64,000 bases of DNA, from assembly GCF_000730285.1 (NCBI RefSeq), contig NZ_CP007174.1, positions 806,001-870,000 of the forward strand, written 5' to 3'. This DNA comes from Candidatus Nitrososphaera evergladensis SR1. Its GTDB lineage: Archaea > Thermoproteota > Nitrososphaeria > Nitrososphaerales > Nitrososphaeraceae. The translations under genes were made by a program, and so were the position numbers. Below are positions 1 through 64,000 of the stretch, piece by piece (within the stretch, counting starts at the first letter, position 1; every line of letters begins with the position of its first letter). The notes beneath the pieces were generated by a model. It saw only the letters and a program-made list of their open reading frames with translations, ran no database searches and was not told the origin of the DNA.

Positions 1-1777
1 AGTCAAGGTCGACCATGTTGGCAGCCTCCTTTGCAGCCGCAGTCCCGCTGTTCATGGCAAGGCCGACGTCTGCCTTGGCAAGCGCCGGCGCGTCGTTGGT
101 GCCGTCGCCTACCATGCCTATGACGTGACCCCTGCCCTGCTCTTCTTCGACCTTTCTCAGCTTGTCGGTGGGCTTGGCCTCCGCTATCACTTGGTCAACG
201 TTTGCCTCGCGCGCAATGACCTCCGCAGTCAGCCTGTTGTCCCCAGTTATCATGACCGTGCTTATCCCAGTAGCCCTGACCTCGTCGAGCTTTTGCCGGA
301 TGTTTTCCTTGAGGTTGTCCTTTAGCGCAACGAGCCCTACGGCCGTCTTGTCAATCATCACGATGAGGGGCGTGCCGCCAGTCTTTGAGACTTCTTGGCA
401 CTTCCACTTTAGCTCGGCCTCGTTCAGGTTGTTGCCTGCCGTCGAGAGCATGGCGTCTATTGAACCTTTTAGGATCTTGGCGTTCCTGTTGGTGCGGGAG
501 ATCTCTTGCAGCATCGCCGCGACTTTGCAGCCGCTGCTTACCGGGCCGTTGAATGACTTGACTGTTTCCATTTTCTCAAGAGTCGCCCTCTTGCTCGGGA
601 TGAGCTCTATTCCGCTGTACCTCGTCTCCGCGCTGAACTCGATTGGCCTTGCAGTGATTATCTTTTCCAAGAGTGGCGGCACGAATTTCTTTGCCTCCGC
701 AAGGTCGATTATGGACTTGCCCTCGTGGGTGGTGTCGTGTATGGATGCCGCAAACGCCGCCTGGCCAATGTCCTCTTCTGTAAAGCCCTGCATCGGCACG
801 AACGCGACCGCGCTCCTGCTTCCTTCGGTGATGGTGCCCGTCTTGTCAAGCACCAGGACGTCGCAGTCGCCAGCAGCCTCTATTCCCTTGCCGGATTTTG
901 CAATGATGTTGTCGCGCCCAAGCCTGGTTATCCCGGCGACTCCGATTGCTGGAAGCAATGCCCCGATGGTGGTGGGCATCAGCGCCACCAAGAGCGCCAC
1001 GAGCGTCGCAATGTCCACAGGATATCCGAGGAAGCGGGCAAAGAACAGCAGGGTGCCAATTACCATGACAAATATTATCGACAGCCCTGCGAGGAGTATC
1101 GTCAGCGCGATTTCGTTCTTTGTCTTGGGCCTCGTCGCGCTTTCTATCAGGCCGACCATCTGGTCAAGAAAACTGCGTCCCATCTCTGACGTGATCTCTA
1201 TTAGCAGCTTGTCGCTTGCGACCCTTGTCCCTCCAATCACCCTGTCGCCCTTTTCCTTAAAGACGGGGTTTGATTCTCCAGTCATCATCGACTCGTCGAC
1301 AAACGCCTTGCCCTCGTTCACAAGACCGTCTCTGGGTATGACCTCTCCTGCGTGGACCATGACCTCGTCTCCCGGCTTTAGGATAGTTGAAGTAACCATC
1401 GTTTCCTTGTTGTTTGCCCACTTGCGCGCAGGAACTTCTTTTTCCAGGCTCCTAAGCGAGTCGACCCTTGCCCTTGCCTGGGCTTCAGAGAGCGACTCTG
1501 AAAACGTCGCAAACCACACCGTGAGGATGAGTATTACCGCGCTCTCTATGTAGAATGTTCTGCTCTGGTTCACGTATTCTTTGGATATGTCCGGAAACAC
1601 TGCAATCGCCAGGACCAGAAAGAACCCAACTTCAACTGCAAACATCACGGGGCTGTTTTTCGCCAGATAGTAAGGGCTCATTTTTGTGATTGAATCCAGG
1701 ATCACCCTGCCGCTTACCGCGGATCCCTTTTTTCCACGCGCTTTCTTTTCTGTCCGGATACTGTTGTTTTTGCTCAT
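1..1777 (-). CDS. kdpB: Potassium-transporting ATPase subunit B (partial, C-terminus outside window)
   Basis: P-type ATPase subunit that hydrolyses ATP to drive K+ uptake through KdpA in the membrane. Reading from the ATG at 1777, the protein has a basic N-terminal tail, two membrane helices, the actuator motif TGES near residue 168, two more helices with a proline-containing TM4, and the phosphorylation motif DKTGT near residue 310. The hinge motif MVGDGTNDAP lies close to the window edge, so the last membrane helices are missing. It starts 6 bases after the kdpA stop, giving the usual kdpA-kdpB order; kdpC would be expected beyond position 1. Motif assignment is direct; potassium specificity follows from the KdpA neighbour. 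Confidence 0.96.
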   Translation of the reverse strand, partial: MSKNNSIRTEKKARGKKGSAVSGRVILDSITKMSPYYLAKNSPVMFAVEVGFFLVLAIAVFPDISKEYVNQSRTFYIESAVILILTVWFATFSESLSEAQARARVDSLRSLEKEVPARKWANNKETMVTSTILKPGDEVMVHAGEVIPRDGLVNEGKAFVDESMMTGESNPVFKEKGDRVIGGTRVASDKLLIEITSEMGRSFLDQMVGLIESATRPKTKNEIALTILLAGLSIIFVMVIGTLLFFARFLGYPVDIATLVALLVALMPTTIGALLPAIGVAGITRLGRDNIIAKSGKGIEAAGDCDVLVLDKTGTITEGSRSAVAFVPMQGFTEEDIGQAAFAASIHDTTHEGKSIIDLAEAKKFVPPLLEKIITARPIEFSAETRYSGIELIPSKRATLEKMETVKSFNGPVSSGCKVAAMLQEISRTNRNAKILKGSIDAMLSTAGNNLNEAELKWKCQEVSKTGGTPLIVMIDKTAVGLVALKDNLKENIRQKLDEVRATGISTVMITGDNRLTAEVIAREANVDQVIAEAKPTDKLRKVEEEQGRGHVIGMVGDGTNDAPALAKADVGLAMNSGTAAAKEAANMVDLD

Positions 1778-1783
1778 CACTAT

Positions 1784-3393
1784 TCAACCTCCCATCGAAA
1801 ACGGCCCTATCGCCAGGAACGGAAAGAACGTCAGCGCAGTCAAAAGAAACGTCATCACGACCAGCACGGCTATGAACAGCGGCCCCTGCGTCTTGATGGG
1901 CTCGATGACTTCTTTTCTGTCCTTGACGGTGAACGAGCCTGCGATTGCCAGCATCAGGCCAATCGGGATGTACCTGCCAAGCAGCATCACGATTCCCGTT
2001 GAATAGTTCCAAAACGGCGTGTTGGCAGACGTGCCAAAATAGTCCGAGCCGTTGTTTGCAGCAGCCGACGTGTATTCGTAGAGCGTCTGCGTATATCCTG
2101 CGGCCGTGACCGCTGTTGTCTGCTGGCCCTGCATCCCAAGCACTCCTTGCGCGTCTCCGCTCACAAGCGATACTGCAGTCGGGATGAGTATCAGCGCAGG
2201 ATGTATCAGAAAAATAAACACCGCCAGCTTGATGTCATGCGAGCTTATCTTCATGCTCAGGTACTCTGGCGTCTTGCCCACCATCAACCCGACTATGAAC
2301 AGGGTCAGGACGACATAGACTATCATGGTCATCATGCCTGTTCCGTCCGCGCCGGGGATTGCCTGGACAAACATGCCCAGGAAAAGGCCGGTGACCGCGC
2401 TTGGCGACATGCCTGCAAGCGAGGACGCCACGGCTCCTGTGTTTGTGGACAGCGACCCAACGTTGAACAGCACGCTTCCAAAGCTGCCAAACCTGGTTTC
2501 AAGAAGTGCCGGCCCGCTTGCCTGCACAAGTGCTATTCCAAGCATCACTCCAAATCCTGCAAGCATTGCTATCAGAATAGAAACGCCTCTTCCCTTCCCG
2601 ACCAGCTTTGCAAAGGCGATTGGAAATGAAAGCGGTATGACAAGCATCAGGAACGTTTCAAACGGGTGGGCCGAGTTGGCAGAAAAGTAGCCTCCGCCGT
2701 TGCTTCCAAGCTGTTTTATGGACAAAAAGGATGCCACGGGGCCCATGACCATCGTCTGCTGGCCGCCCTCCAGCGTGCCAACTGTTGCCGACGAGGATAG
2801 CGTCTGCGGCACTCCAAAAACATCAAGAGCAGGGCAGAGACAAACGCCACGGGAAGCAAAAGCGTCACGATGACGCGGATAAAATCGACGTAAAAGTTGC
2901 CCAAGCCGAAATTTTTCCTGATGAATGCACGTATGAAAGCAAATGCTGCCGCAATGCCGGACGCCGGCGCGACAAACATCACAAAAGTCATCACTACCAT
3001 CTGCGAAAACACTGAAAGCTGCTGGTCGCCTGCATAGTGCTGAAGGTCCGTATTTGTGATAAAAGACGCCGCCGTGTGAAAGGCAAGGTCTGGGCTAAGG
3101 CCCGCTAGGCCCTGCGACACCGGCAGTACGCCCTGGGTCACCAGCATGACGAACACAAAACCCGCCACTATGGCGTTAGTCACTACAAGGGCAAGGAGGT
3201 ATTCCTTCCAGCTCATCTGCTGGTCCTTGTCAATTCCGACCATCCTGTAGAATCCGTTTTCAACTCTTGCCAGCGTCTTTTCCAGCGGCCTGCTCTCGTA
3301 CGTTATCATCCTTGCCATGTACATCCCAAACAGAACCGCCATCGTGACGGTGCTTCCAAGCAGTACGACTAGCTGCACGACTGGATCTGCCAA
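1784..3393 (-). CDS. kdpA: Potassium-transporting ATPase subunit A, interrupted by an apparent -1 frameshift
   Basis: K+-selective membrane subunit of the Kdp pump. The gene occurs in two overlapping frames. An N-terminal part (3393 down to about 2816) carries the first helices and the filter-like segment FITNTDLQHYAG. A C-terminal part (from about 2815 down to 1784) carries GVPQT, TLEGGQQ, the filter segment GSNGGGYFSAN and the segment STNTGAVAS. Homology passes from one frame to the other at a run of five T (minus strand) near 2816-2820; one extra T would restore a continuous protein of about 535 residues. This is either a sequencing or assembly error, a recent inactivation, or slippage-dependent expression. 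All other Kdp features look intact, so I favour an error or very recent mutation. Confidence 0.85.
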
Positions 3394-4038
3394 AATTATT
3401 ATTGCCTCCTAATCTGGCACTGAAGGGGCATGTCATCAGAATCTGACAGCAAAGAAATTCTGCCCAACTAGATCATCTAAACCGCATCTAGGATGTTGAA
3501 TATTAAAGGGTTGTGAAAACAAAAATGTGGAAAAGTTTTATTTTTGCTATCTGATATTACAAGAAATTACATGGCATCGAGCTCATGGCAGTAGAGGACT
3601 GCCACCTTTGTAGCTCTTATTTTCAAAAAGACATTTTTGCCGGGCCGTTTTTTTGCCATCCTGCTTATAAAGCGTCACGCTCGGTCCTTGCACACACAAG
3701 CAAATGCACTATATTTTCAACTTTGGCGCAACAACAAGAATGAATTCTACGATCCTTGCCAGTTTTGAGAAGACTAGCAATTCCAGTTCAGTTCAATGGA
3801 TTTACTATGGTTCTAGCCAAAAGTGCCGCGGCTAACCGAAAGGGAAAAGTTGCAATTTGCTGTTTTTATTCCAACATCTCATACGGCAAACGAAAATAAC
3901 ATCAAGCTTTTCTGCGTACAAAAAAGAATATTTTGGGTAATCTCAACAATGCACACATATTTTGTGTATTGCTATAGAATAGAGAAATGCAATAGAACCT
4001 GGTTCTATCAAAAGGCCAGATTTGCCGGAAAAGGAAAC
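3394..4038. other. Intergenic region without a convincing gene
   Basis: AT-rich stretch between the kdpA start and the TFS stop. The kdpA promoter should lie in the first 100 or so bases, but I cannot single out one TATA element. The only longer open frame (3823-4044, plus) has a base composition and amino-acid content typical of chance ORFs and runs into the TFS stop. I see no RNA gene or repeat. Confidence 0.5.
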
Positions 4039-4365
4039 CTATGAGTAATTGCGCCAGGTGTGGTTGCACTTGGTGCACCTGAAAAACTGGGTCGTGGCCT
4101 CGTCAGCCGACCTCGTCTGGAGCATCCACCATACCGCCGTGTTGTTGTCACAGGTCGGGCACTGGATGGTTATCGTGGGCAGGTCCTGCTGCTTATTGTC
4201 GTCGTCCATCACCTTGAGCGACGCATCTCTACCTGTGACCTGCTTGACTTCTGTCACGCTCTTGCCGTCAGAAGCGCCCTTTTTTGCTTTAAAGCCGCAC
4301 TTTTGGCAGACAACATCGTCGCCTGACGGCCTTAATCTGGTCTGGCATTCTGGGCAAAAGCGCAT
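4039..4365 (-). CDS. tfs: Transcription elongation factor TFS (TFIIS/Rpo-associated zinc-ribbon protein)
   Basis: Small two-zinc-ribbon protein that enters the RNA polymerase secondary channel and stimulates transcript cleavage to rescue stalled complexes. The 108-residue length fits. The N-terminal ribbon has CPECQ and CQKC pairs (about residues 4-22). The C-terminal ribbon has CPTCDN and CTKCNHTWR. Between them the loop reads RSADEATTQFF, which contains the acidic Asp-Glu pair that acts at the polymerase active site. It is 26 bases downstream of the Rpo11 gene in the same direction, so the two are probably one operon. Confidence 0.96.
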   Translation of the reverse strand: MRFCPECQTRLRPSGDDVVCQKCGFKAKKGASDGKSVTEVKQVTGRDASLKVMDDDNKQQDLPTITIQCPTCDNNTAVWWMLQTRSADEATTQFFRCTKCNHTWRNYS

Positions 4366-4391
4366 ATACTGTGAATCCCCTCACACGTTTT

Positions 4392-4667
4392 TTACTTTAG
4401 CGCCGCCTTGACAAGGCCGGCAAGCTCTTTGGAATAATCCGCAGCAGAAACTGCAGCGTCTTGGATGACTTCGGCGGGATCCTTTCTCTTTGTCACGACC
4501 CTCATCTTGAAATCCTTGGTGAGTGGGTGCTGGAGCATCACTCCTGCAAAATCAACGCTTTTTTCCTTCAAGAGCTCGTGCTGGACGATGTAGAGGATAG
4601 AGATGTCTTCCTCACGCACTTTGAGCTCAAGTTCATTGTCCTTAAAATCGGTGATCTCGGCAAGCAT
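4392..4667 (-). CDS. rpo11: DNA-directed RNA polymerase subunit Rpo11 (RpoL)
   Basis: Assembly-platform subunit of archaeal RNA polymerase (RPB11/RpoL family), which pairs with Rpo3. The 91-residue product reads from MLAEITDFKDNELEL; the core has VQHELL and LQHPLTKDFKMRV, the family's dimerisation and beta-sheet signature. A longer reading frame extends to 4733, but its added residues are unrelated to the family and overlap the divergent gene. A TATA-like ATTTATATCC element (minus strand, about 4695-4705) lies about 30 bases before the ATG at 4667, supporting the shorter start. Confidence 0.95.
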   Translation of the reverse strand: MLAEITDFKDNELELKVREEDISILYIVQHELLKEKSVDFAGVMLQHPLTKDFKMRVVTKRKDPAEVIQDAAVSAADYSKELAGLVKAALK

Positions 4668-4726
4668 GATACGTAACAGAGAAAGACAACTACTTATTGA
4701 GGATATAAATGATACCATGCGGGATA

Positions 4727-5236
4727 TTGTCAAGCTACATCAGCGGCGCAACTCTTGAAAAATCGCACGACACGGTCAAGGCTGACCAGCCGCTCACGTT
4801 GAGCCTAAGCTTCAAGATAGACGGGGCCATTCGCGAGGCGTTTTCCCAAAAGAACTGGGAAAAGGCGTACAACAAGCACGACAATGGCTTCCGCATGACC
4901 ATTGAAGTGGACATAAAGTCTGGCAGAAAGACCGTCATGCCGCTAAAGTTCGTGAGAAAGGCCGCGCTGTTCTGGACCAGAAACCCCAAGATACCGCACA
5001 GGATATGGGTGTCAGTCGTCAAGGACGAGACGCCGTTTTACCCGCTATCTGAAGAAGAGGCCAGGTTGCTTTTGTTCGATGTAAACAAGGTGATAGAGCT
5101 GTCGGGAACCGAGCTTGCGTCAGGCGCCCACAGGCTGTCGGCCGATATACGCGTATACTGGGGCAAGCACGATTACACGGAACCTGTGGAAATATCGGCC
5201 AAGTCAAACGAAGTAGAACTGCGCGCCGTTGCCTAA
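4727..5236 (+). CDS. Conserved hypothetical protein
   Basis: Protein of about 170 residues with no family I recognise. It is soluble in appearance, with no signal peptide or membrane segment, and has mixed alpha/beta character; one aromatic-rich stretch reads RIWVSVVKDETPFYPL. Codon use and GC match the neighbours, so it is very likely expressed. A TATA-like GATATAAATG at 4701-4710 suggests transcription starts near 4730, which favours the TTG at 4727 over the ATG at 4709. It is divergent from rpo11 with a short shared promoter region. Confidence 0.7.
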   Translation: MSSYISGATLEKSHDTVKADQPLTLSLSFKIDGAIREAFSQKNWEKAYNKHDNGFRMTIEVDIKSGRKTVMPLKFVRKAALFWTRNPKIPHRIWVSVVKDETPFYPLSEEEARLLLFDVNKVIELSGTELASGAHRLSADIRVYWGKHDYTEPVEISAKSNEVELRAVA

Positions 5237-5312
5237 GATTCGCAGCGTAACAAATTCCATTATATTGTTGCTGCAAGCGGCCAATGTTTATTAGTTGGTT
5301 TGGTCATTAATC

Positions 5313-5326
5313 GTTAGGTTACTAAC
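5313..5326 (+). promoter_or_regulatory. Inverted repeat just before the marR start, candidate operator
   Basis: GTTAG and CTAAC arms separated by four bases end four bases before the MarR start codon at 5330. A MarR dimer commonly represses its own gene from such a site. The assignment is inference from position and symmetry only. Confidence 0.35.
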
Positions 5327-5329
5327 TAA

Positions 5330-5812
5330 ATGCAAAAGAACATTCAAGCTAACCTTGGATTGACGTTTAAAAACGCCGTTATCATGATGCAGAAGGCGTT
5401 TGATTTCGATCTCCGGAAGAACGTGGGGATCAACTGGAGCCAGGCAAAAGTGATCATGACGCTTGCGCAAAAGAATGGGGTGGCACAGAAAGAAATCGCA
5501 GACGGCATCTGCATCGAGGCCCCGACGCTCGTCCCGATTATAGACAAGATGGAGCGCGAAGGGCTGGTCGAGAGGAGGCAGGACATGGCCGACCGGAGGA
5601 ACAACAGGGTATACCTCACTGACAGATCGCGATCGCTCCAGAATGCCATAGACGAGAGCATAGCGCGGGTAAGGAAGGTGGCGTACAAGGGCATAACAAA
5701 AGGCGATCTGGAAACCACCATGGAAGTCCTGGAAACGATCACCAAAAACGCCTCCGACTATCTAGAGTCGCAGGCTCCCGTTGCAGAGGTCCAAAAAGCC
5801 GCAAGGCAGTGA
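5330..5812 (+). CDS. MarR-family transcriptional regulator
   Basis: Winged-helix dimeric repressor of 160 residues. The recognition region reads KEIADGICIEAPTLVPIIDKM and is followed by the wing with the MarR signature DMADRRNNRVYLTDR (about residues 85-99). Helical ends provide the dimer interface. It is followed after 11 bases by a DHA2-type multidrug exporter in the same direction, the classic arrangement in which the MarR protein represses the pump and is released by a ligand. The target and ligand are inferred from context, not seen. Confidence 0.93.
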   Translation: MQKNIQANLGLTFKNAVIMMQKAFDFDLRKNVGINWSQAKVIMTLAQKNGVAQKEIADGICIEAPTLVPIIDKMEREGLVERRQDMADRRNNRVYLTDRSRSLQNAIDESIARVRKVAYKGITKGDLETTMEVLETITKNASDYLESQAPVAEVQKAARQ

Positions 5813-5823
5813 GATGATTTTTC

Positions 5824-7317
5824 ATGGAAAAAGAAAAAAGCCAAAACCCAGACAAGATCCCGCTTTCTGCGTGGAAGACGCTTGCGATTCTCAGCTCCAT
5901 CGCCACGATGGTGATGTACGTCGAAACAATGCTCGTGCCGTCGCTTCCGCACATCATGCGCGAGTTCTCGCTCCCCTACAGCATATCGCCGTGGATATTG
6001 ACCACCTACCTGATAGCCGGCGCGGTGATGACGCCGATTGCAAGCAGCCTTGCCAACCTGCACGGCAAGAAAAAAGTGCTCATGTGCATAATGCTCGTCT
6101 ATGCCGCAGGCGTGGTAGTCGGCGGGATCACAAACGACTTTTACAGCTTTATCGTGGCGAGGGGTATGCAGGGAGTGGGCATGGCAATGTTCCCACTTGC
6201 CTTCAGCATAATAAGAGAGCAGTTCCCAAGGAGCCGGCTTGCCATAGGGCAGGGCATAATCACGTCCATGTTTGCAAGTGGGTCGATACTGGGACTGCTC
6301 GTGGGAGCCGGGATTGCAGAGGCGTTTGGATGGAGGATGACGTTCCTTTCAATAGTGCCCATCACGGGCCTCTTGCTCTTTGTCATCATGCGGTCAATAC
6401 GCGAAGGCCAAGTCCACCCGCAGTGGCGGCAACAGCAGCAAGGCAGCGCCGAGCAGGCCGGACCCAAGCCGTCGCTTGACGTCTATGGCGCAATTGCGCT
6501 TGCCATAGTGATAACATCTTTCCTGCTCCTCCTCACGTACATCCGGCCGGACGCCGGCGCCGGAGGCAACAGTAGTAGCAGCATGCCGACGCTGCTTGCG
6601 ATATCCGGGGTCTGCGCCGCGTCGCTTGCAGCGTTCGTGCTCATAGAGCGCAAGGCCACAAACCCGGTTGTAGACTATCGCCTCTTCAAGAACAAGACGC
6701 TGCTCTTTGGAAATGTCATGATAGTGGTCATCGGCTTTTCGATGTTCATGGTGTTCCAGACCATTCCGATACTTGCGGAAAGCCCCAAGCCGATAGGCTT
6801 TGGCGCAAACGTCACAGAGGCGGCAACCATACAGCTTCCATTCGCAGTGATCCTGCTGATATTCGGGCCGACCTCCGGGTTTATCGTGTCAAAGATGGGC
6901 TCAATACGCCCAGCGATAATCGGGAGCGCCGTCAACGTCCTCGGCTTTGTACTGCTCGCTACGTTCCACTCGATTCCCTGGATGGTGTCCATAAGCCTTG
7001 CGATAATCTCCACGGGGCTGTCGCTTGGTAGCGTGGGCATCATGAACATCATACTGCTGAGCACGCCACAGCGCCAGATGGTGTCGTCCCTCGGCAACAC
7101 CACGCTATTCAGGATAATCGGAAGCTCTGTGGGGCCCGCCGTGGCCGGGGTGCTGATGCAGACCCACCTTGTGGCCGCAGACGGGGTTTCCGGCACGTTC
7201 CCCGCGCCAGAGACCTACACGATGATATTTGTCGGTGCCGCGGTCATGGCGGTTCTGTCGGTAGTGATATCGGTGCTTTTGAGAAAAGAGCTGCCGGTTT
7301 CGCTGCGCGCCATCTGA
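5824..7317 (+). CDS. MFS drug exporter, DHA2 (EmrB/QacA) type
   Basis: Membrane transporter of 497 residues with a short hydrophilic N-terminus and about 14 hydrophobic segments, the number typical of the DHA2 class. The loop after TM2 reads ANLHGKKKVLM, a variant of the MFS motif A, and TM5 contains GPxxGG-like sequence in the form GSILGLLVGAGIAEAFGWR. A hydrophilic, Gln-rich loop lies between the halves (about residues 200-220). Export of toxic organic compounds by proton antiport is inferred from family membership and from co-transcription with the upstream MarR gene. Confidence 0.92.
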   Translation: MEKEKSQNPDKIPLSAWKTLAILSSIATMVMYVETMLVPSLPHIMREFSLPYSISPWILTTYLIAGAVMTPIASSLANLHGKKKVLMCIMLVYAAGVVVGGITNDFYSFIVARGMQGVGMAMFPLAFSIIREQFPRSRLAIGQGIITSMFASGSILGLLVGAGIAEAFGWRMTFLSIVPITGLLLFVIMRSIREGQVHPQWRQQQQGSAEQAGPKPSLDVYGAIALAIVITSFLLLLTYIRPDAGAGGNSSSSMPTLLAISGVCAASLAAFVLIERKATNPVVDYRLFKNKTLLFGNVMIVVIGFSMFMVFQTIPILAESPKPIGFGANVTEAATIQLPFAVILLIFGPTSGFIVSKMGSIRPAIIGSAVNVLGFVLLATFHSIPWMVSISLAIISTGLSLGSVGIMNIILLSTPQRQMVSSLGNTTLFRIIGSSVGPAVAGVLMQTHLVAADGVSGTFPAPETYTMIFVGAAVMAVLSVVISVLLRKELPVSLRAI

Positions 7318-7362
7318 CAGGATCCATGTGGATTTATAAGATAAAGGCACGAATATTGCCTC

Positions 7363-8433
7363 ATGATGCAGGGCGAGGTTCCCGGCAGGGACGCAGAGCT
7401 TGGCGTTGCACTGCCAAACGGCAGGGTGAGGTGCACGGCTTGCGCCCGCTACTGTGAGATACCCGAGGGAAAGACCGGCCTGTGCGGCGTCCGGGGAGTG
7501 GTCGACAACAAGCTGCGGCTGTTTGTGTACGGCCGGGTGATAGCCGGCAATGTCGACCCGATAGAGAAAAAGCCCGTCACTCATTACCAGCCAGGTTCGT
7601 CGATATTTTCCATTGCGACAACCGGCTGTAACTGGTTATGCCAGTACTGCCAGAACTATGACATTTCGCAGCGAAGAAAGGTGGAGGGGACGGAAATGAC
7701 ACCCGAGCAGGTAGTACAGGCTGCAGAGACGCAGGGCGCGCAGGGCATGGCCTACACATACAACGAGCCGTCAATATTTATCGAGTTTGCCCGCGACTGC
7801 GGCATTGAGGCACACAAGCGGGGCATATTCAACATCTTTGTGTCAAACGGCTACGACACGCCCGAGTCCGTGAATGAAATGTCCAAGTTCCTTGACTGCA
7901 TCACCGTCGATTTCAAGGGCTCCGGCAAGCAAGAATTTGTCAGGCGTTACATCGGCATACCAAGCGCCGACCCGATATTTCAGACGCTCAAAGAGATAAA
8001 GAGCAAGACGAAAATCCACGTCGAAGTGACGGACCTTATAGTGCCCAAGGTGGGCGACGACTTGGAGCAGGCAAAAAAGCTGTGCAGGTTCGTACACGAC
8101 GAGCTTGGGCCTGACACGCCAATTCACTTCCTGCGCTTCCACCCTGACTACAAGATGATGGAGTTTGGGCTGACGCCGGTAGAGACCCTTGAAAAGCACT
8201 ACCAGGTTGCAAAAAATGAAGGCCTGACGTACGCATACCTTGGAAACGTGCCCGGGCATCCTCTTGAGGACACGTACTGCCCCGGCTGCAATTCAGTTGC
8301 AATAGGGCGCTATGGCTTTAACGTCGATGAATGGAACCTTGACGCCGACAACCGCTGCAAGACCTGCGGCTGCAAGCTTCCAATAGTAGGCACCCTGCAC
8401 AAGCAAAAACGACGCTTCCAGTTTGTAGTATAG
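7363..8433 (+). CDS. amrS: AmmeMemoRadiSam-system radical SAM enzyme (AmrS/PflA-like)
   Basis: Radical S-adenosylmethionine protein of 356 residues. An N-terminal zinc-like module CTACARYC...GLCGVRG (about residues 24-45) precedes the cluster motif GCNWLCQYCQNYD, the CxxxCxxC site that binds the 4Fe-4S cluster. Additional Cys pairs (CPGC, CKTCGCK) occur near the C-terminus. This layout matches the radical SAM member of the AmmeMemoRadiSam group, whose substrate is not established. A Memo or AMMECR1 partner is not in the window. The gene is followed closely by tRNA-Pro. Confidence 0.92.
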   Translation: MMQGEVPGRDAELGVALPNGRVRCTACARYCEIPEGKTGLCGVRGVVDNKLRLFVYGRVIAGNVDPIEKKPVTHYQPGSSIFSIATTGCNWLCQYCQNYDISQRRKVEGTEMTPEQVVQAAETQGAQGMAYTYNEPSIFIEFARDCGIEAHKRGIFNIFVSNGYDTPESVNEMSKFLDCITVDFKGSGKQEFVRRYIGIPSADPIFQTLKEIKSKTKIHVEVTDLIVPKVGDDLEQAKKLCRFVHDELGPDTPIHFLRFHPDYKMMEFGLTPVETLEKHYQVAKNEGLTYAYLGNVPGHPLEDTYCPGCNSVAIGRYGFNVDEWNLDADNRCKTCGCKLPIVGTLHKQKRRFQFVV

Positions 8434-8464
8434 GTTAAAATTGCGCTTGCCGCCCGCAGTCTGC

Positions 8465-8539
8465 GGGGTCGTTGTCTAGCTTGGTTAGGATGCCAGCCTT
8501 GGGCGCTGGAGGTCGCTGGTTCGAATCCGGCCGACCCCA
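8465..8539 (+). tRNA. tRNA-Pro (anticodon UGG)
   Basis: Complete cloverleaf: acceptor arm GGGGTCG pairs with CGACCCC, discriminator A at 8539. The anticodon arm CCAGC-CTTGGGC-GCTGG gives anticodon TGG. The T arm contains GGTTCGAATCC. CCA is not encoded. The 3' 44 bases are the attachment site of the neighbouring integrated element, so the element restored the tRNA 3' end when it inserted. Confidence 0.95.
8496..8539 (+). repeat. attL: 44-bp direct repeat, tRNA-Pro 3' end
   Basis: Identical to 12844-12887 over all 44 bases; the flanking bases differ on both sides (8495/12843 and 8540/12888). It covers the anticodon loop through the discriminator base of tRNA-Pro, a usual target region for archaeal tyrosine recombinases. 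Confidence 0.95.
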
Positions 8540-8782
8540 CTCTCTCATTAATTCATCGTTACCAAGGTTGCTAACTATGCTAGCCAATAGGTCTACCTTT
8601 GTATTTAAAGAGGTCAACCTTTGGTCTACCTTCGCGCTGGCGGTCGCATCGCTAACTACAGCCACTTTGGCCCTTGCAAAGTCACGCAGAAATTGGCCTA
8701 AAGTCGAGTAGCCAGACTGCTCTAGTAGTCGATTTAATGCTATTAGGTCAGTCTGTGACAGCTTGGCGCTAATTACTGGCAT
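8540..8782 (-). pseudogene. int: Integrase N-terminal fragment, int(N)
   Basis: First 81 residues of the SSV-type integrase, from the ATG at 8782 up to the attL repeat. The sequence begins MPVISAKLSQTDLIALNRLL and looks like an alpha-helical N-terminal DNA-binding or oligomerisation region. In the integrated state the frame runs on into antisense tRNA sequence and stops at 8435, so this copy makes no recombinase. Its frame at the repeat boundary (codon starting at 8539) is the same as that of int(C) (codon starting at 12887). It overlaps the upstream 117-residue gene by 10 bases, so the two are translationally linked. Confidence 0.9.
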
Positions 8783-9126
8783 TTGTCAATTACCCTCGCT
8801 AATTCTGACTTGGCTTTGGCCTTGTCAATGTCGCCGGCCAGGTATCTCTCAATGACGCTACGAGCATACGGTAAGGCTGTGACTGCCCTAGCCTTGATCA
8901 AATTAGGGTCTTTAGCATCAATGTCTTTGACATTACCAAGTAACCGCCATTTCTGCTTGCCTGCGACTCTGGTGATGTGGTAAAGGTATTCTTGTTGGCC
9001 TAACTTCTTGACGGTGTACGCACCTTTGGCCTTTGTCTCTTGATGCATGATTAAGTCATCGGCGGCAAAGCCTTTAGATGACTTTGCAGTCTTGGGCTTG
9101 TGCGCGCCTGTGTCACGCTTACGCAT
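8773..9126 (-). CDS. Small basic protein of the integrated element, upstream of integrase
   Basis: 117 residues from the ATG at 9126 (a TTG at 9132 is also in frame). Lys/Arg-rich at the start (MRKRDTGAHKPKTAKSS) and with further basic residues throughout, no membrane segment. I recognise no family. It shares a promoter and a 10-base overlap with int(N), so it is a candidate recombination directionality factor or regulator acting with the integrase; this is inference from position and charge. A TATA-like CTTAAATAC and an overlapping palindrome precede it. Confidence 0.75.
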   Translation of the reverse strand: MRKRDTGAHKPKTAKSSKGFAADDLIMHQETKAKGAYTVKKLGQQEYLYHITRVAGKQKWRLLGNVKDIDAKDPNLIKARAVTALPYARSVIERYLAGDIDKAKAKSELARVIDKCQ

Positions 9127-9134
9127 GGTCAACC

Positions 9135-9150
9135 TTACTAAAGTTAGTAT
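9135..9150 (-). promoter_or_regulatory. Palindromic operator at the int-operon promoter
   Basis: TTACTAAAGTTAGTAT, a 16-base imperfect palindrome, abuts and partly overlaps the TATA-like element (minus strand CTTAAATAC, about 9147-9155) of the 117-residue gene and integrase operon. It matches the perfect palindrome at 11024-11039 in 14 of 16 positions, pointing to one regulator for both promoters. Confidence 0.6.
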
Positions 9151-9473
9151 TTAAGATTTACTAGGCACAGTAATGAAGTCGTCAACTTTCGTCTTGTAGA
9201 CCTTTGCAAAGTTAACGACGAAAGTCGTCGGCGGGCTAAATTTAAGAAAGATGGCCTTAGACATGAAATTTACACGTGATTAAAGACCAGCACTGCTAAT
9301 TTCGACTTGAAATTTGTAGGTAGGGGGGTAGTCATCGACGCCAAGCGACAAATGCTTTCGGCAATTTCGCGGCTTTGTACGACCTACAGTCTGTTAGGCT
9401 GTAGACTTGAATGTCGTTACAACGCAAATCGGTAGCGTCATTTGACAATGACTAGACTATCATACCCTTGCAG

Positions 9474-9597
9474 ATTTGTCGAGTTGTCTAATTGGCTTTC
9501 ACGTTCAATCTGAAAGAACAAGACAAATACGGCAAGCGTCGAATTTGTCTGATTCTTGCCGCTTGAGCACAAATTACAATTAGACAACTAGACAAAT
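9474..9597. repeat. Long inverted repeat, iteron-like motif
   Basis: Arms 9474-9493 and 9578-9597 match in 19 of 20 positions as inverted copies. A further direct copy lies at 11097-11114 in the same element. Smaller nested inverted repeats lie between the arms. Confidence 0.75.
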
Positions 9598-9695
9598 TGA
9601 TAGGGGTCTGCTCATACGATAGTGTGCACTTTCAATACCATGCTAGAACATGAATGCAGCCTCACGGCGTCGCCTCACTTCGCATGGCTTCGTTC

Positions 9696-9755
9696 GGCGA
9701 TTGCTTAGGTAAATACTAGGCTATGTTAGATGCGACATAGGCTAACGCAATCGCC
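9696..9755. repeat. Imperfect 60-base palindrome able to form a hairpin
   Basis: Outer arms GGCGATTGC.TTAG and CTAACGCAATCGCC pair, and inner arms TAGGCTATGT and ACATAGGCTA pair with one mismatch around a short loop. It could be a cruciform at an origin, a double-strand nicking site or a structured RNA. Confidence 0.55.
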
Positions 9756-9911
9756 TTACTTCGCATTTGTGATGACCTCATTAGGCTATTTCGGGCGGGC
9801 TGGTGCGTGGTTGTGTGTGCGTGTGCGTCTTATTGTAGGGTCTGGCCGGCACATGCTATACCCTGTGCGCTTTAACATAGACTTGCTATGTCTGAGTAGA
9901 CTTTGACAGTT

Positions 9912-10214
9912 CTATGACAAATTAGACTTCGGCACTTTAAGTATGTCAATCTCTGCAAAGAATCGTCTTCGCATGACAGCTAACATCTCTACCGCATGGT
10001 CACTGGTGAATACGTCTTCTGACTTGCCAGTAAAGTACAACAACCGTATTACCGTCGCAAATGCACAACCTAAGACGAAATCACGCCCGTTAGTTATCTT
10101 CATAGTGTCTTTGCCTATTTGGCTGGTAGCCAGCTCAGTATAGACCGGTGCAAGTGATACTGCTGTGTCTATCGCTTTGTCTAACTTGCCGCGGTCAGAA
10201 TCGCTAAGGGTCAT
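9912..10214 (-). CDS. Hypothetical 100-residue protein of the integrated element
   Basis: No recognised family. The sequence is predicted mainly alpha-helical, with a moderately hydrophobic stretch GCAFATVIRLLYFTG near residues 49-63 that looks like a buried helix rather than a membrane span. It lies 38 bases downstream of the PD-(D/E)XK-like gene in the same direction and may share its transcript. Confidence 0.65.
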   Translation of the reverse strand: MTLSDSDRGKLDKAIDTAVSLAPVYTELATSQIGKDTMKITNGRDFVLGCAFATVIRLLYFTGKSEDVFTSDHAVEMLAVMRRRFFAEIDILKVPKSNLS

Positions 10215-10252
10215 TTGGCTAGTCTATGCGAGCTTTCACTTAAGGTCTTTCA

Positions 10253-10987
10253 TTATGTTAATCGAGTCAGGCCGTACTTGCTTAGAGAATACAGAAAGTC
10301 GGCCACATCGTCTATCTTGTTAATCTCATCGTAGGGCCAGCTATACGCAGGGCTTGGTAGTCGTTTATTGATACGGCTCTTGTCGTTGGCACTGTTACCT
10401 TTGACCCAACCCTTAACTTCAAATACATAGTCGTTTGAAGTCGCACTAAGAGCCAGTATTACATCAGGTATTTCGTTGCGCTTTGCCCAGCGTTTGTACT
10501 GTGATTCATTAATTAGCAAGTCGTTGCAGTCAGCAGGCCCCGTCTTTACTTCGACCTTTAGGCCACTCGGGTAAAGTATGAAATCTGGCCCTAGCTTGTC
10601 TTCGGGTAGGTATAGCAACTGATGATCAAAGTTGTACCAAATCTTATGCTGATTTAAGACAGATAGAATGGCCATTTCACCCTTGATACCGCGTACTTTG
10701 TTTGCCAAATCGCGTTTAGGGTCTTTGGCTTTGTAATAACCGCCGCCTCGCTTGTCGAACCGTGCACTTTCAACTTTAGCAATGGCTTGATAGGCATTGT
10801 CTGCATCACTATCGATTTCTATAAGCCGACCAACGTAATTCTGTGCATCGTTTGGCGATACTTGTAGTAATTGTTCAATGGTCGATGAGGTCATCAGTAA
10901 ACGATGCTGTGACTGGCGAACGTCTTGTAGCTCTGGCCTAATGTGCTCTATTTCTCGCTTTGATTTGGTCTTCTTTCGTGCTTTCAC
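10253..10987 (-). CDS. PD-(D/E)XK nuclease-like protein of the integrated element
   Basis: 244 residues starting at a GTG. The C-terminal half shows the complete active-site pattern of the PD-(D/E)XK fold: Glu104 in IKGEMAIL, Asp135 in LGPDFILYP, Glu146 and Lys148 in LKVEVKTG, and Gln163 in INESQYKRW. The N-terminal 100 residues are Lys/Arg-rich and helical and may bind DNA. The role could be a restriction-type nuclease, a Holliday-junction nuclease or a replication/nicking enzyme for the circle. No methyltransferase is nearby, which argues against a classical restriction-modification system. The TATA-like CTTAAATAG and the palindrome 11024-11039 lie upstream. Confidence 0.8.
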   Translation of the reverse strand: MKARKKTKSKREIEHIRPELQDVRQSQHRLLMTSSTIEQLLQVSPNDAQNYVGRLIEIDSDADNAYQAIAKVESARFDKRGGGYYKAKDPKRDLANKVRGIKGEMAILSVLNQHKIWYNFDHQLLYLPEDKLGPDFILYPSGLKVEVKTGPADCNDLLINESQYKRWAKRNEIPDVILALSATSNDYVFEVKGWVKGNSANDKSRINKRLPSPAYSWPYDEINKIDDVADFLYSLSKYGLTRLT

Positions 10988-11023
10988 TATTACAAATTAA
11001 TAGCAGTAATCTCTATTTAAGTA

Positions 11024-11039
11024 TTACTAACGTTAGTAA
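11024..11039 (-). promoter_or_regulatory. Perfect 16-bp palindromic operator upstream of the nuclease-like gene
   Basis: TTACTAACGTTAGTAA is a perfect palindrome directly upstream of the TATA-like element (about 11013-11021, minus strand) of the gene starting at 10987. It is shared with the int-operon promoter (9135-9150). Confidence 0.65.
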
Positions 11040-11096
11040 CTACATTGAATTAGCATAACCATGCGAAATAGTGTCACTATCTGAAATACCTCATAG

Positions 11097-11114
11097 ATTT
11101 GTCTAGTTGTCTAA
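11097..11114 (+). repeat. Third copy of the iteron-like motif
   Basis: ATTTGTCTAGTTGTCTAA matches the consensus of the two arms at 9474-9493 and 9578-9597. It lies in the intergenic space between the winged-helix gene and the nuclease-like gene. A looser variant (TTGTCTTCATGTCTAATTG) follows at about 11164-11182. Confidence 0.6.
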
Positions 11115-11210
11115 ATGCCGCCACTGTCACCAGCAATGCATTTACGACATACGTGAAACGTGTTTGTCTTCATGTCTAATTGTCTATTACTCAAAGTAGC
11201 ATGGCATAAG

Positions 11211-11870
11211 TCATGCCGGCAGCCCATTTAACAGCGCGCCTATTCTTGCCACGATGGCAGCCCCTGCGGCCACGCCCTCAAGAATGTTCTTTGCGGTCAC
11301 AAGACACTCTTTGATTCTTTGACTCTTTGGTTTCGACGATTGCGCCTGCAAGGCCAATGTTTCAATTTCTGTATTTAATTCGCCTTTCTGCTCGGGCGTC
11401 AAGTCTGCAGTACTGGCCGTCTCTCTTAACATCGAAATAATGTCACGTAGCTCGACTAACTGCTCTTGGCTAATGCCAGAAGATTGAGTCAAAGTAGCGG
11501 TCTGACTAGAGTTAGCCCCACTTGCCTGAATTTGCGAGTTATTCATCTGGCCTACGTGAATAATGTTTACTGTGGCCAACGGTGCAAAGTGTTCTGTCGG
11601 TTGCTCTGGGTGCTCTAGGGCTTCTTCGACTTCTTTAATGCCAAAGTGTGTTATGCCTATGTTGCCACCAATACCCGTACCCGTGATTAGCCCTTCGCCT
11701 GTAAGGTATTGTACTATAATGTGGGTCAGTTCACTATGGCCTTCACCAAAGCCAAGCTCTTGGCCGACCTGCCACATGTTTACAGACGTGTGTTCATTGC
11801 CACACGTCAGCTCGTAAACTCGATGCATGAATTGTAGACGTTTCTTCTTCATTTCTGTTATAGAATACAA
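11211..11870 (-). CDS. Winged-helix protein with NSQIQ segment (element cargo)
   Basis: 219 residues (an in-frame ATG at 11852 is a possible shorter start). The first 80 residues look like a winged helix: helices around KRLQFMHRVYELTC and VGQELGFGEGHSELTHIIVQ, then a Gly-rich wing and FGIKEVEEALEHP. A middle beta-like stretch reads VNIIHVGQMNNSQIQASG, followed by a Ser/Thr/Gln-rich linker, a helix pair and a small hydrophobic C-terminal helix with Ala/Gly repeats. A DNA-binding or sensor role is suggested. It might be the regulator of the TTACTAA palindromes, but that is unproven. It is the first gene after int in the circular map. Confidence 0.7.
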   Translation of the reverse strand: MYSITEMKKKRLQFMHRVYELTCGNEHTSVNMWQVGQELGFGEGHSELTHIIVQYLTGEGLITGTGIGGNIGITHFGIKEVEEALEHPEQPTEHFAPLATVNIIHVGQMNNSQIQASGANSSQTATLTQSSGISQEQLVELRDIISMLRETASTADLTPEQKGELNTEIETLALQAQSSKPKSQRIKECLVTAKNILEGVAAGAAIVARIGALLNGLPA

Positions 11871-11993
11871 ATCAAGTACATTATGCTCTGTTTCTACTTA
11901 ACCTTTACGAACGACATCAACCGTAATCGAATCTACAATGTTACAATAAACCCGCATGTAATTTGCATCGTTTGACTGACCTGACTTTGTATC

Positions 11994-12887
11994 TTATGCT
12001 AGCTCTTTCTTCAGCTCTGGCAGCAGTCGAAGTATGCGCTTGGCTTGTTTGTCAAAGTCTGGCCGGTAATAGTGCTTACCAAAGATGCTAGCCGGCGTAC
12101 GGCCCTGCAACAGGTCTATAAATTCAGTCTCTATACCATGCTGTCGTAGGTAGGTCGCAAAGACCTTGCGACAGTATCGCATAGGCATTGGTATCTTACG
12201 GCGCTTTAGGTACGACCGTATGCTATGGTAACTATCACTCGATTGCTTTGCCAATGTTAGTAAATCGTCGTCTACTAGCGAGATGTATGCCTTCTTGCTT
12301 CGGCGAATGAATAGGTCTTTGTGCCTGTAGTGCTCTAGTATGCCGCGCTCTTCATTGTAATAGTCTTTAGTGGCTTGCTTGATCAGGCCAATGGCTTTGC
12401 ACGATTCGTCGGCTCGTAGGCCCAGCATGGTAGCGACGACAAGAGTATTAGCACAGTCGGCGGGTAATACCTTGATTGCCTGCTTAATACGGTCTAGCAT
12501 CTCGTTAATGTCTTCTTTCTCAAAGAAATTGAAATTGTCGTCAGTGTGCCGCCAGTGTAGCGCATGATTCTTGATGATTCTTTGCCATGTCTCATAGCAA
12601 CCGTTGAACTTTGCCAAGTGCGACAGTGCGCGCATGGTCTGCCTTTGCATGTCGTGCGACATCGCGAGTAATTCGCTAGCGTTACAACTGGTCAATACGT
12701 GCTGGTACTTGTTAGCGCGGGCGTGTAGGTAAGTAATGTCTTTGTCGCTTGTCAGCACCTTTCGCAAATAAGCATCAAAGCCGTCTAAAGTAATGGCAAT
12801 GGCCGGCCTTGTCGCTTGTTCGACGTCGTAATTGCTGTGCAAGGCCTTGGGCGCTGGAGGTCGCTGGTTCGAATCCGGCCGACCCCA
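11994..12887 (-). pseudogene. int: Integrase C-terminal fragment, int(C), SSV-type tyrosine recombinase
   Basis: Catalytic part of the integrase. The frame is open through attR (codon starting 12887) and continues in the same frame as int(N). Numbering from the TTG at 12842, the tyrosine-recombinase residues are Arg143 (GLRADES), Lys183/184 (IRRSKKAYIS), the RYCRKVFATYLRQHG box (Arg225, His235) and the nucleophile in GKHYYRP (Tyr258 or Tyr259). The 282-residue piece lacks the N-terminal 96 residues made from int(N) plus the repeat. In the integrated state it has no obvious own promoter, so it is probably silent until excision. Confidence 0.92.
12844..12887 (+). repeat. attR: 44-bp direct repeat
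   Basis: Second copy of the tRNA-Pro 3' segment, identical to 8496-8539. It marks the right end of the element; it lacks the tRNA 5' half and cannot fold as a tRNA. Confidence 0.95.
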
Positions 12888-13223
12888 TTGATGTATCTGA
12901 TGAAAAACTCGAAGATTTGTGGGCGTATTTTGTCAAGAGGCAGACGTATATGACAGAAGGCTCGACATCTGCTGGCACTTATTGTGCTCCAGAGATTTCC
13001 TAACGGAAAGGCGGTTACGCCTGCGCGTTTGTGAGAGATGAGCTATTAAAGTATTTTCAAAGTGAAAACCACGAATTCATGGTTGCAATGAATCAACAGC
13101 AGCCGGCTCCAAATAATATGGTGAGATACAGCAGCAGGTAAGCAATTTGTCGCAGGATCTTTTCAAGCTGCGGAGCAAGTATTGAAAACCCTGCAAAAGA
13201 AGGAATTACTGCTAATCTCTATT
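12888..13223. other. Gene-poor junction with possible coding remnants
   Basis: Host DNA beyond attR. A plus-strand open stretch up to 13003 reads VSDEKLEDLWAYFVKRQ and looks protein-like, but it has no own start and is joined upstream only to the repeat. A second short stretch near 13080-13200 also looks protein-like in two frames. Both may be remains of a gene broken by earlier integrations. No RNA gene is seen. Confidence 0.35.
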
Positions 13224-13928
13224 TCATGACTGGCCGAAAACCACCAGTGTGCCACCCCAAGCATATAACCAGCCTTCAGTGTTGCAACCGCCAAGCCTAG
13301 TTACCGGTATCAGCGTTAGAGAATGTTTGCCTTGGGAGATATCTTCCAGAGTTATGACCCCTGTACTAAGTGGAATGGGCGGAGATCTGCCTTCATAGCC
13401 TAACCAGTGGGTTACACCTACAGTTTCGCCATCGACTTTTACCACGACTCGAATATCTGCACAATGAAAAGCTGATGGAGTGGCATCGTCAGAAACGTCA
13501 TCGAAGAATTGGAATTGCAATGTCTGTGTCTCATTTACATATACAGTGTTTGTCACTGCCAAAGACGTTGGAGAAGGTCCTTCAGATTGGCTGCCTCCAC
13601 TTTTTGTAAATTGAATGACTTTCTGTGCATGAATTTCGTCAATACTTGCTGGGCAACATAGTGCTGCTATACTATCTTCCAAGCTGACTCCAGGTTGCTG
13701 GCCAATCAAAATAGGAACATCAGAAGAAGCATCTTCTACTGCTGCCGTCGTCATTGTTGTTGCGGCATTGGCATTCCTTTCAATCAGGAATGCAGGAGCC
13801 AGTAGTTGCAGTATCGGTATGCCTGCAGAAGACAAGAACAGTGAAGCACTTAGTATTGCCACTGTTGCAATCAATAGAGCCGTGATCATCTTCTGGCTTG
13901 AATAAGCTTTCTTGGAGTTGCCAGGCAT
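13224..13928 (-). CDS. Predicted secreted or membrane-anchored hypothetical protein
   Basis: About 234 residues from the ATG at 13928 (frame extends to a TTG at 13979). A basic start is followed by one hydrophobic segment, ALLIATVAILSASLFLSSAG, as a signal anchor. The rest is extracellular in character: a Cys pair (LCCPAS), Thr/Ser-rich parts and beta-strand patterns ending in HSLTLIPVTRLGG, suggesting an immunoglobulin-like or jelly-roll fold. No family is recognised. It sits between the integrated element and the amo genes. Confidence 0.7.
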   Translation of the reverse strand: MPGNSKKAYSSQKMITALLIATVAILSASLFLSSAGIPILQLLAPAFLIERNANAATTMTTAAVEDASSDVPILIGQQPGVSLEDSIAALCCPASIDEIHAQKVIQFTKSGGSQSEGPSPTSLAVTNTVYVNETQTLQFQFFDDVSDDATPSAFHCADIRVVVKVDGETVGVTHWLGYEGRSPPIPLSTGVITLEDISQGKHSLTLIPVTRLGGCNTEGWLYAWGGTLVVFGQS

Positions 13929-14133
13929 ATCGTAATTGCGGTAAGCTGAGTATAAGCATTGTTGACTATTGATCGGCAAGTAAGTGATGACTCTACTCTT
14001 TCTGCTTTGAACAGAGTTGGTTAGTCATAACATTGCGTTGTTACTGAGATGGACAAACTGTTCAGTGCTCTGCCGCTATCGTTGTACAAGCTTTTTCTTA
14101 ATGTTCTTCTCTCTTCTTCTTTTTTCTCTGCTG

Positions 14134-14265
14134 CTATCCAGATTCAGAGTGCCCTTCGTGCGCTTCTGGGCTGTGCCCTCTTTTTGCCCTTGTTGCAAAC
14201 AGCACCCCTACAAGGAACACAAAGATGCCTATGGTGATGGCGTACGTGCTCATTGCGTCGGCCAT
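14134..14265 (-). CDS. 43-residue single-helix membrane protein downstream of amoA
   Basis: ATG at 14265, stop TAG at 14134-14136. The product begins MADAMSTYAITIG, spans the membrane once (ITIGIFVFLVGVLFA), then has a positively charged ATRAKRG step and a His/Glu/Ser tail. It lies 115 bases downstream of amoA on the same strand; a T-rich run after amoA and a TATA-like TTTTTATATG about 85 bases before the ATG could give it its own transcript. It aligns without gaps over 29 residues with the protein at 62902-63066 (13 identical, most others conservative). Position and size make it a candidate accessory AMO subunit of the small single-helix kind; this is inference. Confidence 0.75.
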   Translation of the reverse strand: MADAMSTYAITIGIFVFLVGVLFATRAKRGHSPEAHEGHSESG

Positions 14266-14380
14266 GCTGTTAGGTCAGGCGAATGTCGAAGATAAAGTTG
14301 TCGATAAGCGACGAATCTGGAATACTGGAAAGCGTTCGCTAGAACATATAAAAATGAAAAGAAAAGGAAAAAGGGGAGGT

Positions 14381-15031
14381 TTAGTCCCACTTGCTCCACG
14401 CGGCCATCCATCTGTATGTCCACGTGTTAAGTTTTGCACCCAACGCAGTCATGGGTACTGTTAGCACTGCACTAGCGCCAGAACCTAGCGCCACAGGCGA
14501 GTTGTAAAACTTACCTACCTGAGGCTCTATAGGCGTCATGTATGCAGGCAGCGTCGGTCTCGGATACTTGAAGGCTACCTCAAGCGGGTCCCTGATGAGC
14601 AACAGGTTGACCATGTTGAACAGCGGAAGTGATAGGCCAACCAGCGTGCCGCCGATGATGATGACAGCGTGCTTGTTGCGTCTTGTCGCCCAGTACGTGA
14701 GGTCCAACAGCATTGCCGATGGGATCCACACTGGCACCACGATGAAGTCGTATGGATAGCCAAGTGCAAACCATGCACCCTTTGCAACCCATGTGTAGAT
14801 AGTCATGATTGTGGCGTAGTATGTGGCCGTGCCCGGAACGCCTGTGAACAACATGTAGTATACCGCACCCACAGCGAGCATCGTCGACTGTGACACGGAG
14901 AATACTACGAAGGATGTCCACATCCAGTCTGTGTAGAAGATGTAGTCTCCTGCGTTGATGGTTAGCAGCGTGCTGTTGACAGCAACGACTACTATGAATA
15001 GGTAGTGCGTTGTACGTCTAAGCCAGACCAT
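14381..15031 (-). CDS. amoA: Archaeal ammonia monooxygenase subunit A
   Basis: Membrane subunit of the copper enzyme that oxidises ammonia to hydroxylamine, the first step of energy gain in ammonia-oxidizing archaea. The full 216 residues are present with the usual archaeal start MVWLRRTTHYLFIVVVAVNS, the segments INAGDYIFYTDW and GYPYDFIVVPVWIP, and the end AAWSKWD. Several membrane helices are evident. The sequence is of the Nitrososphaera type in my judgement. amoX is 162 bases upstream; amoB and amoC are not in the window, which fits the dispersed amo genes of this lineage. A TATA-like element stands 23-31 bases before the ATG, so the message is probably nearly leaderless. Confidence 0.99.
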   Translation of the reverse strand: MVWLRRTTHYLFIVVVAVNSTLLTINAGDYIFYTDWMWTSFVVFSVSQSTMLAVGAVYYMLFTGVPGTATYYATIMTIYTWVAKGAWFALGYPYDFIVVPVWIPSAMLLDLTYWATRRNKHAVIIIGGTLVGLSLPLFNMVNLLLIRDPLEVAFKYPRPTLPAYMTPIEPQVGKFYNSPVALGSGASAVLTVPMTALGAKLNTWTYRWMAAWSKWD

Positions 15032-15053
15032 TGGAAACCATGACAGAATGCTT

Positions 15054-15062
15054 GTATTTAAG
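15054..15062 (-). promoter_or_regulatory. amoA promoter, TATA-like element
   Basis: CTTAAATAC on the minus strand, 23-31 bases before the amoA ATG, preceded by A-rich sequence. It matches the TTTAAATA-like boxes seen before many other genes here. Confidence 0.65.
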
Positions 15063-15148
15063 ATTTACCGTTGCCAAAAATCTTGTGCGAAATCCGCACA
15101 TATACCTTGATTTGTAGAAAACATGACACGAATAAAGCCTACCGTACA

Positions 15149-15160
15149 GGGGGGGGGGGG
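15149..15160. repeat. Homopolymer tract G12 between amoX and amoA
   Basis: Twelve consecutive G on the plus strand (C12 in the transcript direction), 33 bases after the amoX stop and about 118 bases before the amoA start. It is the only homopolymer of this length noticed in the window. Confidence 0.9.
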
Positions 15161-15193
15161 TAACGAAAAAGAAAAAGAGAAAAAAGGCTTTTC

Positions 15194-15502
15194 TTAAGCC
15201 CTTACCGTCTTCTCGCCCGTGATCTTCATGATGAAGAAGAATCCGAGGGCCTCGATTACGGTCAGAACGGACAGTGCGTATAATCCGCTAGGCAACGGGT
15301 ATGCCCATGGGTAGACTGTGACGCCTACGTAAACACCGCCCGCAGTTGCAGCCCAGCACAGCGCAAAGCCCAGAATGTAAATTCCCTTCATGTTTTCGAC
15401 TCTGCGGCCGATCATGCGTTCGATGTCGTCACGGCTTTCGCCGCCGCCTCCACCGCTACCACCCTTACGTCCACCACTTCCATATCCCTTTGGTAGAGTC
15501 AT
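15194..15502 (-). CDS. amoX: Archaeal ammonia monooxygenase-associated protein AmoX
   Basis: Small membrane protein that accompanies amoA in archaeal ammonia oxidizers and is regarded as an AMO subunit. From the ATG at 15502 it has 102 residues: a Gly/Ser-rich basic N-terminus, the segment DDIERMIGRRVENMKGIY, then two membrane helices (YILGFALCWAATAGGVYVGV and LYALSVLTVIEALGFFFIM). The frame extends to 15523, but a TATA-like TTTTTAAATTTT lies at 15527-15538, making the ATG at 15502 the sensible start. It is immediately upstream of amoA on the same strand. Confidence 0.95.
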   Translation of the reverse strand: MTLPKGYGSGGRKGGSGGGGGESRDDIERMIGRRVENMKGIYILGFALCWAATAGGVYVGVTVYPWAYPLPSGLYALSVLTVIEALGFFFIMKITGEKTVRA

Positions 15503-15526
15503 TCTGCTGTACAGATAGAGCATGCC

Positions 15527-15538
15527 TTTTTAAATTTT
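15527..15538 (-). promoter_or_regulatory. amoX promoter, TATA-like element
   Basis: AAAATTTAAAAA on the minus strand, 25-36 bases before the chosen amoX start. It rules out the upstream in-frame start at 15523 for a transcript from this promoter. Confidence 0.6.
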
Positions 15539-15649
15539 GCTGTCCACGGGTACGATAGGCATTTGCCTTCGCGGATTTCGCACGTAAAGAGAAAAAGATG
15601 AAAAAAGGAAAAGGAGGAGGGGAGGAGAGGTTGGTTGTTATGTTTGGCA

Positions 15650-16822
15650 CTAGAGTGCGCTATTTCTTCCGCCAAACATGCCTCCAATGCCTATGCCCTT
15701 GAATCTGGTCATGGCTACGATAAATGCGACTGCAATCGCGGCAATTATCGCTGCGCTTACTGGAAACTCGGGCACGACGACTACGCCAAAGTCGGCTTCC
15801 TCCGTGAACGCGCCAGTGTTGACCCCGCTCACTGAATGAAGGACTATGCTGATGCTGACCGGCCCTCCGTTGCCCATCTTGACCGTCTGGACTCCTGTCG
15901 AACTTTCGCCGGTAAAGGCATTCTTTTTGTCGTAGATGACCTTTCCGCCTTTCTCCGTCACCGTAAAGTCGTAGTTGACCCTCTCTAGCTTTTGCCCGTT
16001 ATTGTCTGCAAAGTCGACAGTGAATGTCGTGTTGCCGTTTGGCTGGATTTCTACCGGGTTCCAGCTGAGAGTCACGTCATAGGTTCCGCGTGCTGTAGAT
16101 TGTCTGAGCGGAGGCTGGGGGATCTCTTCGACCGACTTTGGAACTGGCGGCTGGCCTGTACCGGTGGCGAGCAAATCAAACTTGAACTGAATTGGCGGCT
16201 TGCCCGATGCCACTTCGACAAATGTCTCTGCCTTGATGGGGAACGGGAATTCGTTCTCTATCCATATTTTGTTGTCTACGCCCTTGTGCCATCCGACAAC
16301 TGTAGTGTCAAACGTGCCTGCTGGCACCGTGACCTTTTGCTGCCCTTGCGGCTTGAGTTCTTCTCCGCCTATTGCGGCAATCTTGCCCCACGAGCCGGCT
16401 TTGAGAGAAAGTGGCGCCGACACAGATGTGAACGCTTCGAGCCACTGGAGTGAGCGGCCATAGGCTCCGACAAACGGCCTCATGTCGTCGGGCACTTGTG
16501 ACCCTCCACCGAGAGCCGCAAGGTTATCGCCAAGCCTCAATGTCCCGTTGTAGACGTTGCCTTGGTATTCAACAAACGTCGGTGCTATCCATGCACCGCG
16601 ATCGTCCTTGCCCTTGAAGTATATTGTCATGTCAAACGGTGCATCATTGTTGGTGTCATATTCCTGTATTCTGTATTTTACATACGTGTCCTGTTTGGCG
16701 CCTTCGCCTACGTACCAGAGGTCGTCGGCCGCGTAAGCGCTCTTGACGCTCATAACACTGGCCAGGACTCCGAAAACCAGTACAGCAGCTATCGCCGAGA
16801 AGGCGAAATACCTGGACTCCAT
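15650..16822 (-). CDS. Secreted surface protein with PEFG-type C-terminal anchor
   Basis: 390 residues from the ATG at 16822 (the open frame reaches 16918 but adds an unrelated leader). A signal peptide (about residues 1-31, ending SVKSAYA) leads to a beta-rich extracellular part, and the end reads VVVPEFPVSAAIIAAIAVAF then a basic MTRFKG: a PEF motif, hydrophobic helix and positive tail, as in thaumarchaeal PEFG-CTERM proteins. The middle segment VTVPAGTFDTTVVG...PFPIKAETF recurs in the protein at 57165-57872. Role unknown; the gene precedes amoX on the same strand. Confidence 0.85.
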   Translation of the reverse strand: MESRYFAFSAIAAVLVFGVLASVMSVKSAYAADDLWYVGEGAKQDTYVKYRIQEYDTNNDAPFDMTIYFKGKDDRGAWIAPTFVEYQGNVYNGTLRLGDNLAALGGGSQVPDDMRPFVGAYGRSLQWLEAFTSVSAPLSLKAGSWGKIAAIGGEELKPQGQQKVTVPAGTFDTTVVGWHKGVDNKIWIENEFPFPIKAETFVEVASGKPPIQFKFDLLATGTGQPPVPKSVEEIPQPPLRQSTARGTYDVTLSWNPVEIQPNGNTTFTVDFADNNGQKLERVNYDFTVTEKGGKVIYDKKNAFTGESSTGVQTVKMGNGGPVSISIVLHSVSGVNTGAFTEEADFGVVVVPEFPVSAAIIAAIAVAFIVAMTRFKGIGIGGMFGGRNSAL

Positions 16823-16941
16823 TATAATGGAAGTAAAATTTGCGACCTGATAAATGTTTATTTTCCGCCTACAATTTTTCTGCTGCAAAAAAGCGGCAGC
16901 AGCGACGACGATAAGCAAATAAGTGGAACACTTGCACCTAC

Positions 16942-17118
16942 ATGCAGCAAAGACATATGTGCAAATGCGCCAAGGTCACGTTCTATGAAGTAGAGTTCAA
17001 GCTTTCGGGGATGAAGGTCATCCCGACGCACAAGAACTGCGGCGAGGGGCTGAACGACGACCAGTTCAACTCGTTTGAGAAAGAACTCGTGAAGTACTGG
17101 GGCTTTGAGCAAAAGTAG
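16942..17118 (+). CDS. Conserved-looking 58-residue protein
   Basis: ATG at 16942, stop at 17116-17118; too short for most gene finders. The product starts MQQRHMCKCAKVTFYEVEF and ends ELVKYWGFEQK, with three Cys (CKC and a later NCGEG), charged and soluble. A second in-frame ATG at 16957 gives a 53-residue form beginning MCKCAKV. It is divergent from the PEFG gene. The Cys pair suggests metal or redox binding, but only weakly. Confidence 0.65.
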   Translation: MQQRHMCKCAKVTFYEVEFKLSGMKVIPTHKNCGEGLNDDQFNSFEKELVKYWGFEQK

Positions 17119-17245
17119 CTTCTTCTCTATTTATATTTGAAATTCTGTCAGTGTTTAAATGCTCCAAGGGTTGTCTCTGGCTCATATACGCCAACTTTAT
17201 TAATGCCGGAGCAAATTGCGTCTTTGGTGGTTTTGAGTGACCAAA

Positions 17246-17491
17246 ATGTATAGCGTAACGATTGAAACGACAGGCGTGGATGCAGCTGAAGCCAAGGACT
17301 GGGCAAACGAGCTCGCAAACGTGTATGCCGATATGGCAGTTTCGGACGTAAACGTCTCTGGCAACAAGATCTCATTCAAGGCCGGCATGACTGGCATGGA
17401 TGACACCGAGCCGGACGACATCAAGATGAAACTTGATGAGTACGTCACGATGCACGAGGCATTCGGCGTCAAAAAGATCGACATCCGTTAG
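17246..17491 (+). CDS. Conserved hypothetical small protein
   Basis: 81 residues from the ATG at 17246 (a GTG nine bases earlier is possible). An acidic alpha/beta protein with no Cys or membrane segment: MYSVTIETTGVDAAEAKDW, then VNVSGNKISFKAG and a C-terminal VKKIDIR. The strand-helix-strand pattern looks like a small ferredoxin-like fold. Function unknown. Followed by a T-rich run at about 17505-17520 that could end transcription. Confidence 0.7.
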   Translation: MYSVTIETTGVDAAEAKDWANELANVYADMAVSDVNVSGNKISFKAGMTGMDDTEPDDIKMKLDEYVTMHEAFGVKKIDIR

Positions 17492-17602
17492 GCCAATTAC
17501 GGCCTTTTTTCTTGTTTTCATTCTCTATTGATGCATACAAATCATAACCGATTGTTACTAATACAGAAATAGAAATTTTGCAAAGTGTGGGGGTATCAAC
17601 AC

Positions 17603-17851
17603 ATGACTTGCAAGGGTATATGCATACGTCACAAGGCTCAAAAGCCAGTCGGCTCGGGCAGGTACGCCAGCGGCCAAAAGAGGTGCCAGATCTGCGAGAT
17701 ATTCATCAAGTGGGATGGACTCTGGTGTCCGTGCTGTGGGTACAGGCTGAGGACAAAGCCAAGGAACTTGAAGTACAAGGCAAAGCTGCGGGCCAAGGCC
17801 GCCAAGATGGTCGACGAAGCGCCGCCGGTCCTGACCGTTAGGAGAAAGTAG
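17603..17851 (+). CDS. Small zinc-ribbon protein, first of two paralogs
   Basis: 82 residues from the ATG at 17603. MTCKGICIRHKAQKP is followed by GRYASGQKRCQICEIF, then CPCCGYRLRTKPR, giving CxxC pairs for one zinc site, and a Lys/Arg-rich C-terminus. A paralog at 60572-60784 shares the GRYASGQKRCQIC and CPCCGYRLRTKPR blocks. Such mini zinc ribbons are common in Thaumarchaeota and probably bind nucleic acid; the exact role is unknown. It overlaps the convergent gene at 17838 by 14 bases. Confidence 0.8.
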   Translation: MTCKGICIRHKAQKPVGSGRYASGQKRCQICEIFIKWDGLWCPCCGYRLRTKPRNLKYKAKLRAKAAKMVDEAPPVLTVRRK

Positions 17852-18770
17852 TAGTATCATCAACCGTAGTCTTTAGGCCACTTTTTGCGGCCAAGGACAA
17901 GCTCTTCCGCAACTTCTCTAGCCGTTGCTCATCGCTAGATAGGTCCATTGCGAGCTGGACAAGCTTGGCATAGCGCCTGAAAAACGCGTCGTTTCTTGTA
18001 GCCAGGTTTTCCGCCGCTACCCTGCCTGCATAGTAGTAGCAGTCGGCAAGCATACTCTTTTCTAGCAGGTGCTCTACCTTGACACGAACAAGCTCTTTGT
18101 CATAGTCTTTGGATTTCAGCTCCATCATTGCTTCTGTTGACCTTGCTATGGCCGGCCTCGTGGCACGCTCTATCCCGATGCATTCAAGCGCGGCCTGCAC
18201 TCCGTCTGCCGCATCCGCGGGCAAGTCGGCCTGCCTTGCCTGCGCAAGCTCGTGCAAGGGCATGGGCCGCGCGCCGAAAATCGCAAGGGTGCCTGCAACA
18301 AGGTGGTAGGAAGCCATCTTGAGCCACATGGCGCCCGCTACCTGTTGCTGCTCATCATCCTTCTTTTTGGCAATAAGCTTGAACTTTTGCTGGCAGAAAA
18401 GCGAGCTTACAAGCGCCTTTCTGCCCGACGCAAAGAGGGCTTTTTTGAACTTCTCATCTTTTTCATCCGCGATGCCTTTTAGAGTCGACGAAATGGAAAA
18501 CGCCTTGGAGTCTTTGATTATTGACATGTCTCTCAGGGCAACGAGATGATCCTTGGGCCGGCTGATGTGCACAAGCTCTATAATGTGGCCGTCAACCTTT
18601 TCCAGCCGGTTCTCGCCCTGCCCAAACACCGCAATGTCGTACTCGCAGCAAGGGTGGGACATTTCGCCAGCAGCCCTGCAACCCATCAGGCCTGTCGGAT
18701 GGGGCAGCCCTGCTACATAATCCCTGACCGCCTTGGGCACCAACACCATGCCAAGGGCCGGCACGAGCAT
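17838..18770 (-). CDS. Hypothetical protein with nucleotidyltransferase-like N-terminus
   Basis: 310 residues. Near residues 29-50 the sequence GCRAAGEMSHPCCEYDIAVFG resembles the GS...DxD signature of minimal nucleotidyltransferases, but the second acidic residue is replaced by Ala, so catalysis is doubtful. The rest is helical, with conserved-looking blocks MWLKMASYHLVAGTLAIFG and a C-terminal helical bundle. Family not recognised. It is divergent from the nucleotide-sugar dehydrogenase with about 45 bases between starts. Confidence 0.65.
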   Translation of the reverse strand: MLVPALGMVLVPKAVRDYVAGLPHPTGLMGCRAAGEMSHPCCEYDIAVFGQGENRLEKVDGHIIELVHISRPKDHLVALRDMSIIKDSKAFSISSTLKGIADEKDEKFKKALFASGRKALVSSLFCQQKFKLIAKKKDDEQQQVAGAMWLKMASYHLVAGTLAIFGARPMPLHELAQARQADLPADAADGVQAALECIGIERATRPAIARSTEAMMELKSKDYDKELVRVKVEHLLEKSMLADCYYYAGRVAAENLATRNDAFFRRYAKLVQLAMDLSSDEQRLEKLRKSLSLAAKSGLKTTVDDTTTFS

Positions 18771-18815
18771 TAAAGCTTATACGGACGACAGGATGAAATC
18801 TGTCTGCACAACAGC

Positions 18816-20222
18816 ATGAAGAAGAAAAAGACTAGCAACACCAGCAAAAGTAGTAGTAATAATAGTGGTAGTGCGATTTCATCGCTTGCAGGCAAGATAA
18901 AGTCCGGCAACGTGAAAATCGCTGTCTATGGGCTTGGACACGTTGGCTCGCCGATAGCATCCGTTTGGCTCAGGTTTGGCGCCCACGTTATAGGAGTTGA
19001 CAAGTCGCCTTCCGTCCTTGAAAGCGCCAGAAAGGGCAAGACGCACGTGCCAGAGCCCGGAGTAAACGAGGCATTTGCAAAGGGGCTCAAGCAAAAGCGC
19101 TTTTTCGTTTACGATGATCCTGTCAAGGCGTCGCAGGACTCGCAGGTCAAGATGATCTGCGTGCCGGTGCTCACAGTCGGCCAGTCGCTTTCTGCCGACC
19201 TTGGCGCAGTCAAGCAGGTCGCCTCGTCCGTGGGAAAGGGGCTCAAAAAGGGCGACCTTGTGGTCCTAAATCCAAGCGTGCCTCCTGGCACTTCTGAAGA
19301 TGTTGTCATCCCGATACTTGAAAAGGAAAACAGCGGCGGGCTCAAGGCCGAGCGCGACTTTTTCATGGTCTACAGCCCGGAGCGCATCTACGAAGGCAGG
19401 GCGATTGAGGATATCGAGGAGCGCTATCCTGCAATAGTGTCCGGCGCCGGGCCAAAAAGCGTCGAGGCCGGATCAAAGCTGTTCTCGCTCGTGTTCAAGC
19501 GCGGCGTGATAACAATGACAAACATGCGCACAGCCGAGGCCGAGAAACTGCTTGAAGGCGTGTACAGGGACGTCAACATTGCGCTTGCAAACGAGATGGC
19601 GCGCTTTTGCGAAAAGGTGGGAGTCGACTTTTGGGAGGCAAGGGAAGGGGCAAACTCGCAGCCGTTCTGCCACATCCACAAGCCCGGAGTAGGAGTAGGC
19701 GGAGCCTGCATACCCGTCTACCCTCAGTTCATACTGCACACGGCTGATATTGCAAAAGCCGAGTGCAACATCACCAGACTTGGGAGAAACGTCAACGACT
19801 CGATGCCGGCGTACTGCGTCTCGCAGGCGCTAGGCCTCCTTGACGGAATTGCGCCGGCGCAATGCAAGGTGGCAGTCCTTGGACTTGCGTTTCGCGGGGG
19901 AGTGTCTGACACGAGGCTTTCGCCAACCTACCGCGTTATCGACGAATTGAAAAACGCCAGCGTCGCGGAAATCCGCGTCCACGACCCGATGGTGAAAAGC
20001 GACCCGGCGCTTGCGGCAGACATCAAACTAACGCAGGACCTGCGGGCCGCGCTAAAGGGCGCCGACCTAGTGTTGCTTGCCACCGACCACAAGGAGTACC
20101 AGAAACTGTCAAAGCGCGATACAGGCGACGCAGCGGTGTACGACGGCCGCGGCATGCTCGATGGAACGAAATTCGCCGGCAGGTTTGCGTCGATAGGCAG
20201 AAAGAAAGAGGTCGCCTCCTAG
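18816..20222 (+). CDS. UDP/GDP-sugar dehydrogenase (WecC/UDP-ManNAc dehydrogenase type)
   Basis: NAD-dependent enzyme that oxidises the C6 alcohol of a nucleotide sugar to a uronic acid for surface glycans or N-glycans. After a Lys/Ser-rich tail of 30 residues comes the Rossmann motif VYGLGHVGSPIASVW (Gly-x-Gly-x-x-Gly). The middle domain shows NPSVPPGTSEDV and YSPERIYEGRAIEDI. The catalytic Cys lies in GVGGACIPVYP, and the C-terminal domain has LGLAFRGGVSDTRLSP. 468 residues is usual for the family. The exact sugar cannot be read from the sequence. Confidence 0.92.
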   Translation: MKKKKTSNTSKSSSNNSGSAISSLAGKIKSGNVKIAVYGLGHVGSPIASVWLRFGAHVIGVDKSPSVLESARKGKTHVPEPGVNEAFAKGLKQKRFFVYDDPVKASQDSQVKMICVPVLTVGQSLSADLGAVKQVASSVGKGLKKGDLVVLNPSVPPGTSEDVVIPILEKENSGGLKAERDFFMVYSPERIYEGRAIEDIEERYPAIVSGAGPKSVEAGSKLFSLVFKRGVITMTNMRTAEAEKLLEGVYRDVNIALANEMARFCEKVGVDFWEAREGANSQPFCHIHKPGVGVGGACIPVYPQFILHTADIAKAECNITRLGRNVNDSMPAYCVSQALGLLDGIAPAQCKVAVLGLAFRGGVSDTRLSPTYRVIDELKNASVAEIRVHDPMVKSDPALAADIKLTQDLRAALKGADLVLLATDHKEYQKLSKRDTGDAAVYDGRGMLDGTKFAGRFASIGRKKEVAS

Positions 20223-20364
20223 CCAAGCGCAAAAAATATTTTTTGATGCTCCCGCCCGCGAGAACTGGCGCACACAAGCTGACGTTCGCATGGGCTGGTG
20301 AAAAACAGCATCGGAAAAACCCTAGTTAGGTTTAATACCGCCCAAGCGACGTTTTTCTTCCTGC

Positions 20365-21414
20365 TTGGCCAAGAGCAAGAACCTTGATCTTTTGCTTACC
20401 GTAGAATGGAAAGACAACGCCGTTGTCATGATCGACCAGACAAAGCTCCCAAACAAGCTGGCCTATGTAAAATGCACCGACTACCACCAAGTCGCAGACG
20501 CGATAAAAAAGCTGGTGGTGAGAGGTGCGCCCGCAATAGGCGTAAGTGCCGCACTGGGGCTTGCACTTGCCGCGCAAAACAGCAAGGCCAAGACGCTTTC
20601 AGAACTCATGACCGACCTTGACACCGCTTTCAAGGAGCTGAGAGCGACGCGCCCGACTGCTGTCAACCTGTTCTGGGCGCTAGAGCGCGTTATGGGCAAA
20701 GCCAAGCGCGCCAAGACGCTGGAAGACGCGAGAAACATCGTGCTTGCCGAGGCGCAAAAAATGTGGCAAGAAGACGTCAAGGCCAACAGGGAGATGGGCG
20801 CAAACGGTGCAAGGCTGTTCCAGGACGGCGACGTGGTGCTGACGCACTGCAACGCCGGCTCGCTTGCAACAGTGGCTTATGGCACTGCGCTTGGCGTAAT
20901 AAGGGCGGCAAGGGAGTCGGGCAAGCGCCTGAGCGTGATAGCGACCGAGACGAGGCCGGTCATGCAGGGAGCAAGGCTTACCGCGTTTGAGCTGCAGCAT
21001 GACGGGGTCGACGTCAGCCTGATACCTGACACGGCGGTGGGCCACATGATGGCAAGGGGCGCGATAAAGCGCGTCATTGTCGGCGCCGACAGGGTCCTGC
21101 GGACGGGCCATGTCTTTAACAAGATAGGGACCTATCAGGTGGCAATACTTGCAAGCAGACACAAGGTGCCGTTCTACGTCGCAGCCCCCCTTTCGACTTT
21201 TGACTTTGAGAGCGACCCAAAAGACGTCGTGATAGAGGAGCGCTCTGTCGACGAGGTGGTAAAGGTGGGCAAAAAGAGGGTCGCGCCAAAGGGCGTCAGG
21301 ATATTCAACCCCGCGTTTGACATGACACCTCCAGAGCTTATCACCGGCATCATCACCGAAAGGGGCGTGCTAAAGCCGCCGTTTGAAAAGAACCTGAAGG
21401 CGCTTTTGGGCTAG
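20365..21414 (+). CDS. mtnA: MtnA-family isomerase (5-methylthioribose-1-phosphate or ribose-1,5-bisphosphate isomerase)
   Basis: Aldose-ketose isomerase related to eIF2B subunits, 349 residues, starting at a TTG; a TATA-like element near 20326-20336 supports it. Signatures are VVRGAPAIGVSAALGLAL (residues about 50-67), THCNAGSLATVAYGTALGV, ETRPVMQGARLTAFEL and the catalytic region LIPDTAVGHMM with IVGADRV. Archaeal members act in methionine salvage or in AMP/ribose-1,5-bisphosphate metabolism; sequence alone does not decide here. Confidence 0.9.
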   Translation: MAKSKNLDLLLTVEWKDNAVVMIDQTKLPNKLAYVKCTDYHQVADAIKKLVVRGAPAIGVSAALGLALAAQNSKAKTLSELMTDLDTAFKELRATRPTAVNLFWALERVMGKAKRAKTLEDARNIVLAEAQKMWQEDVKANREMGANGARLFQDGDVVLTHCNAGSLATVAYGTALGVIRAARESGKRLSVIATETRPVMQGARLTAFELQHDGVDVSLIPDTAVGHMMARGAIKRVIVGADRVLRTGHVFNKIGTYQVAILASRHKVPFYVAAPLSTFDFESDPKDVVIEERSVDEVVKVGKKRVAPKGVRIFNPAFDMTPPELITGIITERGVLKPPFEKNLKALLG

Positions 21415-21464
21415 TGCGACAAGTATTTATCGTGTGGCAGACAAGTACCCGCTGCCAATAATAT

Positions 21465-22073
21465 ATGTCCGCAGCCGCACCACAGCAGGTCACCAAAGAT
21501 CAGGTTTACGGCGCACTAAAAAAGTGCATGGACCCAGAGATCCCGGTAAACGTAGTGGACCTTGGGCTCATTTATGGGGTCAACATAGCTGACGGCAGAA
21601 ACGTCGACATCAAGATGACCATGACCACGCGCGGCTGCCCGCTCCATGACACTCTCGTAAGTGACGTCAAGCGCTACGTGGGCAAGGTGCCTGGAATCGG
21701 CAACATCAACGTCGAGATAGTGTGGGACCCGCCCTGGAGCCTTGACAAGATGAACCCGCAGGTGCGAGAGCAGCTTGGATTTGGCAAGCCAAAACTGCGC
21801 TTCCAGATTGACTATGAAAAGGCCAAGCCCATGAAGGTGGGCCGGTACACCAAGCAGGAGGATGGCTCGATGATACTTGCAAACGACAAGGACCAGGGGT
21901 TCATGGTAAACGAAGCAATAGTCGAATTCTGGAACACGTGCGATGGCACAAAAACGATAAACCAGCTGACCGACCAGTTCTCTGCCAAGCTGGGAATGCC
22001 CCGGCAGCAGGTAGAGCAGGAAGTCGTGCAACTTGTGCAGCAGCTTCTTGAAGCAGAGCTTTTGAAGGCGTAA
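21465..22073 (+). CDS. SufT/MIP18-type Fe-S assembly protein fused to a PqqD-like domain
   Basis: 202 residues. The first 100 form a DUF59/MIP18 domain: CMDPEIPVNVVDLGLIYGV, then TMTTRGCPLHDTL with its reactive Cys, and VWDPPWSLDKM. This family helps load Fe-S clusters onto target proteins. The last 75 residues read MILANDKDQGFMVNEAIVEF through QLVQQLLEAELL, resembling PqqD-type peptide-binding domains (winged-helix-like, 'VNEAGAxIWxxCDG' pattern). The fusion is unusual in my experience and is discussed as a finding. The next gene starts one base after the stop. Confidence 0.85.
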   Translation: MSAAAPQQVTKDQVYGALKKCMDPEIPVNVVDLGLIYGVNIADGRNVDIKMTMTTRGCPLHDTLVSDVKRYVGKVPGIGNINVEIVWDPPWSLDKMNPQVREQLGFGKPKLRFQIDYEKAKPMKVGRYTKQEDGSMILANDKDQGFMVNEAIVEFWNTCDGTKTINQLTDQFSAKLGMPRQQVEQEVVQLVQQLLEAELLKA

Positions 22074-22074
22074 C

Positions 22075-22647
22075 ATGTCTGAGGATCTGTCTCTAGTCCC
22101 ACCACATACAAGGACCATAGTGGAACTTGGGTCAGGCGACTGCCGGCTTTTGGAGACGCTTGCAGAAAAAGACCCGCAGACCGTGTACATCGGGATAGAG
22201 CTTGACAGCGAGCAGTGCAGGCAGGCCAAGTCGCGAGTCAACCTGCAGAACGTGTTTGTCATGCAGGGCTCTTTTGAAGACATTGTCCCGCGCCTGCCTG
22301 ACGACTCGGTCGACGGCTTTATCGCTGTCCTGCCAGACCCTGCGTTCATTGACGAAAAAAAGGAGGACAAGTGGAAGCCGCTCTATAGGGCGGTGTATAC
22401 AAAGCTAAAGAGGCCCGGCGCGTTCCGGCTCGTGACGGAAATCACGGACGAGATCCTGCAGCCAGTCTCCAACGAGGCGTTTGACAGGTGGTCGATATGG
22501 CTTGTCTCTGCGTTTCGCTCTGTCGGGTTCAAGGTGGCAGGCATGACAGAGGGCGCGCCTATAGAGTATTCGTCAAGGTGCCTTGACCAGTTCCGGGGCG
22601 ACCCGGAGCGGATTCGCATTGCGACTCTGGACTTTGTCAAGGAATAG
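22075..22647 (+). CDS. Class I SAM-dependent methyltransferase, TrmB-like
   Basis: 190 residues. Motif I VELGSGDCRLLETLA binds S-adenosylmethionine; acidic motif II IGIELDSEQCRQAK follows, then GSFEDIVPRLPDDSVDGF and the proline-containing motif VLPDPAF, similar to the tRNA (guanine-N7) methyltransferase TrmB. The C-terminal half is shorter than bacterial TrmB and lacks a clear RNA-binding extension, so the substrate is not certain. It starts one base after the SufT-PqqD gene stop, indicating one operon. Confidence 0.8.
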   Translation: MSEDLSLVPPHTRTIVELGSGDCRLLETLAEKDPQTVYIGIELDSEQCRQAKSRVNLQNVFVMQGSFEDIVPRLPDDSVDGFIAVLPDPAFIDEKKEDKWKPLYRAVYTKLKRPGAFRLVTEITDEILQPVSNEAFDRWSIWLVSAFRSVGFKVAGMTEGAPIEYSSRCLDQFRGDPERIRIATLDFVKE

Positions 22648-22938
22648 CTAGTACTCGCTGCCGTTTCCCATTATCTCCAAAAAGCCCTTCATCTTCCAGT
22701 ACGTGTCTAGGAACTCCGATCCCCTCGGGGTTATGCTGTACCTCATGCCTTCGTCGTCGGCCACTTTTCTGGCAAGGCCAAAAGAACACAGATCGCTGAC
22801 CATGACGTTGAGCCTGTCAAGGGGGACGCCAACGCCGTACGATATCCTTGTTATCCTGTCTGTGCCAAGCCTTATGACTTCAAGTATCGTTGCATAGATT
22901 TCCACCTTGTTTCTCTTGTTCTTTCTTCCTGCTGCCAT
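22648..22938 (-). CDS. Winged-helix DNA-binding protein
   Basis: 96 residues with a very basic N-terminus MAAGRKNKRNKVEIYATI. The helix-turn-helix covers GTDRITRISYGVGVPLDRLNVMVSDL and a wing follows with DEGMRYSITPRGSEFLDTYW, the layout of the many thaumarchaeal single-domain wHTH regulators. It stops next to the stop of the convergent methyltransferase. Targets unknown. Confidence 0.85.
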   Translation of the reverse strand: MAAGRKNKRNKVEIYATILEVIRLGTDRITRISYGVGVPLDRLNVMVSDLCSFGLARKVADDEGMRYSITPRGSEFLDTYWKMKGFLEIMGNGSEY

Positions 22939-22980
22939 CTTTTTCGCTGCCGCCCTCCTGCTCCTCTATCCCCAAAACTC

Positions 22981-24168
22981 TCACAGCGGAAACGCTGGAA
23001 GGCTGGCGACTTTTTCCGACGCGCTCTTGGACGTGACATTTCTGCCGGTTTCAAGCCGGCGCGTATAGGTGGTCTGCCCCACGGTACAGCCGTCATGGAT
23101 CTCTATTTCATCTGCGACTATTTTTTCTGCCTCGGCGCCTTTTCCAGCAACAACCTTGGACCCATAGACATCCTGCACCTTGCACCTCTTGCCTAGCTCG
23201 ACCATGCCGCCTACAAGCGGCCCCTTGCACTCTGCATGGGACGCTATCTTTATCCCGCCGCCTGCCTTTAGCCCCGCGCCCGTCTCCACCTGTCCTCCGA
23301 TCCAGGCCCAGCCGGTCAGGATCGCCTTGCCTGCCTTGAACCGTCCTCCGACCCCAATGTCTGCGCCGGTCATGGTGTCTTTTACTTGGAGGTCTCCACC
23401 AACTCCGAGTTTGCCTGTCAGCGCAAGTGACCCTGCGACCCTGGTCTCTCCGCCGACTTCGAGCGTTGCGCCGGAACAGTTTCCGCCAACCTCGACGATC
23501 CCTCCCACCTTGATCTTCTCGCAGGCAAGGTCGCCGGTAGTGGCAAGCCGCCCTCCCACGTTTATGCCCCTGCCCTTGGCCGTGCCAAGCTCTACCCTGC
23601 CTCCTACCGTGATGCTGTCAAATTCAAGCTCGGACTTGCTCAGCAAAGTCCCGCCGACTCTGATCTGGCCCTGCACTGCTCCACTGCCTATCTCGGCCTG
23701 CCCGCCCACGCTCAGGTCAACAAGCATGGCTTTTTGCACAATCACCTTTCCGCCGACCTTTACAGATTCAGCGTCCAAGGTGTCTGACACTTTGAGCGTG
23801 CCTCCGACCCTGACAACCCTGCATTTTATTGAACCTGCGCTGATGATGCCTCCGCCCGCCACGCCTCCTTCTGCAGCGATGCTTCCGTCGACGTAAAGCG
23901 CGTTTTCGACGTCGACGTCTCCGTGCACCAAAAGGTTTCCTGCGACTCTCAGCGTCCCCTTTTCCACCTTCAGGGATCTGCATTCAAAGTCGCAGTTGAT
24001 CGTACAGTCGCCCCTAAAGCGCGCACTGCCTGCGACCGTGACCTGCCGGTTGCTGCCGTCGGCCGCTTCTATCGTGGCGTTTTTCTCGACCTTTAGGTTT
24101 CCCTCGACCCTGCCAAGAGTGGCAGAATTTCCGCGCTCAACACGAACGTCTTGTTGCATGGCTCTCAT
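22981..24168 (-). CDS. Bactofilin-like (polymer-forming) beta-helix protein
   Basis: About 395 residues; starts are possible at GTG 24201, ATG 24168 or ATG 24159. The sequence is a long series of short beta repeats with a recurring Val-Gly-Gly turn (for example IRVGGTL, ITVGGRVEL, INVGGRLAT, LEVGGETRV), each about 17-22 residues, as in bactofilins that form cytosolic filaments. There is no signal peptide. About 15 repeats make it much longer than typical 110-200-residue bactofilins. The MFS gene upstream ends at 24198, so both are in one operon. A C-terminal non-repeat tail follows. Confidence 0.75.
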   Translation of the reverse strand: MRAMQQDVRVERGNSATLGRVEGNLKVEKNATIEAADGSNRQVTVAGSARFRGDCTINCDFECRSLKVEKGTLRVAGNLLVHGDVDVENALYVDGSIAAEGGVAGGGIISAGSIKCRVVRVGGTLKVSDTLDAESVKVGGKVIVQKAMLVDLSVGGQAEIGSGAVQGQIRVGGTLLSKSELEFDSITVGGRVELGTAKGRGINVGGRLATTGDLACEKIKVGGIVEVGGNCSGATLEVGGETRVAGSLALTGKLGVGGDLQVKDTMTGADIGVGGRFKAGKAILTGWAWIGGQVETGAGLKAGGGIKIASHAECKGPLVGGMVELGKRCKVQDVYGSKVVAGKGAEAEKIVADEIEIHDGCTVGQTTYTRRLETGRNVTSKSASEKVASLPAFPL

Positions 24169-24197
24169 TCTCCCGGATCTGATAAAAAGAAGCTGGC

Positions 24198-25439
24198 TCA
24201 CAGCACATGATCATTTCCCTCGCCCTCCTCCTCCTGCCTAGGTGCGATTCTGGCCTGCCTTGTGGCAAACCATATCCCCATCATTACTGCCGGCACGGTC
24301 ATGGCTGCTGCAACCATAAACGGCAGGCCGATGGCGCCTACTGCAATTCCCTGGCTGAACACTGCCGCACCAAAGCTTGGGCCGATTATCTGGGAAATGC
24401 CAGCAACCGACTGGCCTATGCCAAGCGTGGCGCCCTGCTTGTCTGCAGCTGTTCTCAGCGAGATCAGGGTTGTGATCGATGCCGTGGTCAGACCCATTCC
24501 AAGGGGCACAAACGTAGAGCTGACGATCAGAGTCGCAAGATCCTGCGCAAAGCCGAGCAGCGCAAGGCCTGCCGCTAGCGACGCGACTCCCGCCACAAAG
24601 AGCGTCTGTGGCGCGTACATCCTTGACAGTTTTGGCACTGCAACGCCCTGCACGGCAGACACCACTCCTCCTATGTACAGAAACAGCAGGCCCACCTGGA
24701 AGGGACCATAGTCAAACACCTTTTGGAGCCAGGGAGTCGACGTGCCTTCCATGACGTAGAACCCAAGCATCGTTATGAAGTACGCCGCAAGGAGCAGCTT
24801 TATCCCCGGGCTTTTTGCGATCTGCCTGAACGACTGCAGGAACGAGTCTTTTGTCCTTGCGCCCCTAGATTCTGGCATCTTGAAGTAGCCTAGCGCCAAG
24901 TTAGAGAAGGCAAGCGCGGCTGCCAAAAACGCCGGCACTGCGTATCCAAACGCGCTGCTCAGCGTGCCTCCTACGGCGGGGCCGAGGATGAGGCCCATGC
25001 CAAACGCGGCTCCAAGCCTGCCCATCTGCGCCATCCTGTTTTGCGCAGTGGTGATGTCTGACGCATAAGCCATTGCCACCGGGACGGTTGCTCCCATTGC
25101 GCCTGCCGCTATCCTTGCAAGGAACAAGAGCACAATGTTGCTCGCAATGCCAAAGAGCACAAACGCCGCTCCGGAACCTACAAGGCAGACAAGCATTATC
25201 TTTCTCCGGCCCAGCCTGTCGCTCAGGGCTCCCCACACGGGGGTAAAGGCAAACTGGGCGACGCTGTACGACGTCAGCAAGAGCCCGTAAACTACCGGAG
25301 AGGCGCCCAGGCTTGATGCGTAAAAGTACAGGTAGGGAAGCACCATCGCAAAGCCAAGGAAATCCAGAAACACCGTGACAAAAAGCACGGGAAACACCGA
25401 CGACGATGATGTTCGGCTTGTTGCTGCTATTCTTCTCAT
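24198..25439 (-). CDS. MFS transporter
   Basis: 413 residues with 12 hydrophobic segments and a cytoplasmic loop after TM2 reading GALSDRLGRRKIML, the MFS A-motif, and GAAFGMGLILGPAVGG in TM5, the antiporter motif C. This pattern fits DHA1-type proton antiporters exporting drugs or metabolites. It starts at an ATG after a region without genes and overlaps the start region of the bactofilin-like gene. Confidence 0.92.
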   Translation of the reverse strand: MRRIAATSRTSSSSVFPVLFVTVFLDFLGFAMVLPYLYFYASSLGASPVVYGLLLTSYSVAQFAFTPVWGALSDRLGRRKIMLVCLVGSGAAFVLFGIASNIVLLFLARIAAGAMGATVPVAMAYASDITTAQNRMAQMGRLGAAFGMGLILGPAVGGTLSSAFGYAVPAFLAAALAFSNLALGYFKMPESRGARTKDSFLQSFRQIAKSPGIKLLLAAYFITMLGFYVMEGTSTPWLQKVFDYGPFQVGLLFLYIGGVVSAVQGVAVPKLSRMYAPQTLFVAGVASLAAGLALLGFAQDLATLIVSSTFVPLGMGLTTASITTLISLRTAADKQGATLGIGQSVAGISQIIGPSFGAAVFSQGIAVGAIGLPFMVAAAMTVPAVMMGIWFATRQARIAPRQEEEGEGNDHVL

Positions 25440-25786
25440 TGCCTTGCCATCTTCCTCCTATGATGGATGTCGCTGCCGTACCAGTGCAGTGCAAATACCT
25501 TCCACGACGAGTCTATGGCATTGTATAGTAGTGCGCTGAAGCTGTGGTAGTCTTGGTCGTTGTGCGGCCAAATTTTTTCATTCATGGAAGAAAGCAAGCG
25601 GCAAATGCCTAAAAGGCTGGCTCACTGTACGTGATCACATATTGTGAGTAATGGAAATTATTAGTTAATTCTCTTAACCGCTTTTGCAGCTGCCTGAAAG
25701 AGCTAGCATTTCGGACATATCTTGCACTGGATGAGATTTTCCAAAATAACGATATGGTTATATAACCTACGGGTTATAATAGACGT
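25440..25786. other. Intergenic region between divergent genes
   Basis: No gene found. The right end holds the SRPBCC promoter with a perfect 12-base palindrome, GGTTATATAACC, at 25756-25767 over a TATA-like box about 20-30 bases before the ATG at 25787. The remaining DNA is AT-rich without notable repeats. Confidence 0.55.
25756..25767 (+). promoter_or_regulatory. Palindrome over the TATA element of the SRPBCC gene
   Basis: GGTTATATAACC, perfectly symmetric, 20-31 bases before the start codon. Its centre resembles that of the ArsR operator at 27876-27901 (TTATA...TATAA), so the same or a related repressor could act here. Confidence 0.45.
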
Positions 25787-26335
25787 ATGGATGTGCAAGA
25801 AATGAAGGACGCAAAACCAAGTGACATAAACAACCAAGTTGGAACAGTAACAATCGAAGGCGAGTATGCGACTCTCCGGTACGAACGCCGCCTTCTCCAT
25901 CCTCCTGAAGTGGTATGGAAGGCCATCACGGATCCCAAGGAGGTGGCCGTATGGTTCAGCACTAGTGCAAAGATTGACGCGCGCCCCGGCGGCGCTATAG
26001 AGTATATCAGCGTGCCTGTCGGTTTTCGCAGGACGGGCCGCATCCTAGTCTGGGATCCGCCGCGTGTTTTTGAGCATGAATGGCGCATAGACCCGCACCC
26101 GCAGCTTCCAAACGGCGAAGCGGAATCTATAATCCGCTGGGAGCTCGTACGGGATGCCGGCCAGACCATTCTTATGGTGACGCACAGTCGCCTCACAAAG
26201 GACAACGGCCTGCGCTTTGCACCCGGATGGCACGCCTTCTTGGACCGCCTGACCGCCCAGCTTGACGGCGAGAAAAAATTGCCGGACTTGATGGAACGCA
26301 TAGCTGCGGTCAAGGGGCTTTACCCTGCGCAATAG
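25787..26335 (+). CDS. SRPBCC (AHSA1-like) domain protein
   Basis: 182 residues. A 27-residue extension precedes the START-like domain, whose start RYERRLLHPPEVVWKAITDP and segment EVAVWFS are typical of the AHSA1 branch. The middle reads GRILVWDPPRVFEHEW and the long C-terminal helix begins FAPGWHAFLDRLTAQLDG. The family binds hydrophobic ligands in a deep pocket; ligand unknown. This is one of three SRPBCC genes in the window. Confidence 0.88.
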   Translation: MDVQEMKDAKPSDINNQVGTVTIEGEYATLRYERRLLHPPEVVWKAITDPKEVAVWFSTSAKIDARPGGAIEYISVPVGFRRTGRILVWDPPRVFEHEWRIDPHPQLPNGEAESIIRWELVRDAGQTILMVTHSRLTKDNGLRFAPGWHAFLDRLTAQLDGEKKLPDLMERIAAVKGLYPAQ

Positions 26336-26472
26336 CGCTGAAAAAGAAAAAGAAGTAATGTGCACACCTGTATGGACACGCAGAGCGTGTATCGGTCAAG
26401 TGCATTTCCCCATCTTTTTCTTCCACTTTTTCCATCAGGCCGCAGGCTTCATGCCGTCTTTTTCTGTCGATT

Positions 26473-27378
26473 CTATGATGATAAACCTGTGACGATGCTT
26501 GACACGAGCTTGCGCGCTATTGAGCCATCTCTGTCAAGGTTGGGATTAAAGATGGTAATGTCCATTCCAACAACCCTGCCCGATTTGAAAAGAACTTTTA
26601 GAATCTCGCCAAGTTCTGTAAAGTTTAATCCGCCGCCATCTTTCATCCTGTAGTCCACTGCTGGCATCACTGCATCGTCCAAGACGTCGACGTCAAGGTG
26701 AACCCAGATGCCTTTTAGCTCTTTACAGAGTAACAACCTGTCAAGAGCGTTCGACGCGGCTTTGGCTACTCCTGATTTTCTTACCTCTATAAAATCCAAA
26801 ACGTAAATGTCCGATTCTCTTACGTCCTGAGATCCATAGCCTGCAGCCTCTTTTGTATCCCTGTAGCCGAACAGTACAATGTTCCTGTCTTGGACCAGCG
26901 GTTTGAGGCCGTCGATATTGGTCAAGACATCCGGACCTCGCCCGGAAACAATTGCAAGATCCATGTCGGCAACCTCGCCGGTTGGCGAGGCTTCTGGTTG
27001 ATAAAAGTCGGCATGGCCGTCGATAAAGAAAAGTCCGTACTTTCCCAGGCGCCTCAAAGCCAAGGCGTTTCCTATCAGAATACTGCAATCGCCTCCAAGC
27101 ACCAACGGAAACTGGTTTTTCTGCAAGGCAGAGGCGACTGCATCGGCAAGCCGCAGCGAATAACTGTGGATTGCCTGTGGATTGAGCAAAAGCGTTGTTT
27201 TGTCCCGCTCTGGACTATACGGTGGCGCCTCCACTCTTCCAGCATGTTCTGCGCCAAGCTCCCCAAGCAAATTGGCGGCTTTCAGCGCGTCTGGAAGGCG
27301 TTCCACTCCCGTCGGTTTTAGACCCAGGATTGACGGAGCTTCGATGACAACAAATTTCGGCACCTGCAATAATTCCAT
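26473..27378 (-). CDS. Arginase/agmatinase-family hydrolase
   Basis: Binuclear manganese-type enzyme that cleaves guanidino or related amidino compounds. 301 residues. Metal-binding blocks are GGDCSILIG (usually GGDHS; here Cys replaces the His ligand), FIDGHADFYQP and HLDVDVLDD. The His-to-Cys change in the first motif and the DGHADFY block set it apart from the canonical DAHxD of agmatinases, so the substrate may differ or metal binding may be changed. No clear operon partner. Confidence 0.85.
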   Translation of the reverse strand: MELLQVPKFVVIEAPSILGLKPTGVERLPDALKAANLLGELGAEHAGRVEAPPYSPERDKTTLLLNPQAIHSYSLRLADAVASALQKNQFPLVLGGDCSILIGNALALRRLGKYGLFFIDGHADFYQPEASPTGEVADMDLAIVSGRGPDVLTNIDGLKPLVQDRNIVLFGYRDTKEAAGYGSQDVRESDIYVLDFIEVRKSGVAKAASNALDRLLLCKELKGIWVHLDVDVLDDAVMPAVDYRMKDGGGLNFTELGEILKVLFKSGRVVGMDITIFNPNLDRDGSIARKLVSSIVTGLSS

Positions 27379-27553
27379 TTACGCCTGCATCAGTTATTTG
27401 ATTTTCCCAAGATGCTGCAGCTCATTGTGCTTTTTCAAGCAGTGGTAAAAAACTTGCTGGCAAAATGAAGCCACAAAACATTGTTCATTTTCAAAACAGG
27501 TTTCATCTACATCGGCATTCCGGCGCATCAACAAAAGTGACTAGTTAGTGCGC

Positions 27554-27880
27554 TCATTCTTCAATTTCGCGTTTCATTCGGGCAAGCAGGTCGACTGTTC
27601 CGGCGGCATACTCGCAGATCCAGCGGTCGTGCAGTTCTTTGATGGGAAGCGGGTTGATGTAGTTCCAGCGATGGCGACCCTTGCGCTTTACTATGATCAA
27701 ATCCGCCCTCTCAAGAACACCCAAGTGTTGCATGACTGTACAGCGATCCAGTTTCTTGAAAAAGAGATCGCACAGCTCCCCCGTTGTCCTGGGTCTCTCT
27801 CTGAGCAAATCAAGCATCTCTCGTCTGCGGGCATTGCCAAGAGCTTTGAGGGTCAAGTCGTGCCTGCGATCTCTTGACAT
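27554..27880 (-). CDS. ArsR-family transcriptional regulator
   Basis: 108 residues from the ATG at 27880. The winged helix reads LKALGNARRREMLDLLRERP, TTGELCDLFFKKLDRCTVMQ and HLGVLERADLIIVKRKGRH. The open frame runs on to 28201, but that part is antisense to the SRPBCC gene and must be discarded. There are no typical paired metal-binding Cys, so it is a non-metal ArsR type. Divergent from an AHSA1-like gene, the known pairing in which the ArsR controls the SRPBCC gene. Confidence 0.92.
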   Translation of the reverse strand: MSRDRRHDLTLKALGNARRREMLDLLRERPRTTGELCDLFFKKLDRCTVMQHLGVLERADLIIVKRKGRHRWNYINPLPIKELHDRWICEYAAGTVDLLARMKREIEE

Positions 27881-27901
27881 GTTATACTTATATAACATGT
27901 C
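27876..27901. promoter_or_regulatory. Perfect 26-bp palindrome between arsR and SRPBCC genes
   Basis: Arms GACATGTTATA and TATAACATGTC, 11 bases each, flank a 4-base CTTA spacer. The left arm contains the arsR start codon (CAT at 27878-27880) and the whole site is within 36 bases of both start codons, so a bound dimer would block both genes. Confidence 0.75.
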
Positions 27902-27916
27902 GTATATTAACTGTTC

Positions 27917-28357
27917 ATGGAACTGAGATTTGATGTATACGCAAAGATCAGAAAACCAGTTGCCGAAGTATTTGACGCCGTCTATAATCCAAAGAAACTC
28001 AGCGGATATTTCGCGACAGGCGGGGCGAGCGGCCCCTTGGATGAAGGAAAAACAGTCACGTGGGACTTTCACGATTTCCCGGGGGCCTTTCCAGTTCATG
28101 TCAAGCAGGTGATAATGAATCAAAAGATCGTGTTTGAATGGGCCAATAACGAAGGCACAAACTGTCGCGTGGAAATGAACTTTGAGGCTCTTGACAAGCA
28201 CTCTACGCTTGTCAAGATTAGCGAATCCGGTTGGAAGAAAGAGGACCAGAAATCCTTGGATGCGTCATACGGTAATTGCATGGGCTGGACGCAGATGCTT
28301 TGTTGCCTCAAGGTATACGTAGAGGATGGCAAAAACCTTAGAGAGTTTTTCTTCTGA
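27917..28357 (+). CDS. SRPBCC (AHSA1-like) domain protein paired with ArsR
   Basis: 146 residues, a single START-like domain. It begins MELRFDVYAKIRKPVAEVFD, continues with KKLSGYFATGGASGPLDEG and a core strand KTVTWDFHDFPGAF, and has a C-terminal helix GWTQMLCCLKVYVEDG. Typical of the AHSA1 subgroup that is co-regulated with an ArsR repressor; ligand unknown. Its ATG is only 36 bases from the arsR start. Confidence 0.9.
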   Translation: MELRFDVYAKIRKPVAEVFDAVYNPKKLSGYFATGGASGPLDEGKTVTWDFHDFPGAFPVHVKQVIMNQKIVFEWANNEGTNCRVEMNFEALDKHSTLVKISESGWKKEDQKSLDASYGNCMGWTQMLCCLKVYVEDGKNLREFFF

Positions 28358-28505
28358 CCGTTCTCGCAACTTGTATGTGTGTATGTATGGATGTTCGGCG
28401 GTCTTCCCTGGCAGATCCGGGTGACTCTCAAAACTTACAGGATTGAGGCCCTGAATATGATGGCTAGGACAAATCTTTTTCTGCGCGCATTTGTGAATAA
28501 TTTTA

Positions 28506-28898
28506 TTATTTGTGATGCCTGCAAGCCGCGTGATCGGCCATGCACTCTTTGGAGCAGAATTCCAGCTCGCAACTTTCGCTTGCACACGGCACCGGCTCGT
28601 GGCCGAATTTCTTGTTGCAGTAGGTGCACCTTGATTCAAGCCCGGGATAGTTGCGGTTCATGTACGGCCCGCAGTTGCGCTTTTCACGAAACCACAATAC
28701 CTCAAGGTTCATCTTTTCCGCGTGAGTCAGAACCGTGTCGTACGCCTCATAGTAACCGGGCGCATAGAACTGGCGTACAAGCATCGAGCCTTCCGGGCCC
28801 CTGCCTGAAGGGTTCCTGAACGCGACAAGCCACTTTTCGGCAGGTACGTCGCCCTCGCCTGCAAGCCTGCTGTCCTTTTTCTTGTTCTTCATTATCAT
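28506..28898 (-). CDS. Conserved zinc-finger-like protein
   Basis: 130 residues. The first 85 form an alpha/beta part (MLVRQFYAPGYYEAYDTVL, LEVLWFREKRNCGPYMNR). The end is Cys/His-rich: CTYCNKKFG, CASESCELEFCSKECMADH and ACRHHK, enough for two zinc sites in a cross-brace or treble-clef style. Function unknown. Its ATG overlaps the GlyRS stop (ATGA at 28895-28898), so it is translationally coupled to glyS. Confidence 0.78.
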   Translation of the reverse strand: MIMKNKKKDSRLAGEGDVPAEKWLVAFRNPSGRGPEGSMLVRQFYAPGYYEAYDTVLTHAEKMNLEVLWFREKRNCGPYMNRNYPGLESRCTYCNKKFGHEPVPCASESCELEFCSKECMADHAACRHHK

Positions 28899-30382
28899 CG
28901 TTTGATCTGAAGCGAGGCGCGCATAAAGCCTGCAAGCTCGCCCGTCCTGACCCTCTCTTGCTGCATGCTGTCGCGGTGGCGCACGGTGACCGTGTCGTCC
29001 TGCATCGTCTGGGGGTCGACCGTGATGGCAAACGGCGCGCCGACCTCTTCAAGCCGCCTGTACCGCCTGCCTATCGAGCCAGACTCGTCGTAAAAACTGT
29101 CAAAGTCAAGTTTCAACTCTGAATGGATCCTGCGGGCCTTTTCGCCAAGGCCGTCCTTGGTCATGAGCGGGAGGACGCCTACCAGCACCGGCGCAAGATA
29201 CGGCTTTAGCTTCAGGACCGCCCTCGTCTCGTCCTTTACCTGCTCTTCGTAGTACGAGTGCTCCAGGATTGTGTAGAGGCTCCTGTCGATTCCCATCGAC
29301 AGCTCAAAGACGTGCGGGAGCACCTTCTGCTGGTCTGAAGGGTCGACCACCTCAAGCTTTTGCTTGCTCGTTGTCGCGTGCCCCTTGAGGTCATAGTCGG
29401 AGCGGTAGTTGCACGCCACAAGCTCCAGCCAGCCCGTGCTCGTCTGCACCTCAAAGTCAAACGCGACAGAGGCGTAGAACGCCTTTTCCTCGTCAGAGAG
29501 CCTGCGGAACCTGCTCTTTGTAATGTCGATTCCTGTCTTTTCGTAGAATTCGGTAAGGAGTGCAAGATAGTACGCGACCAGCTTGTTTGGCACGAGGCCC
29601 TTTGCGATTGCCTGCTCTGCAGTCAGTGCAGTTATTTCAGAATCGCCATCCCTGAACAGGCGCAGCGTGGTGCCCTTTACTTCGTCAAAGCGCGGCATGT
29701 CGTCAAGCTTTGCCGGGTTGCAAAACACCTCGATCTCTGCCTGGTAGAACTCGCGAAGCCTCAGGAGCGACTGCCTCGGCGCTATCTCGTTGCGAAAGCT
29801 CTTGCCGATCTGCGCTATTCCAAGGGGCAGGCGGCCGCGCATTGTCTTGAATACCCTGCTGAAATCGACAAATATCGTCTGGCACGTCTCGGGGCGAAGG
29901 TACGCCTCCTCGCCGGCAGGCCCGATGCCTACTCGAAACATCATGTTGAACCTGCTGACGTTGCCAAGCTCGCCCTTGCAGTTCTGGCATTTCAGCCCGT
30001 GCTTTTTTATCAGGGCGTCAATGTCCTCGTTTGACAGCCTTTCGGGCACCCGCTCGTCCGTCTTTTCCTCGATAAAGCGGTCCGCGCGAAAGATAGAGCC
30101 GCATTTCGTGCATTTCACTATCGGGTCGGTGAAATTGCCGAGGTGGCCTGACGCGACAAAGACGCTCTTGCTCATTATCTGGCAGCCGTCTATCTCCATC
30201 ATGCCGTCGCGCCTGACAAGCTCGCGCCTCCAAAGCTCGATGAACTTGTTCTTCATAGAAACGCCCGTGGGCCCGTACTCCCAGAACCCCGCGGGGGCAT
30301 CGGAATAAATCTCGCAACTTGGAAAGTAGAAACCGCGCTCAAGGGCCAGCTTCATGACCTTGTCGTAATTTGACGTTGACAA
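28895..30382 (-). CDS. glyS: Glycyl-tRNA synthetase (archaeal/eukaryotic type)
   Basis: Class II synthetase that charges tRNA-Gly. 495 residues starting at a TTG, with the family N-terminus KLALERGFYFPSCEIYSDAP and GFWEYGPTGVSMKNKFIELW. A zinc-finger-like Cys set (KCTKCGS and KCQNCKG) lies in the insertion. Motif 2 is RNEIAPRQSLLRLREF, and motif 3 falls around HVFELSMGIDRSLYTILEH. An anticodon-binding domain ends the protein. The 3' end overlaps the next gene. Confidence 0.96.
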   Translation of the reverse strand: MSTSNYDKVMKLALERGFYFPSCEIYSDAPAGFWEYGPTGVSMKNKFIELWRRELVRRDGMMEIDGCQIMSKSVFVASGHLGNFTDPIVKCTKCGSIFRADRFIEEKTDERVPERLSNEDIDALIKKHGLKCQNCKGELGNVSRFNMMFRVGIGPAGEEAYLRPETCQTIFVDFSRVFKTMRGRLPLGIAQIGKSFRNEIAPRQSLLRLREFYQAEIEVFCNPAKLDDMPRFDEVKGTTLRLFRDGDSEITALTAEQAIAKGLVPNKLVAYYLALLTEFYEKTGIDITKSRFRRLSDEEKAFYASVAFDFEVQTSTGWLELVACNYRSDYDLKGHATTSKQKLEVVDPSDQQKVLPHVFELSMGIDRSLYTILEHSYYEEQVKDETRAVLKLKPYLAPVLVGVLPLMTKDGLGEKARRIHSELKLDFDSFYDESGSIGRRYRRLEEVGAPFAITVDPQTMQDDTVTVRHRDSMQQERVRTGELAGFMRASLQIKR

Positions 30383-30476
30383 ACGAAAAGCAAACGGCGC
30401 TTTACAGGCTTTAAATCTATTCCTCGCTGCTGAAACATAACAATTTATCTCGGTCAGCCAGTCACCAATGTGCTAA

Positions 30477-31655
30477 TTGAAGGTCTCTGACAGGACGCAC
30501 GGCGTCGAGTACGCCATCCGCGACATTACCGCCTATGCAAACAAGTTCAGGGCTCAGGGAAAAGAGATCATCTACCTGAACATAGGCGACCCTGTAAAAT
30601 TCGACTTTCCAACGCCGGAGCACATAAAGCGCGCCCTGACCGATGCTGTGAACAAAAATGAAAACTATTACGCCGACTCGGAAGGCCTGCCAGAGCTGAG
30701 AAAGGCAATAGTCGAAAAAGAGTCGGAAAAGGGCCTCGACGTGACCGAAGACGACGTCCTTGTAACAAACGGCGTGTCGGAGGGCCTTGACATGGCCCTT
30801 GCATCAATAGTGGACCCAAACAGCGAGGTCCTCATGCCCGGCCCTTACTATCCTCCATATTCGTCGTACGTAAAGTTCTATGGCGGCAAGCCCGTTGAAT
30901 TCCGCCTGCACGAGGACGGCAGGCCGGACCTTGAAGACCTGCGCAAGAAAATAACGCCGCGCTCACGGGCGCTTTGCATCATCAGCCCAAACAACCCCAC
31001 CGGGGAGGTTTTTGACAGAAAGAGCCTGCAGCAGCTCATCGACATTGCTACAGAACACGACCTCTATGTCATCTGCGACGAGATCTATGACAAGATAACT
31101 TTTGACTCTACATTTACCGGCATTGGCAAGGTGGCCAAGGACGCTCCGGTCGTGTTGTTGAACGGGTTTTCCAAGGCGTACCTGATGACAGGGTGGCGCT
31201 GCGGATACATCTGCATGAACAGCGGCTCACGCAAGCTGGACCAGTTCCGTGAAGACGTGCCCAAGCTTGCGCGCGTGAGAATAGCAACGAACCTGCCGGT
31301 GCAGATTGCAGCCGTTCAGGCTCTCCGGGGCCCGCAGGATCACATCCCTGTCATGGTAGAAAAACTGCGCAAAAGGCGCGACCTTGTAGTCAAGCGTCTA
31401 AACGGCATAGGAATCCAGTGCAAGGTGCCAAGGGGCGCGTTCTATGCTTTTCCAAAGATAGATCTTGGAAATAGATGGAAGGACGACAAGCATTTTGTCA
31501 TCGAGCTGTTAAACAGCACCGGCGTGCTAACGGTGCACGGCTCGGGCTTTGGCACCTCTTATGGCTCGGGGCATTTCCGCATAGTGTACCTGCCTCCAGA
31601 AGACGTGCTTGAAAAGGCGATGGACAAACTGGAAAAATTCGTGAAAAGCTACTAG
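30477..31655 (+). CDS. Pyridoxal-phosphate aminotransferase, class I/II (aspartate/alanine type)
   Basis: 392 residues from a TTG. The active-site Lys is in NGFSKAYLMTGWRCGYI; the cofactor-contacting Asn and Asp/Tyr are in SPNNPTGEVFDRKSL and ICDEIYDKITF. The start region reads IIYLNIGDPVKFDFPTPEHI. This alpha-family branch includes aspartate, alanine and aromatic aminotransferases; the substrate is not decided. Divergent from glyS. Confidence 0.93.
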   Translation: MKVSDRTHGVEYAIRDITAYANKFRAQGKEIIYLNIGDPVKFDFPTPEHIKRALTDAVNKNENYYADSEGLPELRKAIVEKESEKGLDVTEDDVLVTNGVSEGLDMALASIVDPNSEVLMPGPYYPPYSSYVKFYGGKPVEFRLHEDGRPDLEDLRKKITPRSRALCIISPNNPTGEVFDRKSLQQLIDIATEHDLYVICDEIYDKITFDSTFTGIGKVAKDAPVVLLNGFSKAYLMTGWRCGYICMNSGSRKLDQFREDVPKLARVRIATNLPVQIAAVQALRGPQDHIPVMVEKLRKRRDLVVKRLNGIGIQCKVPRGAFYAFPKIDLGNRWKDDKHFVIELLNSTGVLTVHGSGFGTSYGSGHFRIVYLPPEDVLEKAMDKLEKFVKSY

Positions 31656-31661
31656 AGCGAG

Positions 31662-32099
31662 TCAGTTTTCCGGTATAACGCCTTCGCCCACGAACAGCTT
31701 TTTTGCCTCGTCTACCGGCAGGTCGGCACTTGGCAGGATTATGTCAGACCTCACGATCTCTCCAGGCTCTACTGCCTTGCCATGCTTTATCGTGATCTGG
31801 TTAAGCTCGGCAAGTTTCTTTTTGAACCCGACGTCGTCGGCCTTTTCGCTTGCGACCATTTCAACAAGCTCGCTGTCAATGTCGTTAAGGCGCTTGAGCG
31901 TACGCGCGTCGACGGTGAACTGGCCGTGGCCCATTATCCGCACGACTTTTTTCGCTGCAGCCGGCGCCATCTTGGCCTTCTTTGGACGGGACTTTTTTTG
32001 TGCGAGCCGGATGATTTTCTTTGCGCGCCTTGGTTTGTTTTTTGCAACGACCTTGGCCCTCTTGCGCGCCTTGGCCTTTGCTTTTACCTTCTTTTTCAT
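31662..32099 (-). CDS. PspA-associated (PspAA) domain protein with Lys/Arg-rich tail
   Basis: 145 residues. About 47 N-terminal residues are almost all Lys, Arg and Ala (MKKKVKAKAKARKRAKVV and more). The remaining part has the PspAA pattern: VVRIMGHGQFTVDARTLKRL, NDIDSELVEMV and VRSDIILPSADLPVDEAKKL, ending with GVIPEN. PspAA domains occur with membrane-stress PspA/Snf7-like proteins. The basic tail resembles archaeal chromatin tails and suggests DNA or acidic-lipid binding. The function of this combination is unknown. Confidence 0.78.
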   Translation of the reverse strand: MKKKVKAKAKARKRAKVVAKNKPRRAKKIIRLAQKKSRPKKAKMAPAAAKKVVRIMGHGQFTVDARTLKRLNDIDSELVEMVASEKADDVGFKKKLAELNQITIKHGKAVEPGEIVRSDIILPSADLPVDEAKKLFVGEGVIPEN

Positions 32100-32269
32100 T
32101 GTATGGTTTCTGCTGATAGTATTGTTTCATATGCACTCCGACTTTAACTTTGCTAATTCTACCTCAATATTGTCATGTATTGCAATTTTTTGCATTTCTC
32201 TCATGATTTCTTTATTAATTGAGAACATTGGAAGTTAATCAATTCTACAATTGACGTGTTCTTGGCCTT

Positions 32270-32563
32270 TTATCTATTGGACCTGCGCCACTCGTGCTCG
32301 TCAGGCGGGCCATAATCCTCTTTTTTTCTATAATAGCCCCAAAAAAGAAGAATTCCTCCGCCTATCGTCATGGCGATTACAAATTTTTCATTGTTTATCT
32401 CAGAGTTCACAAAGTTGTCTAGATAGAACCCAAAAGTATACGCGGTGGATATGAGAAACAGGTCCCGCAGCGCGATTATTGCGGCGGTAATGAGAAAGAG
32501 TATTCCCATTGCAGTCATCCAGTTGCGGCCCCGGCGCGTCTTTTCCTCTTTCCACCGGCCCAT
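32270..32563 (-). CDS. Small two-helix membrane protein
   Basis: 97 residues. A basic N-terminus (GRWKEEKTRRGRNW) leads to helix one, MGILFLITAAIIALRDLFLI, a polar loop, helix two, FVIAMTIGGGILLFWGYYRK, and an acidic/basic C-tail. Family not recognised. The F420 oxidoreductase gene ends 26 bases upstream, in the same direction, so both may be co-transcribed. Confidence 0.7.
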   Translation of the reverse strand: MGRWKEEKTRRGRNWMTAMGILFLITAAIIALRDLFLISTAYTFGFYLDNFVNSEINNEKFVIAMTIGGGILLFWGYYRKKEDYGPPDEHEWRRSNR

Positions 32564-32589
32564 GTGATTTCTTTAACGCTCCTGCACTA

Positions 32590-33273
32590 CTATGTCAGCT
32601 TGACGCCTGGATTCTTCAATTTGTTGCGCTTTGCCGCATTGAGGAGCATCGGGGTGAGTACCTCTGCCTGGTACGTGAGCGAAAGCGGGCCCAGGTACAC
32701 GGGGCGCAGACCAGCCACTTCAGACGCAAGCTCGCTCAATTTTGCTACAACATTTGGGTCGTCGCCGCAGACAAACGTATCTGCGTCAAGGCTGAGGTTG
32801 ACGTTCTTTAGCTTCATTTCAGATATAGTGTGAAATGCCGACACCACGCGGGATCTTGGGGCCATCTTGTCTGCAACCCATTCGCCGGCTGTTTTTTTGC
32901 CCTGCTCAAGCAGCGGGATGTAGACAAAGCCGTTGTCGGTCCTTGTCATGGGAACTATGGGTGAGACTATTATGCAGTCAGGTCTCACCTGGGAGGCAAG
33001 CTTGCCACACGTGTCCTCGATAAACTCGTAGGGTATGGACAGTATGAGGATGTCACTGTCCTTTGCAAGCGAAATGTTGTCGTCGCCGGTTATGCTTCCG
33101 GCGATGCTGACGTTTGGCCCGTACGCCTGCCTGGCCGCATTCCTATAGTTTGCAGCGGCCTCTTTGGCTTTCTGGGCGTCTCTAGAACCTACCATGACAT
33201 CGTGCTTGATGCACCACCTCATGGCAAACCCCTCGCCCATGCCGCCGGTGCCCCCTACTATTCCAATCTTCAT
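32590..33273 (-). CDS. npdG: NADPH-dependent F420 reductase (F420H2:NADP+ oxidoreductase)
   Basis: 227 residues from the ATG at 33273. The nucleotide-binding motif is MKIGIVGGTGGMGEGFAMRW (Gly-x-Gly-x-x-Gly) followed by VMVGSRD. It transfers hydride between F420 and NADP. Core blocks are LSIPYEFIEDTCGKL and VVSAFHTISEMKL, and the end reads LTPMLLNAAKRNKLKNPGVKLT-like family sequence. A longer frame to 33915 is antisense to the phosphatase gene and is not part of the protein. F420 chemistry is widespread in ammonia-oxidizing archaea. Confidence 0.92.
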   Translation of the reverse strand: MKIGIVGGTGGMGEGFAMRWCIKHDVMVGSRDAQKAKEAAANYRNAARQAYGPNVSIAGSITGDDNISLAKDSDILILSIPYEFIEDTCGKLASQVRPDCIIVSPIVPMTRTDNGFVYIPLLEQGKKTAGEWVADKMAPRSRVVSAFHTISEMKLKNVNLSLDADTFVCGDDPNVVAKLSELASEVAGLRPVYLGPLSLTYQAEVLTPMLLNAAKRNKLKNPGVKLT

Positions 33274-33459
33274 GGCGACTTTCACGGAATCTTGCGATAT
33301 TAACTTTAGGCTTTGCATTAGGGCAATCCTTAGGCTTCTGCCGACAAAGTAATGTGTGTATGTGCATGAAAAAAGAAGCAAGGAAATTCTAGTATGTACT
33401 TCTCCAGAAATACGCGCGTGCATGAAACAATAATTAACGGCTTTTGACAGCAAAATCCC

Positions 33460-34083
33460 GTGCCACTTGTTATCTTTATGCGCCACGGACAGGCCGATAA
33501 CAACGTAAACCGCATACTCGTGGGCAGGCACATCGAGTCGCACCTGACAGAGCAGGGCAGAAAGCAGGTAGAGTACGCTGCAAAGGACCTGAAAAACGTC
33601 CAGATAGACAGGGTTGTGGTATCGCCAGTCATCCGCGCAGTCGAGACCGCAGAGATAATCTGCAAGGAAGTTGGCACAGGCTACGAAATAGACGAGCGCC
33701 TGTACGAGATAGAGCTGGGCAAGCTGGTAGGCATGAACTTTGACGAAGTCGTAAGCAAGTACGGCAACCTGTTTTTGAAATTCTACGACGAGCATGACCC
33801 GGCACTTGAAAGCTTTGGAGTCGAGCCATTCACCTCTGTGAAAAAACGCGTAAAGAGCCTGCTTGAAGAAGCCGCAGAAAAGCATGTTGACCGCAACATC
33901 CTGTGCGTGACGCACCTTGACCCGATAAAAGCCGCGATTTCAACCATCCTCGAGCTGAACCCCGAGGCGCTCTACCGGTGGCACATACGCAACGCGTCGA
34001 TGACTATTCTCCGGCAGGACGACGGACTGTATTCGCTTTCTGGCGTCAATGTCATGTCGATGCACCGTTACGTGCATGAGTGA
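33460..34083 (+). CDS. Histidine phosphatase-family protein (phosphoglycerate mutase-like)
   Basis: 207 residues from a GTG start. The phospho-accepting His is in FMRHGQADNNVNRIL; the second Arg is in VVSPVIRAVETAEI, and the second His in CVTHLDPIKAAI. These place it in the branch of the histidine phosphatase superfamily that includes cofactor-dependent phosphoglycerate mutases and small-molecule phosphatases. The substrate cannot be fixed. Upstream of the oxidase cluster but with its own spacing. Confidence 0.9.
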   Translation: MPLVIFMRHGQADNNVNRILVGRHIESHLTEQGRKQVEYAAKDLKNVQIDRVVVSPVIRAVETAEIICKEVGTGYEIDERLYEIELGKLVGMNFDEVVSKYGNLFLKFYDEHDPALESFGVEPFTSVKKRVKSLLEEAAEKHVDRNILCVTHLDPIKAAISTILELNPEALYRWHIRNASMTILRQDDGLYSLSGVNVMSMHRYVHE

Positions 34084-34137
34084 TTTTCCAAAGCCTTAAA
34101 TAAGATATGGAAACTTTCTGACACCAAAGGGACGAGT

Positions 34138-34425
34138 ATGGCATCGTACAAGTTACTTTTGATCGCGATTCCCGTGGTCGCTGTGCTGTTTATGGACTTT
34201 TCAATCGCCTTTGCACAAGGTCAAGGTGAGCAAGCCGGGCAGACAGGGCAGTATATCTATGGCAGAGTCGAGATATGGGCGCTGTTCTACAGGCTGATGG
34301 TGATTGCATTTGTCATCGGCGCAATTCTGATGGGCGTGATATTCTACGTGGTATACCGGTTCCGCGAGTCGCATCCAAAGAACAGGAACTTGCCGGTTAG
34401 ATCAACGGAGGGTGAGCACCACTAA
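34138..34425 (+). CDS. Terminal oxidase subunit II, N-terminal membrane half
   Basis: 95 residues: signal-like helix KLLLIAIPVVAVLFMDFSIA, a Gln-rich stretch, then a membrane helix (FYRLMVIAFVIGAILMGVIF) and a basic loop YRFRESHPKNRNLPVR. It corresponds to the first transmembrane part of CoxII. The stop TAA at 34423-34425 is followed at once by ATG in the same reading frame, which continues as the CuA-containing half. It could be a genuine split subunit or the result of a nonsense mutation; the tight TAAATG junction favours a coupled two-gene arrangement. Confidence 0.8.
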   Translation: MASYKLLLIAIPVVAVLFMDFSIAFAQGQGEQAGQTGQYIYGRVEIWALFYRLMVIAFVIGAILMGVIFYVVYRFRESHPKNRNLPVRSTEGEHH

Positions 34426-34917
34426 ATGGGGCACGCAACAATCGAGTGGGTCTACATTGGTGTGGTAGTCGCGCTCTTGATCTATGTTGGCGCTGACGCG
34501 TGGAACATCGAGCGCGAACTGGACCATGCCCCGCCAGAGTCAAAGATAATCAAGGTCACCGCGCAACAGTGGTTCTGGACGTTTGAACACGAAGACGGCA
34601 AGAAGGAGATCGGAGAACTACACCTTACAAAAGGCGTTCCGTACAAGTTCGAGATCACGTCCAGAGACGTCATACACGCGTTCAACGTGCCTGACTATAC
34701 CTTGATGATGGACGCTGTGCCGGGCAAGATAAACACGCTGTGGGTCGTTCCTGACCAGAGCGGCGAATTTCTGATCCAATGCAGGGAGTACTGCGGATTC
34801 TCGCATTACCAGATGCGCGCCAAGCTCTTTGTCGAAGAGCCGGCAGCTGGCGGTAATGTGACGCAAGTGGCTTCAGACCTGACTCCAAGCATTGGCGCCC
34901 AGGCAGTCGCAAGCTAA
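34426..34917 (+). CDS. coxB: Terminal oxidase subunit II, CuA-containing half
   Basis: 163 residues. One membrane helix (IEWVYIGVVVALLIYVGAD), then the cupredoxin domain with VTAQQWFWTFEHEDG, the CuA ligand His in SRDVIHAFNVPDY and the complete CuA cluster CREYCGFSHYQM (Cys, Glu, Cys, His, Met). It takes electrons from a small copper protein and passes them to CoxI. Same frame as the preceding half, directly adjacent. Confidence 0.95.
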   Translation: MGHATIEWVYIGVVVALLIYVGADAWNIERELDHAPPESKIIKVTAQQWFWTFEHEDGKKEIGELHLTKGVPYKFEITSRDVIHAFNVPDYTLMMDAVPGKINTLWVVPDQSGEFLIQCREYCGFSHYQMRAKLFVEEPAAGGNVTQVASDLTPSIGAQAVAS

Positions 34918-35094
34918 AAAGCAAGTTCTCCTCTTTTCTTTTTTCCTCCTTTTCATTTTCTTCCTCTTTTAGTTCATTTTTTCAGCGCAAAAATTTGCGT
35001 ATGCCGCGCGTGCACGCACTATGCTTGCATAAAAAACAAAATGCTTTTATTTGATACCGGCTCCAGTTACAACCGATTTAGAGGCGAATAAGTA

Positions 35095-36618
35095 GTGGTA
35101 CTAGAAGTTAAGAAACCCCGCCCGATGTGGGAGATACTATTTTCGTCCCACCACACAGATGTCGGCCTTTTGTACATCATTCTCTCCTTCACCGCTTTTA
35201 TTATCGGTGGCGCCCTCGCAATAGCGATCAGAACAGAGTTATTCCTCCCAGGAACGCAGCTCATTGCTGATTCAACCACCTTCCACAGAATCTTTACTGT
35301 GCACGGAACCAACATGCTCTTCCTGTGGCTTGTGCCGTTCGCGTCAGGCATGGGCAACTACCTGATCCCAATCATGGTCAGGTACAAAGACATGGCGTGG
35401 CCAAAGCTCAATGCAATCGCGTTCTGGATGATTCCGGTCGGCATGGCCATGATATGGATGGGCTTTTCAGATACCACCTGGATGGCGTATCCGCCTTATT
35501 CCACAACCAAAGCGCCAGGTCCAGCAGCGGAAATGTGGATATTTGGACTAAAGATACTTGGGCTTTCTTCGATCCTTGGTGCGATAAACTTTGTAGTCAC
35601 GATACTAAAGATGAAGCACCCCGACCTGCCGTTGATGAAGACGTCGCTCTTTGTGTGGGGCACCCTCGTGACATCTTTGATGATACTTGTTGCGCTGCCG
35701 ACGTTTACGGCCGCGCTGATAATGCTGTACACGGACAGGCTTGGAGTGACTGGGTTCTTTGACCCGACAAGGGGCGGAGACCCGATAGCGTACCAGCACC
35801 TGTTCTGGTTCACGTTCCACCCTGAAGTGTACATATTCCTGCTGCCTGCAGTGGGCATGATGTACGAGCTGATACCCAAGTTCTCCAGAAAGCCACTGTT
35901 CAGCTACCAGTCTGGAGTGACTGCGTTCGTCCTGCTTGGGATCGTAGGCTTTGCATCGTGGGCGCACCACATGTACTCTACAGGCATGAGCTTTACAGAA
36001 AAGACCGTGTTCATGGTAGGAACGCTAGCAGCAGTGCCTGCGTCTGCCATGCACATCTTTAACTGGATAGCGACCATGTGGGGCGGAAGGATCAAGTTCG
36101 CATCGCCAATGAGCTTTGCTGTGGGAGGAGTCGTGTTATTCTTCTACGCGGGAGCCGGAGGTATAGTGAACACGGCCATGCCGCTTGACTTTATCACGCA
36201 CGACAGCTACTGGGTGGTAGGACACTTCCACCTGTTCGTCATGGGAATGGTCACGTTTGGCTTCATCGGGTTCCTGCTCTACATGTTCCCGTTCATAACA
36301 GGCAGGATGTTTAACGAAAAGGCGGCCATGGTATCGTTCTGGCTGTTCTTCGTGGGAGTATCACTGATATTCCTGACCCAGCACGTGCTGGGCCTGTACG
36401 GGCAGCCAAGGCGTGTCTACGACTATGTCCCCGTCCAGCCGCTCATCATACTGAACCAGATATCGTCCGTAGGAGCATGGATAACTGCAACAGGCGCAGC
36501 TCTGCTGACAGGCATCCTGATACACGGTTCGATGAAGGGCAGGTATGCAGACTTGAAGGACCCGTTCCAGATCGGCGAGACTTATTTCCCAATCGCCGCA
36601 AAGGAGCCGCACCACTAG
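35095..36618 (+). CDS. coxA: Heme-copper oxidase subunit I
   Basis: Catalytic subunit that reduces O2 to water and pumps protons, 507 residues from a GTG start, 12 membrane helices. Low-spin heme ligand His lies in FTVHGTNMLFLW; the CuB His and cross-linked Tyr are in FTFHPEVYIFLL (about residue 240); the His pair is in SWAHHMYSTGM; the C-terminal heme ligands lie in VVGHFHLFVMGM. It forms an operon with CoxII, a double cupredoxin and heme A synthase, and closes the electron chain fed by ammonia oxidation. Confidence 0.98.
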   Translation: MVLEVKKPRPMWEILFSSHHTDVGLLYIILSFTAFIIGGALAIAIRTELFLPGTQLIADSTTFHRIFTVHGTNMLFLWLVPFASGMGNYLIPIMVRYKDMAWPKLNAIAFWMIPVGMAMIWMGFSDTTWMAYPPYSTTKAPGPAAEMWIFGLKILGLSSILGAINFVVTILKMKHPDLPLMKTSLFVWGTLVTSLMILVALPTFTAALIMLYTDRLGVTGFFDPTRGGDPIAYQHLFWFTFHPEVYIFLLPAVGMMYELIPKFSRKPLFSYQSGVTAFVLLGIVGFASWAHHMYSTGMSFTEKTVFMVGTLAAVPASAMHIFNWIATMWGGRIKFASPMSFAVGGVVLFFYAGAGGIVNTAMPLDFITHDSYWVVGHFHLFVMGMVTFGFIGFLLYMFPFITGRMFNEKAAMVSFWLFFVGVSLIFLTQHVLGLYGQPRRVYDYVPVQPLIILNQISSVGAWITATGAALLTGILIHGSMKGRYADLKDPFQIGETYFPIAAKEPHH

Positions 36619-36634
36619 CAGGTGATACATGTAG

Positions 36635-37492
36635 ATGAGCCACGAACACGAGCACGACTCTGAACCAGTACTGAGGACGAGCCCGGCACGCATGGCAAGG
36701 GGAATTGCAATCGTAGGCATTACGCTTGCTATCGCCGGCACCATCCTCATGTTCACGTTCAAGGACATGATTGCAAACCCGCCTCCCGTAGCGCTGATAA
36801 AGAAACCAACTCCTCCACCGCCACCGCCCGCCGCAGGCGTGACCCAAATATCTATACCGTCAGGCGCGTCTGTACAAGGGTCAACATCCTATGATCCTGG
36901 CGATGCAAAGGTTCCGCTTGGCAACAAGGTGGTATGGAACAACGCCGACAATGCCATACACACTGCAACCTCTGGCACAGGAGCTTCAGACCCTAACGTT
37001 GGCAAAGCCTTTGACACTTCCCTCATCAACCCTGGCGAAAAGTCCAAAGAGATTGAAATCACAGGAGCCAAGGTGGGCGACTCGTTTGCGTATCACTGCA
37101 CGGTCCACCCGTTCATGACCGGCAAGATCACGATTGTAGAAGCCGCGGCAGGAGGCGGCAGCACCGGCTCTGGAAGCGGAGGAGCTGCAGCATCTGGCCC
37201 GACAGTCCACATACTGTCAGGCTCGTCAGTGCAGGGTGCCAAGGCATATGACCCGACCCCGGTAGAAATCAAAAAGGGCGACAAGCTGACCGTCGTCAAC
37301 GACGACTCTGCAATCCACACGGTGACTTCGGGCACCGGGGCTGAGGACGCCAACGCTGGCAAGGCGTTTGACAGCAGCCTGCTCGATCCGGGCAAGACAG
37401 TCAGTGTCGACACGTCCGCCCTCGCCGCGGGCTCGTACGACTTCCACTGCATGGTCCACCCGTTCATGAAGGGCAAGCTGAACGTGACCTGA
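36635..37492 (+). CDS. Membrane-anchored protein with two cupredoxin (plastocyanin-like) domains
   Basis: 285 residues. A His-rich N-tail (MSHEHEHDSEP) and one membrane helix (IAIVGITLAIAGTILMF) are followed by a Pro-rich linker. Two type-1 copper domains follow: first with His in DNAIHTATSG and Cys/His in YHCTVHPFM, second with SAIHTVTSG and FHCMVHPFM, separated by a Gly/Ser linker. Such proteins replace cytochrome c as electron carriers in archaeal ammonia oxidizers and would feed CuA of the adjacent CoxII. The gene lies 16 bases after coxA. Confidence 0.93.
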   Translation: MSHEHEHDSEPVLRTSPARMARGIAIVGITLAIAGTILMFTFKDMIANPPPVALIKKPTPPPPPPAAGVTQISIPSGASVQGSTSYDPGDAKVPLGNKVVWNNADNAIHTATSGTGASDPNVGKAFDTSLINPGEKSKEIEITGAKVGDSFAYHCTVHPFMTGKITIVEAAAGGGSTGSGSGGAAASGPTVHILSGSSVQGAKAYDPTPVEIKKGDKLTVVNDDSAIHTVTSGTGAEDANAGKAFDSSLLDPGKTVSVDTSALAAGSYDFHCMVHPFMKGKLNVT

Positions 37493-37495
37493 TGA

Positions 37496-37969
37496 ATGAC
37501 CCTGCTGCAAAAGCTGTCGTTTGGGACGCTTGCCGTCCTCTTTTCTCTTATTTTCATAGGCGGCTATGTTAGCTCGTCCGGCGTCGGCCTTACGTGCCCT
37601 GACTGGCCGCTCTGCCCGCATGGGTTCGTGCCAGCATACGACTTTATCATAGAATACATCCACCGGACAGTCGCGGCAAGCACGGGTGCCCTCGTGGTCA
37701 TCACGATGGCCTTTACGCTCAAGTCAAAGCAGGCGCCAAGGGGGATGAAGATTGCGTCAATAATAGCAGCAGGCGCGGTAATAGGCCAGATAACGCTTGG
37801 AGCGATAGTAATAGTCGAGCGGCTCCACTCGATACTTGTGACGGGCCATCTTGCGCTTGGACTCGTGCTGTTCTCGATGGTCCTGATGACGACGGTCTAT
37901 GCCTGGAAGATAAAGGCGCAGAACAAGGCTGCCGTGGAAGCAAGCGGCAGACAGCAGCCTGCTGCCTAG
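37496..37969 (+). CDS. ctaA: Heme A synthase, half-size CtaA/Cox15 type
   Basis: 157 residues with four membrane helices, half the usual 300-residue length. It contains the extracellular Cys pair GVGLTCPDWPLCPHG and His residues in EYIHRTVAAS and ERLHSILVTGHL that would bind heme. Four-helix forms are known from archaea such as Aeropyrum and are thought to act as dimers. It converts heme O to heme A for the neighbouring oxidase. Starts 3 bases after the cupredoxin stop. Confidence 0.9.
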   Translation: MTLLQKLSFGTLAVLFSLIFIGGYVSSSGVGLTCPDWPLCPHGFVPAYDFIIEYIHRTVAASTGALVVITMAFTLKSKQAPRGMKIASIIAAGAVIGQITLGAIVIVERLHSILVTGHLALGLVLFSMVLMTTVYAWKIKAQNKAAVEASGRQQPAA

Positions 37970-38017
37970 AGAAAAAAACAATATGGTTTATACGGGAAAA
38001 GGTGGATTTGCATTTTG

Positions 38018-39097
38018 ATGCGCAGGTACGCCTTCGCACTTGCCGCCGTGGTGACGGCAGCGGCAGCCACGCTTTTTGCTGCTACTGTTTTTGCATCAGC
38101 GCAAAACGCGTACGCCCACTTTGAACATTTTGGGCACTATAACGCCAAGGGCGACGCAATCGGCCCATACTACGCCTATGAGCAACTGGACCCGGATTAC
38201 GCCAAGCCGGGCGAGCCTGCCGCCATACAGTTTAGCATCCAGGACCATGACGGGCGCGATACAAAAGACCTCGTCACGATGGTTGAAGTATACTCTGGGA
38301 TAACCGGCGAAAGGCTTGCAGCGTTTCCGTGGACCAAGCAGGACACTGGCGACTTTCAGCTCTTTTACACTTTTCCGGACGTCGGCTATTACCAGATAGT
38401 GCTGTCAATGGCAACAGGCCCGGCAAACAACCTCAACGGGGTTGACCCGCCAAGGACCACGCTTTCAGGCACCGCTGGATGCAACTGCGACAGGGCCGTC
38501 TTTAACGCCGCCATATCAAACAACTTTGGCGAGATATGGAGCACGGCGATGATTGCGTCGGTGCTCATCCCGCTCGGCATAATAGGGGTGGTGCTTGGGC
38601 TCGTCTACAAGCGCAAGAGAAAAGAGCTGCACGCAAACTCGTCAGAAGAGTTTGTCAAGTGGAGCCTGCTCCTGCTCGCAATAGCCGGAGGCATGGTGCA
38701 CTTTGCCATCTACTCGGAGCACGCCTCGCTCCGGCTGGAATACAGCATATTCCTGATAACTGCCGGGATTGCGCAGGTGTCGTACGGGCTCATGTACATA
38801 CTCCTCACGATGGTGGGCGCAGAGGAGTCCAGGATAAACCCGCGCCGGTACTACCGCAAGACGGTCGTTCTCAATCTGTTTGGGTTGATTGGAACAGCGG
38901 TTCTGCTTGGGCTGTATGCGTATGCCATCACTTTTCCTCCTCCGCTTTCACCAAATCCGGTGCCCGAAGACGTCGACCTTGCAGGCATACTTGCCAAATC
39001 CGCGGAAGCGATACTGGTTGTGGGCATCATCTACCTGATGAGGCTTGAAAAGCGCAGGCTCGCAAGCCGCCTAGCCGAGACACCCAGTAAAACATAA
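38018..39097 (+). CDS. Conserved membrane protein associated with the oxidase cluster
   Basis: 359 residues from the ATG at 38018. A signal peptide (to about residue 33, ending AQNAYA), then a His-rich extracellular domain starting HFEHFGHYNAKGD, with a Cys pair in GTAGCNCDRAVF, and five hydrophobic segments in the second half (for example MIASVLIPLGIIGVVLGLVY). The His and Cys content could bind copper, making a copper-handling or oxidase-assembly role possible, but no family is recognised. It follows ctaA in the same direction. Confidence 0.75.
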   Translation: MRRYAFALAAVVTAAAATLFAATVFASAQNAYAHFEHFGHYNAKGDAIGPYYAYEQLDPDYAKPGEPAAIQFSIQDHDGRDTKDLVTMVEVYSGITGERLAAFPWTKQDTGDFQLFYTFPDVGYYQIVLSMATGPANNLNGVDPPRTTLSGTAGCNCDRAVFNAAISNNFGEIWSTAMIASVLIPLGIIGVVLGLVYKRKRKELHANSSEEFVKWSLLLLAIAGGMVHFAIYSEHASLRLEYSIFLITAGIAQVSYGLMYILLTMVGAEESRINPRRYYRKTVVLNLFGLIGTAVLLGLYAYAITFPPPLSPNPVPEDVDLAGILAKSAEAILVVGIIYLMRLEKRRLASRLAETPSKT

Positions 39098-39127
39098 AAC
39101 CCCTACATCCAGAACATAACTGCACAT

Positions 39128-40078
39128 ATGTGGAAAGTAATGATGCCGAGGAAAATAGCCTTCGGCGAAAACGCTGCAAAAGAATTCCAGTATCCCAAGA
39201 ATTCCCTTGTGATAACCACCACGACGCCTGACATTTACAACAAGTGGCTCGACTACATGGGAATCAAGAACTACGAGGTGTACGACAAGGTCACGCCGGA
39301 CCCGTCCATCGAGGCCATAGAGGCCATCAAAAAGCAGTACGAGGGCAAGGAAATTGGCGCCTACATCGGCCTTGGCGGCGGAAGCTCGATGGACGTCTGC
39401 AAGTACCTTTCCAAACTGACAGGCATTCCAAAGATACTGATACCCACGACGTTTGGCACCGGCGCGGAAATGACGACGTATGCGGTAATCAGCTTTGAGC
39501 ACAAGAAAAAGCTCTTGCAGGACGAGGCATTTCTGGCAGACGCGGCAATAGTTGACCCGTATTTCCTGCCCGGCACGCCCTTTAACATCCTGCGCAACTC
39601 TGCGTGCGACGCGGCGGCGCAGGCGTCTGAAGGCTATGACAGCAAGGCTGGAAACCCGTTCACGCAGTTCTTTTGCAGGGAAGCCTTTGACATCCTCTAC
39701 GACGCCATAATGAACGACAAGCACCACATGCTCCCGTACGGCGCCATGCTCTCCGGCATCGGCTTTGGCAACTCGTCCACTACGCTTGGACACGCGCTTT
39801 CGTACGTATTCTCAAACGAAGGCGTGCCGCACGGCTATGCGCTCTCTTCGTGCACCACCGTTGCCCACAAGTTCAACAAGTCGCCGTACTACAAGCGCTT
39901 CAAGGAAATAGCGCAAAAGTTCAAGTTCGAGCCGCTAAAGTTGAAGCAGCCGCTTGATGCGGCGGCCGACGTCATCATGCCTGACAGGGGACACCTTGAC
40001 AACAACCCAATACCTGTCACCAAGCAGGACGTCGTCAAGTGCCTCGATGAAATAGTGAACACAAACCCGCTGGCCTAG
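39128..40078 (+). CDS. Iron-containing alcohol dehydrogenase family protein
   Basis: 316 residues. Nucleotide-binding loop is GLGGGSSMDVCKYLS; the family's ITTTFGTGAEMT-type block appears as IPTTFGTGAEMTTYAV. Metal-ligand regions are NSACDAAAQASEGY and TLGHALSYVFSNEGVPHGYA (two His). The protein is shorter than the usual 380 residues. In ammonia-oxidizing archaea members of this family are assigned to succinic semialdehyde reduction in the hydroxypropionate/hydroxybutyrate cycle; I cannot tell whether this copy is that one. A glycerol-phosphate dehydrogenase role is less likely. Confidence 0.85.
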   Translation: MWKVMMPRKIAFGENAAKEFQYPKNSLVITTTTPDIYNKWLDYMGIKNYEVYDKVTPDPSIEAIEAIKKQYEGKEIGAYIGLGGGSSMDVCKYLSKLTGIPKILIPTTFGTGAEMTTYAVISFEHKKKLLQDEAFLADAAIVDPYFLPGTPFNILRNSACDAAAQASEGYDSKAGNPFTQFFCREAFDILYDAIMNDKHHMLPYGAMLSGIGFGNSSTTLGHALSYVFSNEGVPHGYALSSCTTVAHKFNKSPYYKRFKEIAQKFKFEPLKLKQPLDAAADVIMPDRGHLDNNPIPVTKQDVVKCLDEIVNTNPLA

Positions 40079-40338
40079 GCTACGGGAGACGTCTCTTTTC
40101 TAGATGCGCAACCGCCAGAGGGGAGGGGCGTGCTTCCAGTGGAACTCGCCTTTTTTCATTAATTCTTTTATCCCAGTCGCAGATTTCCAGATGTCTATCG
40201 TAGCGCGGAGCCCGATTTTTTAAAAGCAAGTTAGCGCCACTTGATTATAGTCGAGATCCTCCGCTCAATTTCTGGCTTTATACGTCAAGTCTGCGAGCCC
40301 AAAACCTTTAAATTCAGAATGGCAGAGTTCCTTCCTTA

Positions 40339-40932
40339 ATGACTGTTATAAAGAAGAGCATGGAAATCAACGCTCCAGTCAACGAGGTGTTCACTTATTT
40401 TGCGAGGCCGGAGCACATGGCAGACCAGTTCCCCGAGAACATGGGTCTGAACGTCGTGCCAGTCGAGGTAAAGAACGGCTTTGGCGTAGGGACAATTTTT
40501 AGGATCAACGGAGATTTTGACGGCAAGAGGCTCGAATGGGACTGCGAGACCATCGAGTATATCCCGCTGAAAAAGATCGTGGCCAAGATGATCGAAGGCC
40601 CGTTCAAGAGGTGGCAGATTTCTGTCACGTTTGACGAGCTGGGCGAGCGCAAGGCTAACGTCACGCTTGAAGTCGACTATGACATGCCGATGGGCCCGCT
40701 GGGCGGATTCCTCGACAAGGTCAAGTTGAGCAAGATAGCTGAGCGTGGCATGGAAAACGGCCTGCTTCGCGTAAAGGCACTGCTTGAAGGCACCGGCTCC
40801 ATTCCAGTCTACATCACCCTTGATGCGTACAGGCACATCATCAAGGAAAAAATGGAGATGAACTGCTCTGTCTCTGAAGCGATTGTCAAGATCATCAAGG
40901 ACAGGCAGGAAGCGCTGGCCAAGACGGCCTAA
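40339..40932 (+). CDS. SRPBCC domain protein (third copy)
   Basis: 197 residues. START-like domain: MEINAPVNEVFTYFARPEHM, then RLEWDCETIEYIPLKKIV and VTLEVDYDMPMGPLGGFLD; the C-terminal 50 residues add helices (IIKEKMEMNCSVSEAIVKII). The upstream intergenic region has a TATA-like CCTTTAAATTC about 25-35 bases before the ATG. Ligand unknown. Confidence 0.85.
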   Translation: MTVIKKSMEINAPVNEVFTYFARPEHMADQFPENMGLNVVPVEVKNGFGVGTIFRINGDFDGKRLEWDCETIEYIPLKKIVAKMIEGPFKRWQISVTFDELGERKANVTLEVDYDMPMGPLGGFLDKVKLSKIAERGMENGLLRVKALLEGTGSIPVYITLDAYRHIIKEKMEMNCSVSEAIVKIIKDRQEALAKTA

Positions 40933-40996
40933 TCTTTTTCCTTTTCTCTCTTCTTCTTTTACGTTTAAATAACGCATTTTACACGATTGATTTCGC

Positions 40997-41092
40997 GGGT
41001 TCGTAGCTCAGCCAGGTAGAGCGTTTGGCTCTTAACCAATCAGTGTATTTCACTGGGTTAAAATGTCGTGGGTCCGAATCCCACCGAACCCG
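40997..41092 (+). tRNA. tRNA-Lys (anticodon CUU) with 22-base intron at 37/38
   Basis: Acceptor GGGTTCG pairs with CGAACCC; discriminator G at 41092. Anticodon arm starts TTTGG at 41024-41028, loop CTCTTA to 41034, giving anticodon CTT. The intron runs about 41035-41056; exon 2 resumes with G then TTAAA, pairing with TTTGG through two G-U pairs. The intron can fold into a hairpin (CAGTG/CACTG), with flanking TTAACC/GGTTAA pairing as in a bulge-helix-bulge splice site. T arm GTGGG-TCCGAAT-CCCAC is complete. Confidence 0.92.
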
Positions 41093-41258
41093 CTTTACTC
41101 ACTAGTTCGGCTATTTGTACATGGAAGTATGAGTACAACTTTTCTGCAGTTACAAGGAAGTGACGGGTCAATATCGACTTGACTAAGAATAGCAATCTGA
41201 ATTCAGACATCTTCATCTACCGAGGACTGCTGATACTTACCGGCCTTATCCGCTGCGC

Positions 41259-42530
41259 TCACGGCTCAATCGAAAGTATCGATATGCTATTCATTGATTC
41301 GTGAGTTTGGTAAATGCTATGATTGTCTGGGTCATACGCAATATCGTGTGAGCCCGGTAATGTAGAGATGTTATCGATGACCGTCAGGCTTTCAGTATCT
41401 ATTACAGATAGCACGCCAACTCCGTAATGGACAACGTAGAGGTAATTGTTATCGGGATTGAAAACAATGGCAGTTGGTGAGGACGAGAGTAGCTCCTCCT
41501 TGCCAGTCATTTGCTCAATCCTTTCCGTAAAATTACCATATACCACGACCTTTTGTGTAGAAGGGTCGTGTCTATAGCCATATGGAGTATCCGGAATTCG
41601 TATGGTATCGGTAATCTTGTAGTTGTCAGTACTTATCACAAATACCTCTCCTGACAACGATGTTACATATACACGAGGATAGTGCGAGTCAAGCGCTATA
41701 TTTGATGGAACATTATCGTATGTCGAAACTGTGGCGATAACATCATGTGTATTAGTATCGATTACCGCTATTCCTGCTCCAGCATAGCTACCACCGAACA
41801 TAGCGACATACATCTTTTCATCATCAGGGTCGTATACGATGTCAGTCATGAACGTTCCATCTCGCAGCTTGATATTGTCAATGACCTCTAGAGTTTCATC
41901 GTCGACCACCGAAATAGTGCCTGAATTTACAACGTATACTTTGTTGTGATCTGTGTCAACGGCAAGTCTTCCCAGCTCACCGGAAATCTTTATTTCGCCT
42001 ACAATCTTATGGTCCGAATCACTTATCACCGAGACTTTGCCGTACGGTGCGTTTGCCGCAAATATGTAACCCATTGCAGGATCGTAAGCTAGCCCCAGAG
42101 GTCCGGCAAAGGAAAAAGTGTCATTTCTTTCCGCTATTGGAATGACATCTATCGCTGTATCTGTGGTTGCATCCATTACGACGACAGAGTGAGTGGCAGA
42201 GCTGGCCACATACATCTCGCGGGTTTCAGAATCATATGCCATCCCAACAGGCACAAGGAAGGGAAAGTTGCCGTCGGCATTAGCGACTTCCTCGTACTTC
42301 ATTTTATCATTATCCAATAATGTTGATTTGACAACTTGGCTACTGTCAAATGTTGGAGATGAGAAGTTCGTCTTTTCATCTTTGGAATGTTCGATTTTGT
42401 CATCCTCACTATCATCTGCAAAAGCTACAACTCTGCCGTAAGGAAAAGAAGGAGGATGGAGAACAGCAGATGTTGACAGAAGAATCAGGGCCGCCGCTGA
42501 AACTGCCAATTCTAATGCGGCCTTTGACAT
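41259..42530 (-). CDS. Secreted YVTN-type beta-propeller protein
   Basis: 423 residues with an N-terminal signal peptide (LELAVSAAALILLSTSAVL). After an acidic linker come about seven repeats of the YVTN/NHL kind, recurring roughly every 45 residues, with motifs such as MYVASSATHSVVVMD, IFAANAPYGKVSVISD, VYVVNSGTISVVDD and YVVHYGVGVLSVID. Such propellers sit on archaeal surfaces. No catalytic residues are evident. Lies alone between tRNA-Lys and a small gene. Confidence 0.85.
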   Translation of the reverse strand: MSKAALELAVSAAALILLSTSAVLHPPSFPYGRVVAFADDSEDDKIEHSKDEKTNFSSPTFDSSQVVKSTLLDNDKMKYEEVANADGNFPFLVPVGMAYDSETREMYVASSATHSVVVMDATTDTAIDVIPIAERNDTFSFAGPLGLAYDPAMGYIFAANAPYGKVSVISDSDHKIVGEIKISGELGRLAVDTDHNKVYVVNSGTISVVDDETLEVIDNIKLRDGTFMTDIVYDPDDEKMYVAMFGGSYAGAGIAVIDTNTHDVIATVSTYDNVPSNIALDSHYPRVYVTSLSGEVFVISTDNYKITDTIRIPDTPYGYRHDPSTQKVVVYGNFTERIEQMTGKEELLSSSPTAIVFNPDNNYLYVVHYGVGVLSVIDTESLTVIDNISTLPGSHDIAYDPDNHSIYQTHESMNSISILSIEP

Positions 42531-42800
42531 ATAATTAGAAAGGAGTGCAGACCATTTTATTAAGCAAAGAGGAGATTGATTCGATAACCGAAAACACGTA
42601 GAGGGCTTCTTTTGGATCCTACCTGACTCGTCTTTCTATATGCAGTATTCAAATCACGCCGAACCCGCGTCCCGTCACACTCTAAAACAATAAACACGTT
42701 GTATAGAGATTTTGTCCTATCAATAGCATCACATAACAACGTCGAGTCGGTGACATTGCGATGCCTGCAATCTTATATCACTTTTCTGCGCAGAAAAACT

Positions 42801-42989
42801 GTGGAGCGCAGACAAACCGATACACTGGCAATAGTGCTGCTAGTCATATCTGTTGCTACGCTGGCCGCTTCGCTCGTCTTCTTGTCTCTCGGGTTCTTTG
42901 TCTTCTTTTTCTTTTTGCCGATCACTTTCGGCATACCGTGGTCAATTAAGCGCCTTATGAAGAAAGGCAGTCGAACTGTCGGCGAATAG
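42801..42989 (+). CDS. Small membrane protein (start uncertain)
   Basis: 62 residues from a GTG at 42801; the frame extends to 42699 with a leader lacking convincing codon use. It holds two hydrophobic segments, LAIVLLVISVATLAASLVFL and FFVFFFFLPITFGIPW, followed by a basic tail SIKRLMKKGSRTVGE. Unknown function. A hairpin terminator follows at 43003. Confidence 0.5.
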   Translation: MERRQTDTLAIVLLVISVATLAASLVFLSLGFFVFFFFLPITFGIPWSIKRLMKKGSRTVGE

Positions 42990-43002
42990 CGCCCTATAGG
43001 AG

Positions 43003-43027
43003 AGAGGCGTGCACGCCTCTCTTTTTA
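43003..43027 (+). terminator. Hairpin with T-run (intrinsic-terminator-like)
   Basis: GAGAGGCGTG and CACGCCTCTC form a perfect 20-base palindrome at 43003-43022, directly followed by TTTTTATT. It ends the transcript of the small membrane protein gene. Confidence 0.7.
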
Positions 43028-43039
43028 TTATGATATAGA

Positions 43040-43252
43040 ATGCCTGTGGACACAAACAAAATGAAGGAAGCATATGCTGCTTTTCAAAAAGCTACTCTTG
43101 AGACCCCGCAAGTAGTCACTAAAACCGGACGGACACAAGAGGCTAAATGTAGTACTGATTCATCCGGCAATGTCTCTTGCCCTTGTGAAGCGTCGAGCCC
43201 TAACCAATACGCCCCGGACCTAGTGGTGGAGGAGGTGGTGGCAACTCTCTGA
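43040..43252 (+). CDS. Hypothetical 70-residue protein with Cys motif
   Basis: Begins MPVDTNKMKEAYAAFQKATL, then a Ser/Thr part with CSTDSSGNVSCPCEASSP, three Cys possibly forming a metal or disulfide site, and an acidic VVEEVVATL end. No membrane segment. The start lies 18 bases after the preceding hairpin's stem, so it needs its own promoter, which is not obvious. Modest support. Confidence 0.45.
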   Translation: MPVDTNKMKEAYAAFQKATLETPQVVTKTGRTQEAKCSTDSSGNVSCPCEASSPNQYAPDLVVEEVVATL

Positions 43253-43292
43253 CTACAAGAGCTCACAGCCTCCTGAGGCGCCAACGAGATCG

Positions 43293-43766
43293 TCAGGCCT
43301 TGCCCCACACGGGATAGGAGCAACCAAAGCCCTCCAAGCACACGCTTAGCCATACGGAGGTGCCCTCCTTGATGCTCAGGTTCTTGTGCCCGCAGCCATC
43401 CTTGACGCCGGTGTGGTCGGAAACCGACCCTCTCCATTCGCCATTCCAAAACAGCCACGTGGTCACCGTTTTGCCATCGCCCTTTTTGTCGCAGGCGTAC
43501 AGGTGCTCGCCAGAAGCCTTGAATTCACCATATCCGCGGTAAACGTCGTTTCCATAGAACTTGACTATTATGTCATTGCCTTGCGCGGTGACTTTTACTG
43601 ATTGGTTATCGTTGCCGTTGGCAGCAAATGAAGGCATACTACTGGCTTCAGCTGCTGCTTCTTGCGCGCTGGCATAGCTAAGCGGCGCAGCAAGAACAAT
43701 CGCAGCCGCCGCCAACAAGAACAAATTCCATTTCTTTGTCCTGAACGTGTTCATAACAGTTCCCAT
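43293..43766 (-). CDS. Secreted hypothetical protein with Cys-rich beta domain
   Basis: 157 residues with a signal peptide (NLFLLAAAAIVLAAPLSYASA, cleavage near residue 35). The mature part is beta-rich: VKVTAQGNDIIVKFYGNDVY, then four Cys (YACDKKG, DGCGHK, VCLEGFGC) that could form two disulfides. Family not recognised. Start at ATG 43766; an internal ATG at 43754 is also possible. An inverted repeat spans the start. Confidence 0.7.
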   Translation of the reverse strand: MGTVMNTFRTKKWNLFLLAAAAIVLAAPLSYASAQEAAAEASSMPSFAANGNDNQSVKVTAQGNDIIVKFYGNDVYRGYGEFKASGEHLYACDKKGDGKTVTTWLFWNGEWRGSVSDHTGVKDGCGHKNLSIKEGTSVWLSVCLEGFGCSYPVWGKA

Positions 43767-43777
43767 TGTTGGGAACT
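43758..43777 (-). promoter_or_regulatory. Inverted repeat over the start codon of the secreted-protein gene
   Basis: Arms AGTTCCCA and TGGGAACT with a 4-base TTGT spacer. It includes the start codon at 43764-43766, so it could be an operator or a hairpin in the mRNA that controls initiation. Confidence 0.4.
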
Positions 43778-43928
43778 AATTCAAAATCGCTAATAAGATT
43801 AGTGCCCTTATATTCTGGATCACTTTTTGATTATTTTCTTACAGACAAAATAGGTTTGGCTATGTAATATCGTAGACTAGATTTTCAGACAATCAAATCA
43901 GAAAACATCTCAAATCGTCATTATTGTT

Positions 43929-44534
43929 TTATTGCTTACTCGACGCTGCTCCTATTATCGCTCTTATTGTTTCGGTCCATACTCTTTGGCTCTCAGAGTT
44001 GCTTGTTTGCAATAGCAACTTGTTTGTCGCCAGACCATTGTAAAGGGCTATGAGGCCTGCGGCAATAGCATCGACGTCGATGTCTTCTCTGAAAAAGCCT
44101 CTCTCAATCTGGGCCTTTAGAAATTCTTTTACGGCTTGGTATACCTTGTTCTGATTTTCAGCCAATATCTTCCTTAACTTTGGGTTGCGCGTGGACAATG
44201 CAATCATTTCAAACCATATCGTGTCAGCGCCAAGACTCGCCCTACGATATTCATCATAAAATCTCTCGGCATCTGACATGATGTTCTCTTTCTTGCTGAA
44301 TAATCTGGATAGCTGATTTCTTAATTGTTCCAGGTTGTATTCACATAATGCAAAGAAGAGGTCTTCCTTACTCTTGAAGTAAAGGTACAGCGTGCCCTTG
44401 GCCAACCCGCATGATGCGGCGATATCTTCCATTCTTGTTTTGTCAAACCCTTTCTTGGCAAAGTTCTCAACCGCTGACTGAATAATCCTCTCCCTGAGCT
44501 CTGCCCTGTACTGTGAAGTAGCTCTTGTTCGCAT
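43929..44534 (-). CDS. TetR-family transcriptional regulator
   Basis: 201 residues. The N-terminal DNA-binding domain is textbook: RERIIQSAVENFAKKGFDK, TRMEDIAASCGLAKGTLYLY and FKSKEDLFFALCEYN. The C-terminal ligand-binding part is all helical. It is divergent from a multi-spanning membrane protein gene, and a perfect 30-base palindrome with TATA-like outer bases lies between them. It likely represses itself and the membrane protein. Confidence 0.95.
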   Translation of the reverse strand: MRTRATSQYRAELRERIIQSAVENFAKKGFDKTRMEDIAASCGLAKGTLYLYFKSKEDLFFALCEYNLEQLRNQLSRLFSKKENIMSDAERFYDEYRRASLGADTIWFEMIALSTRNPKLRKILAENQNKVYQAVKEFLKAQIERGFFREDIDVDAIAAGLIALYNGLATNKLLLQTSNSESQRVWTETIRAIIGAASSKQ

Positions 44535-44580
44535 CGTGTACTTGCTTTCTCCTTGGGTACTTGTAAAACCCTTTACTTAA

Positions 44581-44610
44581 TAAATATGACTGACCAGTCA
44601 GTCATATTTA
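44581..44610. promoter_or_regulatory. Perfect 30-bp palindrome, TetR operator
   Basis: Arms TAAATATGACTGAC and GTCAGTCATATTTA (14 bases each) around a central CA. The core TGACTGAC/GTCAGTCA is typical of TetR-family operators, and each outer TAAATAT end can be a TATA element for one of the two divergent genes. Distances: 47 bases to the tetR ATG, 27 to the ATG at 44637. Confidence 0.85.
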
Positions 44611-44636
44611 TTAATGACTGCACCGTATTAACTGCC

Positions 44637-45731
44637 ATGTCGTTGAAGTTGTCTACTTCGCGCATGAACATCCTGCTTGCAGCATTGCTCGTGGCTACTG
44701 CCGGCGGAATCCTGCAGATAGGCGGTGCCAGCTGGGACATTACATCTCATATCCTGAGGCAGCCGGAAACGTTTTTCACTCCATCCCATGCGGTGCTCTA
44801 CACAGGCGCAGGCCTGACCGTTATTGCAGCAACCATTGGTTTGTTTGTTTTTCTGAAAAATAAAGAGGAAATTCGCAGCAGGTCGTTTAACACTGCTTTT
44901 AAATTATTGATAGTAGGAGCGGCCATACAGCTCGTCTCCGGGCCCGGCGACTTTATGTGGCACTCTGTCTTTGGCGTCGACGGTCTTATGAGCCCGCCTC
45001 ACCTGTCGCTTGCAACGGGCATCTTGATTGGTACTATTGCAACTGTAGTCGGGCTTGCAAGGATTTTGCCGCACATTGAATCAAAGAGGAATCAGGGGTT
45101 CGCTAAAATTGCGATGGTCCCGGCGTTTGCAGCTCTCTGGTTTTCAACCATCTGGTACATCTTTTTCTTTGTGCTGCCCCTCTCAAACGGCCAGCACTTT
45201 ACGTTCAACCCTGACCCAGCGGCCGCCATAGTAATTGCAACTACCGTCCTTCCGTTCATGAGCGCATTGATATTCCTTGTGTCCGCCAGAACCATCGGCA
45301 GGCTGGGCGCAGCGACTGCGGTTGCAGGCGCTGTAATCAGCATGAACGTGCTTGCAAACATTGTTCCGGCATACCAATTCTTGGGGTCATTCCTTCCTTG
45401 GCAATTGCTCGCCCTCATTCCAGCCATCGTTGGAGCAGACATTGCTATCCATAAAGCGCGCCCCCGGACAGGGATGATGATTGCAGGAGCCTTGATTGGC
45501 ATCACGTTCTATGTCTTTAACTATCCCATGCTTCCAATGGCGTTTGCAGAAATCCTGCATCAGCCTAATGCATCCTTCGCTGACATCCTGCCAAGCATGT
45601 ATCCTACACTCTGGCAGGTCATTGGCATGACGGCTGTCCCAAGCGCGCTTGCGGGCATCATCGGCGCAATAATGGGATCAAAGATAATAGAAAAGCCGCA
45701 AGCTCGCGTGATAAGTGCTACCAAGACATGA
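44637..45731 (+). CDS. Multi-spanning membrane protein controlled by TetR
   Basis: 364 residues from the ATG at 44637; the longer frame to 44553 runs through the operator and is rejected. About ten hydrophobic segments and short loops, with conserved-looking polar spots inside helices: GGASWDITSHIL, TPSHAVLYTGAG, GPGDFMWHSVFGVDG and SPPHLSLATGILIG. The His and Asp residues in these helices suggest a metal or proton path. No family is recognised; it might be an efflux or signalling protein. Confidence 0.8.
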   Translation: MSLKLSTSRMNILLAALLVATAGGILQIGGASWDITSHILRQPETFFTPSHAVLYTGAGLTVIAATIGLFVFLKNKEEIRSRSFNTAFKLLIVGAAIQLVSGPGDFMWHSVFGVDGLMSPPHLSLATGILIGTIATVVGLARILPHIESKRNQGFAKIAMVPAFAALWFSTIWYIFFFVLPLSNGQHFTFNPDPAAAIVIATTVLPFMSALIFLVSARTIGRLGAATAVAGAVISMNVLANIVPAYQFLGSFLPWQLLALIPAIVGADIAIHKARPRTGMMIAGALIGITFYVFNYPMLPMAFAEILHQPNASFADILPSMYPTLWQVIGMTAVPSALAGIIGAIMGSKIIEKPQARVISATKT

Positions 45732-45900
45732 TAAGGTTCAGGCTGGGGTACAAGCACCCCGGCGTCCATTATTATTATTGACAAGCTTTGATCACTGCAG
45801 GATTAATGGGGCCGCGAATTACTCCCTGATGATTTACATTTTTTTCGTCCTTCGATCTAAAAGTTCTGTGCAGTAGCTGACTTCTGCTGCTTGATCATCA

Positions 45901-47832
45901 TCAAATAATCATTTCAACTAATTTTTTCAAATTATCGATGTGGGTGGATGTAGCTGGTCGATCCACTCCCCATCCCCACAGGACCTTCCACTCGGATTCG
46001 CTTGCAGGAACCGCAGCCATGTTTGGGAAGCAGTGCTTCATCCCGTCATTATTATCATAAAAGGCAGGGCACTCGAAAACAATTTTTCCACCGGCAAAGG
46101 CAGTAGAGTCACTCGATGATGATGTAGTAGCTATGCCAGCCTGAAAGAAATTTACGTTTCCCCACAGCGAAGTTACTAAAGGGTTGTCGGCCGGGAAAAA
46201 GCCGTTGATCGATATGACCCCGAGATTAAAATACGGATTCTCAATTTCAGGCGCCGTAAATGAACTGTACTTTATCCAGCTATCTGAATCGACAGTACGG
46301 TAATACCAGTTCACTGTCCTTCCATCTCTTGCCCATTCCATAGCGATAGCGAGAAAAGACTTTGGGATGTTGTTATTAATGGGCACCACTGATTCATGCA
46401 TTATCGACCTCCAAGGAAAACCAGAGCATGCCGCATTTTGATCGCATGTCTCCCAAGCCCTTGCTACAAGGTATTTCGTGCCTTCTTTTGTGAATAATAC
46501 GTCTGCCCTGTAGCCATAGTCCAGGCCATCCTTGCAGCAGTTTGGCGACTGGGCTCCAATCCCTGCAAGAAGGATGTCATTATCATCATCATTGCCAGTA
46601 TTTTCATTTCTTGAGGATAATGATGATGTATTATTATCGATGCCTTGATGCTGGTACAACGAAGTAAAGTTGAGATTGACTTCGACGCGCTTTGTGCTAA
46701 AGTACTGTTCATTGCTGGCTGCGCCTGAATAATACATGGGCGGCGGAATGGATGATAGCATCTTGGGGCAGTTGCCGCCATCTTGATGACCGCTGCTACC
46801 GACGTTTTCGATATCAGGCAGCAAGTCAATCGGAGCAAGGAATGAGGGATGCATGGCGAAAATTCCAAAACCAAAGAATATGGGCACCGATAGAGACGCA
46901 AAAAGTTTCTCCCTTGTCATTTTCAATTTTTTTGAAGACGCCATCATCCCTTTCGGCCCATTAGCATTCAGATGGTTATTGTTAGGCTGAACAAGATGAC
47001 GACGATGATGATGATAATAGGAATAACCAATCCTGCTTCCAGCAATCCCGCTCAACGCTGACCCACCAATTGCCACAACTAGTTGGATCACCTGCCAAAA
47101 ACTATCATCATTGTTGTTGTCAGGGAACGTCAAGGCCTCAAAAAGAACAAAGAGCACCGTCTGACCAAGCACCGATGCACCAATCGCCCATTTTTGACTA
47201 CTATTGTTATTGCCGCTGCCAAGTTGCGAAGCAGTCAGTCCTGCCAACAAGAAAGGTACCGTCACATAATAGAAGAACAAGAGTGCACGAAACGTTGGCT
47301 CGCTTGGCACATCGTACAGCAAAGATGCAGGATAAATCCCGACAAAAATCGCAACCACAGTTGAAGCAAACAGGGGATGAATCGACGACGGCGATGATGT
47401 TGCAGCTATTGCTGCCTTATCGTATTCGTCACCCTCGTCGTCATTGTTCAAAGTAAGACGAGCCCATTTGCCGCGGATCAAGCCCGCTGCTGAGGCACTG
47501 AATAACAGTAGAAAAAGCCGGACCTCTCCAAGCCCATCAGGCCCAACGTAGTAGCACTCCCTTGCCTCGCAAAATTGGTACAAGACCAAAACTAGTGATA
47601 GTACAGCCGCTGCACACCCGATGATGTAATAGTTAACGTTGCCTCCCTTGCGAATGTTCAACCCTGCAAAATAGCCAAGTGCAACTGCAGAAGCTACAAA
47701 GAAGAAAAGCCTAGCACCTGAATAAAAAAAGAAAGTATTGTCATTGATCTCATACAAATGAAATGTGTACAATTCAAACAGCCAAGGAGCCACAAAGATG
47801 AGGGCAATGAGGATAAGGCTAATGAATTTCAA
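45901..47832 (-). CDS. Large membrane protein with extracellular C-terminal domain
   Basis: 643 residues. The first 320 hold about nine hydrophobic segments (for example FISLILIALIFVAPWLFELY, FRALLFFYYVTVPFLLAGLT) with Asn/His-rich loops (YSYYHHHRRHLVQPNNNHL). The last 310 form a soluble domain with paired Cys (SPNCCKDGLD, ETCDQNAACSGFPW), aromatic residues and a beta-sandwich look. The role is unknown; the shape fits a surface sensor or binding protein. Codon repeats of AAT/GAT give several poly-Asn/Asp spots. Confidence 0.7.
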   Translation of the reverse strand: MKFISLILIALIFVAPWLFELYTFHLYEINDNTFFFYSGARLFFFVASAVALGYFAGLNIRKGGNVNYYIIGCAAAVLSLVLVLYQFCEARECYYVGPDGLGEVRLFLLLFSASAAGLIRGKWARLTLNNDDEGDEYDKAAIAATSSPSSIHPLFASTVVAIFVGIYPASLLYDVPSEPTFRALLFFYYVTVPFLLAGLTASQLGSGNNNSSQKWAIGASVLGQTVLFVLFEALTFPDNNNDDSFWQVIQLVVAIGGSALSGIAGSRIGYSYYHHHRRHLVQPNNNHLNANGPKGMMASSKKLKMTREKLFASLSVPIFFGFGIFAMHPSFLAPIDLLPDIENVGSSGHQDGGNCPKMLSSIPPPMYYSGAASNEQYFSTKRVEVNLNFTSLYQHQGIDNNTSSLSSRNENTGNDDDNDILLAGIGAQSPNCCKDGLDYGYRADVLFTKEGTKYLVARAWETCDQNAACSGFPWRSIMHESVVPINNNIPKSFLAIAMEWARDGRTVNWYYRTVDSDSWIKYSSFTAPEIENPYFNLGVISINGFFPADNPLVTSLWGNVNFFQAGIATTSSSSDSTAFAGGKIVFECPAFYDNNDGMKHCFPNMAAVPASESEWKVLWGWGVDRPATSTHIDNLKKLVEMII

Positions 47833-48188
47833 CTGGTTTTTGCCAGCTCCACTAGCAGAGACATGTACTACCTAGGAATTCTATATCATTATCTGATTAA
47901 TATTGTGACGTTAGTTCATACGCTGTGCAGCTTTAACCTTCAGTCTATATGCGACGTCGATGCGAAAACATGTCAAAAATTGGGGAGCTAACTGGCACGT
48001 CAGAGAAACCAGCTTTTCAGACCCTGCTTTCGGGCGCAAAGGTTTTGATGGCTTTGGTTAGCCGAAGCGTTTTGTCCTTGGGATCTGTACATTGCATATT
48101 ATACGCTCGCATCTCTGCACCTTTTCTTCCATCGATGAAAAGACAGTGCATGTGGTAGCGGCAGCAATCCTGGATCGAATGACTTTGC
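47833..48188. other. Intergenic region without a supported gene
   Basis: Upstream of the 643-residue membrane protein and downstream of the DUF1326 gene. Open frames here on both strands (for example 47949-48158 plus) are short with atypical composition. The left part is AT-rich and should hold the promoter of the minus-strand gene. No RNA or repeat noticed. Confidence 0.5.
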
Positions 48189-48896
48189 CTATGGCGAATA
48201 TGCAAATTTTGAATAAAAGCCATTCTTGCCCGAGTTGTCCCATTTCATGCCGTGGTCGCTGTAGCTGTGTTTTACGGATTTTGCGACTACCGCCGGAAAA
48301 CCCGGGGCAACGGTCATGGGGACGTTCTCTATCGTGGTTTCTTTGTTCTGGCCCTCTCCACTCGCGATGCCTTCGATTGCCACATCCATTGCAGACGGAA
48401 TCTGCAGGGACCTTTTTCTGCCGTCTGCCTCAAACTTTATCGGAACCGAGCGTACTCCTGCCATGTCGCCGATGAATCCGGCGGCAACCCCAAAAAAGCC
48501 TCCTGCCTGCCCAGAATATATCTTTACAAGGGCATCAGCCTGGTCTTTGTTTGCGCGCTCATCCAGGTACAGGGCTGCCTTCCATTTTGGACCTGTAAAC
48601 ATGTTGCCCGGTGCATGAAATACCGCGACAACATTCAGGCCGTCAAGCCGGGTATTTCCGAAATTGCCCTTTTGAATGTGCCAGGCTACTGTGACATCAC
48701 ATTCGCCGCGATCCGGGTCACCCATAAAAACGCAAGGACACACTACGTCGCAGTTGCAGGCCTCAAAGTAGTCGCCTTCGATCTTCCATGACTGGGGAGC
48801 GGACAAGGTATCTGGATCGTCTTGACGTAAAGATATAAGGTTGTAGGTCAACGGATCGGGATTCCGTTGCAGGTGGCAAAGTATTTTGATGTTCAT
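48189..48896 (-). CDS. DUF1326 domain protein
   Basis: 235 residues. After a 35-residue lead comes the DUF1326 signature: WKIEGDYFEACNCDVVCPC with the Cys cluster, then CDVTVAWHIQKGNFG and LNVVAVFHAPGNM, and a C-terminal half with GPKWKAALYLDERA. The family has a conserved CNC..CPC motif that probably binds a metal; the biochemical role is unknown. The start at 48896 is uncertain; shorter starts within the lead would not touch the domain. Confidence 0.85.
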   Translation of the reverse strand: MNIKILCHLQRNPDPLTYNLISLRQDDPDTLSAPQSWKIEGDYFEACNCDVVCPCVFMGDPDRGECDVTVAWHIQKGNFGNTRLDGLNVVAVFHAPGNMFTGPKWKAALYLDERANKDQADALVKIYSGQAGGFFGVAAGFIGDMAGVRSVPIKFEADGRKRSLQIPSAMDVAIEGIASGEGQNKETTIENVPMTVAPGFPAVVAKSVKHSYSDHGMKWDNSGKNGFYSKFAYSP

Positions 48897-48938
48897 ACTC
48901 GGTTCTTGATTCAGCCTAACAACCTATCGCAAAATCGC

Positions 48939-49403
48939 CTAGTCGGTAACGCCCCTCTGCAGCACTCGGCCAGTATTTGCGTCAACTACAAAGTCGTACT
49001 CTGGTTTTGTGGTGTTTTCAAAGTTTAGAACAACTTTCCAGTAATAGTGGTCTGGCTGCGTATTGTCAAGGGAGTGGGGCATCTTGTCGCCCAGCGTTCC
49101 ATCGTCTTTGTCAACTGCGAAATTTGTTCCGTCCTTGCCGACGTAGATGAGCGCCGTTGAGCCAAGCGCCCCGCCCCTGACTGCGCCCTTTTCATAGCCG
49201 CTCCTTTGATAGGACTCGTCAAGGGCGTCCCTGGAAGCTTTTTCAGCCTCTGTTTCGCCGATTATGGTCGTAATCCTTGTAGAATTGTAATCCGCCGGCT
49301 TTGGCACTTCGACAAGAGGGCTGGCCGCCATGTATGCGACAATAGAGAGCGTCAGGACCATGCCTGCAATCGGCAGCACAATCAGGCCAATTATGAATTT
49401 CAT
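48939..49403 (-). CDS. Membrane-anchored protein with PepSY-like end
   Basis: 154 residues from the ATG at 49403. One signal-anchor helix (FIIGLIVLPIAGMVLTLSIV), then an external part with RITTIIGETEAEKASRDAL and a final YYWKVVLNFENTTKPEYDFV, where a strand plus 'VDANTGRVLQ' resembles PepSY folding-inhibitor domains. Function unknown. It is the last gene of a three-gene operon with 49441-50166 and 50163-50300. Confidence 0.65.
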   Translation of the reverse strand: MKFIIGLIVLPIAGMVLTLSIVAYMAASPLVEVPKPADYNSTRITTIIGETEAEKASRDALDESYQRSGYEKGAVRGGALGSTALIYVGKDGTNFAVDKDDGTLGDKMPHSLDNTQPDHYYWKVVLNFENTTKPEYDFVVDANTGRVLQRGVTD

Positions 49404-49440
49404 GGTCCTGGACAACTTGAAAAACCACTCCTCATAGTTA

Positions 49441-50166
49441 TCATTTCATGGATTCTGCTATCCTGGCAAGTTCGTCTATTGGCATGTGTGCTTCCAATCT
49501 GTAGATTATGTCTTTTTCGTCGTCTACGACCCAGAGAGAAGAGGGGTAGTCATACTGCTCTGCATGTATCGTGACATTGTTTTCGTCAACCGCCACTGAC
49601 GTCCCGGTCCCGGCGTTATATCCTACTGCGTGCCTGTTTCCATCCGAAAATGCGTATTTCCTTGCATCGATGCTTCCTGCGTTTTGCAAAGTCTGGAATC
49701 GCCCTTCCGTATACTGGCTTCCATCAATCCTCTCTGCCGCATTAGTTCCTGCAATGCGTTCACTAAATGGATCTATTCTAATTTCAATGGTGCCGTCATG
49801 CAATGACTTTGGGCCGTCGCCACCGCAGATCGTAGAATTGTAAAACTCCATGAACACCTCCTTGACGCCAGAGTAATCCGCGTACTGGAGCGAATATCCA
49901 GCCGGGAGCGCCGTCGGCAGCGGAACGGCAAAAGGCGCTCTGGCTTTAACAATCTCGATGGGCTGGCCGCAGGCAATCTCTCCATTATCGTTGTACCACG
50001 TGATTTCGCGGTCACGCGGCCTGGCGTCTTGTGAGCCTGTCGCATAGACGGAAAATATCAGCACAAACAGGATTCCCGTGGCAAGGCCTGCCGCCACCGG
50101 AATTGTTGCCGCCCATGCCGCCGATGGCAGTTTCTCCCTGCTAGGCTCTCCCGCTGCCATTCTCAT
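49441..50166 (-). CDS. Membrane-anchored extracellular protein
   Basis: 241 residues from the ATG at 50166, which overlaps the stop of the 45-residue gene in an ATGA. One membrane anchor, AATIPVAAGLATGILFVLIF, then an extracellular domain with paired Cys (EIACGQPIE, STICGGDG) and a C-terminal part DDEKDIIYRLEAHMPIDELA that resembles the ends of MucB/RseB- or DUF4367-type envelope proteins (lipoprotein-like 'LTxxELxxIAESL'). The upstream extension to 50400 is not used. Confidence 0.7.
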   Translation of the reverse strand: MRMAAGEPSREKLPSAAWAATIPVAAGLATGILFVLIFSVYATGSQDARPRDREITWYNDNGEIACGQPIEIVKARAPFAVPLPTALPAGYSLQYADYSGVKEVFMEFYNSTICGGDGPKSLHDGTIEIRIDPFSERIAGTNAAERIDGSQYTEGRFQTLQNAGSIDARKYAFSDGNRHAVGYNAGTGTSVAVDENNVTIHAEQYDYPSSLWVVDDEKDIIYRLEAHMPIDELARIAESMK

Positions 50167-50300
50167 TTCTCCGGCATGATATGCTGTTCTTTTGTATTCT
50201 TGGATGATATGTCGTTGTACGTCGCGGCAGGCAGCATGACAAACATGAAACCAATTGCTAGTGCAAATACCAAAACATACGAGCGCTGGCCAATCAGCAT
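50163..50300 (-). CDS. 45-residue single-helix membrane protein
   Basis: ATG at 50300, TGA at 50163-50165. MLIGQRSYVLVFALAIGFMF is one membrane helix, followed by a polar tail ending HIMPEK. The stop overlaps the start of the next gene (ATGA), so the two are translationally coupled. I recognise no family. Confidence 0.65.
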   Translation of the reverse strand: MLIGQRSYVLVFALAIGFMFVMLPAATYNDISSKNTKEQHIMPEK

Positions 50301-50533
50301 TTAAGGTTATTATCTGCAAATCTTCTATTGAAGGTTTGTCCAAACGCCAAGCTCGTTTGCTGTCACATCGCACTCGCTCCTTATATCCTGAACTTTTCAC
50401 ATGAATATTTGGATATGATATTACAACAATAATAAATTATGTGGGATAATATAATGATAATCTTAGAAAATATACGATAATTCTCAGAATCCATTGTAAT
50501 TTAAATATTCTGGAGTGGAAGTCACCCATCACT

Positions 50534-52033
50534 ATGGGAAAAATTAGGCCTCTTTTGCTGTCCGGACTCGCAGGCGCTCTTCTCTTGGTCTCACTTGTCA
50601 CGTTTTACACGCCGGAAACGCAGGCAAGCGACACACCCTTTAGCAACAATAGTACGCTTGGCGCAAACAACAACACTACTAGCATTATGCGATTGCCTAG
50701 TCAGGAAGGCTTTTCGGTGCGCCTGCTTGCGGCAAACTTTAGCGCGCCGTACAACATCCTGTACGGGCCCGATGGCGCCCTGTGGATCACCGAACGCGTT
50801 GGAAAGGTCATCACGCGTGTCGACCCGGAGAGCGGGTCAAAGCTTGGCAGCATACCCGTTCCAAACGTCCACCAGTCCGCCCCTCAGGACGGACTAATGG
50901 GGATGGCGTTTGATCCTGCCTTTAACAACACGCATCATATCTATGTCGCGTACACGTACGATGCAGATCCTAGCGATGCGCTTGACCGGCGCGTAAAGAT
51001 CACGCGCTTTACGTACGACGCGGCCGCCGGTACTATAGGCAATCCTGTAGACCTCATCAGCGGGCTCTATGGCAGTACCGACCACAACTCTGGCCGCATG
51101 ACGTTTGGCCCTGATGGCAAGCTGTACTACACCATTGGCGACCAGGGCAAGAACTACCTTGCCAACTACTGCCTGGAGAACCAGGCGCAGTCTCTCCCGA
51201 CGGCAGAGCAGGTCGCGGCTAGAAACTGGACTGCGTACCAGGGCAAGGTGCTCCGCATGAACCCTGATGGCTCCATCCCCGATGACAATCCTGTGATAAA
51301 CGGCGTCCGCAGCCATATCCTCACGTACGGCCACCGCAACCCGCAGGGCATTGCAGTGGGTCCAAATGGCAACAGCCTTTACGTCTCTGAGCACGGCGAC
51401 AAGTCCGATGACGAGCTTAACCGCCTGCAGGCAGGCGGAAACTATGGCTGGCCAAACGTCGCCGGCTACAATGACGACAAGGCGTACCAATACGTCAACT
51501 GGTCCGGAGCAAAGAACTGCAAGGATTTAAAGTTCGACAACACCGCGCCTCCGCCGCCGGGCGTGCCGGTGATGAACGAAAGCGAGTTTGACGCGCCCAA
51601 CTTTGTGCCCCCTGTCCACACGTTCTATACTGTCGAGAATGGCTACAACTTCCGTGACCCTGCGTGTGGCGACCTGACCTACATCTGCTGGCCGACCGTC
51701 GCGCCGTCGAGCCTGCGACTCTACACGTCTGATGCCATTCCCGGCTGGCAAGACACCTTTCTGATGACTACCCTGAAGGCTGGCAAGATCTTTCAGCTTG
51801 CGCTGGACGAGAACGGCACGGCGCTTGCGCGCGATCCTGTGGAACTCTTCCGTTCGGAGAACCGCTACCGCGACCTTGCGTTCAGCCCTGACGGCAGCAC
51901 TATCTACGTGATCACCGATTCATCAGGCCCCGCACAGGCCATCGGAGGCGGCGCAACCATCAACCTGTGGAACCCTGGCTCGGTGCTTGTGTTCAGGTAC
52001 GAAGGCACTGGAGGGGCTTCCATGAGCAAGTAG
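50534..52033 (+). CDS. Secreted PQQ-dependent sugar dehydrogenase-like (sorbosone/glucose DH family) beta-propeller
   Basis: 499 residues with a signal peptide (LLLSGLAGALLLVSLVTFYT). The six-bladed propeller has family blocks GFSVRLLAANFSAPYNILYG, MGMAFDPAFNNTHHIYVAYT, YTIGDQGKNYLANYC, VLRMNPDGSIPDDNPVI, YGHRNPQGIAVGP and EHGDKSDDELNRLQAGGNYG. The RNPQG and EHG pieces carry residues used for PQQ and calcium binding in the bacterial enzyme. Whether the archaeon has PQQ is unknown. A TATA-like ATTTAAATATT stands about 25-35 bases before the ATG. Confidence 0.9.
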   Translation: MGKIRPLLLSGLAGALLLVSLVTFYTPETQASDTPFSNNSTLGANNNTTSIMRLPSQEGFSVRLLAANFSAPYNILYGPDGALWITERVGKVITRVDPESGSKLGSIPVPNVHQSAPQDGLMGMAFDPAFNNTHHIYVAYTYDADPSDALDRRVKITRFTYDAAAGTIGNPVDLISGLYGSTDHNSGRMTFGPDGKLYYTIGDQGKNYLANYCLENQAQSLPTAEQVAARNWTAYQGKVLRMNPDGSIPDDNPVINGVRSHILTYGHRNPQGIAVGPNGNSLYVSEHGDKSDDELNRLQAGGNYGWPNVAGYNDDKAYQYVNWSGAKNCKDLKFDNTAPPPPGVPVMNESEFDAPNFVPPVHTFYTVENGYNFRDPACGDLTYICWPTVAPSSLRLYTSDAIPGWQDTFLMTTLKAGKIFQLALDENGTALARDPVELFRSENRYRDLAFSPDGSTIYVITDSSGPAQAIGGGATINLWNPGSVLVFRYEGTGGASMSK

Positions 52034-52223
52034 AAACAGAGTACATGTGCGTCCTTGCATGCCTGCAAGACCGCCGTAATAATGATGCAAGGTCTAGAGA
52101 GTATGATAGGTAGGTAAAGATCAACAGCCGCCAAGAATTCATTTCTTGTATTTCTTTACAGCGGCCTCAACCTTGCGTCATCGATCAATGGGGCATGACA
52201 TATGCGTGTGATTATCATGACAG

Positions 52224-52373
52224 TTATGCATCGCCGTATCTTCTCGTCAGCTCTGTTGCCTTTGTGAGCAATTCTGACAACTGCTCCCTCGAAGGCCTAG
52301 TCTGCTTGAAAAACTCTACGTTCATTCCAAGCAAGCCAAGCTGAACGTACAGGTCGTCGTCTGAGTTTGTCAT
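52224..52373 (-). CDS. Small hypothetical protein, 49 residues
   Basis: ATG at 52373, TAA at 52224-52226. MTNSDDDLYVQLGLLGMNVE continues with FFKQTRPSREQLSELLTKAT and ELTRRYGDA, an amphipathic two-helix protein with good codon use. A TATA-like CTTAAATAAAT (minus strand, about 52395-52406) is 22-33 bases before the ATG, supporting it strongly. Confidence 0.7.
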   Translation of the reverse strand: MTNSDDDLYVQLGLLGMNVEFFKQTRPSREQLSELLTKATELTRRYGDA

Positions 52374-52600
52374 AGATGTAGCGACGCTTATGATTTATTT
52401 AAGCAAACTCAAATGAGACTCTGTTATCCTCTACTTCAGTCCGGCTCTGTACGGCTGTACAGGATAGATTGCAGACTGGAGCTAGTTATAGAATAACCGG
52501 CAATGTACGACCTGCAAAACGCGCAAAAAGCGTGCTCCTTTCTTCTCTAGACAACACAACTTTTAAACTGGCTCTGGGCAAACCCTATTGCCATCATCAT

Positions 52601-52705
52601 ATGATGACGCCAACAAAGAAAAAGTTTGCACTTGCTGCAGCGGGGGGAGCTGCGATAATCATCTTTGCAATCATCAAACTCATCTTTACGCTTAACGGCT
52701 CGTAG
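52601..52705 (+). CDS. 34-residue single-helix membrane protein
   Basis: From ATG 52601 (next codon is also ATG): MMTPTKKKFALAAAGGAAII then IFAIIKLIFTLNGS. A short basic start and one membrane helix. A TATA-like CTTTTAAACTGG at about 52560-52571 lies 30-40 bases upstream. Converges with hemD, overlapping its stop by 14 bases. The longer frame from 52469 is rejected because it spans the promoter. Confidence 0.55.
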   Translation: MMTPTKKKFALAAAGGAAIIIFAIIKLIFTLNGS

Positions 52706-53507
52706 TAGCAATAAGCAGTTTCTTTGCAGCCTGCACGGTTCCTTCTACCGTATGGTCCTTTGCTTCGTAATGCCTGACTTTTCTTCTTTTTAGCTCGGCG
52801 CTTGTAAACGGGCCTATCGACACTACTGCCTGTACCAGCCGGTCAATTTTTCGACCATCATCGCTTCCGCCAAGGGCATCGACGATTTCAAAAAACGACC
52901 GGACGTTTGACGCGCTTGTAAACACTATTGCGTCGATCTTTTTGTCCAAAAGCATCCTGTGGAACCTCTTCCATGCCAGCGTGATTTTTGCAGTGCGCAC
53001 GGTGTACATGAAAACCTCGTCGACTGACATGCCAAGGTCCAAAAGCGCCTTTGTGGCGTAGTTGCTACTGCCTGCCTCTGCGCTGCGCGGAATTATGATC
53101 TTTTTTTTGCCTCTCTCGCTGTCCCTTGACAGCATCTTTGCAAGCCCGATTGAAGAAAAAGAATCGGGCATCATGCCGACTCTGACACCGCGCCTTTCAA
53201 GTTCCTTCTTTGTTTTTGGACCGACTGCGATCACCTTTGTTGACTTTAGGGCGGAGGCGACTTTTCCTTTCCCGCCAAGATCAAAAAGCACTGCTACTGC
53301 CTGTGCGCTCATGAACGCGCAATAGTCGTGCTGTTTTTCCTCAAGCAGTTTCAGGAAATGCGCCACTGCCTTGCGGCCCTCCGGCACAATCTCGATGGCC
53401 TGTACGGGGATGGCTTTTCCCCCCTCTTTTTTTACAAGCCTTGAAAACTCGGCTGCTTCCTTCTTGCCCCTCGTTATCGCAAGGACCTTGCCCTCAAGGC
53501 TTGGCAC
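52692..53507 (-). CDS. hemD: Uroporphyrinogen-III synthase
   Basis: Closes hydroxymethylbilane to uroporphyrinogen III. 271 residues, starting at a GTG that overlaps the cobA end by 14 bases. Weakly conserved family, but typical blocks are present: KVLAITRGKKEAAEFSRLVK at the start, DYCAFMSAQAVAVLFDL, VIAVGPKTKKELERRGVRV, DAIVFTSASNVRSFFEI and VVSIGPFTSAELKRR. Last gene of the hemL-hemC-cobA-hemD operon. Confidence 0.92.
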   Translation of the reverse strand: MPSLEGKVLAITRGKKEAAEFSRLVKKEGGKAIPVQAIEIVPEGRKAVAHFLKLLEEKQHDYCAFMSAQAVAVLFDLGGKGKVASALKSTKVIAVGPKTKKELERRGVRVGMMPDSFSSIGLAKMLSRDSERGKKKIIIPRSAEAGSSNYATKALLDLGMSVDEVFMYTVRTAKITLAWKRFHRMLLDKKIDAIVFTSASNVRSFFEIVDALGGSDDGRKIDRLVQAVVSIGPFTSAELKRRKVRHYEAKDHTVEGTVQAAKKLLIATTSR

Positions 53508-54294
53508 CCTTGCCCCTACCTCCTTCTACTCCTTTTCTGAACCACGCGATCTTTTTGTGAAGCGAAGCAACCCTTCCGATGACTACAATCGCAGGCGGTT
53601 TTATCCCGCTCTTGGTTGCGACCTTGGCGGCTGTCGCAAGCGTCCCCATGACGACCCTCTGCCTTGCAGTCGTGCCGTTTTCGATTATCGCGATTTTTGT
53701 ATTCTTTTTCATGCCGCCTTTTATGAGGTCTTTTGCGATCTCGTCCAGCTGGCCTATGCCCATGAGGACGACTACGGTGTCAACTGCCTTCGGCAGCTTT
53801 TTCCAGTCCACCGATACGTCGCCCTTGTTGTCCACTCCCTCGTGCCCTGTCGCAATCGCGACGGCTGACGAATAGCGCCTGTGGGTCAGCGGGATGCCTG
53901 CGTACGCCGGCCCTGCTATGGCAGACGTGATGCCCGGGATTATCTCAAACTGGACGCCTCGCTCCAGCAGGTATTCTGCCTCCTCTGCGCCCCTGCCAAA
54001 GATGAACGGGTCGCCGCCCTTCAGCCGTAGCACGCTCTTGTTCTCTTTTTTGGCGTATCTGACCATCAGCTCGTTTGTGCGCTTTTGGTGCGTGGTAGGG
54101 TCGCCTACTGCCCTTCCGACGTACACCTTTTCCGCATTTTCTGGTATCTGGTCTATTATCTCCTGGCCTACGAGGCGGTCGTACAGTATCACGTCGCAGC
54201 TCTTCAAAAGCTCCATTGCGCGCACCGTCATCAGCTTGGGGTCGCCGGGGCCGGCTCCGCAGATGTACACCTTGCCGGCGGCAGTGGTGCTCAT
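53494..54294 (-). CDS. cobA: Uroporphyrinogen-III C-methyltransferase (SUMT)
   Basis: SAM-dependent enzyme that makes precorrin-2, the branch to siroheme and cobalamin. 266 residues from the ATG at 54294. Signatures are VYICGAGPGDPKLMTVRAME, the tetrapyrrole methylase motif VLRLKGGDPFIFGRGAEEAE, ITSAIAGPAYAGIPLTHR and VLMGIGQLDEIAKDL. The start overlaps the hemC stop in an ATGA. Confidence 0.96.
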   Translation of the reverse strand: MSTTAAGKVYICGAGPGDPKLMTVRAMELLKSCDVILYDRLVGQEIIDQIPENAEKVYVGRAVGDPTTHQKRTNELMVRYAKKENKSVLRLKGGDPFIFGRGAEEAEYLLERGVQFEIIPGITSAIAGPAYAGIPLTHRRYSSAVAIATGHEGVDNKGDVSVDWKKLPKAVDTVVVLMGIGQLDEIAKDLIKGGMKKNTKIAIIENGTTARQRVVMGTLATAAKVATKSGIKPPAIVVIGRVASLHKKIAWFRKGVEGGRGKGAKP

Positions 54295-55238
54295 GCCTTT
54301 TTGTTCCACTCCTCAACAGCCCTGCGCCAGCCTTCTGCCATCTCTTGCGCGCCCTGCTTGACGAGAAGGTCTGCAACGCTCTTGCCCAGCTTTTCTGCGC
54401 TCTTGGCGCTGCCTGTTTTTTTGACCTTGATGTTCCTGCTTCCGTCTGCTGAAAACACGCTTGCGTAGAGCGTTATCCTGTCTCCCTTTGTCACTGCGAC
54501 TGCCCCAAGCGGAAACCTGCATCCCCCTTCCACCTTTTCAATGAGGGCGCGCTCGGCAGTCACCTCTGCCCTCGCCCTTGGGTCCTCGATGCTCCTGAGC
54601 ATCTCTATCGTCTTTTTGTCGTTTCGCCTGCACACGATGGCAATCGCGCCCTGCCCCGGCGCCGGGACGAATTCTCGCACTCCAAACCTCTCTACTATCA
54701 CGTCTTTCATGCCTATCCTTGTCAGCCCTGCCTCTGCAAGCACTACCGCGTCAAACTCGCCACTGATGACTTTTTTCACGCGCGTCTCGACGTTTCCGCG
54801 TATTGGCTTGACTGAAATGTCTGGCCTTTCTTTCATCAGTTGAATTGCCCTGCGCAGGCTGCTTGTGCCCACGACAGAGCCGGCGGCAAGCTCTTGCAGC
54901 TTTTGCCCTTTTTCGTTCACTAGGACATCGTTTGGGCTTGCCCTCCTCGGTATGCACGCGACTGTCAATTCTTCTGACAGGTCGGAGGGAATGTCCTTGA
55001 GGCTGTGCACCGCAAAGTCTACCTCGCCTTTTTTCACGGCTTCGTTGACCTCTTTTTCAAAGATCCCCTTTTCGTCCATCGTAAACAGTGGCCGCCTGTC
55101 CACGTCTCCCTTGGTGCTTATCATCACGACCTCAAATTTTGCGCCGGGGTGCGCCTTTCTGAGCGCGGCAAGCGCCAGCTCTGTCTGCGCCACTGCAAGC
55201 CTGCTCCCCCTCGTGCCTACTTTGATGATTGTCTTCAT
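54291..55238 (-). CDS. hemC: Porphobilinogen deaminase (hydroxymethylbilane synthase)
   Basis: Polymerises four porphobilinogen units. 315 residues; VGTRGSRLAVAQTELALAAL, FAVHSLKDIPSDL, GTSSLRRAIQLMKE, NVETRVKKVISGEFDAVVLA, PAPGQGAIAIVCRR and the cofactor-binding Cys in KVEGGCRFPLGAVAV (dipyrromethane attachment). Starts one base after the hemL stop. Confidence 0.97.
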   Translation of the reverse strand: MKTIIKVGTRGSRLAVAQTELALAALRKAHPGAKFEVVMISTKGDVDRRPLFTMDEKGIFEKEVNEAVKKGEVDFAVHSLKDIPSDLSEELTVACIPRRASPNDVLVNEKGQKLQELAAGSVVGTSSLRRAIQLMKERPDISVKPIRGNVETRVKKVISGEFDAVVLAEAGLTRIGMKDVIVERFGVREFVPAPGQGAIAIVCRRNDKKTIEMLRSIEDPRARAEVTAERALIEKVEGGCRFPLGAVAVTKGDRITLYASVFSADGSRNIKVKKTGSAKSAEKLGKSVADLLVKQGAQEMAEGWRRAVEEWNKKA

Positions 55239-55239
55239 T

Positions 55240-56535
55240 TTATTTCTGCAGTTCCTTTATTTTCTTGAAAGCCTCGCTGTACGCGTCCACCGTCCTGTCC
55301 ACGTCGTCCTCGTCGTGCGCGTACGACACAAAGCACGTCTCAAACTGCGACGGCGGGATGAACACGTTGCGCTTTAGCAACTCGTCAAACAGCCTTTTGA
55401 ATTTGGCAGAGTCTGCCCTTTTCGCACTGGCGTCGTCCCTCACCTTGTCGGCAGTGAAAAACACCTGGTACATCGAGCCAATAGAGTTTATCGTGCAGTT
55501 GACGCCTCCAATGTCTTCAAGCTCTTCTTCTATGCCCTCAACAATGCTGTCGCATGTCCTTGCGACCTGCGGGTAGATGGAGTCCTTGGCCTCAAACAGG
55601 GTCGAAAGCGCCGCAATTGCCGCAGACACTGACACGGGGTTTCCTGCAAAAGTGCTTGCCTGGTACACCTTGCCTGCAGGGGCCAGCTGCTGCATTATCT
55701 CTTTTCTTCCTGCAATTGCGCCTATCGGAAAGCCGTTTCCAAGCGCCTTGGCAAAAGTCGCAATGTCAGGTTTTATCCCAAAGAACTCGCCAGCTCCTCC
55801 AAGCGCAAGCCTAAAGCCAGTTACGACCTCGTCAAATATCAGAACCACGTCGTTTTGCTGCGTTATCTTTCTGACGTCGCTCAGGTAGTTCTTGTCGGGA
55901 AGCACGAGGCCAATGTTTGCAAGCACCGGCTCCATTATCACGCAGGCCGCGTCGTCTCTGTTTCTTTCAATAGTGCGTTCAAGCTCTGCCGCATCGTTGT
56001 ATGGCGCAACTACCGTTTGCGCCGATGCCTCTTCCAAGATGCCCTCCGACGCAGGCAGGCTTGCTGCGCCGGACCCTGCCTTTGCAAGAACATAGTCGTG
56101 CGCGCCGTGGTACCCGCCGTCAAACTTTATCACCTTCTTTTTCTTTGCAAACGCCCTTGCAAGGCGTATTGCGTTCATCGTGGCCTCCGATCCTGTGTTG
56201 ACGAGCCTGACCATGTCGGCGCAGGGGACAGCCTTTGAAATCAACTCTGCAAGCTTTATTTCAAGTTCGGTCGGAACGCAGTACAGCGTTCCAATGTCAA
56301 GCTGCGACCTTGCCGCATCAAGCACTGAAGGGTAGCCGTGCCCAAGGAGCATGGCGCCGTAACCCATGCAATAGTCGGTAAGCGTCTTGTGGTCGGAAGT
56401 CACAAGCTTGCTCCCCCTTGCGGATGCGGCAAAGAACGGGTAAGGCTCGAAAAAGCGGACCGGGCTGTCTACGCCTCCGGGCAGCACCTTTTTTGCCCTG
56501 TTGTACAGCTGCTCTGACCTGCTGCTAGCCACCAC
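55240..56535 (-). CDS. hemL: Glutamate-1-semialdehyde 2,1-aminomutase
   Basis: PLP enzyme that makes 5-aminolevulinate in the C5 pathway. 431 residues from a GTG at 56535. Blocks: VLPGGVDSPVRFFEPYPFFA, MVRLVNTGSEATMNAIRLAR, KFDGGYHGAHDYVLAK, LIFDEVVTGFRLALGGAGEF with the PLP-stacking Asp, and the PLP Lys in ATFAKALGNGFPIGA. The partner genes hemA and hemB are not in the window. First gene of the tetrapyrrole operon. Confidence 0.97.
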   Translation of the reverse strand: MVASSRSEQLYNRAKKVLPGGVDSPVRFFEPYPFFAASARGSKLVTSDHKTLTDYCMGYGAMLLGHGYPSVLDAARSQLDIGTLYCVPTELEIKLAELISKAVPCADMVRLVNTGSEATMNAIRLARAFAKKKKVIKFDGGYHGAHDYVLAKAGSGAASLPASEGILEEASAQTVVAPYNDAAELERTIERNRDDAACVIMEPVLANIGLVLPDKNYLSDVRKITQQNDVVLIFDEVVTGFRLALGGAGEFFGIKPDIATFAKALGNGFPIGAIAGRKEIMQQLAPAGKVYQASTFAGNPVSVSAAIAALSTLFEAKDSIYPQVARTCDSIVEGIEEELEDIGGVNCTINSIGSMYQVFFTADKVRDDASAKRADSAKFKRLFDELLKRNVFIPPSQFETCFVSYAHDEDDVDRTVDAYSEAFKKIKELQK

Positions 56536-56683
56536 GAATGTTTGTCATTTTTGCGCCGTAATAAGCGTATTCTTGGCACCTGGCAGATCAACCAACAACA
56601 AAAAAACGACTGGATATGTCAAACCATCCGGTACGAAAGCGCATATACGTTGATTAACCTGCCGTGGCATTGAGAGGGACGTA

Positions 56684-57181
56684 TTGGCAATTACTACGTT
56701 TTCCGCCATCATGGATGATTTCCGCGCAAACGTGGCGCAGAACCGTGATGCCCTTTTGGCGATAGCGAAAAAAAACCCGCACATGGCTTACCAGAAGGTA
56801 AACGAGCTTGCGCTGTTTGTCGGATCGCGCCACGGCGTCAACTTGCAACTGCACTTTCCGGTTCCGGCCAAGGTCGCAGACGTTGACGCGTACGGCACGG
56901 AAAACATTGGCATCGTTGTCGACAAGTTCCGCCGGACGTTTCCAGTGGCGCGAGAAATAGTGAAGCACAAAGCCGTTGAAATCCTCGGCCCAGACGCAAG
57001 GGCGCTTGACGCCTACATGTACGAGGGCAAGGAGGGGGTAAAGGTGATTATGACAGAAAGCAGCAGGATTGAAGTCCTCCCGGGTTCGGTGCACCTGTGG
57101 TGCAGAGTAGACGACGAGCGCGTGAAAAAATATGCAGACTGGCTGATGGAAAACGTGTATTTTGTCAGCGCGTCAGGCTGA
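56684..57181 (+). CDS. Conserved hypothetical protein
   Basis: 165 residues from a TTG (or 156 from the ATG at 56711). Soluble alpha/beta protein: MDDFRANVAQNRDALLAIAK, GSRHGVNLQLHFPVPAKVAD, then VIMTESSRIEVLPGSVHLWC. No membrane segment or known motif. Codon use is typical of the genome. A TATA-like CATATACG about 35-45 bases before the TTG. It overlaps the convergent gene at 57165 by 17 bases. Confidence 0.7.
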   Translation: MAITTFSAIMDDFRANVAQNRDALLAIAKKNPHMAYQKVNELALFVGSRHGVNLQLHFPVPAKVADVDAYGTENIGIVVDKFRRTFPVAREIVKHKAVEILGPDARALDAYMYEGKEGVKVIMTESSRIEVLPGSVHLWCRVDDERVKKYADWLMENVYFVSASG

Positions 57182-57872
57182 CAAGCTCATACTTGTAGTA
57201 CAGCTGGTCGTTGATGTCGTACGTCTCTGCCTTGACCGGCATGGGCAGGTCCTTTACGACGTATATCTTGCTCGTGTTGTTGTTCAGCTTGTAGCTTAGC
57301 ACCAGCGCGTCAAACGTGCCTGCCGGCGTGGTGACTTTTTCTTGGCTTGTTATCTTGACAGTTATCGGAGTGGTGCTGCCGGTGACTATGGTGTTCCACG
57401 GCGCGCCCACGACTAGGTACTTGTCTCTGCCGCCATAGTCCATGTCCCTTATCGCAAGTATCGACGACTCAATTGGCTCCAGGTACTGCCTTGCGGACTC
57501 GCTAATGCTTCCCTCCTTTGTGAGCTCTTTTGAATACATGACGTCAAAATTTTGCGTACCCTGCGTGCCGTTTACGACGTTGAATGTTGTGCGCCAGCTG
57601 CCGCTGTTGTCGCCTGCCTTGGCAAATGTTATCGAAACTTTTGCATCTGCAAGCGACGGCGGGCCCTGCGAATCCACCGTGTAGCCCATCGAAAGGCCGT
57701 CTGTCACCTGCGCGCCGATCACGTAAATGTCGGCAGACGTGGGCGGGTTTAATATCGATGCGGCGTCGCCGCCTGAAAATCCTCCTCCAAACGCGATGAT
57801 TCCCACGCTCACGCCGATTCCAAGCGCGGAGAACAGACCGACCATCACTGCGACTTGCTGCTTTGGGGTCAC
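57165..57872 (-). CDS. Membrane-anchored extracellular protein sharing a domain with the amo-locus surface protein
   Basis: 235 residues: one N-terminal anchor helix, VGLFSALGIGVSVGIIAFGG, then an extracellular beta-rich domain. Its segment VTTPAGTFDALVLSYKL followed by LPMPVKAETYDIND corresponds to VTVPAGTFDTTVVGWHKG and FPIKAETF in the PEFG-type protein at 15650-16822, so both have the same fold. Function unknown; no C-terminal anchor here. Confidence 0.75.
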   Translation of the reverse strand: MTPKQQVAVMVGLFSALGIGVSVGIIAFGGGFSGGDAASILNPPTSADIYVIGAQVTDGLSMGYTVDSQGPPSLADAKVSITFAKAGDNSGSWRTTFNVVNGTQGTQNFDVMYSKELTKEGSISESARQYLEPIESSILAIRDMDYGGRDKYLVVGAPWNTIVTGSTTPITVKITSQEKVTTPAGTFDALVLSYKLNNNTSKIYVVKDLPMPVKAETYDINDQLYYKYELVSLTR

Positions 57873-57924
57873 GCCAGCTCCTCTCTGTTCAGCTTCCTGC
57901 CTTATTTATAGAGTTTCGGACATT

Positions 57925-58329
57925 TTAACCTGACATCTTCATTATCCTTTCCCACAGCTTTTTAGGCACCGGCATCACAGACAGACGGGATACCCTGACA
58001 AGCTCCCACTGCGCAAACGCAGGATCGCTCTTTATCTTCTCCAGTGCAACCGGCTTTTTCAGCCTGCCCGCCGGCTTGACATCGACCACCACAAGGGATT
58101 CATCCTTCTCTTTTGGGTCTGGATAAGGATCGGACACGATATCAATTATGCCGACTGCCTGCTTTTCGTCGCCGGTGTGGTAGAATATCGCCCTGTCGCC
58201 CTTTTTTACGCTCCTCAGGTGCTTGAGAGCAAGGTTGTTCGCCACTCCGTCCCACACGGTCCTGCCGTCTTTTTCCAGTTGCGCATAGTTGTACGTGGAA
58301 GGCTCTTGCTTGAACAGCCAGTATGCCAT
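57925..58329 (-). CDS. EVE domain protein
   Basis: 134 residues, whole length an EVE domain (PUA-like fold): MAYWLFKQEPSTYNYAQLEK, VWDGVANNLALKHLRSVKKG, RAIFYHTGDEKQAVGIIDIV and WELVRVSRLSVMPVPKKLWE. Family members bind modified bases in DNA or RNA. Divergent from truD with a shared short promoter region (AATATAAGTT near 58351-58360). Confidence 0.94.
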   Translation of the reverse strand: MAYWLFKQEPSTYNYAQLEKDGRTVWDGVANNLALKHLRSVKKGDRAIFYHTGDEKQAVGIIDIVSDPYPDPKEKDESLVVVDVKPAGRLKKPVALEKIKSDPAFAQWELVRVSRLSVMPVPKKLWERIMKMSG

Positions 58330-58424
58330 ATGTCAACCGTCTATTGCCGCACAATATAAGTTACAAAGGAAGAGGTGCTAACTTGTTGTCGCCGTCGTCA
58401 TCGCCCCCTGTGCCAGAGATAGAC

Positions 58425-59663
58425 ATGATGGCCGGGATCGAGTGCTACTGCAGCGCCGATTTTTCAGGCATAGGCGGGTCGATAAAGCAGGACAGCTCCT
58501 CGTTTCAGGTGTCAGAGCTTGTCGACGAGTCATCGCTTGGCATCTCAAAAGAGTTTGAGGGCGCATACCGCTACCCGCTCTACCTGCTGCAAAAGGAAGG
58601 CGTAGACTCTAACCACGCACTGTTTGAAATCGAGCGGGAGCATCGCCTGCGCCTGCGCGTGATGGGGATAAAGGACGCAAAGGCAGTTACGAGCCAGTAC
58701 GCAGGCGCAGAGAGGGCGTGGCAGAACGCGCCAAAAGAGCTGCGCACAAGGCATACCATGCTGACGCTTCAGGGATTTACAAAGAGGCCGCTTGGCAGGG
58801 AGCTTTTGGCTGGAAACGAGTTTTCCATAGCTATCCAGAACCCGATGCGCGACGACATCTCCGGCTTTGAAAACCAGGTGCAAAATATAGCCAACTTTTA
58901 CGGCCTGCAGCGGTTTGGAAGCGAGCGCCTGGTCACTCACCTTGTGGGCAGGGCGATAGTGAAAAAAGACTTTGCAAGGGCGGCGGAGCTTTTGCTGACG
59001 TACACGACAAAGTACGACACCGACTCTAGCCGCGAGATAAGGCGCAAATGCCTTGACCCTTCAGGCTACCGGCAGGCATTAAAGGAGGTCCCCAGGGGCA
59101 TGGACATTGAAAGGCAGCTCTTGTCAGCCCTTGTCGCAGGCAAGGGGCCGGTACAGGCGCTTCGTGCGGTTCCGATACAGATACGCAGGCTATTTGTACA
59201 GGCGTACCAGGCCTACATCTTTAACATGTGTTTGAGCAGGGCAATCGCGCAGGGAGAGGACATTACGTCGCCAAAGCAGGGCGACCTGTGTTTTGAAATG
59301 GAGGGCCCCTTTGCGTTTGGCAGGATAAAGAAATACGATCCTTCGTTGTTGTCAGATAAACAACAATTTGTCCCGGCGGTTAGGATGGCCGGCTATACGT
59401 TCCAGCCAGGCAGGGGCCGTTTTGAAGAGATTACAAAAGAACTTCTCGTACAGGAAGGAGTTGCCGCAAAGGACTTTTATGTTAAAGAAATGCAGGAGCT
59501 GAGCCAGCAGGGCGGCTTTCGCCAGGCGCCTCTGTGGTGCCAAGATTTTGCGTGGAAGAAAAACCCACTGACAGTTTCATTCAAGCTCCCAAAGGGCTCG
59601 TACGCCACCACGCTCTTGCGCGAGCTGATAAAGCCACAGGACCCGATAAAAGCAGGATTTTGA
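58425..59663 (+). CDS. truD: tRNA pseudouridine synthase TruD
   Basis: Makes pseudouridine 13 in tRNA. Starts are possible from TTG 58383 to ATG 58425; the family block begins soon after, GIGGSIKQDSSSFQVSELVD. Core motifs: NHALFEIEREHRLRLRVMGI, GIKDAKAVTSQYAG with the catalytic Asp-Ala pair, NFYGLQRFGSERLVTHLVGR and VQAYQAYIFNMCLSRAI. About 413 residues, the right size. Confidence 0.95.
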   Translation: MMAGIECYCSADFSGIGGSIKQDSSSFQVSELVDESSLGISKEFEGAYRYPLYLLQKEGVDSNHALFEIEREHRLRLRVMGIKDAKAVTSQYAGAERAWQNAPKELRTRHTMLTLQGFTKRPLGRELLAGNEFSIAIQNPMRDDISGFENQVQNIANFYGLQRFGSERLVTHLVGRAIVKKDFARAAELLLTYTTKYDTDSSREIRRKCLDPSGYRQALKEVPRGMDIERQLLSALVAGKGPVQALRAVPIQIRRLFVQAYQAYIFNMCLSRAIAQGEDITSPKQGDLCFEMEGPFAFGRIKKYDPSLLSDKQQFVPAVRMAGYTFQPGRGRFEEITKELLVQEGVAAKDFYVKEMQELSQQGGFRQAPLWCQDFAWKKNPLTVSFKLPKGSYATTLLRELIKPQDPIKAGF

Positions 59664-59673
59664 TAACAATAAC

Positions 59674-59727
59674 AGCGGTGGCCCTGCCCCGCGGAAAGGG
59701 AAGAGGCGCCGCATGGGCAGGGCCGCT
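59674..59727 (+). other. Stable hairpin after truD, terminator or structured RNA
   Basis: GCCCTGCCC (59681-59689) pairs with GGGCAGGGC (59715-59723); after a 3-base bulge AGCG (59674-59677) pairs with CGCT (59724-59727). A 25-base loop can pair further (GCGG/CCGC). It begins 11 bases after the truD stop. No T-run follows, so a plain intrinsic terminator is not certain. Confidence 0.45.
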
Positions 59728-59779
59728 CTGTTCTTGGGGTTAGCTATGCTTGCTAGCCTGTTTCCGTATTAAAGGCTGG

Positions 59780-59814
59780 CTTAACATTGTTCACTCTCAC
59801 CTTAACATTGTTAA
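59780..59814 (+). repeat. Two direct copies of CTTAACATTGTT, shared with nearby promoters
   Basis: CTTAACATTGTT at 59780-59791 and CTTAACATTGTTAA at 59801-59814. The same motif occurs inverted at 60563-60576 and, shorter, at 60823-60832. All lie within 1.1 kb around zinc-ribbon, winged-helix and HtrA genes, suggesting a shared regulator. Confidence 0.55.
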
Positions 59815-59865
59815 TCGACCTTTAGATATTCGCCGGCCGATACATACTATGCAGAGAGAAAGAAC

Positions 59866-60228
59866 GTGTCGCGGCTGTTGTCTACGTCAGCAACAATGGT
59901 CCCGCAAGTAACGGCGGCAGTATCCTACCGGGACAGGATCTACATAGTCAAGGACATCCTGCTAAAATTGGTAGAATATGGCGAGCTGAACCAGACTGCG
60001 CTTGTCAGCTTTTGCGGCCTGAACCTGAAAAAGCACAAGCCGATACTTGAAGACCTTGAGCTCAAGGGCCTTGTGCGCAGGTCGGAAAAAACTTCTGGAA
60101 AAAGGACCATAACGCTCTACTCTACGACTGCGTGGGGCATGGAATTTTGCAGGACTATACTAGAGCCGTACGAAAAGATGTTCCCAAGAAGCAGGACTTT
60201 GCATCCGCCTGCCGTCACGTCAGAGTAG
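59866..60228 (+). CDS. Winged-helix DNA-binding protein
   Basis: 120 residues from a GTG. Helix-turn-helix region: YIVKDILLKLVEYGELNQTA, LVSFCGLNLKKHKPILEDLE, then the wing LKGLVRRSEKTSGKRTITLY and a C-terminal helix WGMEFCRTILEPYEKMF, typical of small thaumarchaeal wHTH regulators. It is next to CTTAACATTGTT motifs and may be the protein that binds them; unproven. Converges with the zinc-ribbon gene at 60215. Confidence 0.85.
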   Translation: MSRLLSTSATMVPQVTAAVSYRDRIYIVKDILLKLVEYGELNQTALVSFCGLNLKKHKPILEDLELKGLVRRSEKTSGKRTITLYSTTAWGMEFCRTILEPYEKMFPRSRTLHPPAVTSE

Positions 60229-60559
60229 TAGTGGTAGTCGTTGTAAAGTCAAGCTCGACGCCTCTGTCGCCGGCCTTCTTCTTCACCCTGTACGTTTCAT
60301 TTGACAAAATGGGGAGTGCCTCAACCATGCCTTCTGCGCCGCAGCCGGGGCACCTGTCAATGCGAGTGGCAGGTCCAAGTCCTGAAGCGCACCAGAGGCA
60401 TGAGTTGCAGACAAGGAAATTGGCTCGCGCAAAGGGCTTTTCACGAGCAGCCGTCGACGATCTGCTGACAAAAGCCGGCGGTCTTTCTTCAGCAGCAGTC
60501 GTGGTGACTACCATATTGTTATCATCACAGCCTGACGCGCACGTCGAGTTAATTAACAT
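60215..60559 (-). CDS. Zinc-ribbon protein with Thr-rich end
   Basis: 114 residues from the ATG at 60559 (a TTG precedes it). The central part has FLVCNSCLWCASGL and RCPGCGAEGM, giving four Cys for one zinc ribbon. The N-terminus is variable and the C-terminus reads ETYRVKKKAGDRGVELDF then a run of Thr. Family not recognised. The motif TTAACAATGTTAAG lies directly upstream at 60563-60576. Confidence 0.7.
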   Translation of the reverse strand: MLINSTCASGCDDNNMVVTTTAAEERPPAFVSRSSTAAREKPFARANFLVCNSCLWCASGLGPATRIDRCPGCGAEGMVEALPILSNETYRVKKKAGDRGVELDFTTTTTTTLT

Positions 60560-60571
60560 CAATTAACAATG

Positions 60572-60784
60572 TTAAGGCGCCGCGCCTGCAGCCGCGCGGA
60601 TTCTCTGCTTGTACTTCTGGCCGCGGGGCTTTGTGCGCAGCCTGTATCCGCAGCACGGGCAGACGTTTCCGTCGCACATTATGAACAGGTCGCATATCTG
60701 GCACCGCTTCTGGCCGCTGGCGTACCTTCCAAGCCCCCTGGTCTTGGTGGCCCTGTAATCTTCGCATATCCCTCTGCACGACAT
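60572..60784 (-). CDS. Small zinc-ribbon protein, second of two paralogs
   Basis: 70 residues from the ATG at 60784: MSCRGICEDYRATKTRGLGR, then YASGQKRCQICDLFIMCDG and VCPCCGYRLRTKPRGQKYKQ, and an Ala/Arg tail. The Cys pattern and basic end are shared with 17603-17851. The upstream frame extension to 60853 is antisense to the HtrA start region and is not used. Confidence 0.8.
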   Translation of the reverse strand: MSCRGICEDYRATKTRGLGRYASGQKRCQICDLFIMCDGNVCPCCGYRLRTKPRGQKYKQRIRAAAGAAP

Positions 60785-60875
60785 CAGGCTGCTGTGGGCA
60801 GCAAGGAGGATAATCCATTGCGTAACAATGTTCAGCAAGACATTATTTGCCACTTCCTACATATCTTGCTTATAT

Positions 60876-62132
60876 ATGGCCGAGTCGTCGAGAACTCCTT
60901 CTACCACCGTTACCATGCTTGCCATACTGTTCGCAGGGATAATAATTGGCGGCGTGCTTGGCGCCGGGATACTGACGTACGCTCCTCAATCACTGTCGTT
61001 CTGGAGCAAGCCGCAGCAGGCGCCAAGCGCGGTTGCGCAGCAGCAACAGGCAAAGACAACAATGACTGCCGCTACTACTACCACCACCACTACCGTGCCA
61101 GCTACCCCCACAACCGCTGACCATGACCTTGTCTCGCTGTTCAAGCAGGTGGAAGGCTCTGTCGTGCAGATAACAAGCACCGTCTCCACCGTGAACAACA
61201 ACATCATAATAAACGGCGATCCGCTGAAAAGCGAGTCAAAACGGCTTGGCTCCGGCTTTGTCTATGACGCGCAGGGGCTCATCGTCACCAACAACCACGT
61301 AGTTGACGGCACAGACACTGTCGACGTGACGTTTACCGACGGCAACACCTATTCTGCAAAGGTGCTTGGAAAGGACGCGTACAGCGACCTTGCAGTGATC
61401 AAGATAACCGACGACTTTACTGAAAAGCTAGTGCCGCTAAAGCTAGGCAACTCGACTGACCTGCAGGTGGGCGACCAGGTGGTCGCAATAGGAAACCCGT
61501 TTGGGCTCAGCAACACCATGACCACAGGAATCGTGAGCCAGCTTGGCCGGCTCATACCAAACGAGGATAGCACTTTTTCGATACCCGACGTCATCCAGAC
61601 AGACGCCGCAATAAACCCGGGCAACTCTGGCGGACCGCTCCTTGACATGGAAGGCGAGGTCATCGGCGTCAACTCGGCCATCCAGTCAAACACGGGGAGC
61701 TTTTCCGGCATCGGCTTTGCAATCTCGTCAAGCGCGGTGCAGCACATAGTGCCTGCGCTCATAAAGGACGGCAAGTACGACCACCCGTGGCTTGGCATAG
61801 CCGGCACAAGCCTGACTCCAGACCTTGTGGGAAAGCTTGGCCTGCCCAAGAACTCTAAAGGCGTGCTCATAACAGATGTCACGGCGGGCGGGCCGGCGCA
61901 AAAGGCCGGCATAATGGGCACGGTGTTTGACAGGTTCACAGGCGACATCCGGAGGGCCGGCGACATTGTGACTGCGATTGATGGCCATGAGGTAAAGCGC
62001 ATAGAGGACGTAATTACGTACCTTGAGCAGCATGCGCGGCCCGGCGACGCAGTTACGCTTGACCTGAACAGGGCAGGGCAGGTCGTGCAGGCGCACGCTA
62101 CGCTTGAAGCAAGGGCGGGCCCCAGCCAATAA
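60876..62132 (+). CDS. HtrA/DegP-type membrane-anchored serine protease with PDZ domain
   Basis: Quality-control protease outside the cell membrane. 418 residues from the ATG at 60876. A membrane anchor (TMLAILFAGIIIGGVLGAGI) and a Gln/Thr-rich linker precede the trypsin-like domain with catalytic His (IVTNNHVVDGTD), Asp (KDAYSDLAVIKI) and Ser (AINPGNSGGPLLDMEG). One PDZ domain follows, from GKLGLPKNSKGVLITDVTAG to the end. The start at 60828 is less likely because a TATA-like CTTATATATGG is at 60868-60878. Confidence 0.95.
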   Translation: MAESSRTPSTTVTMLAILFAGIIIGGVLGAGILTYAPQSLSFWSKPQQAPSAVAQQQQAKTTMTAATTTTTTTVPATPTTADHDLVSLFKQVEGSVVQITSTVSTVNNNIIINGDPLKSESKRLGSGFVYDAQGLIVTNNHVVDGTDTVDVTFTDGNTYSAKVLGKDAYSDLAVIKITDDFTEKLVPLKLGNSTDLQVGDQVVAIGNPFGLSNTMTTGIVSQLGRLIPNEDSTFSIPDVIQTDAAINPGNSGGPLLDMEGEVIGVNSAIQSNTGSFSGIGFAISSSAVQHIVPALIKDGKYDHPWLGIAGTSLTPDLVGKLGLPKNSKGVLITDVTAGGPAQKAGIMGTVFDRFTGDIRRAGDIVTAIDGHEVKRIEDVITYLEQHARPGDAVTLDLNRAGQVVQAHATLEARAGPSQ

Positions 62133-62190
62133 TGACAGGCGACAACACAATATATACCGCCTAGTGCTAAAGCGCCACAGCAACAGCGAC

Positions 62191-62844
62191 ATGCTTGGGG
62201 ACCGCAACCTGCGCGGAATGATAGAAAAGGCGCTTGATCGCCTCAACGATGATCTGAACATCAAGATCGACAGGAAAAACCCTGACAGGATACACGCGCT
62301 TGAGGCGGCTCTTTGCACGCGGTTATCCTACTATGAGCGCAAGGACCCCATTCCCGACGACAACGCGTCCAAAGTCTCTATTCTGTTAAGCCACGGCATC
62401 AGAAACGCGCTGAGCAACATCCAGGGCGAATACAAAGTCGACAGCCTGACCCTTGACGTGAACGCCGACATGATGATAGGCGACGAGTTTGTCGTGCGGT
62501 TTGAGATAGTGCCCGAGCTTCCCCCCATGCCGCATCCCCGGCACCTCCTGTACCTGAACACGTGCCTGTTCGCGCTTGGCAAGGACGAAGGAATTCTCAT
62601 CTATATGACTGCAGACGGCAAGACGGCAGAATATTCGGTCACAAAGAACAACCGCATGTTCGAGGAGATCGTGCGCAGGGCGCGCGTGCTAAGCACGCTC
62701 TTGAAGGACAACAAGGTCCCGATAGTCGAGCCGTCTGATCTGTGCCTAAAGTGCAAATACTACTCCCGCTGCTATTCGCGTGAAAAAGCCCGGGAATCCA
62801 CAGACATGCTGCAGGAAATATTTGGCAAGCTGTCGCCAAAGTAA
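62191..62844 (+). CDS. Cas4-like (RecB-family) protein, orphan
   Basis: 217 residues from the ATG at 62191; the frame upstream to 62104 overlaps HtrA. The middle has LDVNADMMIGDEFVVRFEIV and PPMPHPRHLLYLNTCLFALG, followed by DEGILIYMTADGKTAEYSV and, at the C-terminus, a Cys pair pattern CLKCKYYSRC. This resembles Cas4/RecB-type PD-(D/E)XK proteins with a Cys cluster. The usual E-x-K is replaced by Glu-Ile-Val, so catalysis is doubtful. No other cas gene or CRISPR array is nearby, so a repair-related role is more plausible. Confidence 0.65.
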   Translation: MLGDRNLRGMIEKALDRLNDDLNIKIDRKNPDRIHALEAALCTRLSYYERKDPIPDDNASKVSILLSHGIRNALSNIQGEYKVDSLTLDVNADMMIGDEFVVRFEIVPELPPMPHPRHLLYLNTCLFALGKDEGILIYMTADGKTAEYSVTKNNRMFEEIVRRARVLSTLLKDNKVPIVEPSDLCLKCKYYSRCYSREKARESTDMLQEIFGKLSPK

Positions 62845-62901
62845 AAAAGAGTGTGTGTGCATGCGTGCACAGGTGGGGAGAGAGAAAAAGAGAAAGTTAT
62901 G

Positions 62902-63066
62902 TCATTCTCCGTGACTGCTGCTACTACTACTACCGCCATGGGCACTGACTGCCGATGACGACGAATACCCCTGACTGTATCTTCTCGCCCTTGCCGCAAA
63001 GACTATGCCGACCAGGAATGCGAACACTCCCGTCACTACGCCGAAAATGAACACTTCTTCAGCCAT
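62902..63066 (-). CDS. 54-residue single-helix membrane protein, paralog of the amoA-neighbour gene
   Basis: From the ATG at 63066: MAEEVFIFGVVTGVFAFLVG, then IVFAARARRYSQ and a Ser/Gly/His tail. It aligns gaplessly with the 43-residue protein at 14134-14265 over the first 29 residues, sharing F.FLVG..FA.RA.R. The tail differs in length and composition. The frame start at 63135 adds no plausible sequence. Confidence 0.7.
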   Translation of the reverse strand: MAEEVFIFGVVTGVFAFLVGIVFAARARRYSQGYSSSSAVSAHGGSSSSSSHGE

Positions 63067-63141
63067 GTCGTATGCGTTTTGTCCAAAGTTTTTATCCTTA
63101 TCGGTACTGCTTTCCGCACTGCAAGATAATATCATAAAAAT

Positions 63142-63738
63142 TTACGGGAATGTCAGGCTGAAATCCCTGTCTTCTGCGGTGGTCTGCAGGTTTGCAGCCG
63201 TGAGCCTGTACGAGTAGGTGCCGTCAACTGTAAAGGTGGTGTTGCCGGCGACCATCTTGTCCCACGCGCCTGCAATAGCACTGTTGCGCTCGACTGTCTG
63301 GGTGTCCTTTGCAGTAAGGGTCGACCCTGACACTATGGGAAAGAGGTTGCTCTGCGAGTCAAGAAAGCCCTGCGCGCTCTGCCCCACGTCGCCAATGGTC
63401 ATTCGCAGGCCGTCTACGTTGACGTTGTAGTGTATCGTCTCTAGTATCATGGTGGTGTTGTTGGGATTCTTTACCGTGAACGTGACTTGCACGTTGGCAT
63501 GACTATCGCCGGCCTTTTTCACCGCAATGTCCTTTACGTTGATAACTGGGGGCATGATATTTGGAGCGTTACTGCTGCTTCCACTTGCGCCGCCCGTCGA
63601 GTTGGCACCCTGATTATTATTATTGCTATTGCTTATGCCGGGCAGCTGGCTGTTGTTGTTTGCGCCCAGCACAAAGAATACTATTACAGCCGCGACGGCA
63701 ATGCCTCCGCCGGCAGCATAGATTGCCTTTGTGTTCAA
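63142..63738 (-). CDS. Membrane-anchored protein with LEA14/WHy-like domain
   Basis: 198 residues: an N-terminal anchor (IYAAGGGIAVAAVIVFFVLG), an Asn/Ser/Gly-rich linker, then a beta-sandwich with INVKDIAVKKAGDSHANVQV, TFTVKNPNNTTMILETIHYN and VDGLRMTIGDVGQSAQG. The VxNPN segment is a hallmark of the LEA_2/WHy fold. Function unknown; a surface role is likely. Lies 75 bases upstream of the 54-residue gene on the same strand. Confidence 0.75.
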   Translation of the reverse strand: MNTKAIYAAGGGIAVAAVIVFFVLGANNNSQLPGISNSNNNNQGANSTGGASGSSSNAPNIMPPVINVKDIAVKKAGDSHANVQVTFTVKNPNNTTMILETIHYNVNVDGLRMTIGDVGQSAQGFLDSQSNLFPIVSGSTLTAKDTQTVERNSAIAGAWDKMVAGNTTFTVDGTYSYRLTAANLQTTAEDRDFSLTFP

Positions 63739-63813
63739 AACAGAATTAGCTGCCGCCTGCCCGTGTTTAAATCTGTCGCTTGTCCTCCTTTTTTACACAC
63801 AAAAGTGTGTGTA

Positions 63814-64000
63814 ATGATAATGCTTATACTTGTGAAAAGGCGCACCGGCTATGTATTGCAGTACCACAAGGCGGCCCACCTCGGCAAGCAGCGTGCGCAA
63901 AAGGCGCAGATGAAGCTGTTCGACTACACCGGCTTTGCGATGCTTACGTACACGATAAAGCAGTCCGGCGAGGGTTCTTTTGAGCCCGTGGGCGAGGAAG
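63814..64000 (+). CDS. Partial gene cut by the window end, unknown product
   Basis: From the ATG at 63814 (others at 63820, GTG 63832). The visible part runs MIMLILVKRRTGYVLQYHKA then AHLGKQRAQKAQMKLFDYTG and ends open. Basic, without a recognised motif. The TATA-like element is not obvious; the divergent gene at 63738 lies 75 bases away. Confidence 0.55.
   Translation, partial: MIMLILVKRRTGYVLQYHKAAHLGKQRAQKAQMKLFDYTGFAMLTYTIKQSGEGSFEPVGEE

Follow-up and report, generated by a model that had tools for sequence, protein, structure and literature searches.

Organization of the Integrated Element

The analyzed window comprises 64,000 nucleotides of the genome of Candidatus Nitrososphaera evergladensis SR1, an ammonia-oxidizing archaeon from soil. 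It contains a complete tRNA-Pro(TGG) gene (8465-8540, forward strand; ARAGORN; Rfam RF00005, 59.6 bits at 8465-8539), which is the integration target of a short element. A repeat search revealed two 44-bp copies of the att site, the first (8496-8539) extending from the anticodon loop to the 3' end of the tRNA gene and the second (12844-12887) representing a 3' fragment of tRNA-Pro. Identity of the two end repeats and an element size of about 4.35 kb had been claimed in a sequence-only reading of this locus; direct comparison gave 44 of 44 identical bp, and the element between the copies is 4,348 bp long. No third att copy was found in the 64-kb window, and shuffled sequences gave none; with no such copy in the window, a composite island was rejected.

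The two ends of the element carry the halves of a split integrase gene, both on the reverse strand. The int(N) part (8540-8782) consists of the 81 codons preceding the att site and encodes an N-terminal domain resembling ribbon-helix-helix (RHH) proteins; this half was recognized by its frame and by homologues in two other elements (loci L031 and L034). The int(C) part (11994-12887) consists of 297 codons and a stop codon, the first 15 codons coming from the att copy, and encodes a tyrosine-recombinase catalytic domain (PF16795, phrog_5127, and SSV chains in PDB). The int(N) frame continues with a codon at 8539, and positions 8539 and 12887 are the same base of the repeat, as previously noted. 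Joining through one repeat produces a single frame of 378 codons with no internal stop, in agreement with the approximately 378 residues (81 + 15 + 282) proposed earlier.

An open joined frame could also arise by coincidence, from two unrelated ORFs running into a duplicated piece of tRNA gene. Antisense reading of tRNA genes frequently yields peptides without stops, as seen from many short tRNA-only matches. Against coincidence, the right frame is expected in only 1/3 of cases, and random 96-codon reads within the element were open in only 6.5%. Moreover, L031 and L034 hold homologous N and C halves at the same two ends, in other tRNA genes and with in-frame joins. Chance joining was rejected because equivalent joining succeeds in nine elements besides the present one; coincidence is thus already refuted, and we regard it as extremely improbable. 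No circular or intact joined copy was found, and the integrase scan of IMG/VR returned one weak, distant match (L093).

Family and Domains of the Integrase

The int(C) product scored 31.6 bits against PF16795 (Phage_integr_3; cut-off 27) and matched the integrase family phrog_5127 (E 5e-11), and its PDB matches were SSV integrase chains. A comparison with SSV-type integrases, recommended by the sequence-only reading, was run with hhalign against the SSV2 and SSV-RH integrases and gave 97.1% (E 6.7e-11). The gene shows sequence features by which suicidal integrases are recognized: the PF16795 domain, an att site inside int, and a frame restored through one att copy.

The joined protein was expected to contain all recombinase residues. 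Indeed, R239, K279, R321, R344, and Y354 are present and align with invariant columns of the family, with one nuance in box II. This box reads R-Y-C-R (318-321), and its opening residue is R318 where SSV integrases carry K; the first box II position varies among the relatives as well. The signature R...K-x-x-R...Y of the narrow SSV1-type subfamily (PMC8371274) is therefore replaced by R239...R-Y-C-R(318-321)...Y354. Because the K-x-x-R signature is absent, the integrase was kept out of the SSV1 subfamily proper. In the integrase tree, the SSV sequences, represented by only two proteins, form a long branch outside all thaumarchaeal sequences.

The N-terminal domain is probably of the RHH type, its best PDB match being the RHH domain of NikR, at a weak E-value of 0.018. 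Homologues of this domain, with 55-64% identity, occupy the int(N) ends of both L031 and L034, and the domain is also present in the intact, unsplit PF16795-type proteins of about 400 aa at L103 and L104. When both halves were compared with L031, substitutions were in excess at third codon positions, which indicates past constraint on the protein; dS was saturated in this comparison, which precludes a dN/dS ratio. In 12 of 24 loci of the family, the sequence immediately upstream of the int(C) core contains a strict tRNA T-loop motif, versus a background of 4%.

Accessory Genes and DNA Boxes

Four accessory genes with predicted functions were found between the integrase halves, all on the reverse strand. 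The 119-aa ORF (8773-9132; ORF list) encodes a putative co-transcribed small protein and overlaps the start of int(N) by 10 nt; among 70 family genomes, it was found in no other element. The 100-aa ORF (9912-10214) has a homologue, 41% identical, in the 15.7-kb sister element L031. The product of the 244-aa ORF (10253-10987) is PD-(D/E)XK-like nuclease by motif only (GIKGE...GPDF...EVK), since Pfam and PDB profile searches gave nothing convincing and an AlphaFold2 model built from two input sequences was uninformative (pLDDT 37.6). Its sole other close homologue, 42% identical, is encoded in a 3.45-kb element of genome G002, and no relatives were found in IMG/VR or in the plasmid or phage collections. 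The 219-aa ORF (11211-11870; PADLOC, AlphaFold2, Foldseek) encodes a winged-helix domain and an AbiTii/PDC-M14B-like C-terminal part. Its AlphaFold2 model has pLDDT 74, and Foldseek returned partial wHTH-type matches, none with an E-value below 0.001. This protein is predicted to be cargo, possibly with a role in defence.

A non-coding stretch of 0.78 kb (9133-9911) contains an imperfect inverted repeat (9461-9610), in which the 14-bp box TTTGTCNNNTTGTC is located at 9475-9488 on the forward strand and at 9583-9596 on the reverse strand. This repeat is a candidate origin or operator, and all exact copies of the box in the window lie within the element. Two more TTTGTC..TGTC boxes were found in direct orientation on the forward strand at 11098 and 11163 (11098-11176).

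In the element, no structural viral genes such as capsid genes were matched by PHROG or Pfam, and no replication gene was recognized, which agrees with the earlier statement that capsid and replication genes are not recognizable. Having an integrase, genes without viral or conjugative signature, and a precise integration into a tRNA gene, the element belongs to the thaumarchaeal cryptic integrated elements (CIE).

Such an element may be a small autonomous plasmid-like one, with an initiator among the 219-aa wHTH, 100-aa, and 119-aa proteins and an origin in the non-coding stretch 9133-9911. The wHTH domain of the 219-aa protein and the element-specific inverted pair of boxes are consistent with autonomy, and a wHTH initiator has been proposed for the 2.6-kb element NitUzo-E2 (PMC6563490). 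On the other hand, the 219-aa gene is not kept among tiny elements, being absent, for example, from the 3.45-kb element of G002; its homologues are located elsewhere, one of them in a different, tRNA-Gly-integrated element, and the C-terminal part of the protein is similar to defence candidates. We therefore consider autonomous replication plausible, at somewhat less than an even chance.

Integration Site and Proposed Mechanism

Empty sites were found in relatives. Three N. viennensis-like genomes (G042, G029, and G040) carry the tRNA-Pro gene without the element and with an identical 44-bp site, and G026 has an empty tRNA-Pro site with 1 mismatch in 44 bp. On the right side, the match to an empty site is not clean, as the downstream 1.2 kb (12888-14083) is missing at the N. 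viennensis-like site.

The proposed SSV-type integration into tRNA-Pro is upheld by the identity of the att copies, the joined frame, the PF16795 and hhalign matches, the empty sites, and two other elements whose homologous halves show a matching split layout. The locus thus very probably represents an integrated 4,348-bp circular element encoding a tyrosine recombinase of the suicidal kind (type I, SSV-type). Within this circle, attP would duplicate the 3' half of tRNA-Pro(UGG) and lie inside int between the RHH-like domain and the catalytic part, and the enzyme would recombine it with its exact counterpart in the host tRNA-Pro gene. Integration would leave the tRNA whole and place int(N) and int(C) at opposite ends of the element; being so separated, they would no longer form the enzyme, which would thereby be switched off. 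The frame would be restored upon excision, which probably needs an intact relative acting in trans, because the separate halves are inactive or poorly active.

Comparison With Known Systems

Known archaeal hosts of suicidal integrases are the Sulfolobales, the Thermococcales, and a small number of additional thermophiles and methanogens. In the present survey, integrase relatives were found in 38 of 400 genomes of the class and ten genes are reconstitutable, so that suicidal integrases are common in the mesophilic Nitrososphaeria. Previously, the system was linked to hyperthermophiles (PMC8371274), and one thaumarchaeal case was noted (PMC6563490). The mechanism itself is already known from archaeal viruses. 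Type I suicidal integrases are encoded by the fuselloviruses SSV1 and SSV2 and by pSSVi, pXQ1, and XQ2 (PMC8371274), which share with the present element the att site inside int, the split at the 3' half of a tRNA gene, and the PF16795 domain. Additionally, the annotations of SSV2 and SSV-RH place a nuclease gene close to int, and the present element has its motif-defined nuclease-like gene. In contrast, SSVs are viruses of about 15 kb and pSSVi is a helper-dependent plasmid, while SSV integrases differ in their N-terminal domain, in having K-x-x-R instead of R-Y-C-R, and in their deep branch in the tree.

The published thaumarchaeal case is NitEve-E3, a cryptic integrated element of the same species that has a split SSV1-like integrase and encodes MCM (Krupovic et al., 2019; PMC6563490). 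The novelty of the phenomenon is accordingly lower than the sequence-only reading implied. NitEve-E3 resembles the present element in its host species, its split SSV1-like integrase, and the lack of recognized viral genes. An MCM gene, the second in the genome, adjoins a split integrase only in an 11.1-kb element at 2.08 Mb (G000:2,080,055), whose integrase has a different type of N-terminal domain and belongs to another clade. Identity with NitEve-E3 was rejected on the basis of this location, and NitEve-E3 is most likely the 11.1-kb MCM-bearing element rather than the 4.35-kb one. NitUzo-E2 is likewise an integrated thaumarchaeal element of very small size in which no replication gene is known, but a split integrase is not part of its description (PMC6563490).

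Many of the surveyed elements rank among the smallest integrative elements of the suicidal-integrase kind. They would lend themselves to use as integrative vectors in ammonia-oxidizing archaea, a group with a great need for genetic tools (PMC6563490).

Related Elements in Nitrososphaeria

Of the 13 elements that were delimited, 10 have an open joined integrase frame. Besides the present one, these are L031 (365 aa), L034 (348 aa), L085 (404 aa), L086 (452 aa), L087 (453 aa), L105 (358 aa), L106 (364 aa), L107 (350 aa), and L108 (348 aa). The other three elements (L080, L082, and L088) gave no reconstituted frame, and post-integration decay is thus common in the family. The present element might likewise be a decaying fossil whose integration was final and whose mobility is lost. 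In known cases a split integrase is by itself inactive or weak (PMC8371274), and degenerate copies were found in relatives and in the same genome, the latter with stops (788,345-789,137). Yet both int halves, both att copies, and all four accessory ORFs are intact and the repeats are undiverged, although only one att copy is under tRNA constraint; these features argue for a recent arrival and make the fossil reading unlikely.

Five further elements of 3.5-6.0 kb with an open joined frame were found in tRNA-Arg and tRNA-Thr genes of two archaeal families. Therefore, tiny suicidal-integrase elements are a recurrent class in Nitrososphaeria. The 3.45-kb element L034 in tRNA-Arg(TCG) of G002, a genome matching the Nitrososphaeraceae MAG Centralia_MAG_167, is similar to the present element in its small size, split integrase, N-terminal domain, and 244-aa homologue. 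It differs in its tRNA-Arg target and in the absence of the 219-, 119-, and 100-aa genes, and carries a 93-aa gene common to the 15.7-kb element.

The closest integrase belongs to this 15.7-kb element (L031), which occupies the tRNA-Pro(CGG) gene elsewhere in the host genome (G000:C1:1722624-1738420). The C parts of the two integrases are 62% identical and form sister branches with support of 100/98, and the att sites are identical in 42 of 44 positions. The elements also share the RHH-like N-terminal domain, the 100-aa gene, and inverted pairs of TTTGTCNNNTTGTC boxes about 310 bp from this gene. The sister element differs in being 3.6 times larger, in its other cargo, and in the isoacceptor tRNA.

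This larger relative is a candidate helper, and the present element may be a satellite with no replication or transfer genes of its own, dependent on such a relative for intact integrase and spread, as pSSVi is on SSV2. The sister integrases, the near-identical att sites, the common 100-aa gene and boxes, and the lack of a recognized replication or capsid gene are consistent with such dependence. However, the sister integrase is likewise split, no capsid, terminase, or replication matches were found among the sister ORFs scanned, the common integrase and operator-like boxes could be explained by common descent, and unrecognized initiators are frequent in archaeal plasmids. A satellite lifestyle is thus a tentative reading, which we consider rather unlikely.

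A broader version of the satellite reading is similarly doubtful. In this version, the 3.5-6 kb elements, whose recurrence at tRNA-Pro, tRNA-Arg, and tRNA-Thr in two families is shown by the survey, would be widespread in ammonia-oxidizing and related Nitrososphaeria and would be satellites or hitch-hikers of larger elements with near-identical att sites. The larger elements would lend them an intact integrase for excision, and the att linker would permit exchange of N and C halves and a change of target. The N halves of the elements are equidistant (61-66% identity), whereas the C half of the present integrase is 62% identical to that of L031 and the other pairs share 40-43%. This pattern is suggestive of int(N)/int(C) exchange between elements, the N half being too short for a claim. 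With the sister pair occupying both tRNA-Pro genes of one host, excision in trans and target switching are directly testable.

Split Integrase and Its tRNA Target

The 4,348-bp element lies in a tRNA-Pro(UGG) gene between two copies of a 44-bp att repeat (8496-8539 and 12844-12887) that starts in the anticodon loop and finishes at the tRNA 3' end. The sequence-only reading had proposed this repeat, this integration site, frame positions 8539 (int(N) side) and 12887 (int(C) side), and a joined integrase frame of 378 residues; all were confirmed exactly, and its interpretation as an element with a split SSV-type integrase is sound. Integrated elements of this kind are already known. The comparison adds that the tiny size is no oddity: at least six elements whose frames are intact, from two families of Nitrososphaeria, share it. 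No further copy of the att sequence was found in the 64-kb window (G000:C1:806001-870000 of the single 2,954,373-bp host contig). The G+C content is 46% between the att copies, versus about 52% in the window and the left flank and 49% in the right flank.

The joined integrase matched Phage_integr_3 (PF16795) over the family cut-off, integrase family 5127 in PHROG, and SSV integrase chains in PDB. Profile comparison with the integrases of SSV2 and SSV-RH gave 97.1% (E 6.7e-11). The catalytic positions, assigned by alignment, are R239, K279, R321, R344, and Y354; SSV likewise has R, within Q/E-G-R, at the position of R344. At the box II position, SSV integrases have K, whereas the element has R318; this position is variable among related integrases. 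The sequence-only reading also depended on the existence of related integrases sharing the N-terminal part, and these do exist: residues 1-66 form a domain that recurs in int(N) of two further elements and in two intact, unsplit PF16795-type proteins of about 400 aa. The latter, with their ribbon-helix-helix-like N-terminal domain, are encoded at L103 303-1505 and L104 1862-3067. The top PDB match of this domain, the ribbon-helix-helix domain of NikR, is weak (E 0.018). Within the joined protein, the peptide encoded by att serves as a linker; its sequence and length vary from element to element with the frame still kept, as in the pT26-2 family (PMC8371274).

Given this anatomy and the known behavior of the SSV1, SSV2, and pTN3 integrases, which integrate with gene splitting (PMC8371274), the joined enzyme would integrate the circle into tRNA-Pro and would be inactivated by the splitting of int. 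Excision might then be mediated in trans by an intact related enzyme, by analogy with the known cases of SSV2 and pTN3/TKV4.

Related Elements in Nitrososphaeria

Of 400 genomes sampled across the class Nitrososphaeria, 38 contain the integrase family, and most of these belong to the host's family. In total, 13 elements were delimited by direct repeats containing tRNA or tRNA-like sequence, and joining restored one integrase frame in 10 of them. Besides the 4,348-bp element, these are its host-genome companions L031 (15,744 bp, tRNA-Pro(CGG)) and L085 (11,115 bp, carrying MCM), L034 (3,450 bp, tRNA-Arg), L086 (9,081 bp), L087 (9,523 bp, tRNA-Val), and four elements in tRNA-Thr(GGU) of a second thaumarchaeal family: L105 (4,341 bp), L106 (3,780 bp), L107 (4,345 bp), and L108 (6,023 bp). 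Joining gave no single integrase frame in L080, L082, and L088. In an independent check, 12 of 24 int(C) loci had a strict tRNA T-loop motif no more than 330 nt upstream from the conserved core, versus 4% of random windows; the motif is in sense orientation in some loci and antisense in others.

In the integrase tree, the 4,348-bp element and L031 are sisters (support 100/98); with SSV as outgroup, L034 splits off outside all others. L031 spans 3096-18920 of its locus (G000:C1:1722595-1738420), and its split integrase can be reconstituted. Its 736-aa ORF (13446-15656) is tape-measure-like by eye, without a Pfam or PHROG match. Cargo differs among L105-L108: by eye, L105 encodes a KAP-type NTPase-like protein, and L107 and L108 encode PD-(D/E)XK-like proteins. 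The host genome also has a degenerate copy of a related int(C), interrupted by stops, some 25 kb upstream from the 4,348-bp element (L033 7834-8647, G000:C1:788345-789137).

The published element NitEve-E3 carries MCM together with a split, SSV1-like integrase, and the main text describing it mentions a split integrase for no other element of N. evergladensis (PMC6563490). The 11.1-kb element at 2.08 Mb most likely corresponds to NitEve-E3, since nowhere else in the host genome does MCM adjoin a split integrase.

Other Genes and DNA Boxes

The 244-aa protein is PD-(D/E)XK-like by its pattern (GIKGE, GPDF, EVK), which is kept in both known close members, from the 4,348-bp element and L034; fold prediction gave no confirmation. 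This motif-based nuclease-like protein recalls the nuclease genes annotated close to int in SSV2 and SSV-RH. The 219-aa protein combines a winged-helix domain with a helical C-terminal part resembling the AbiTii and PDC-M14B defense candidates. It is likely cargo, because its relatives are scattered and one lies within an 8.7-kb tRNA-Gly element. The latter (L076 1950-10650, genome G002), whose protein is 60% identical, is without an integrase of the PF16795-type family studied here. A 119-aa ORF overlaps the start of int, which suggests one transcript for both in the circular form.

Three exact copies and one one-mismatch copy of the 14-bp box TTTGTCNNNTTGTC were found in the element (9475, 9583, 11098, and 11163), versus only two copies, each with one mismatch, in the rest of the 64-kb window. 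These boxes are candidate operator or origin sites. They are shared with L031 (6902, 11085, and 16315), are arranged as inverted pairs in both elements, and form three such pairs in L031. In both, an inverted pair lies about 310 bp from a shared 100-aa gene. L034 and L085 have palindromic repeats of their own in place of these boxes.

Empty Site in Relatives

The tRNA-Pro of G042, an N. viennensis-like genome of 2.53 Mb, is without the element and follows the same upstream neighbor as in the host, a radical-SAM-type gene whose protein is 96% identical between the two. The 44-bp target is identical in G042, G029, and G040 and has one mismatch in G026. Synteny between the host and G042 resumes from 14084; the 1.2 kb to the right of the element (12888-14083) is absent from the corresponding place in G042. 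This segment, which separates the right att copy from conserved host DNA, carries a secreted-type ORF of 251 aa (13224-13979), relatives of which are located elsewhere in the genomes of two genus members.
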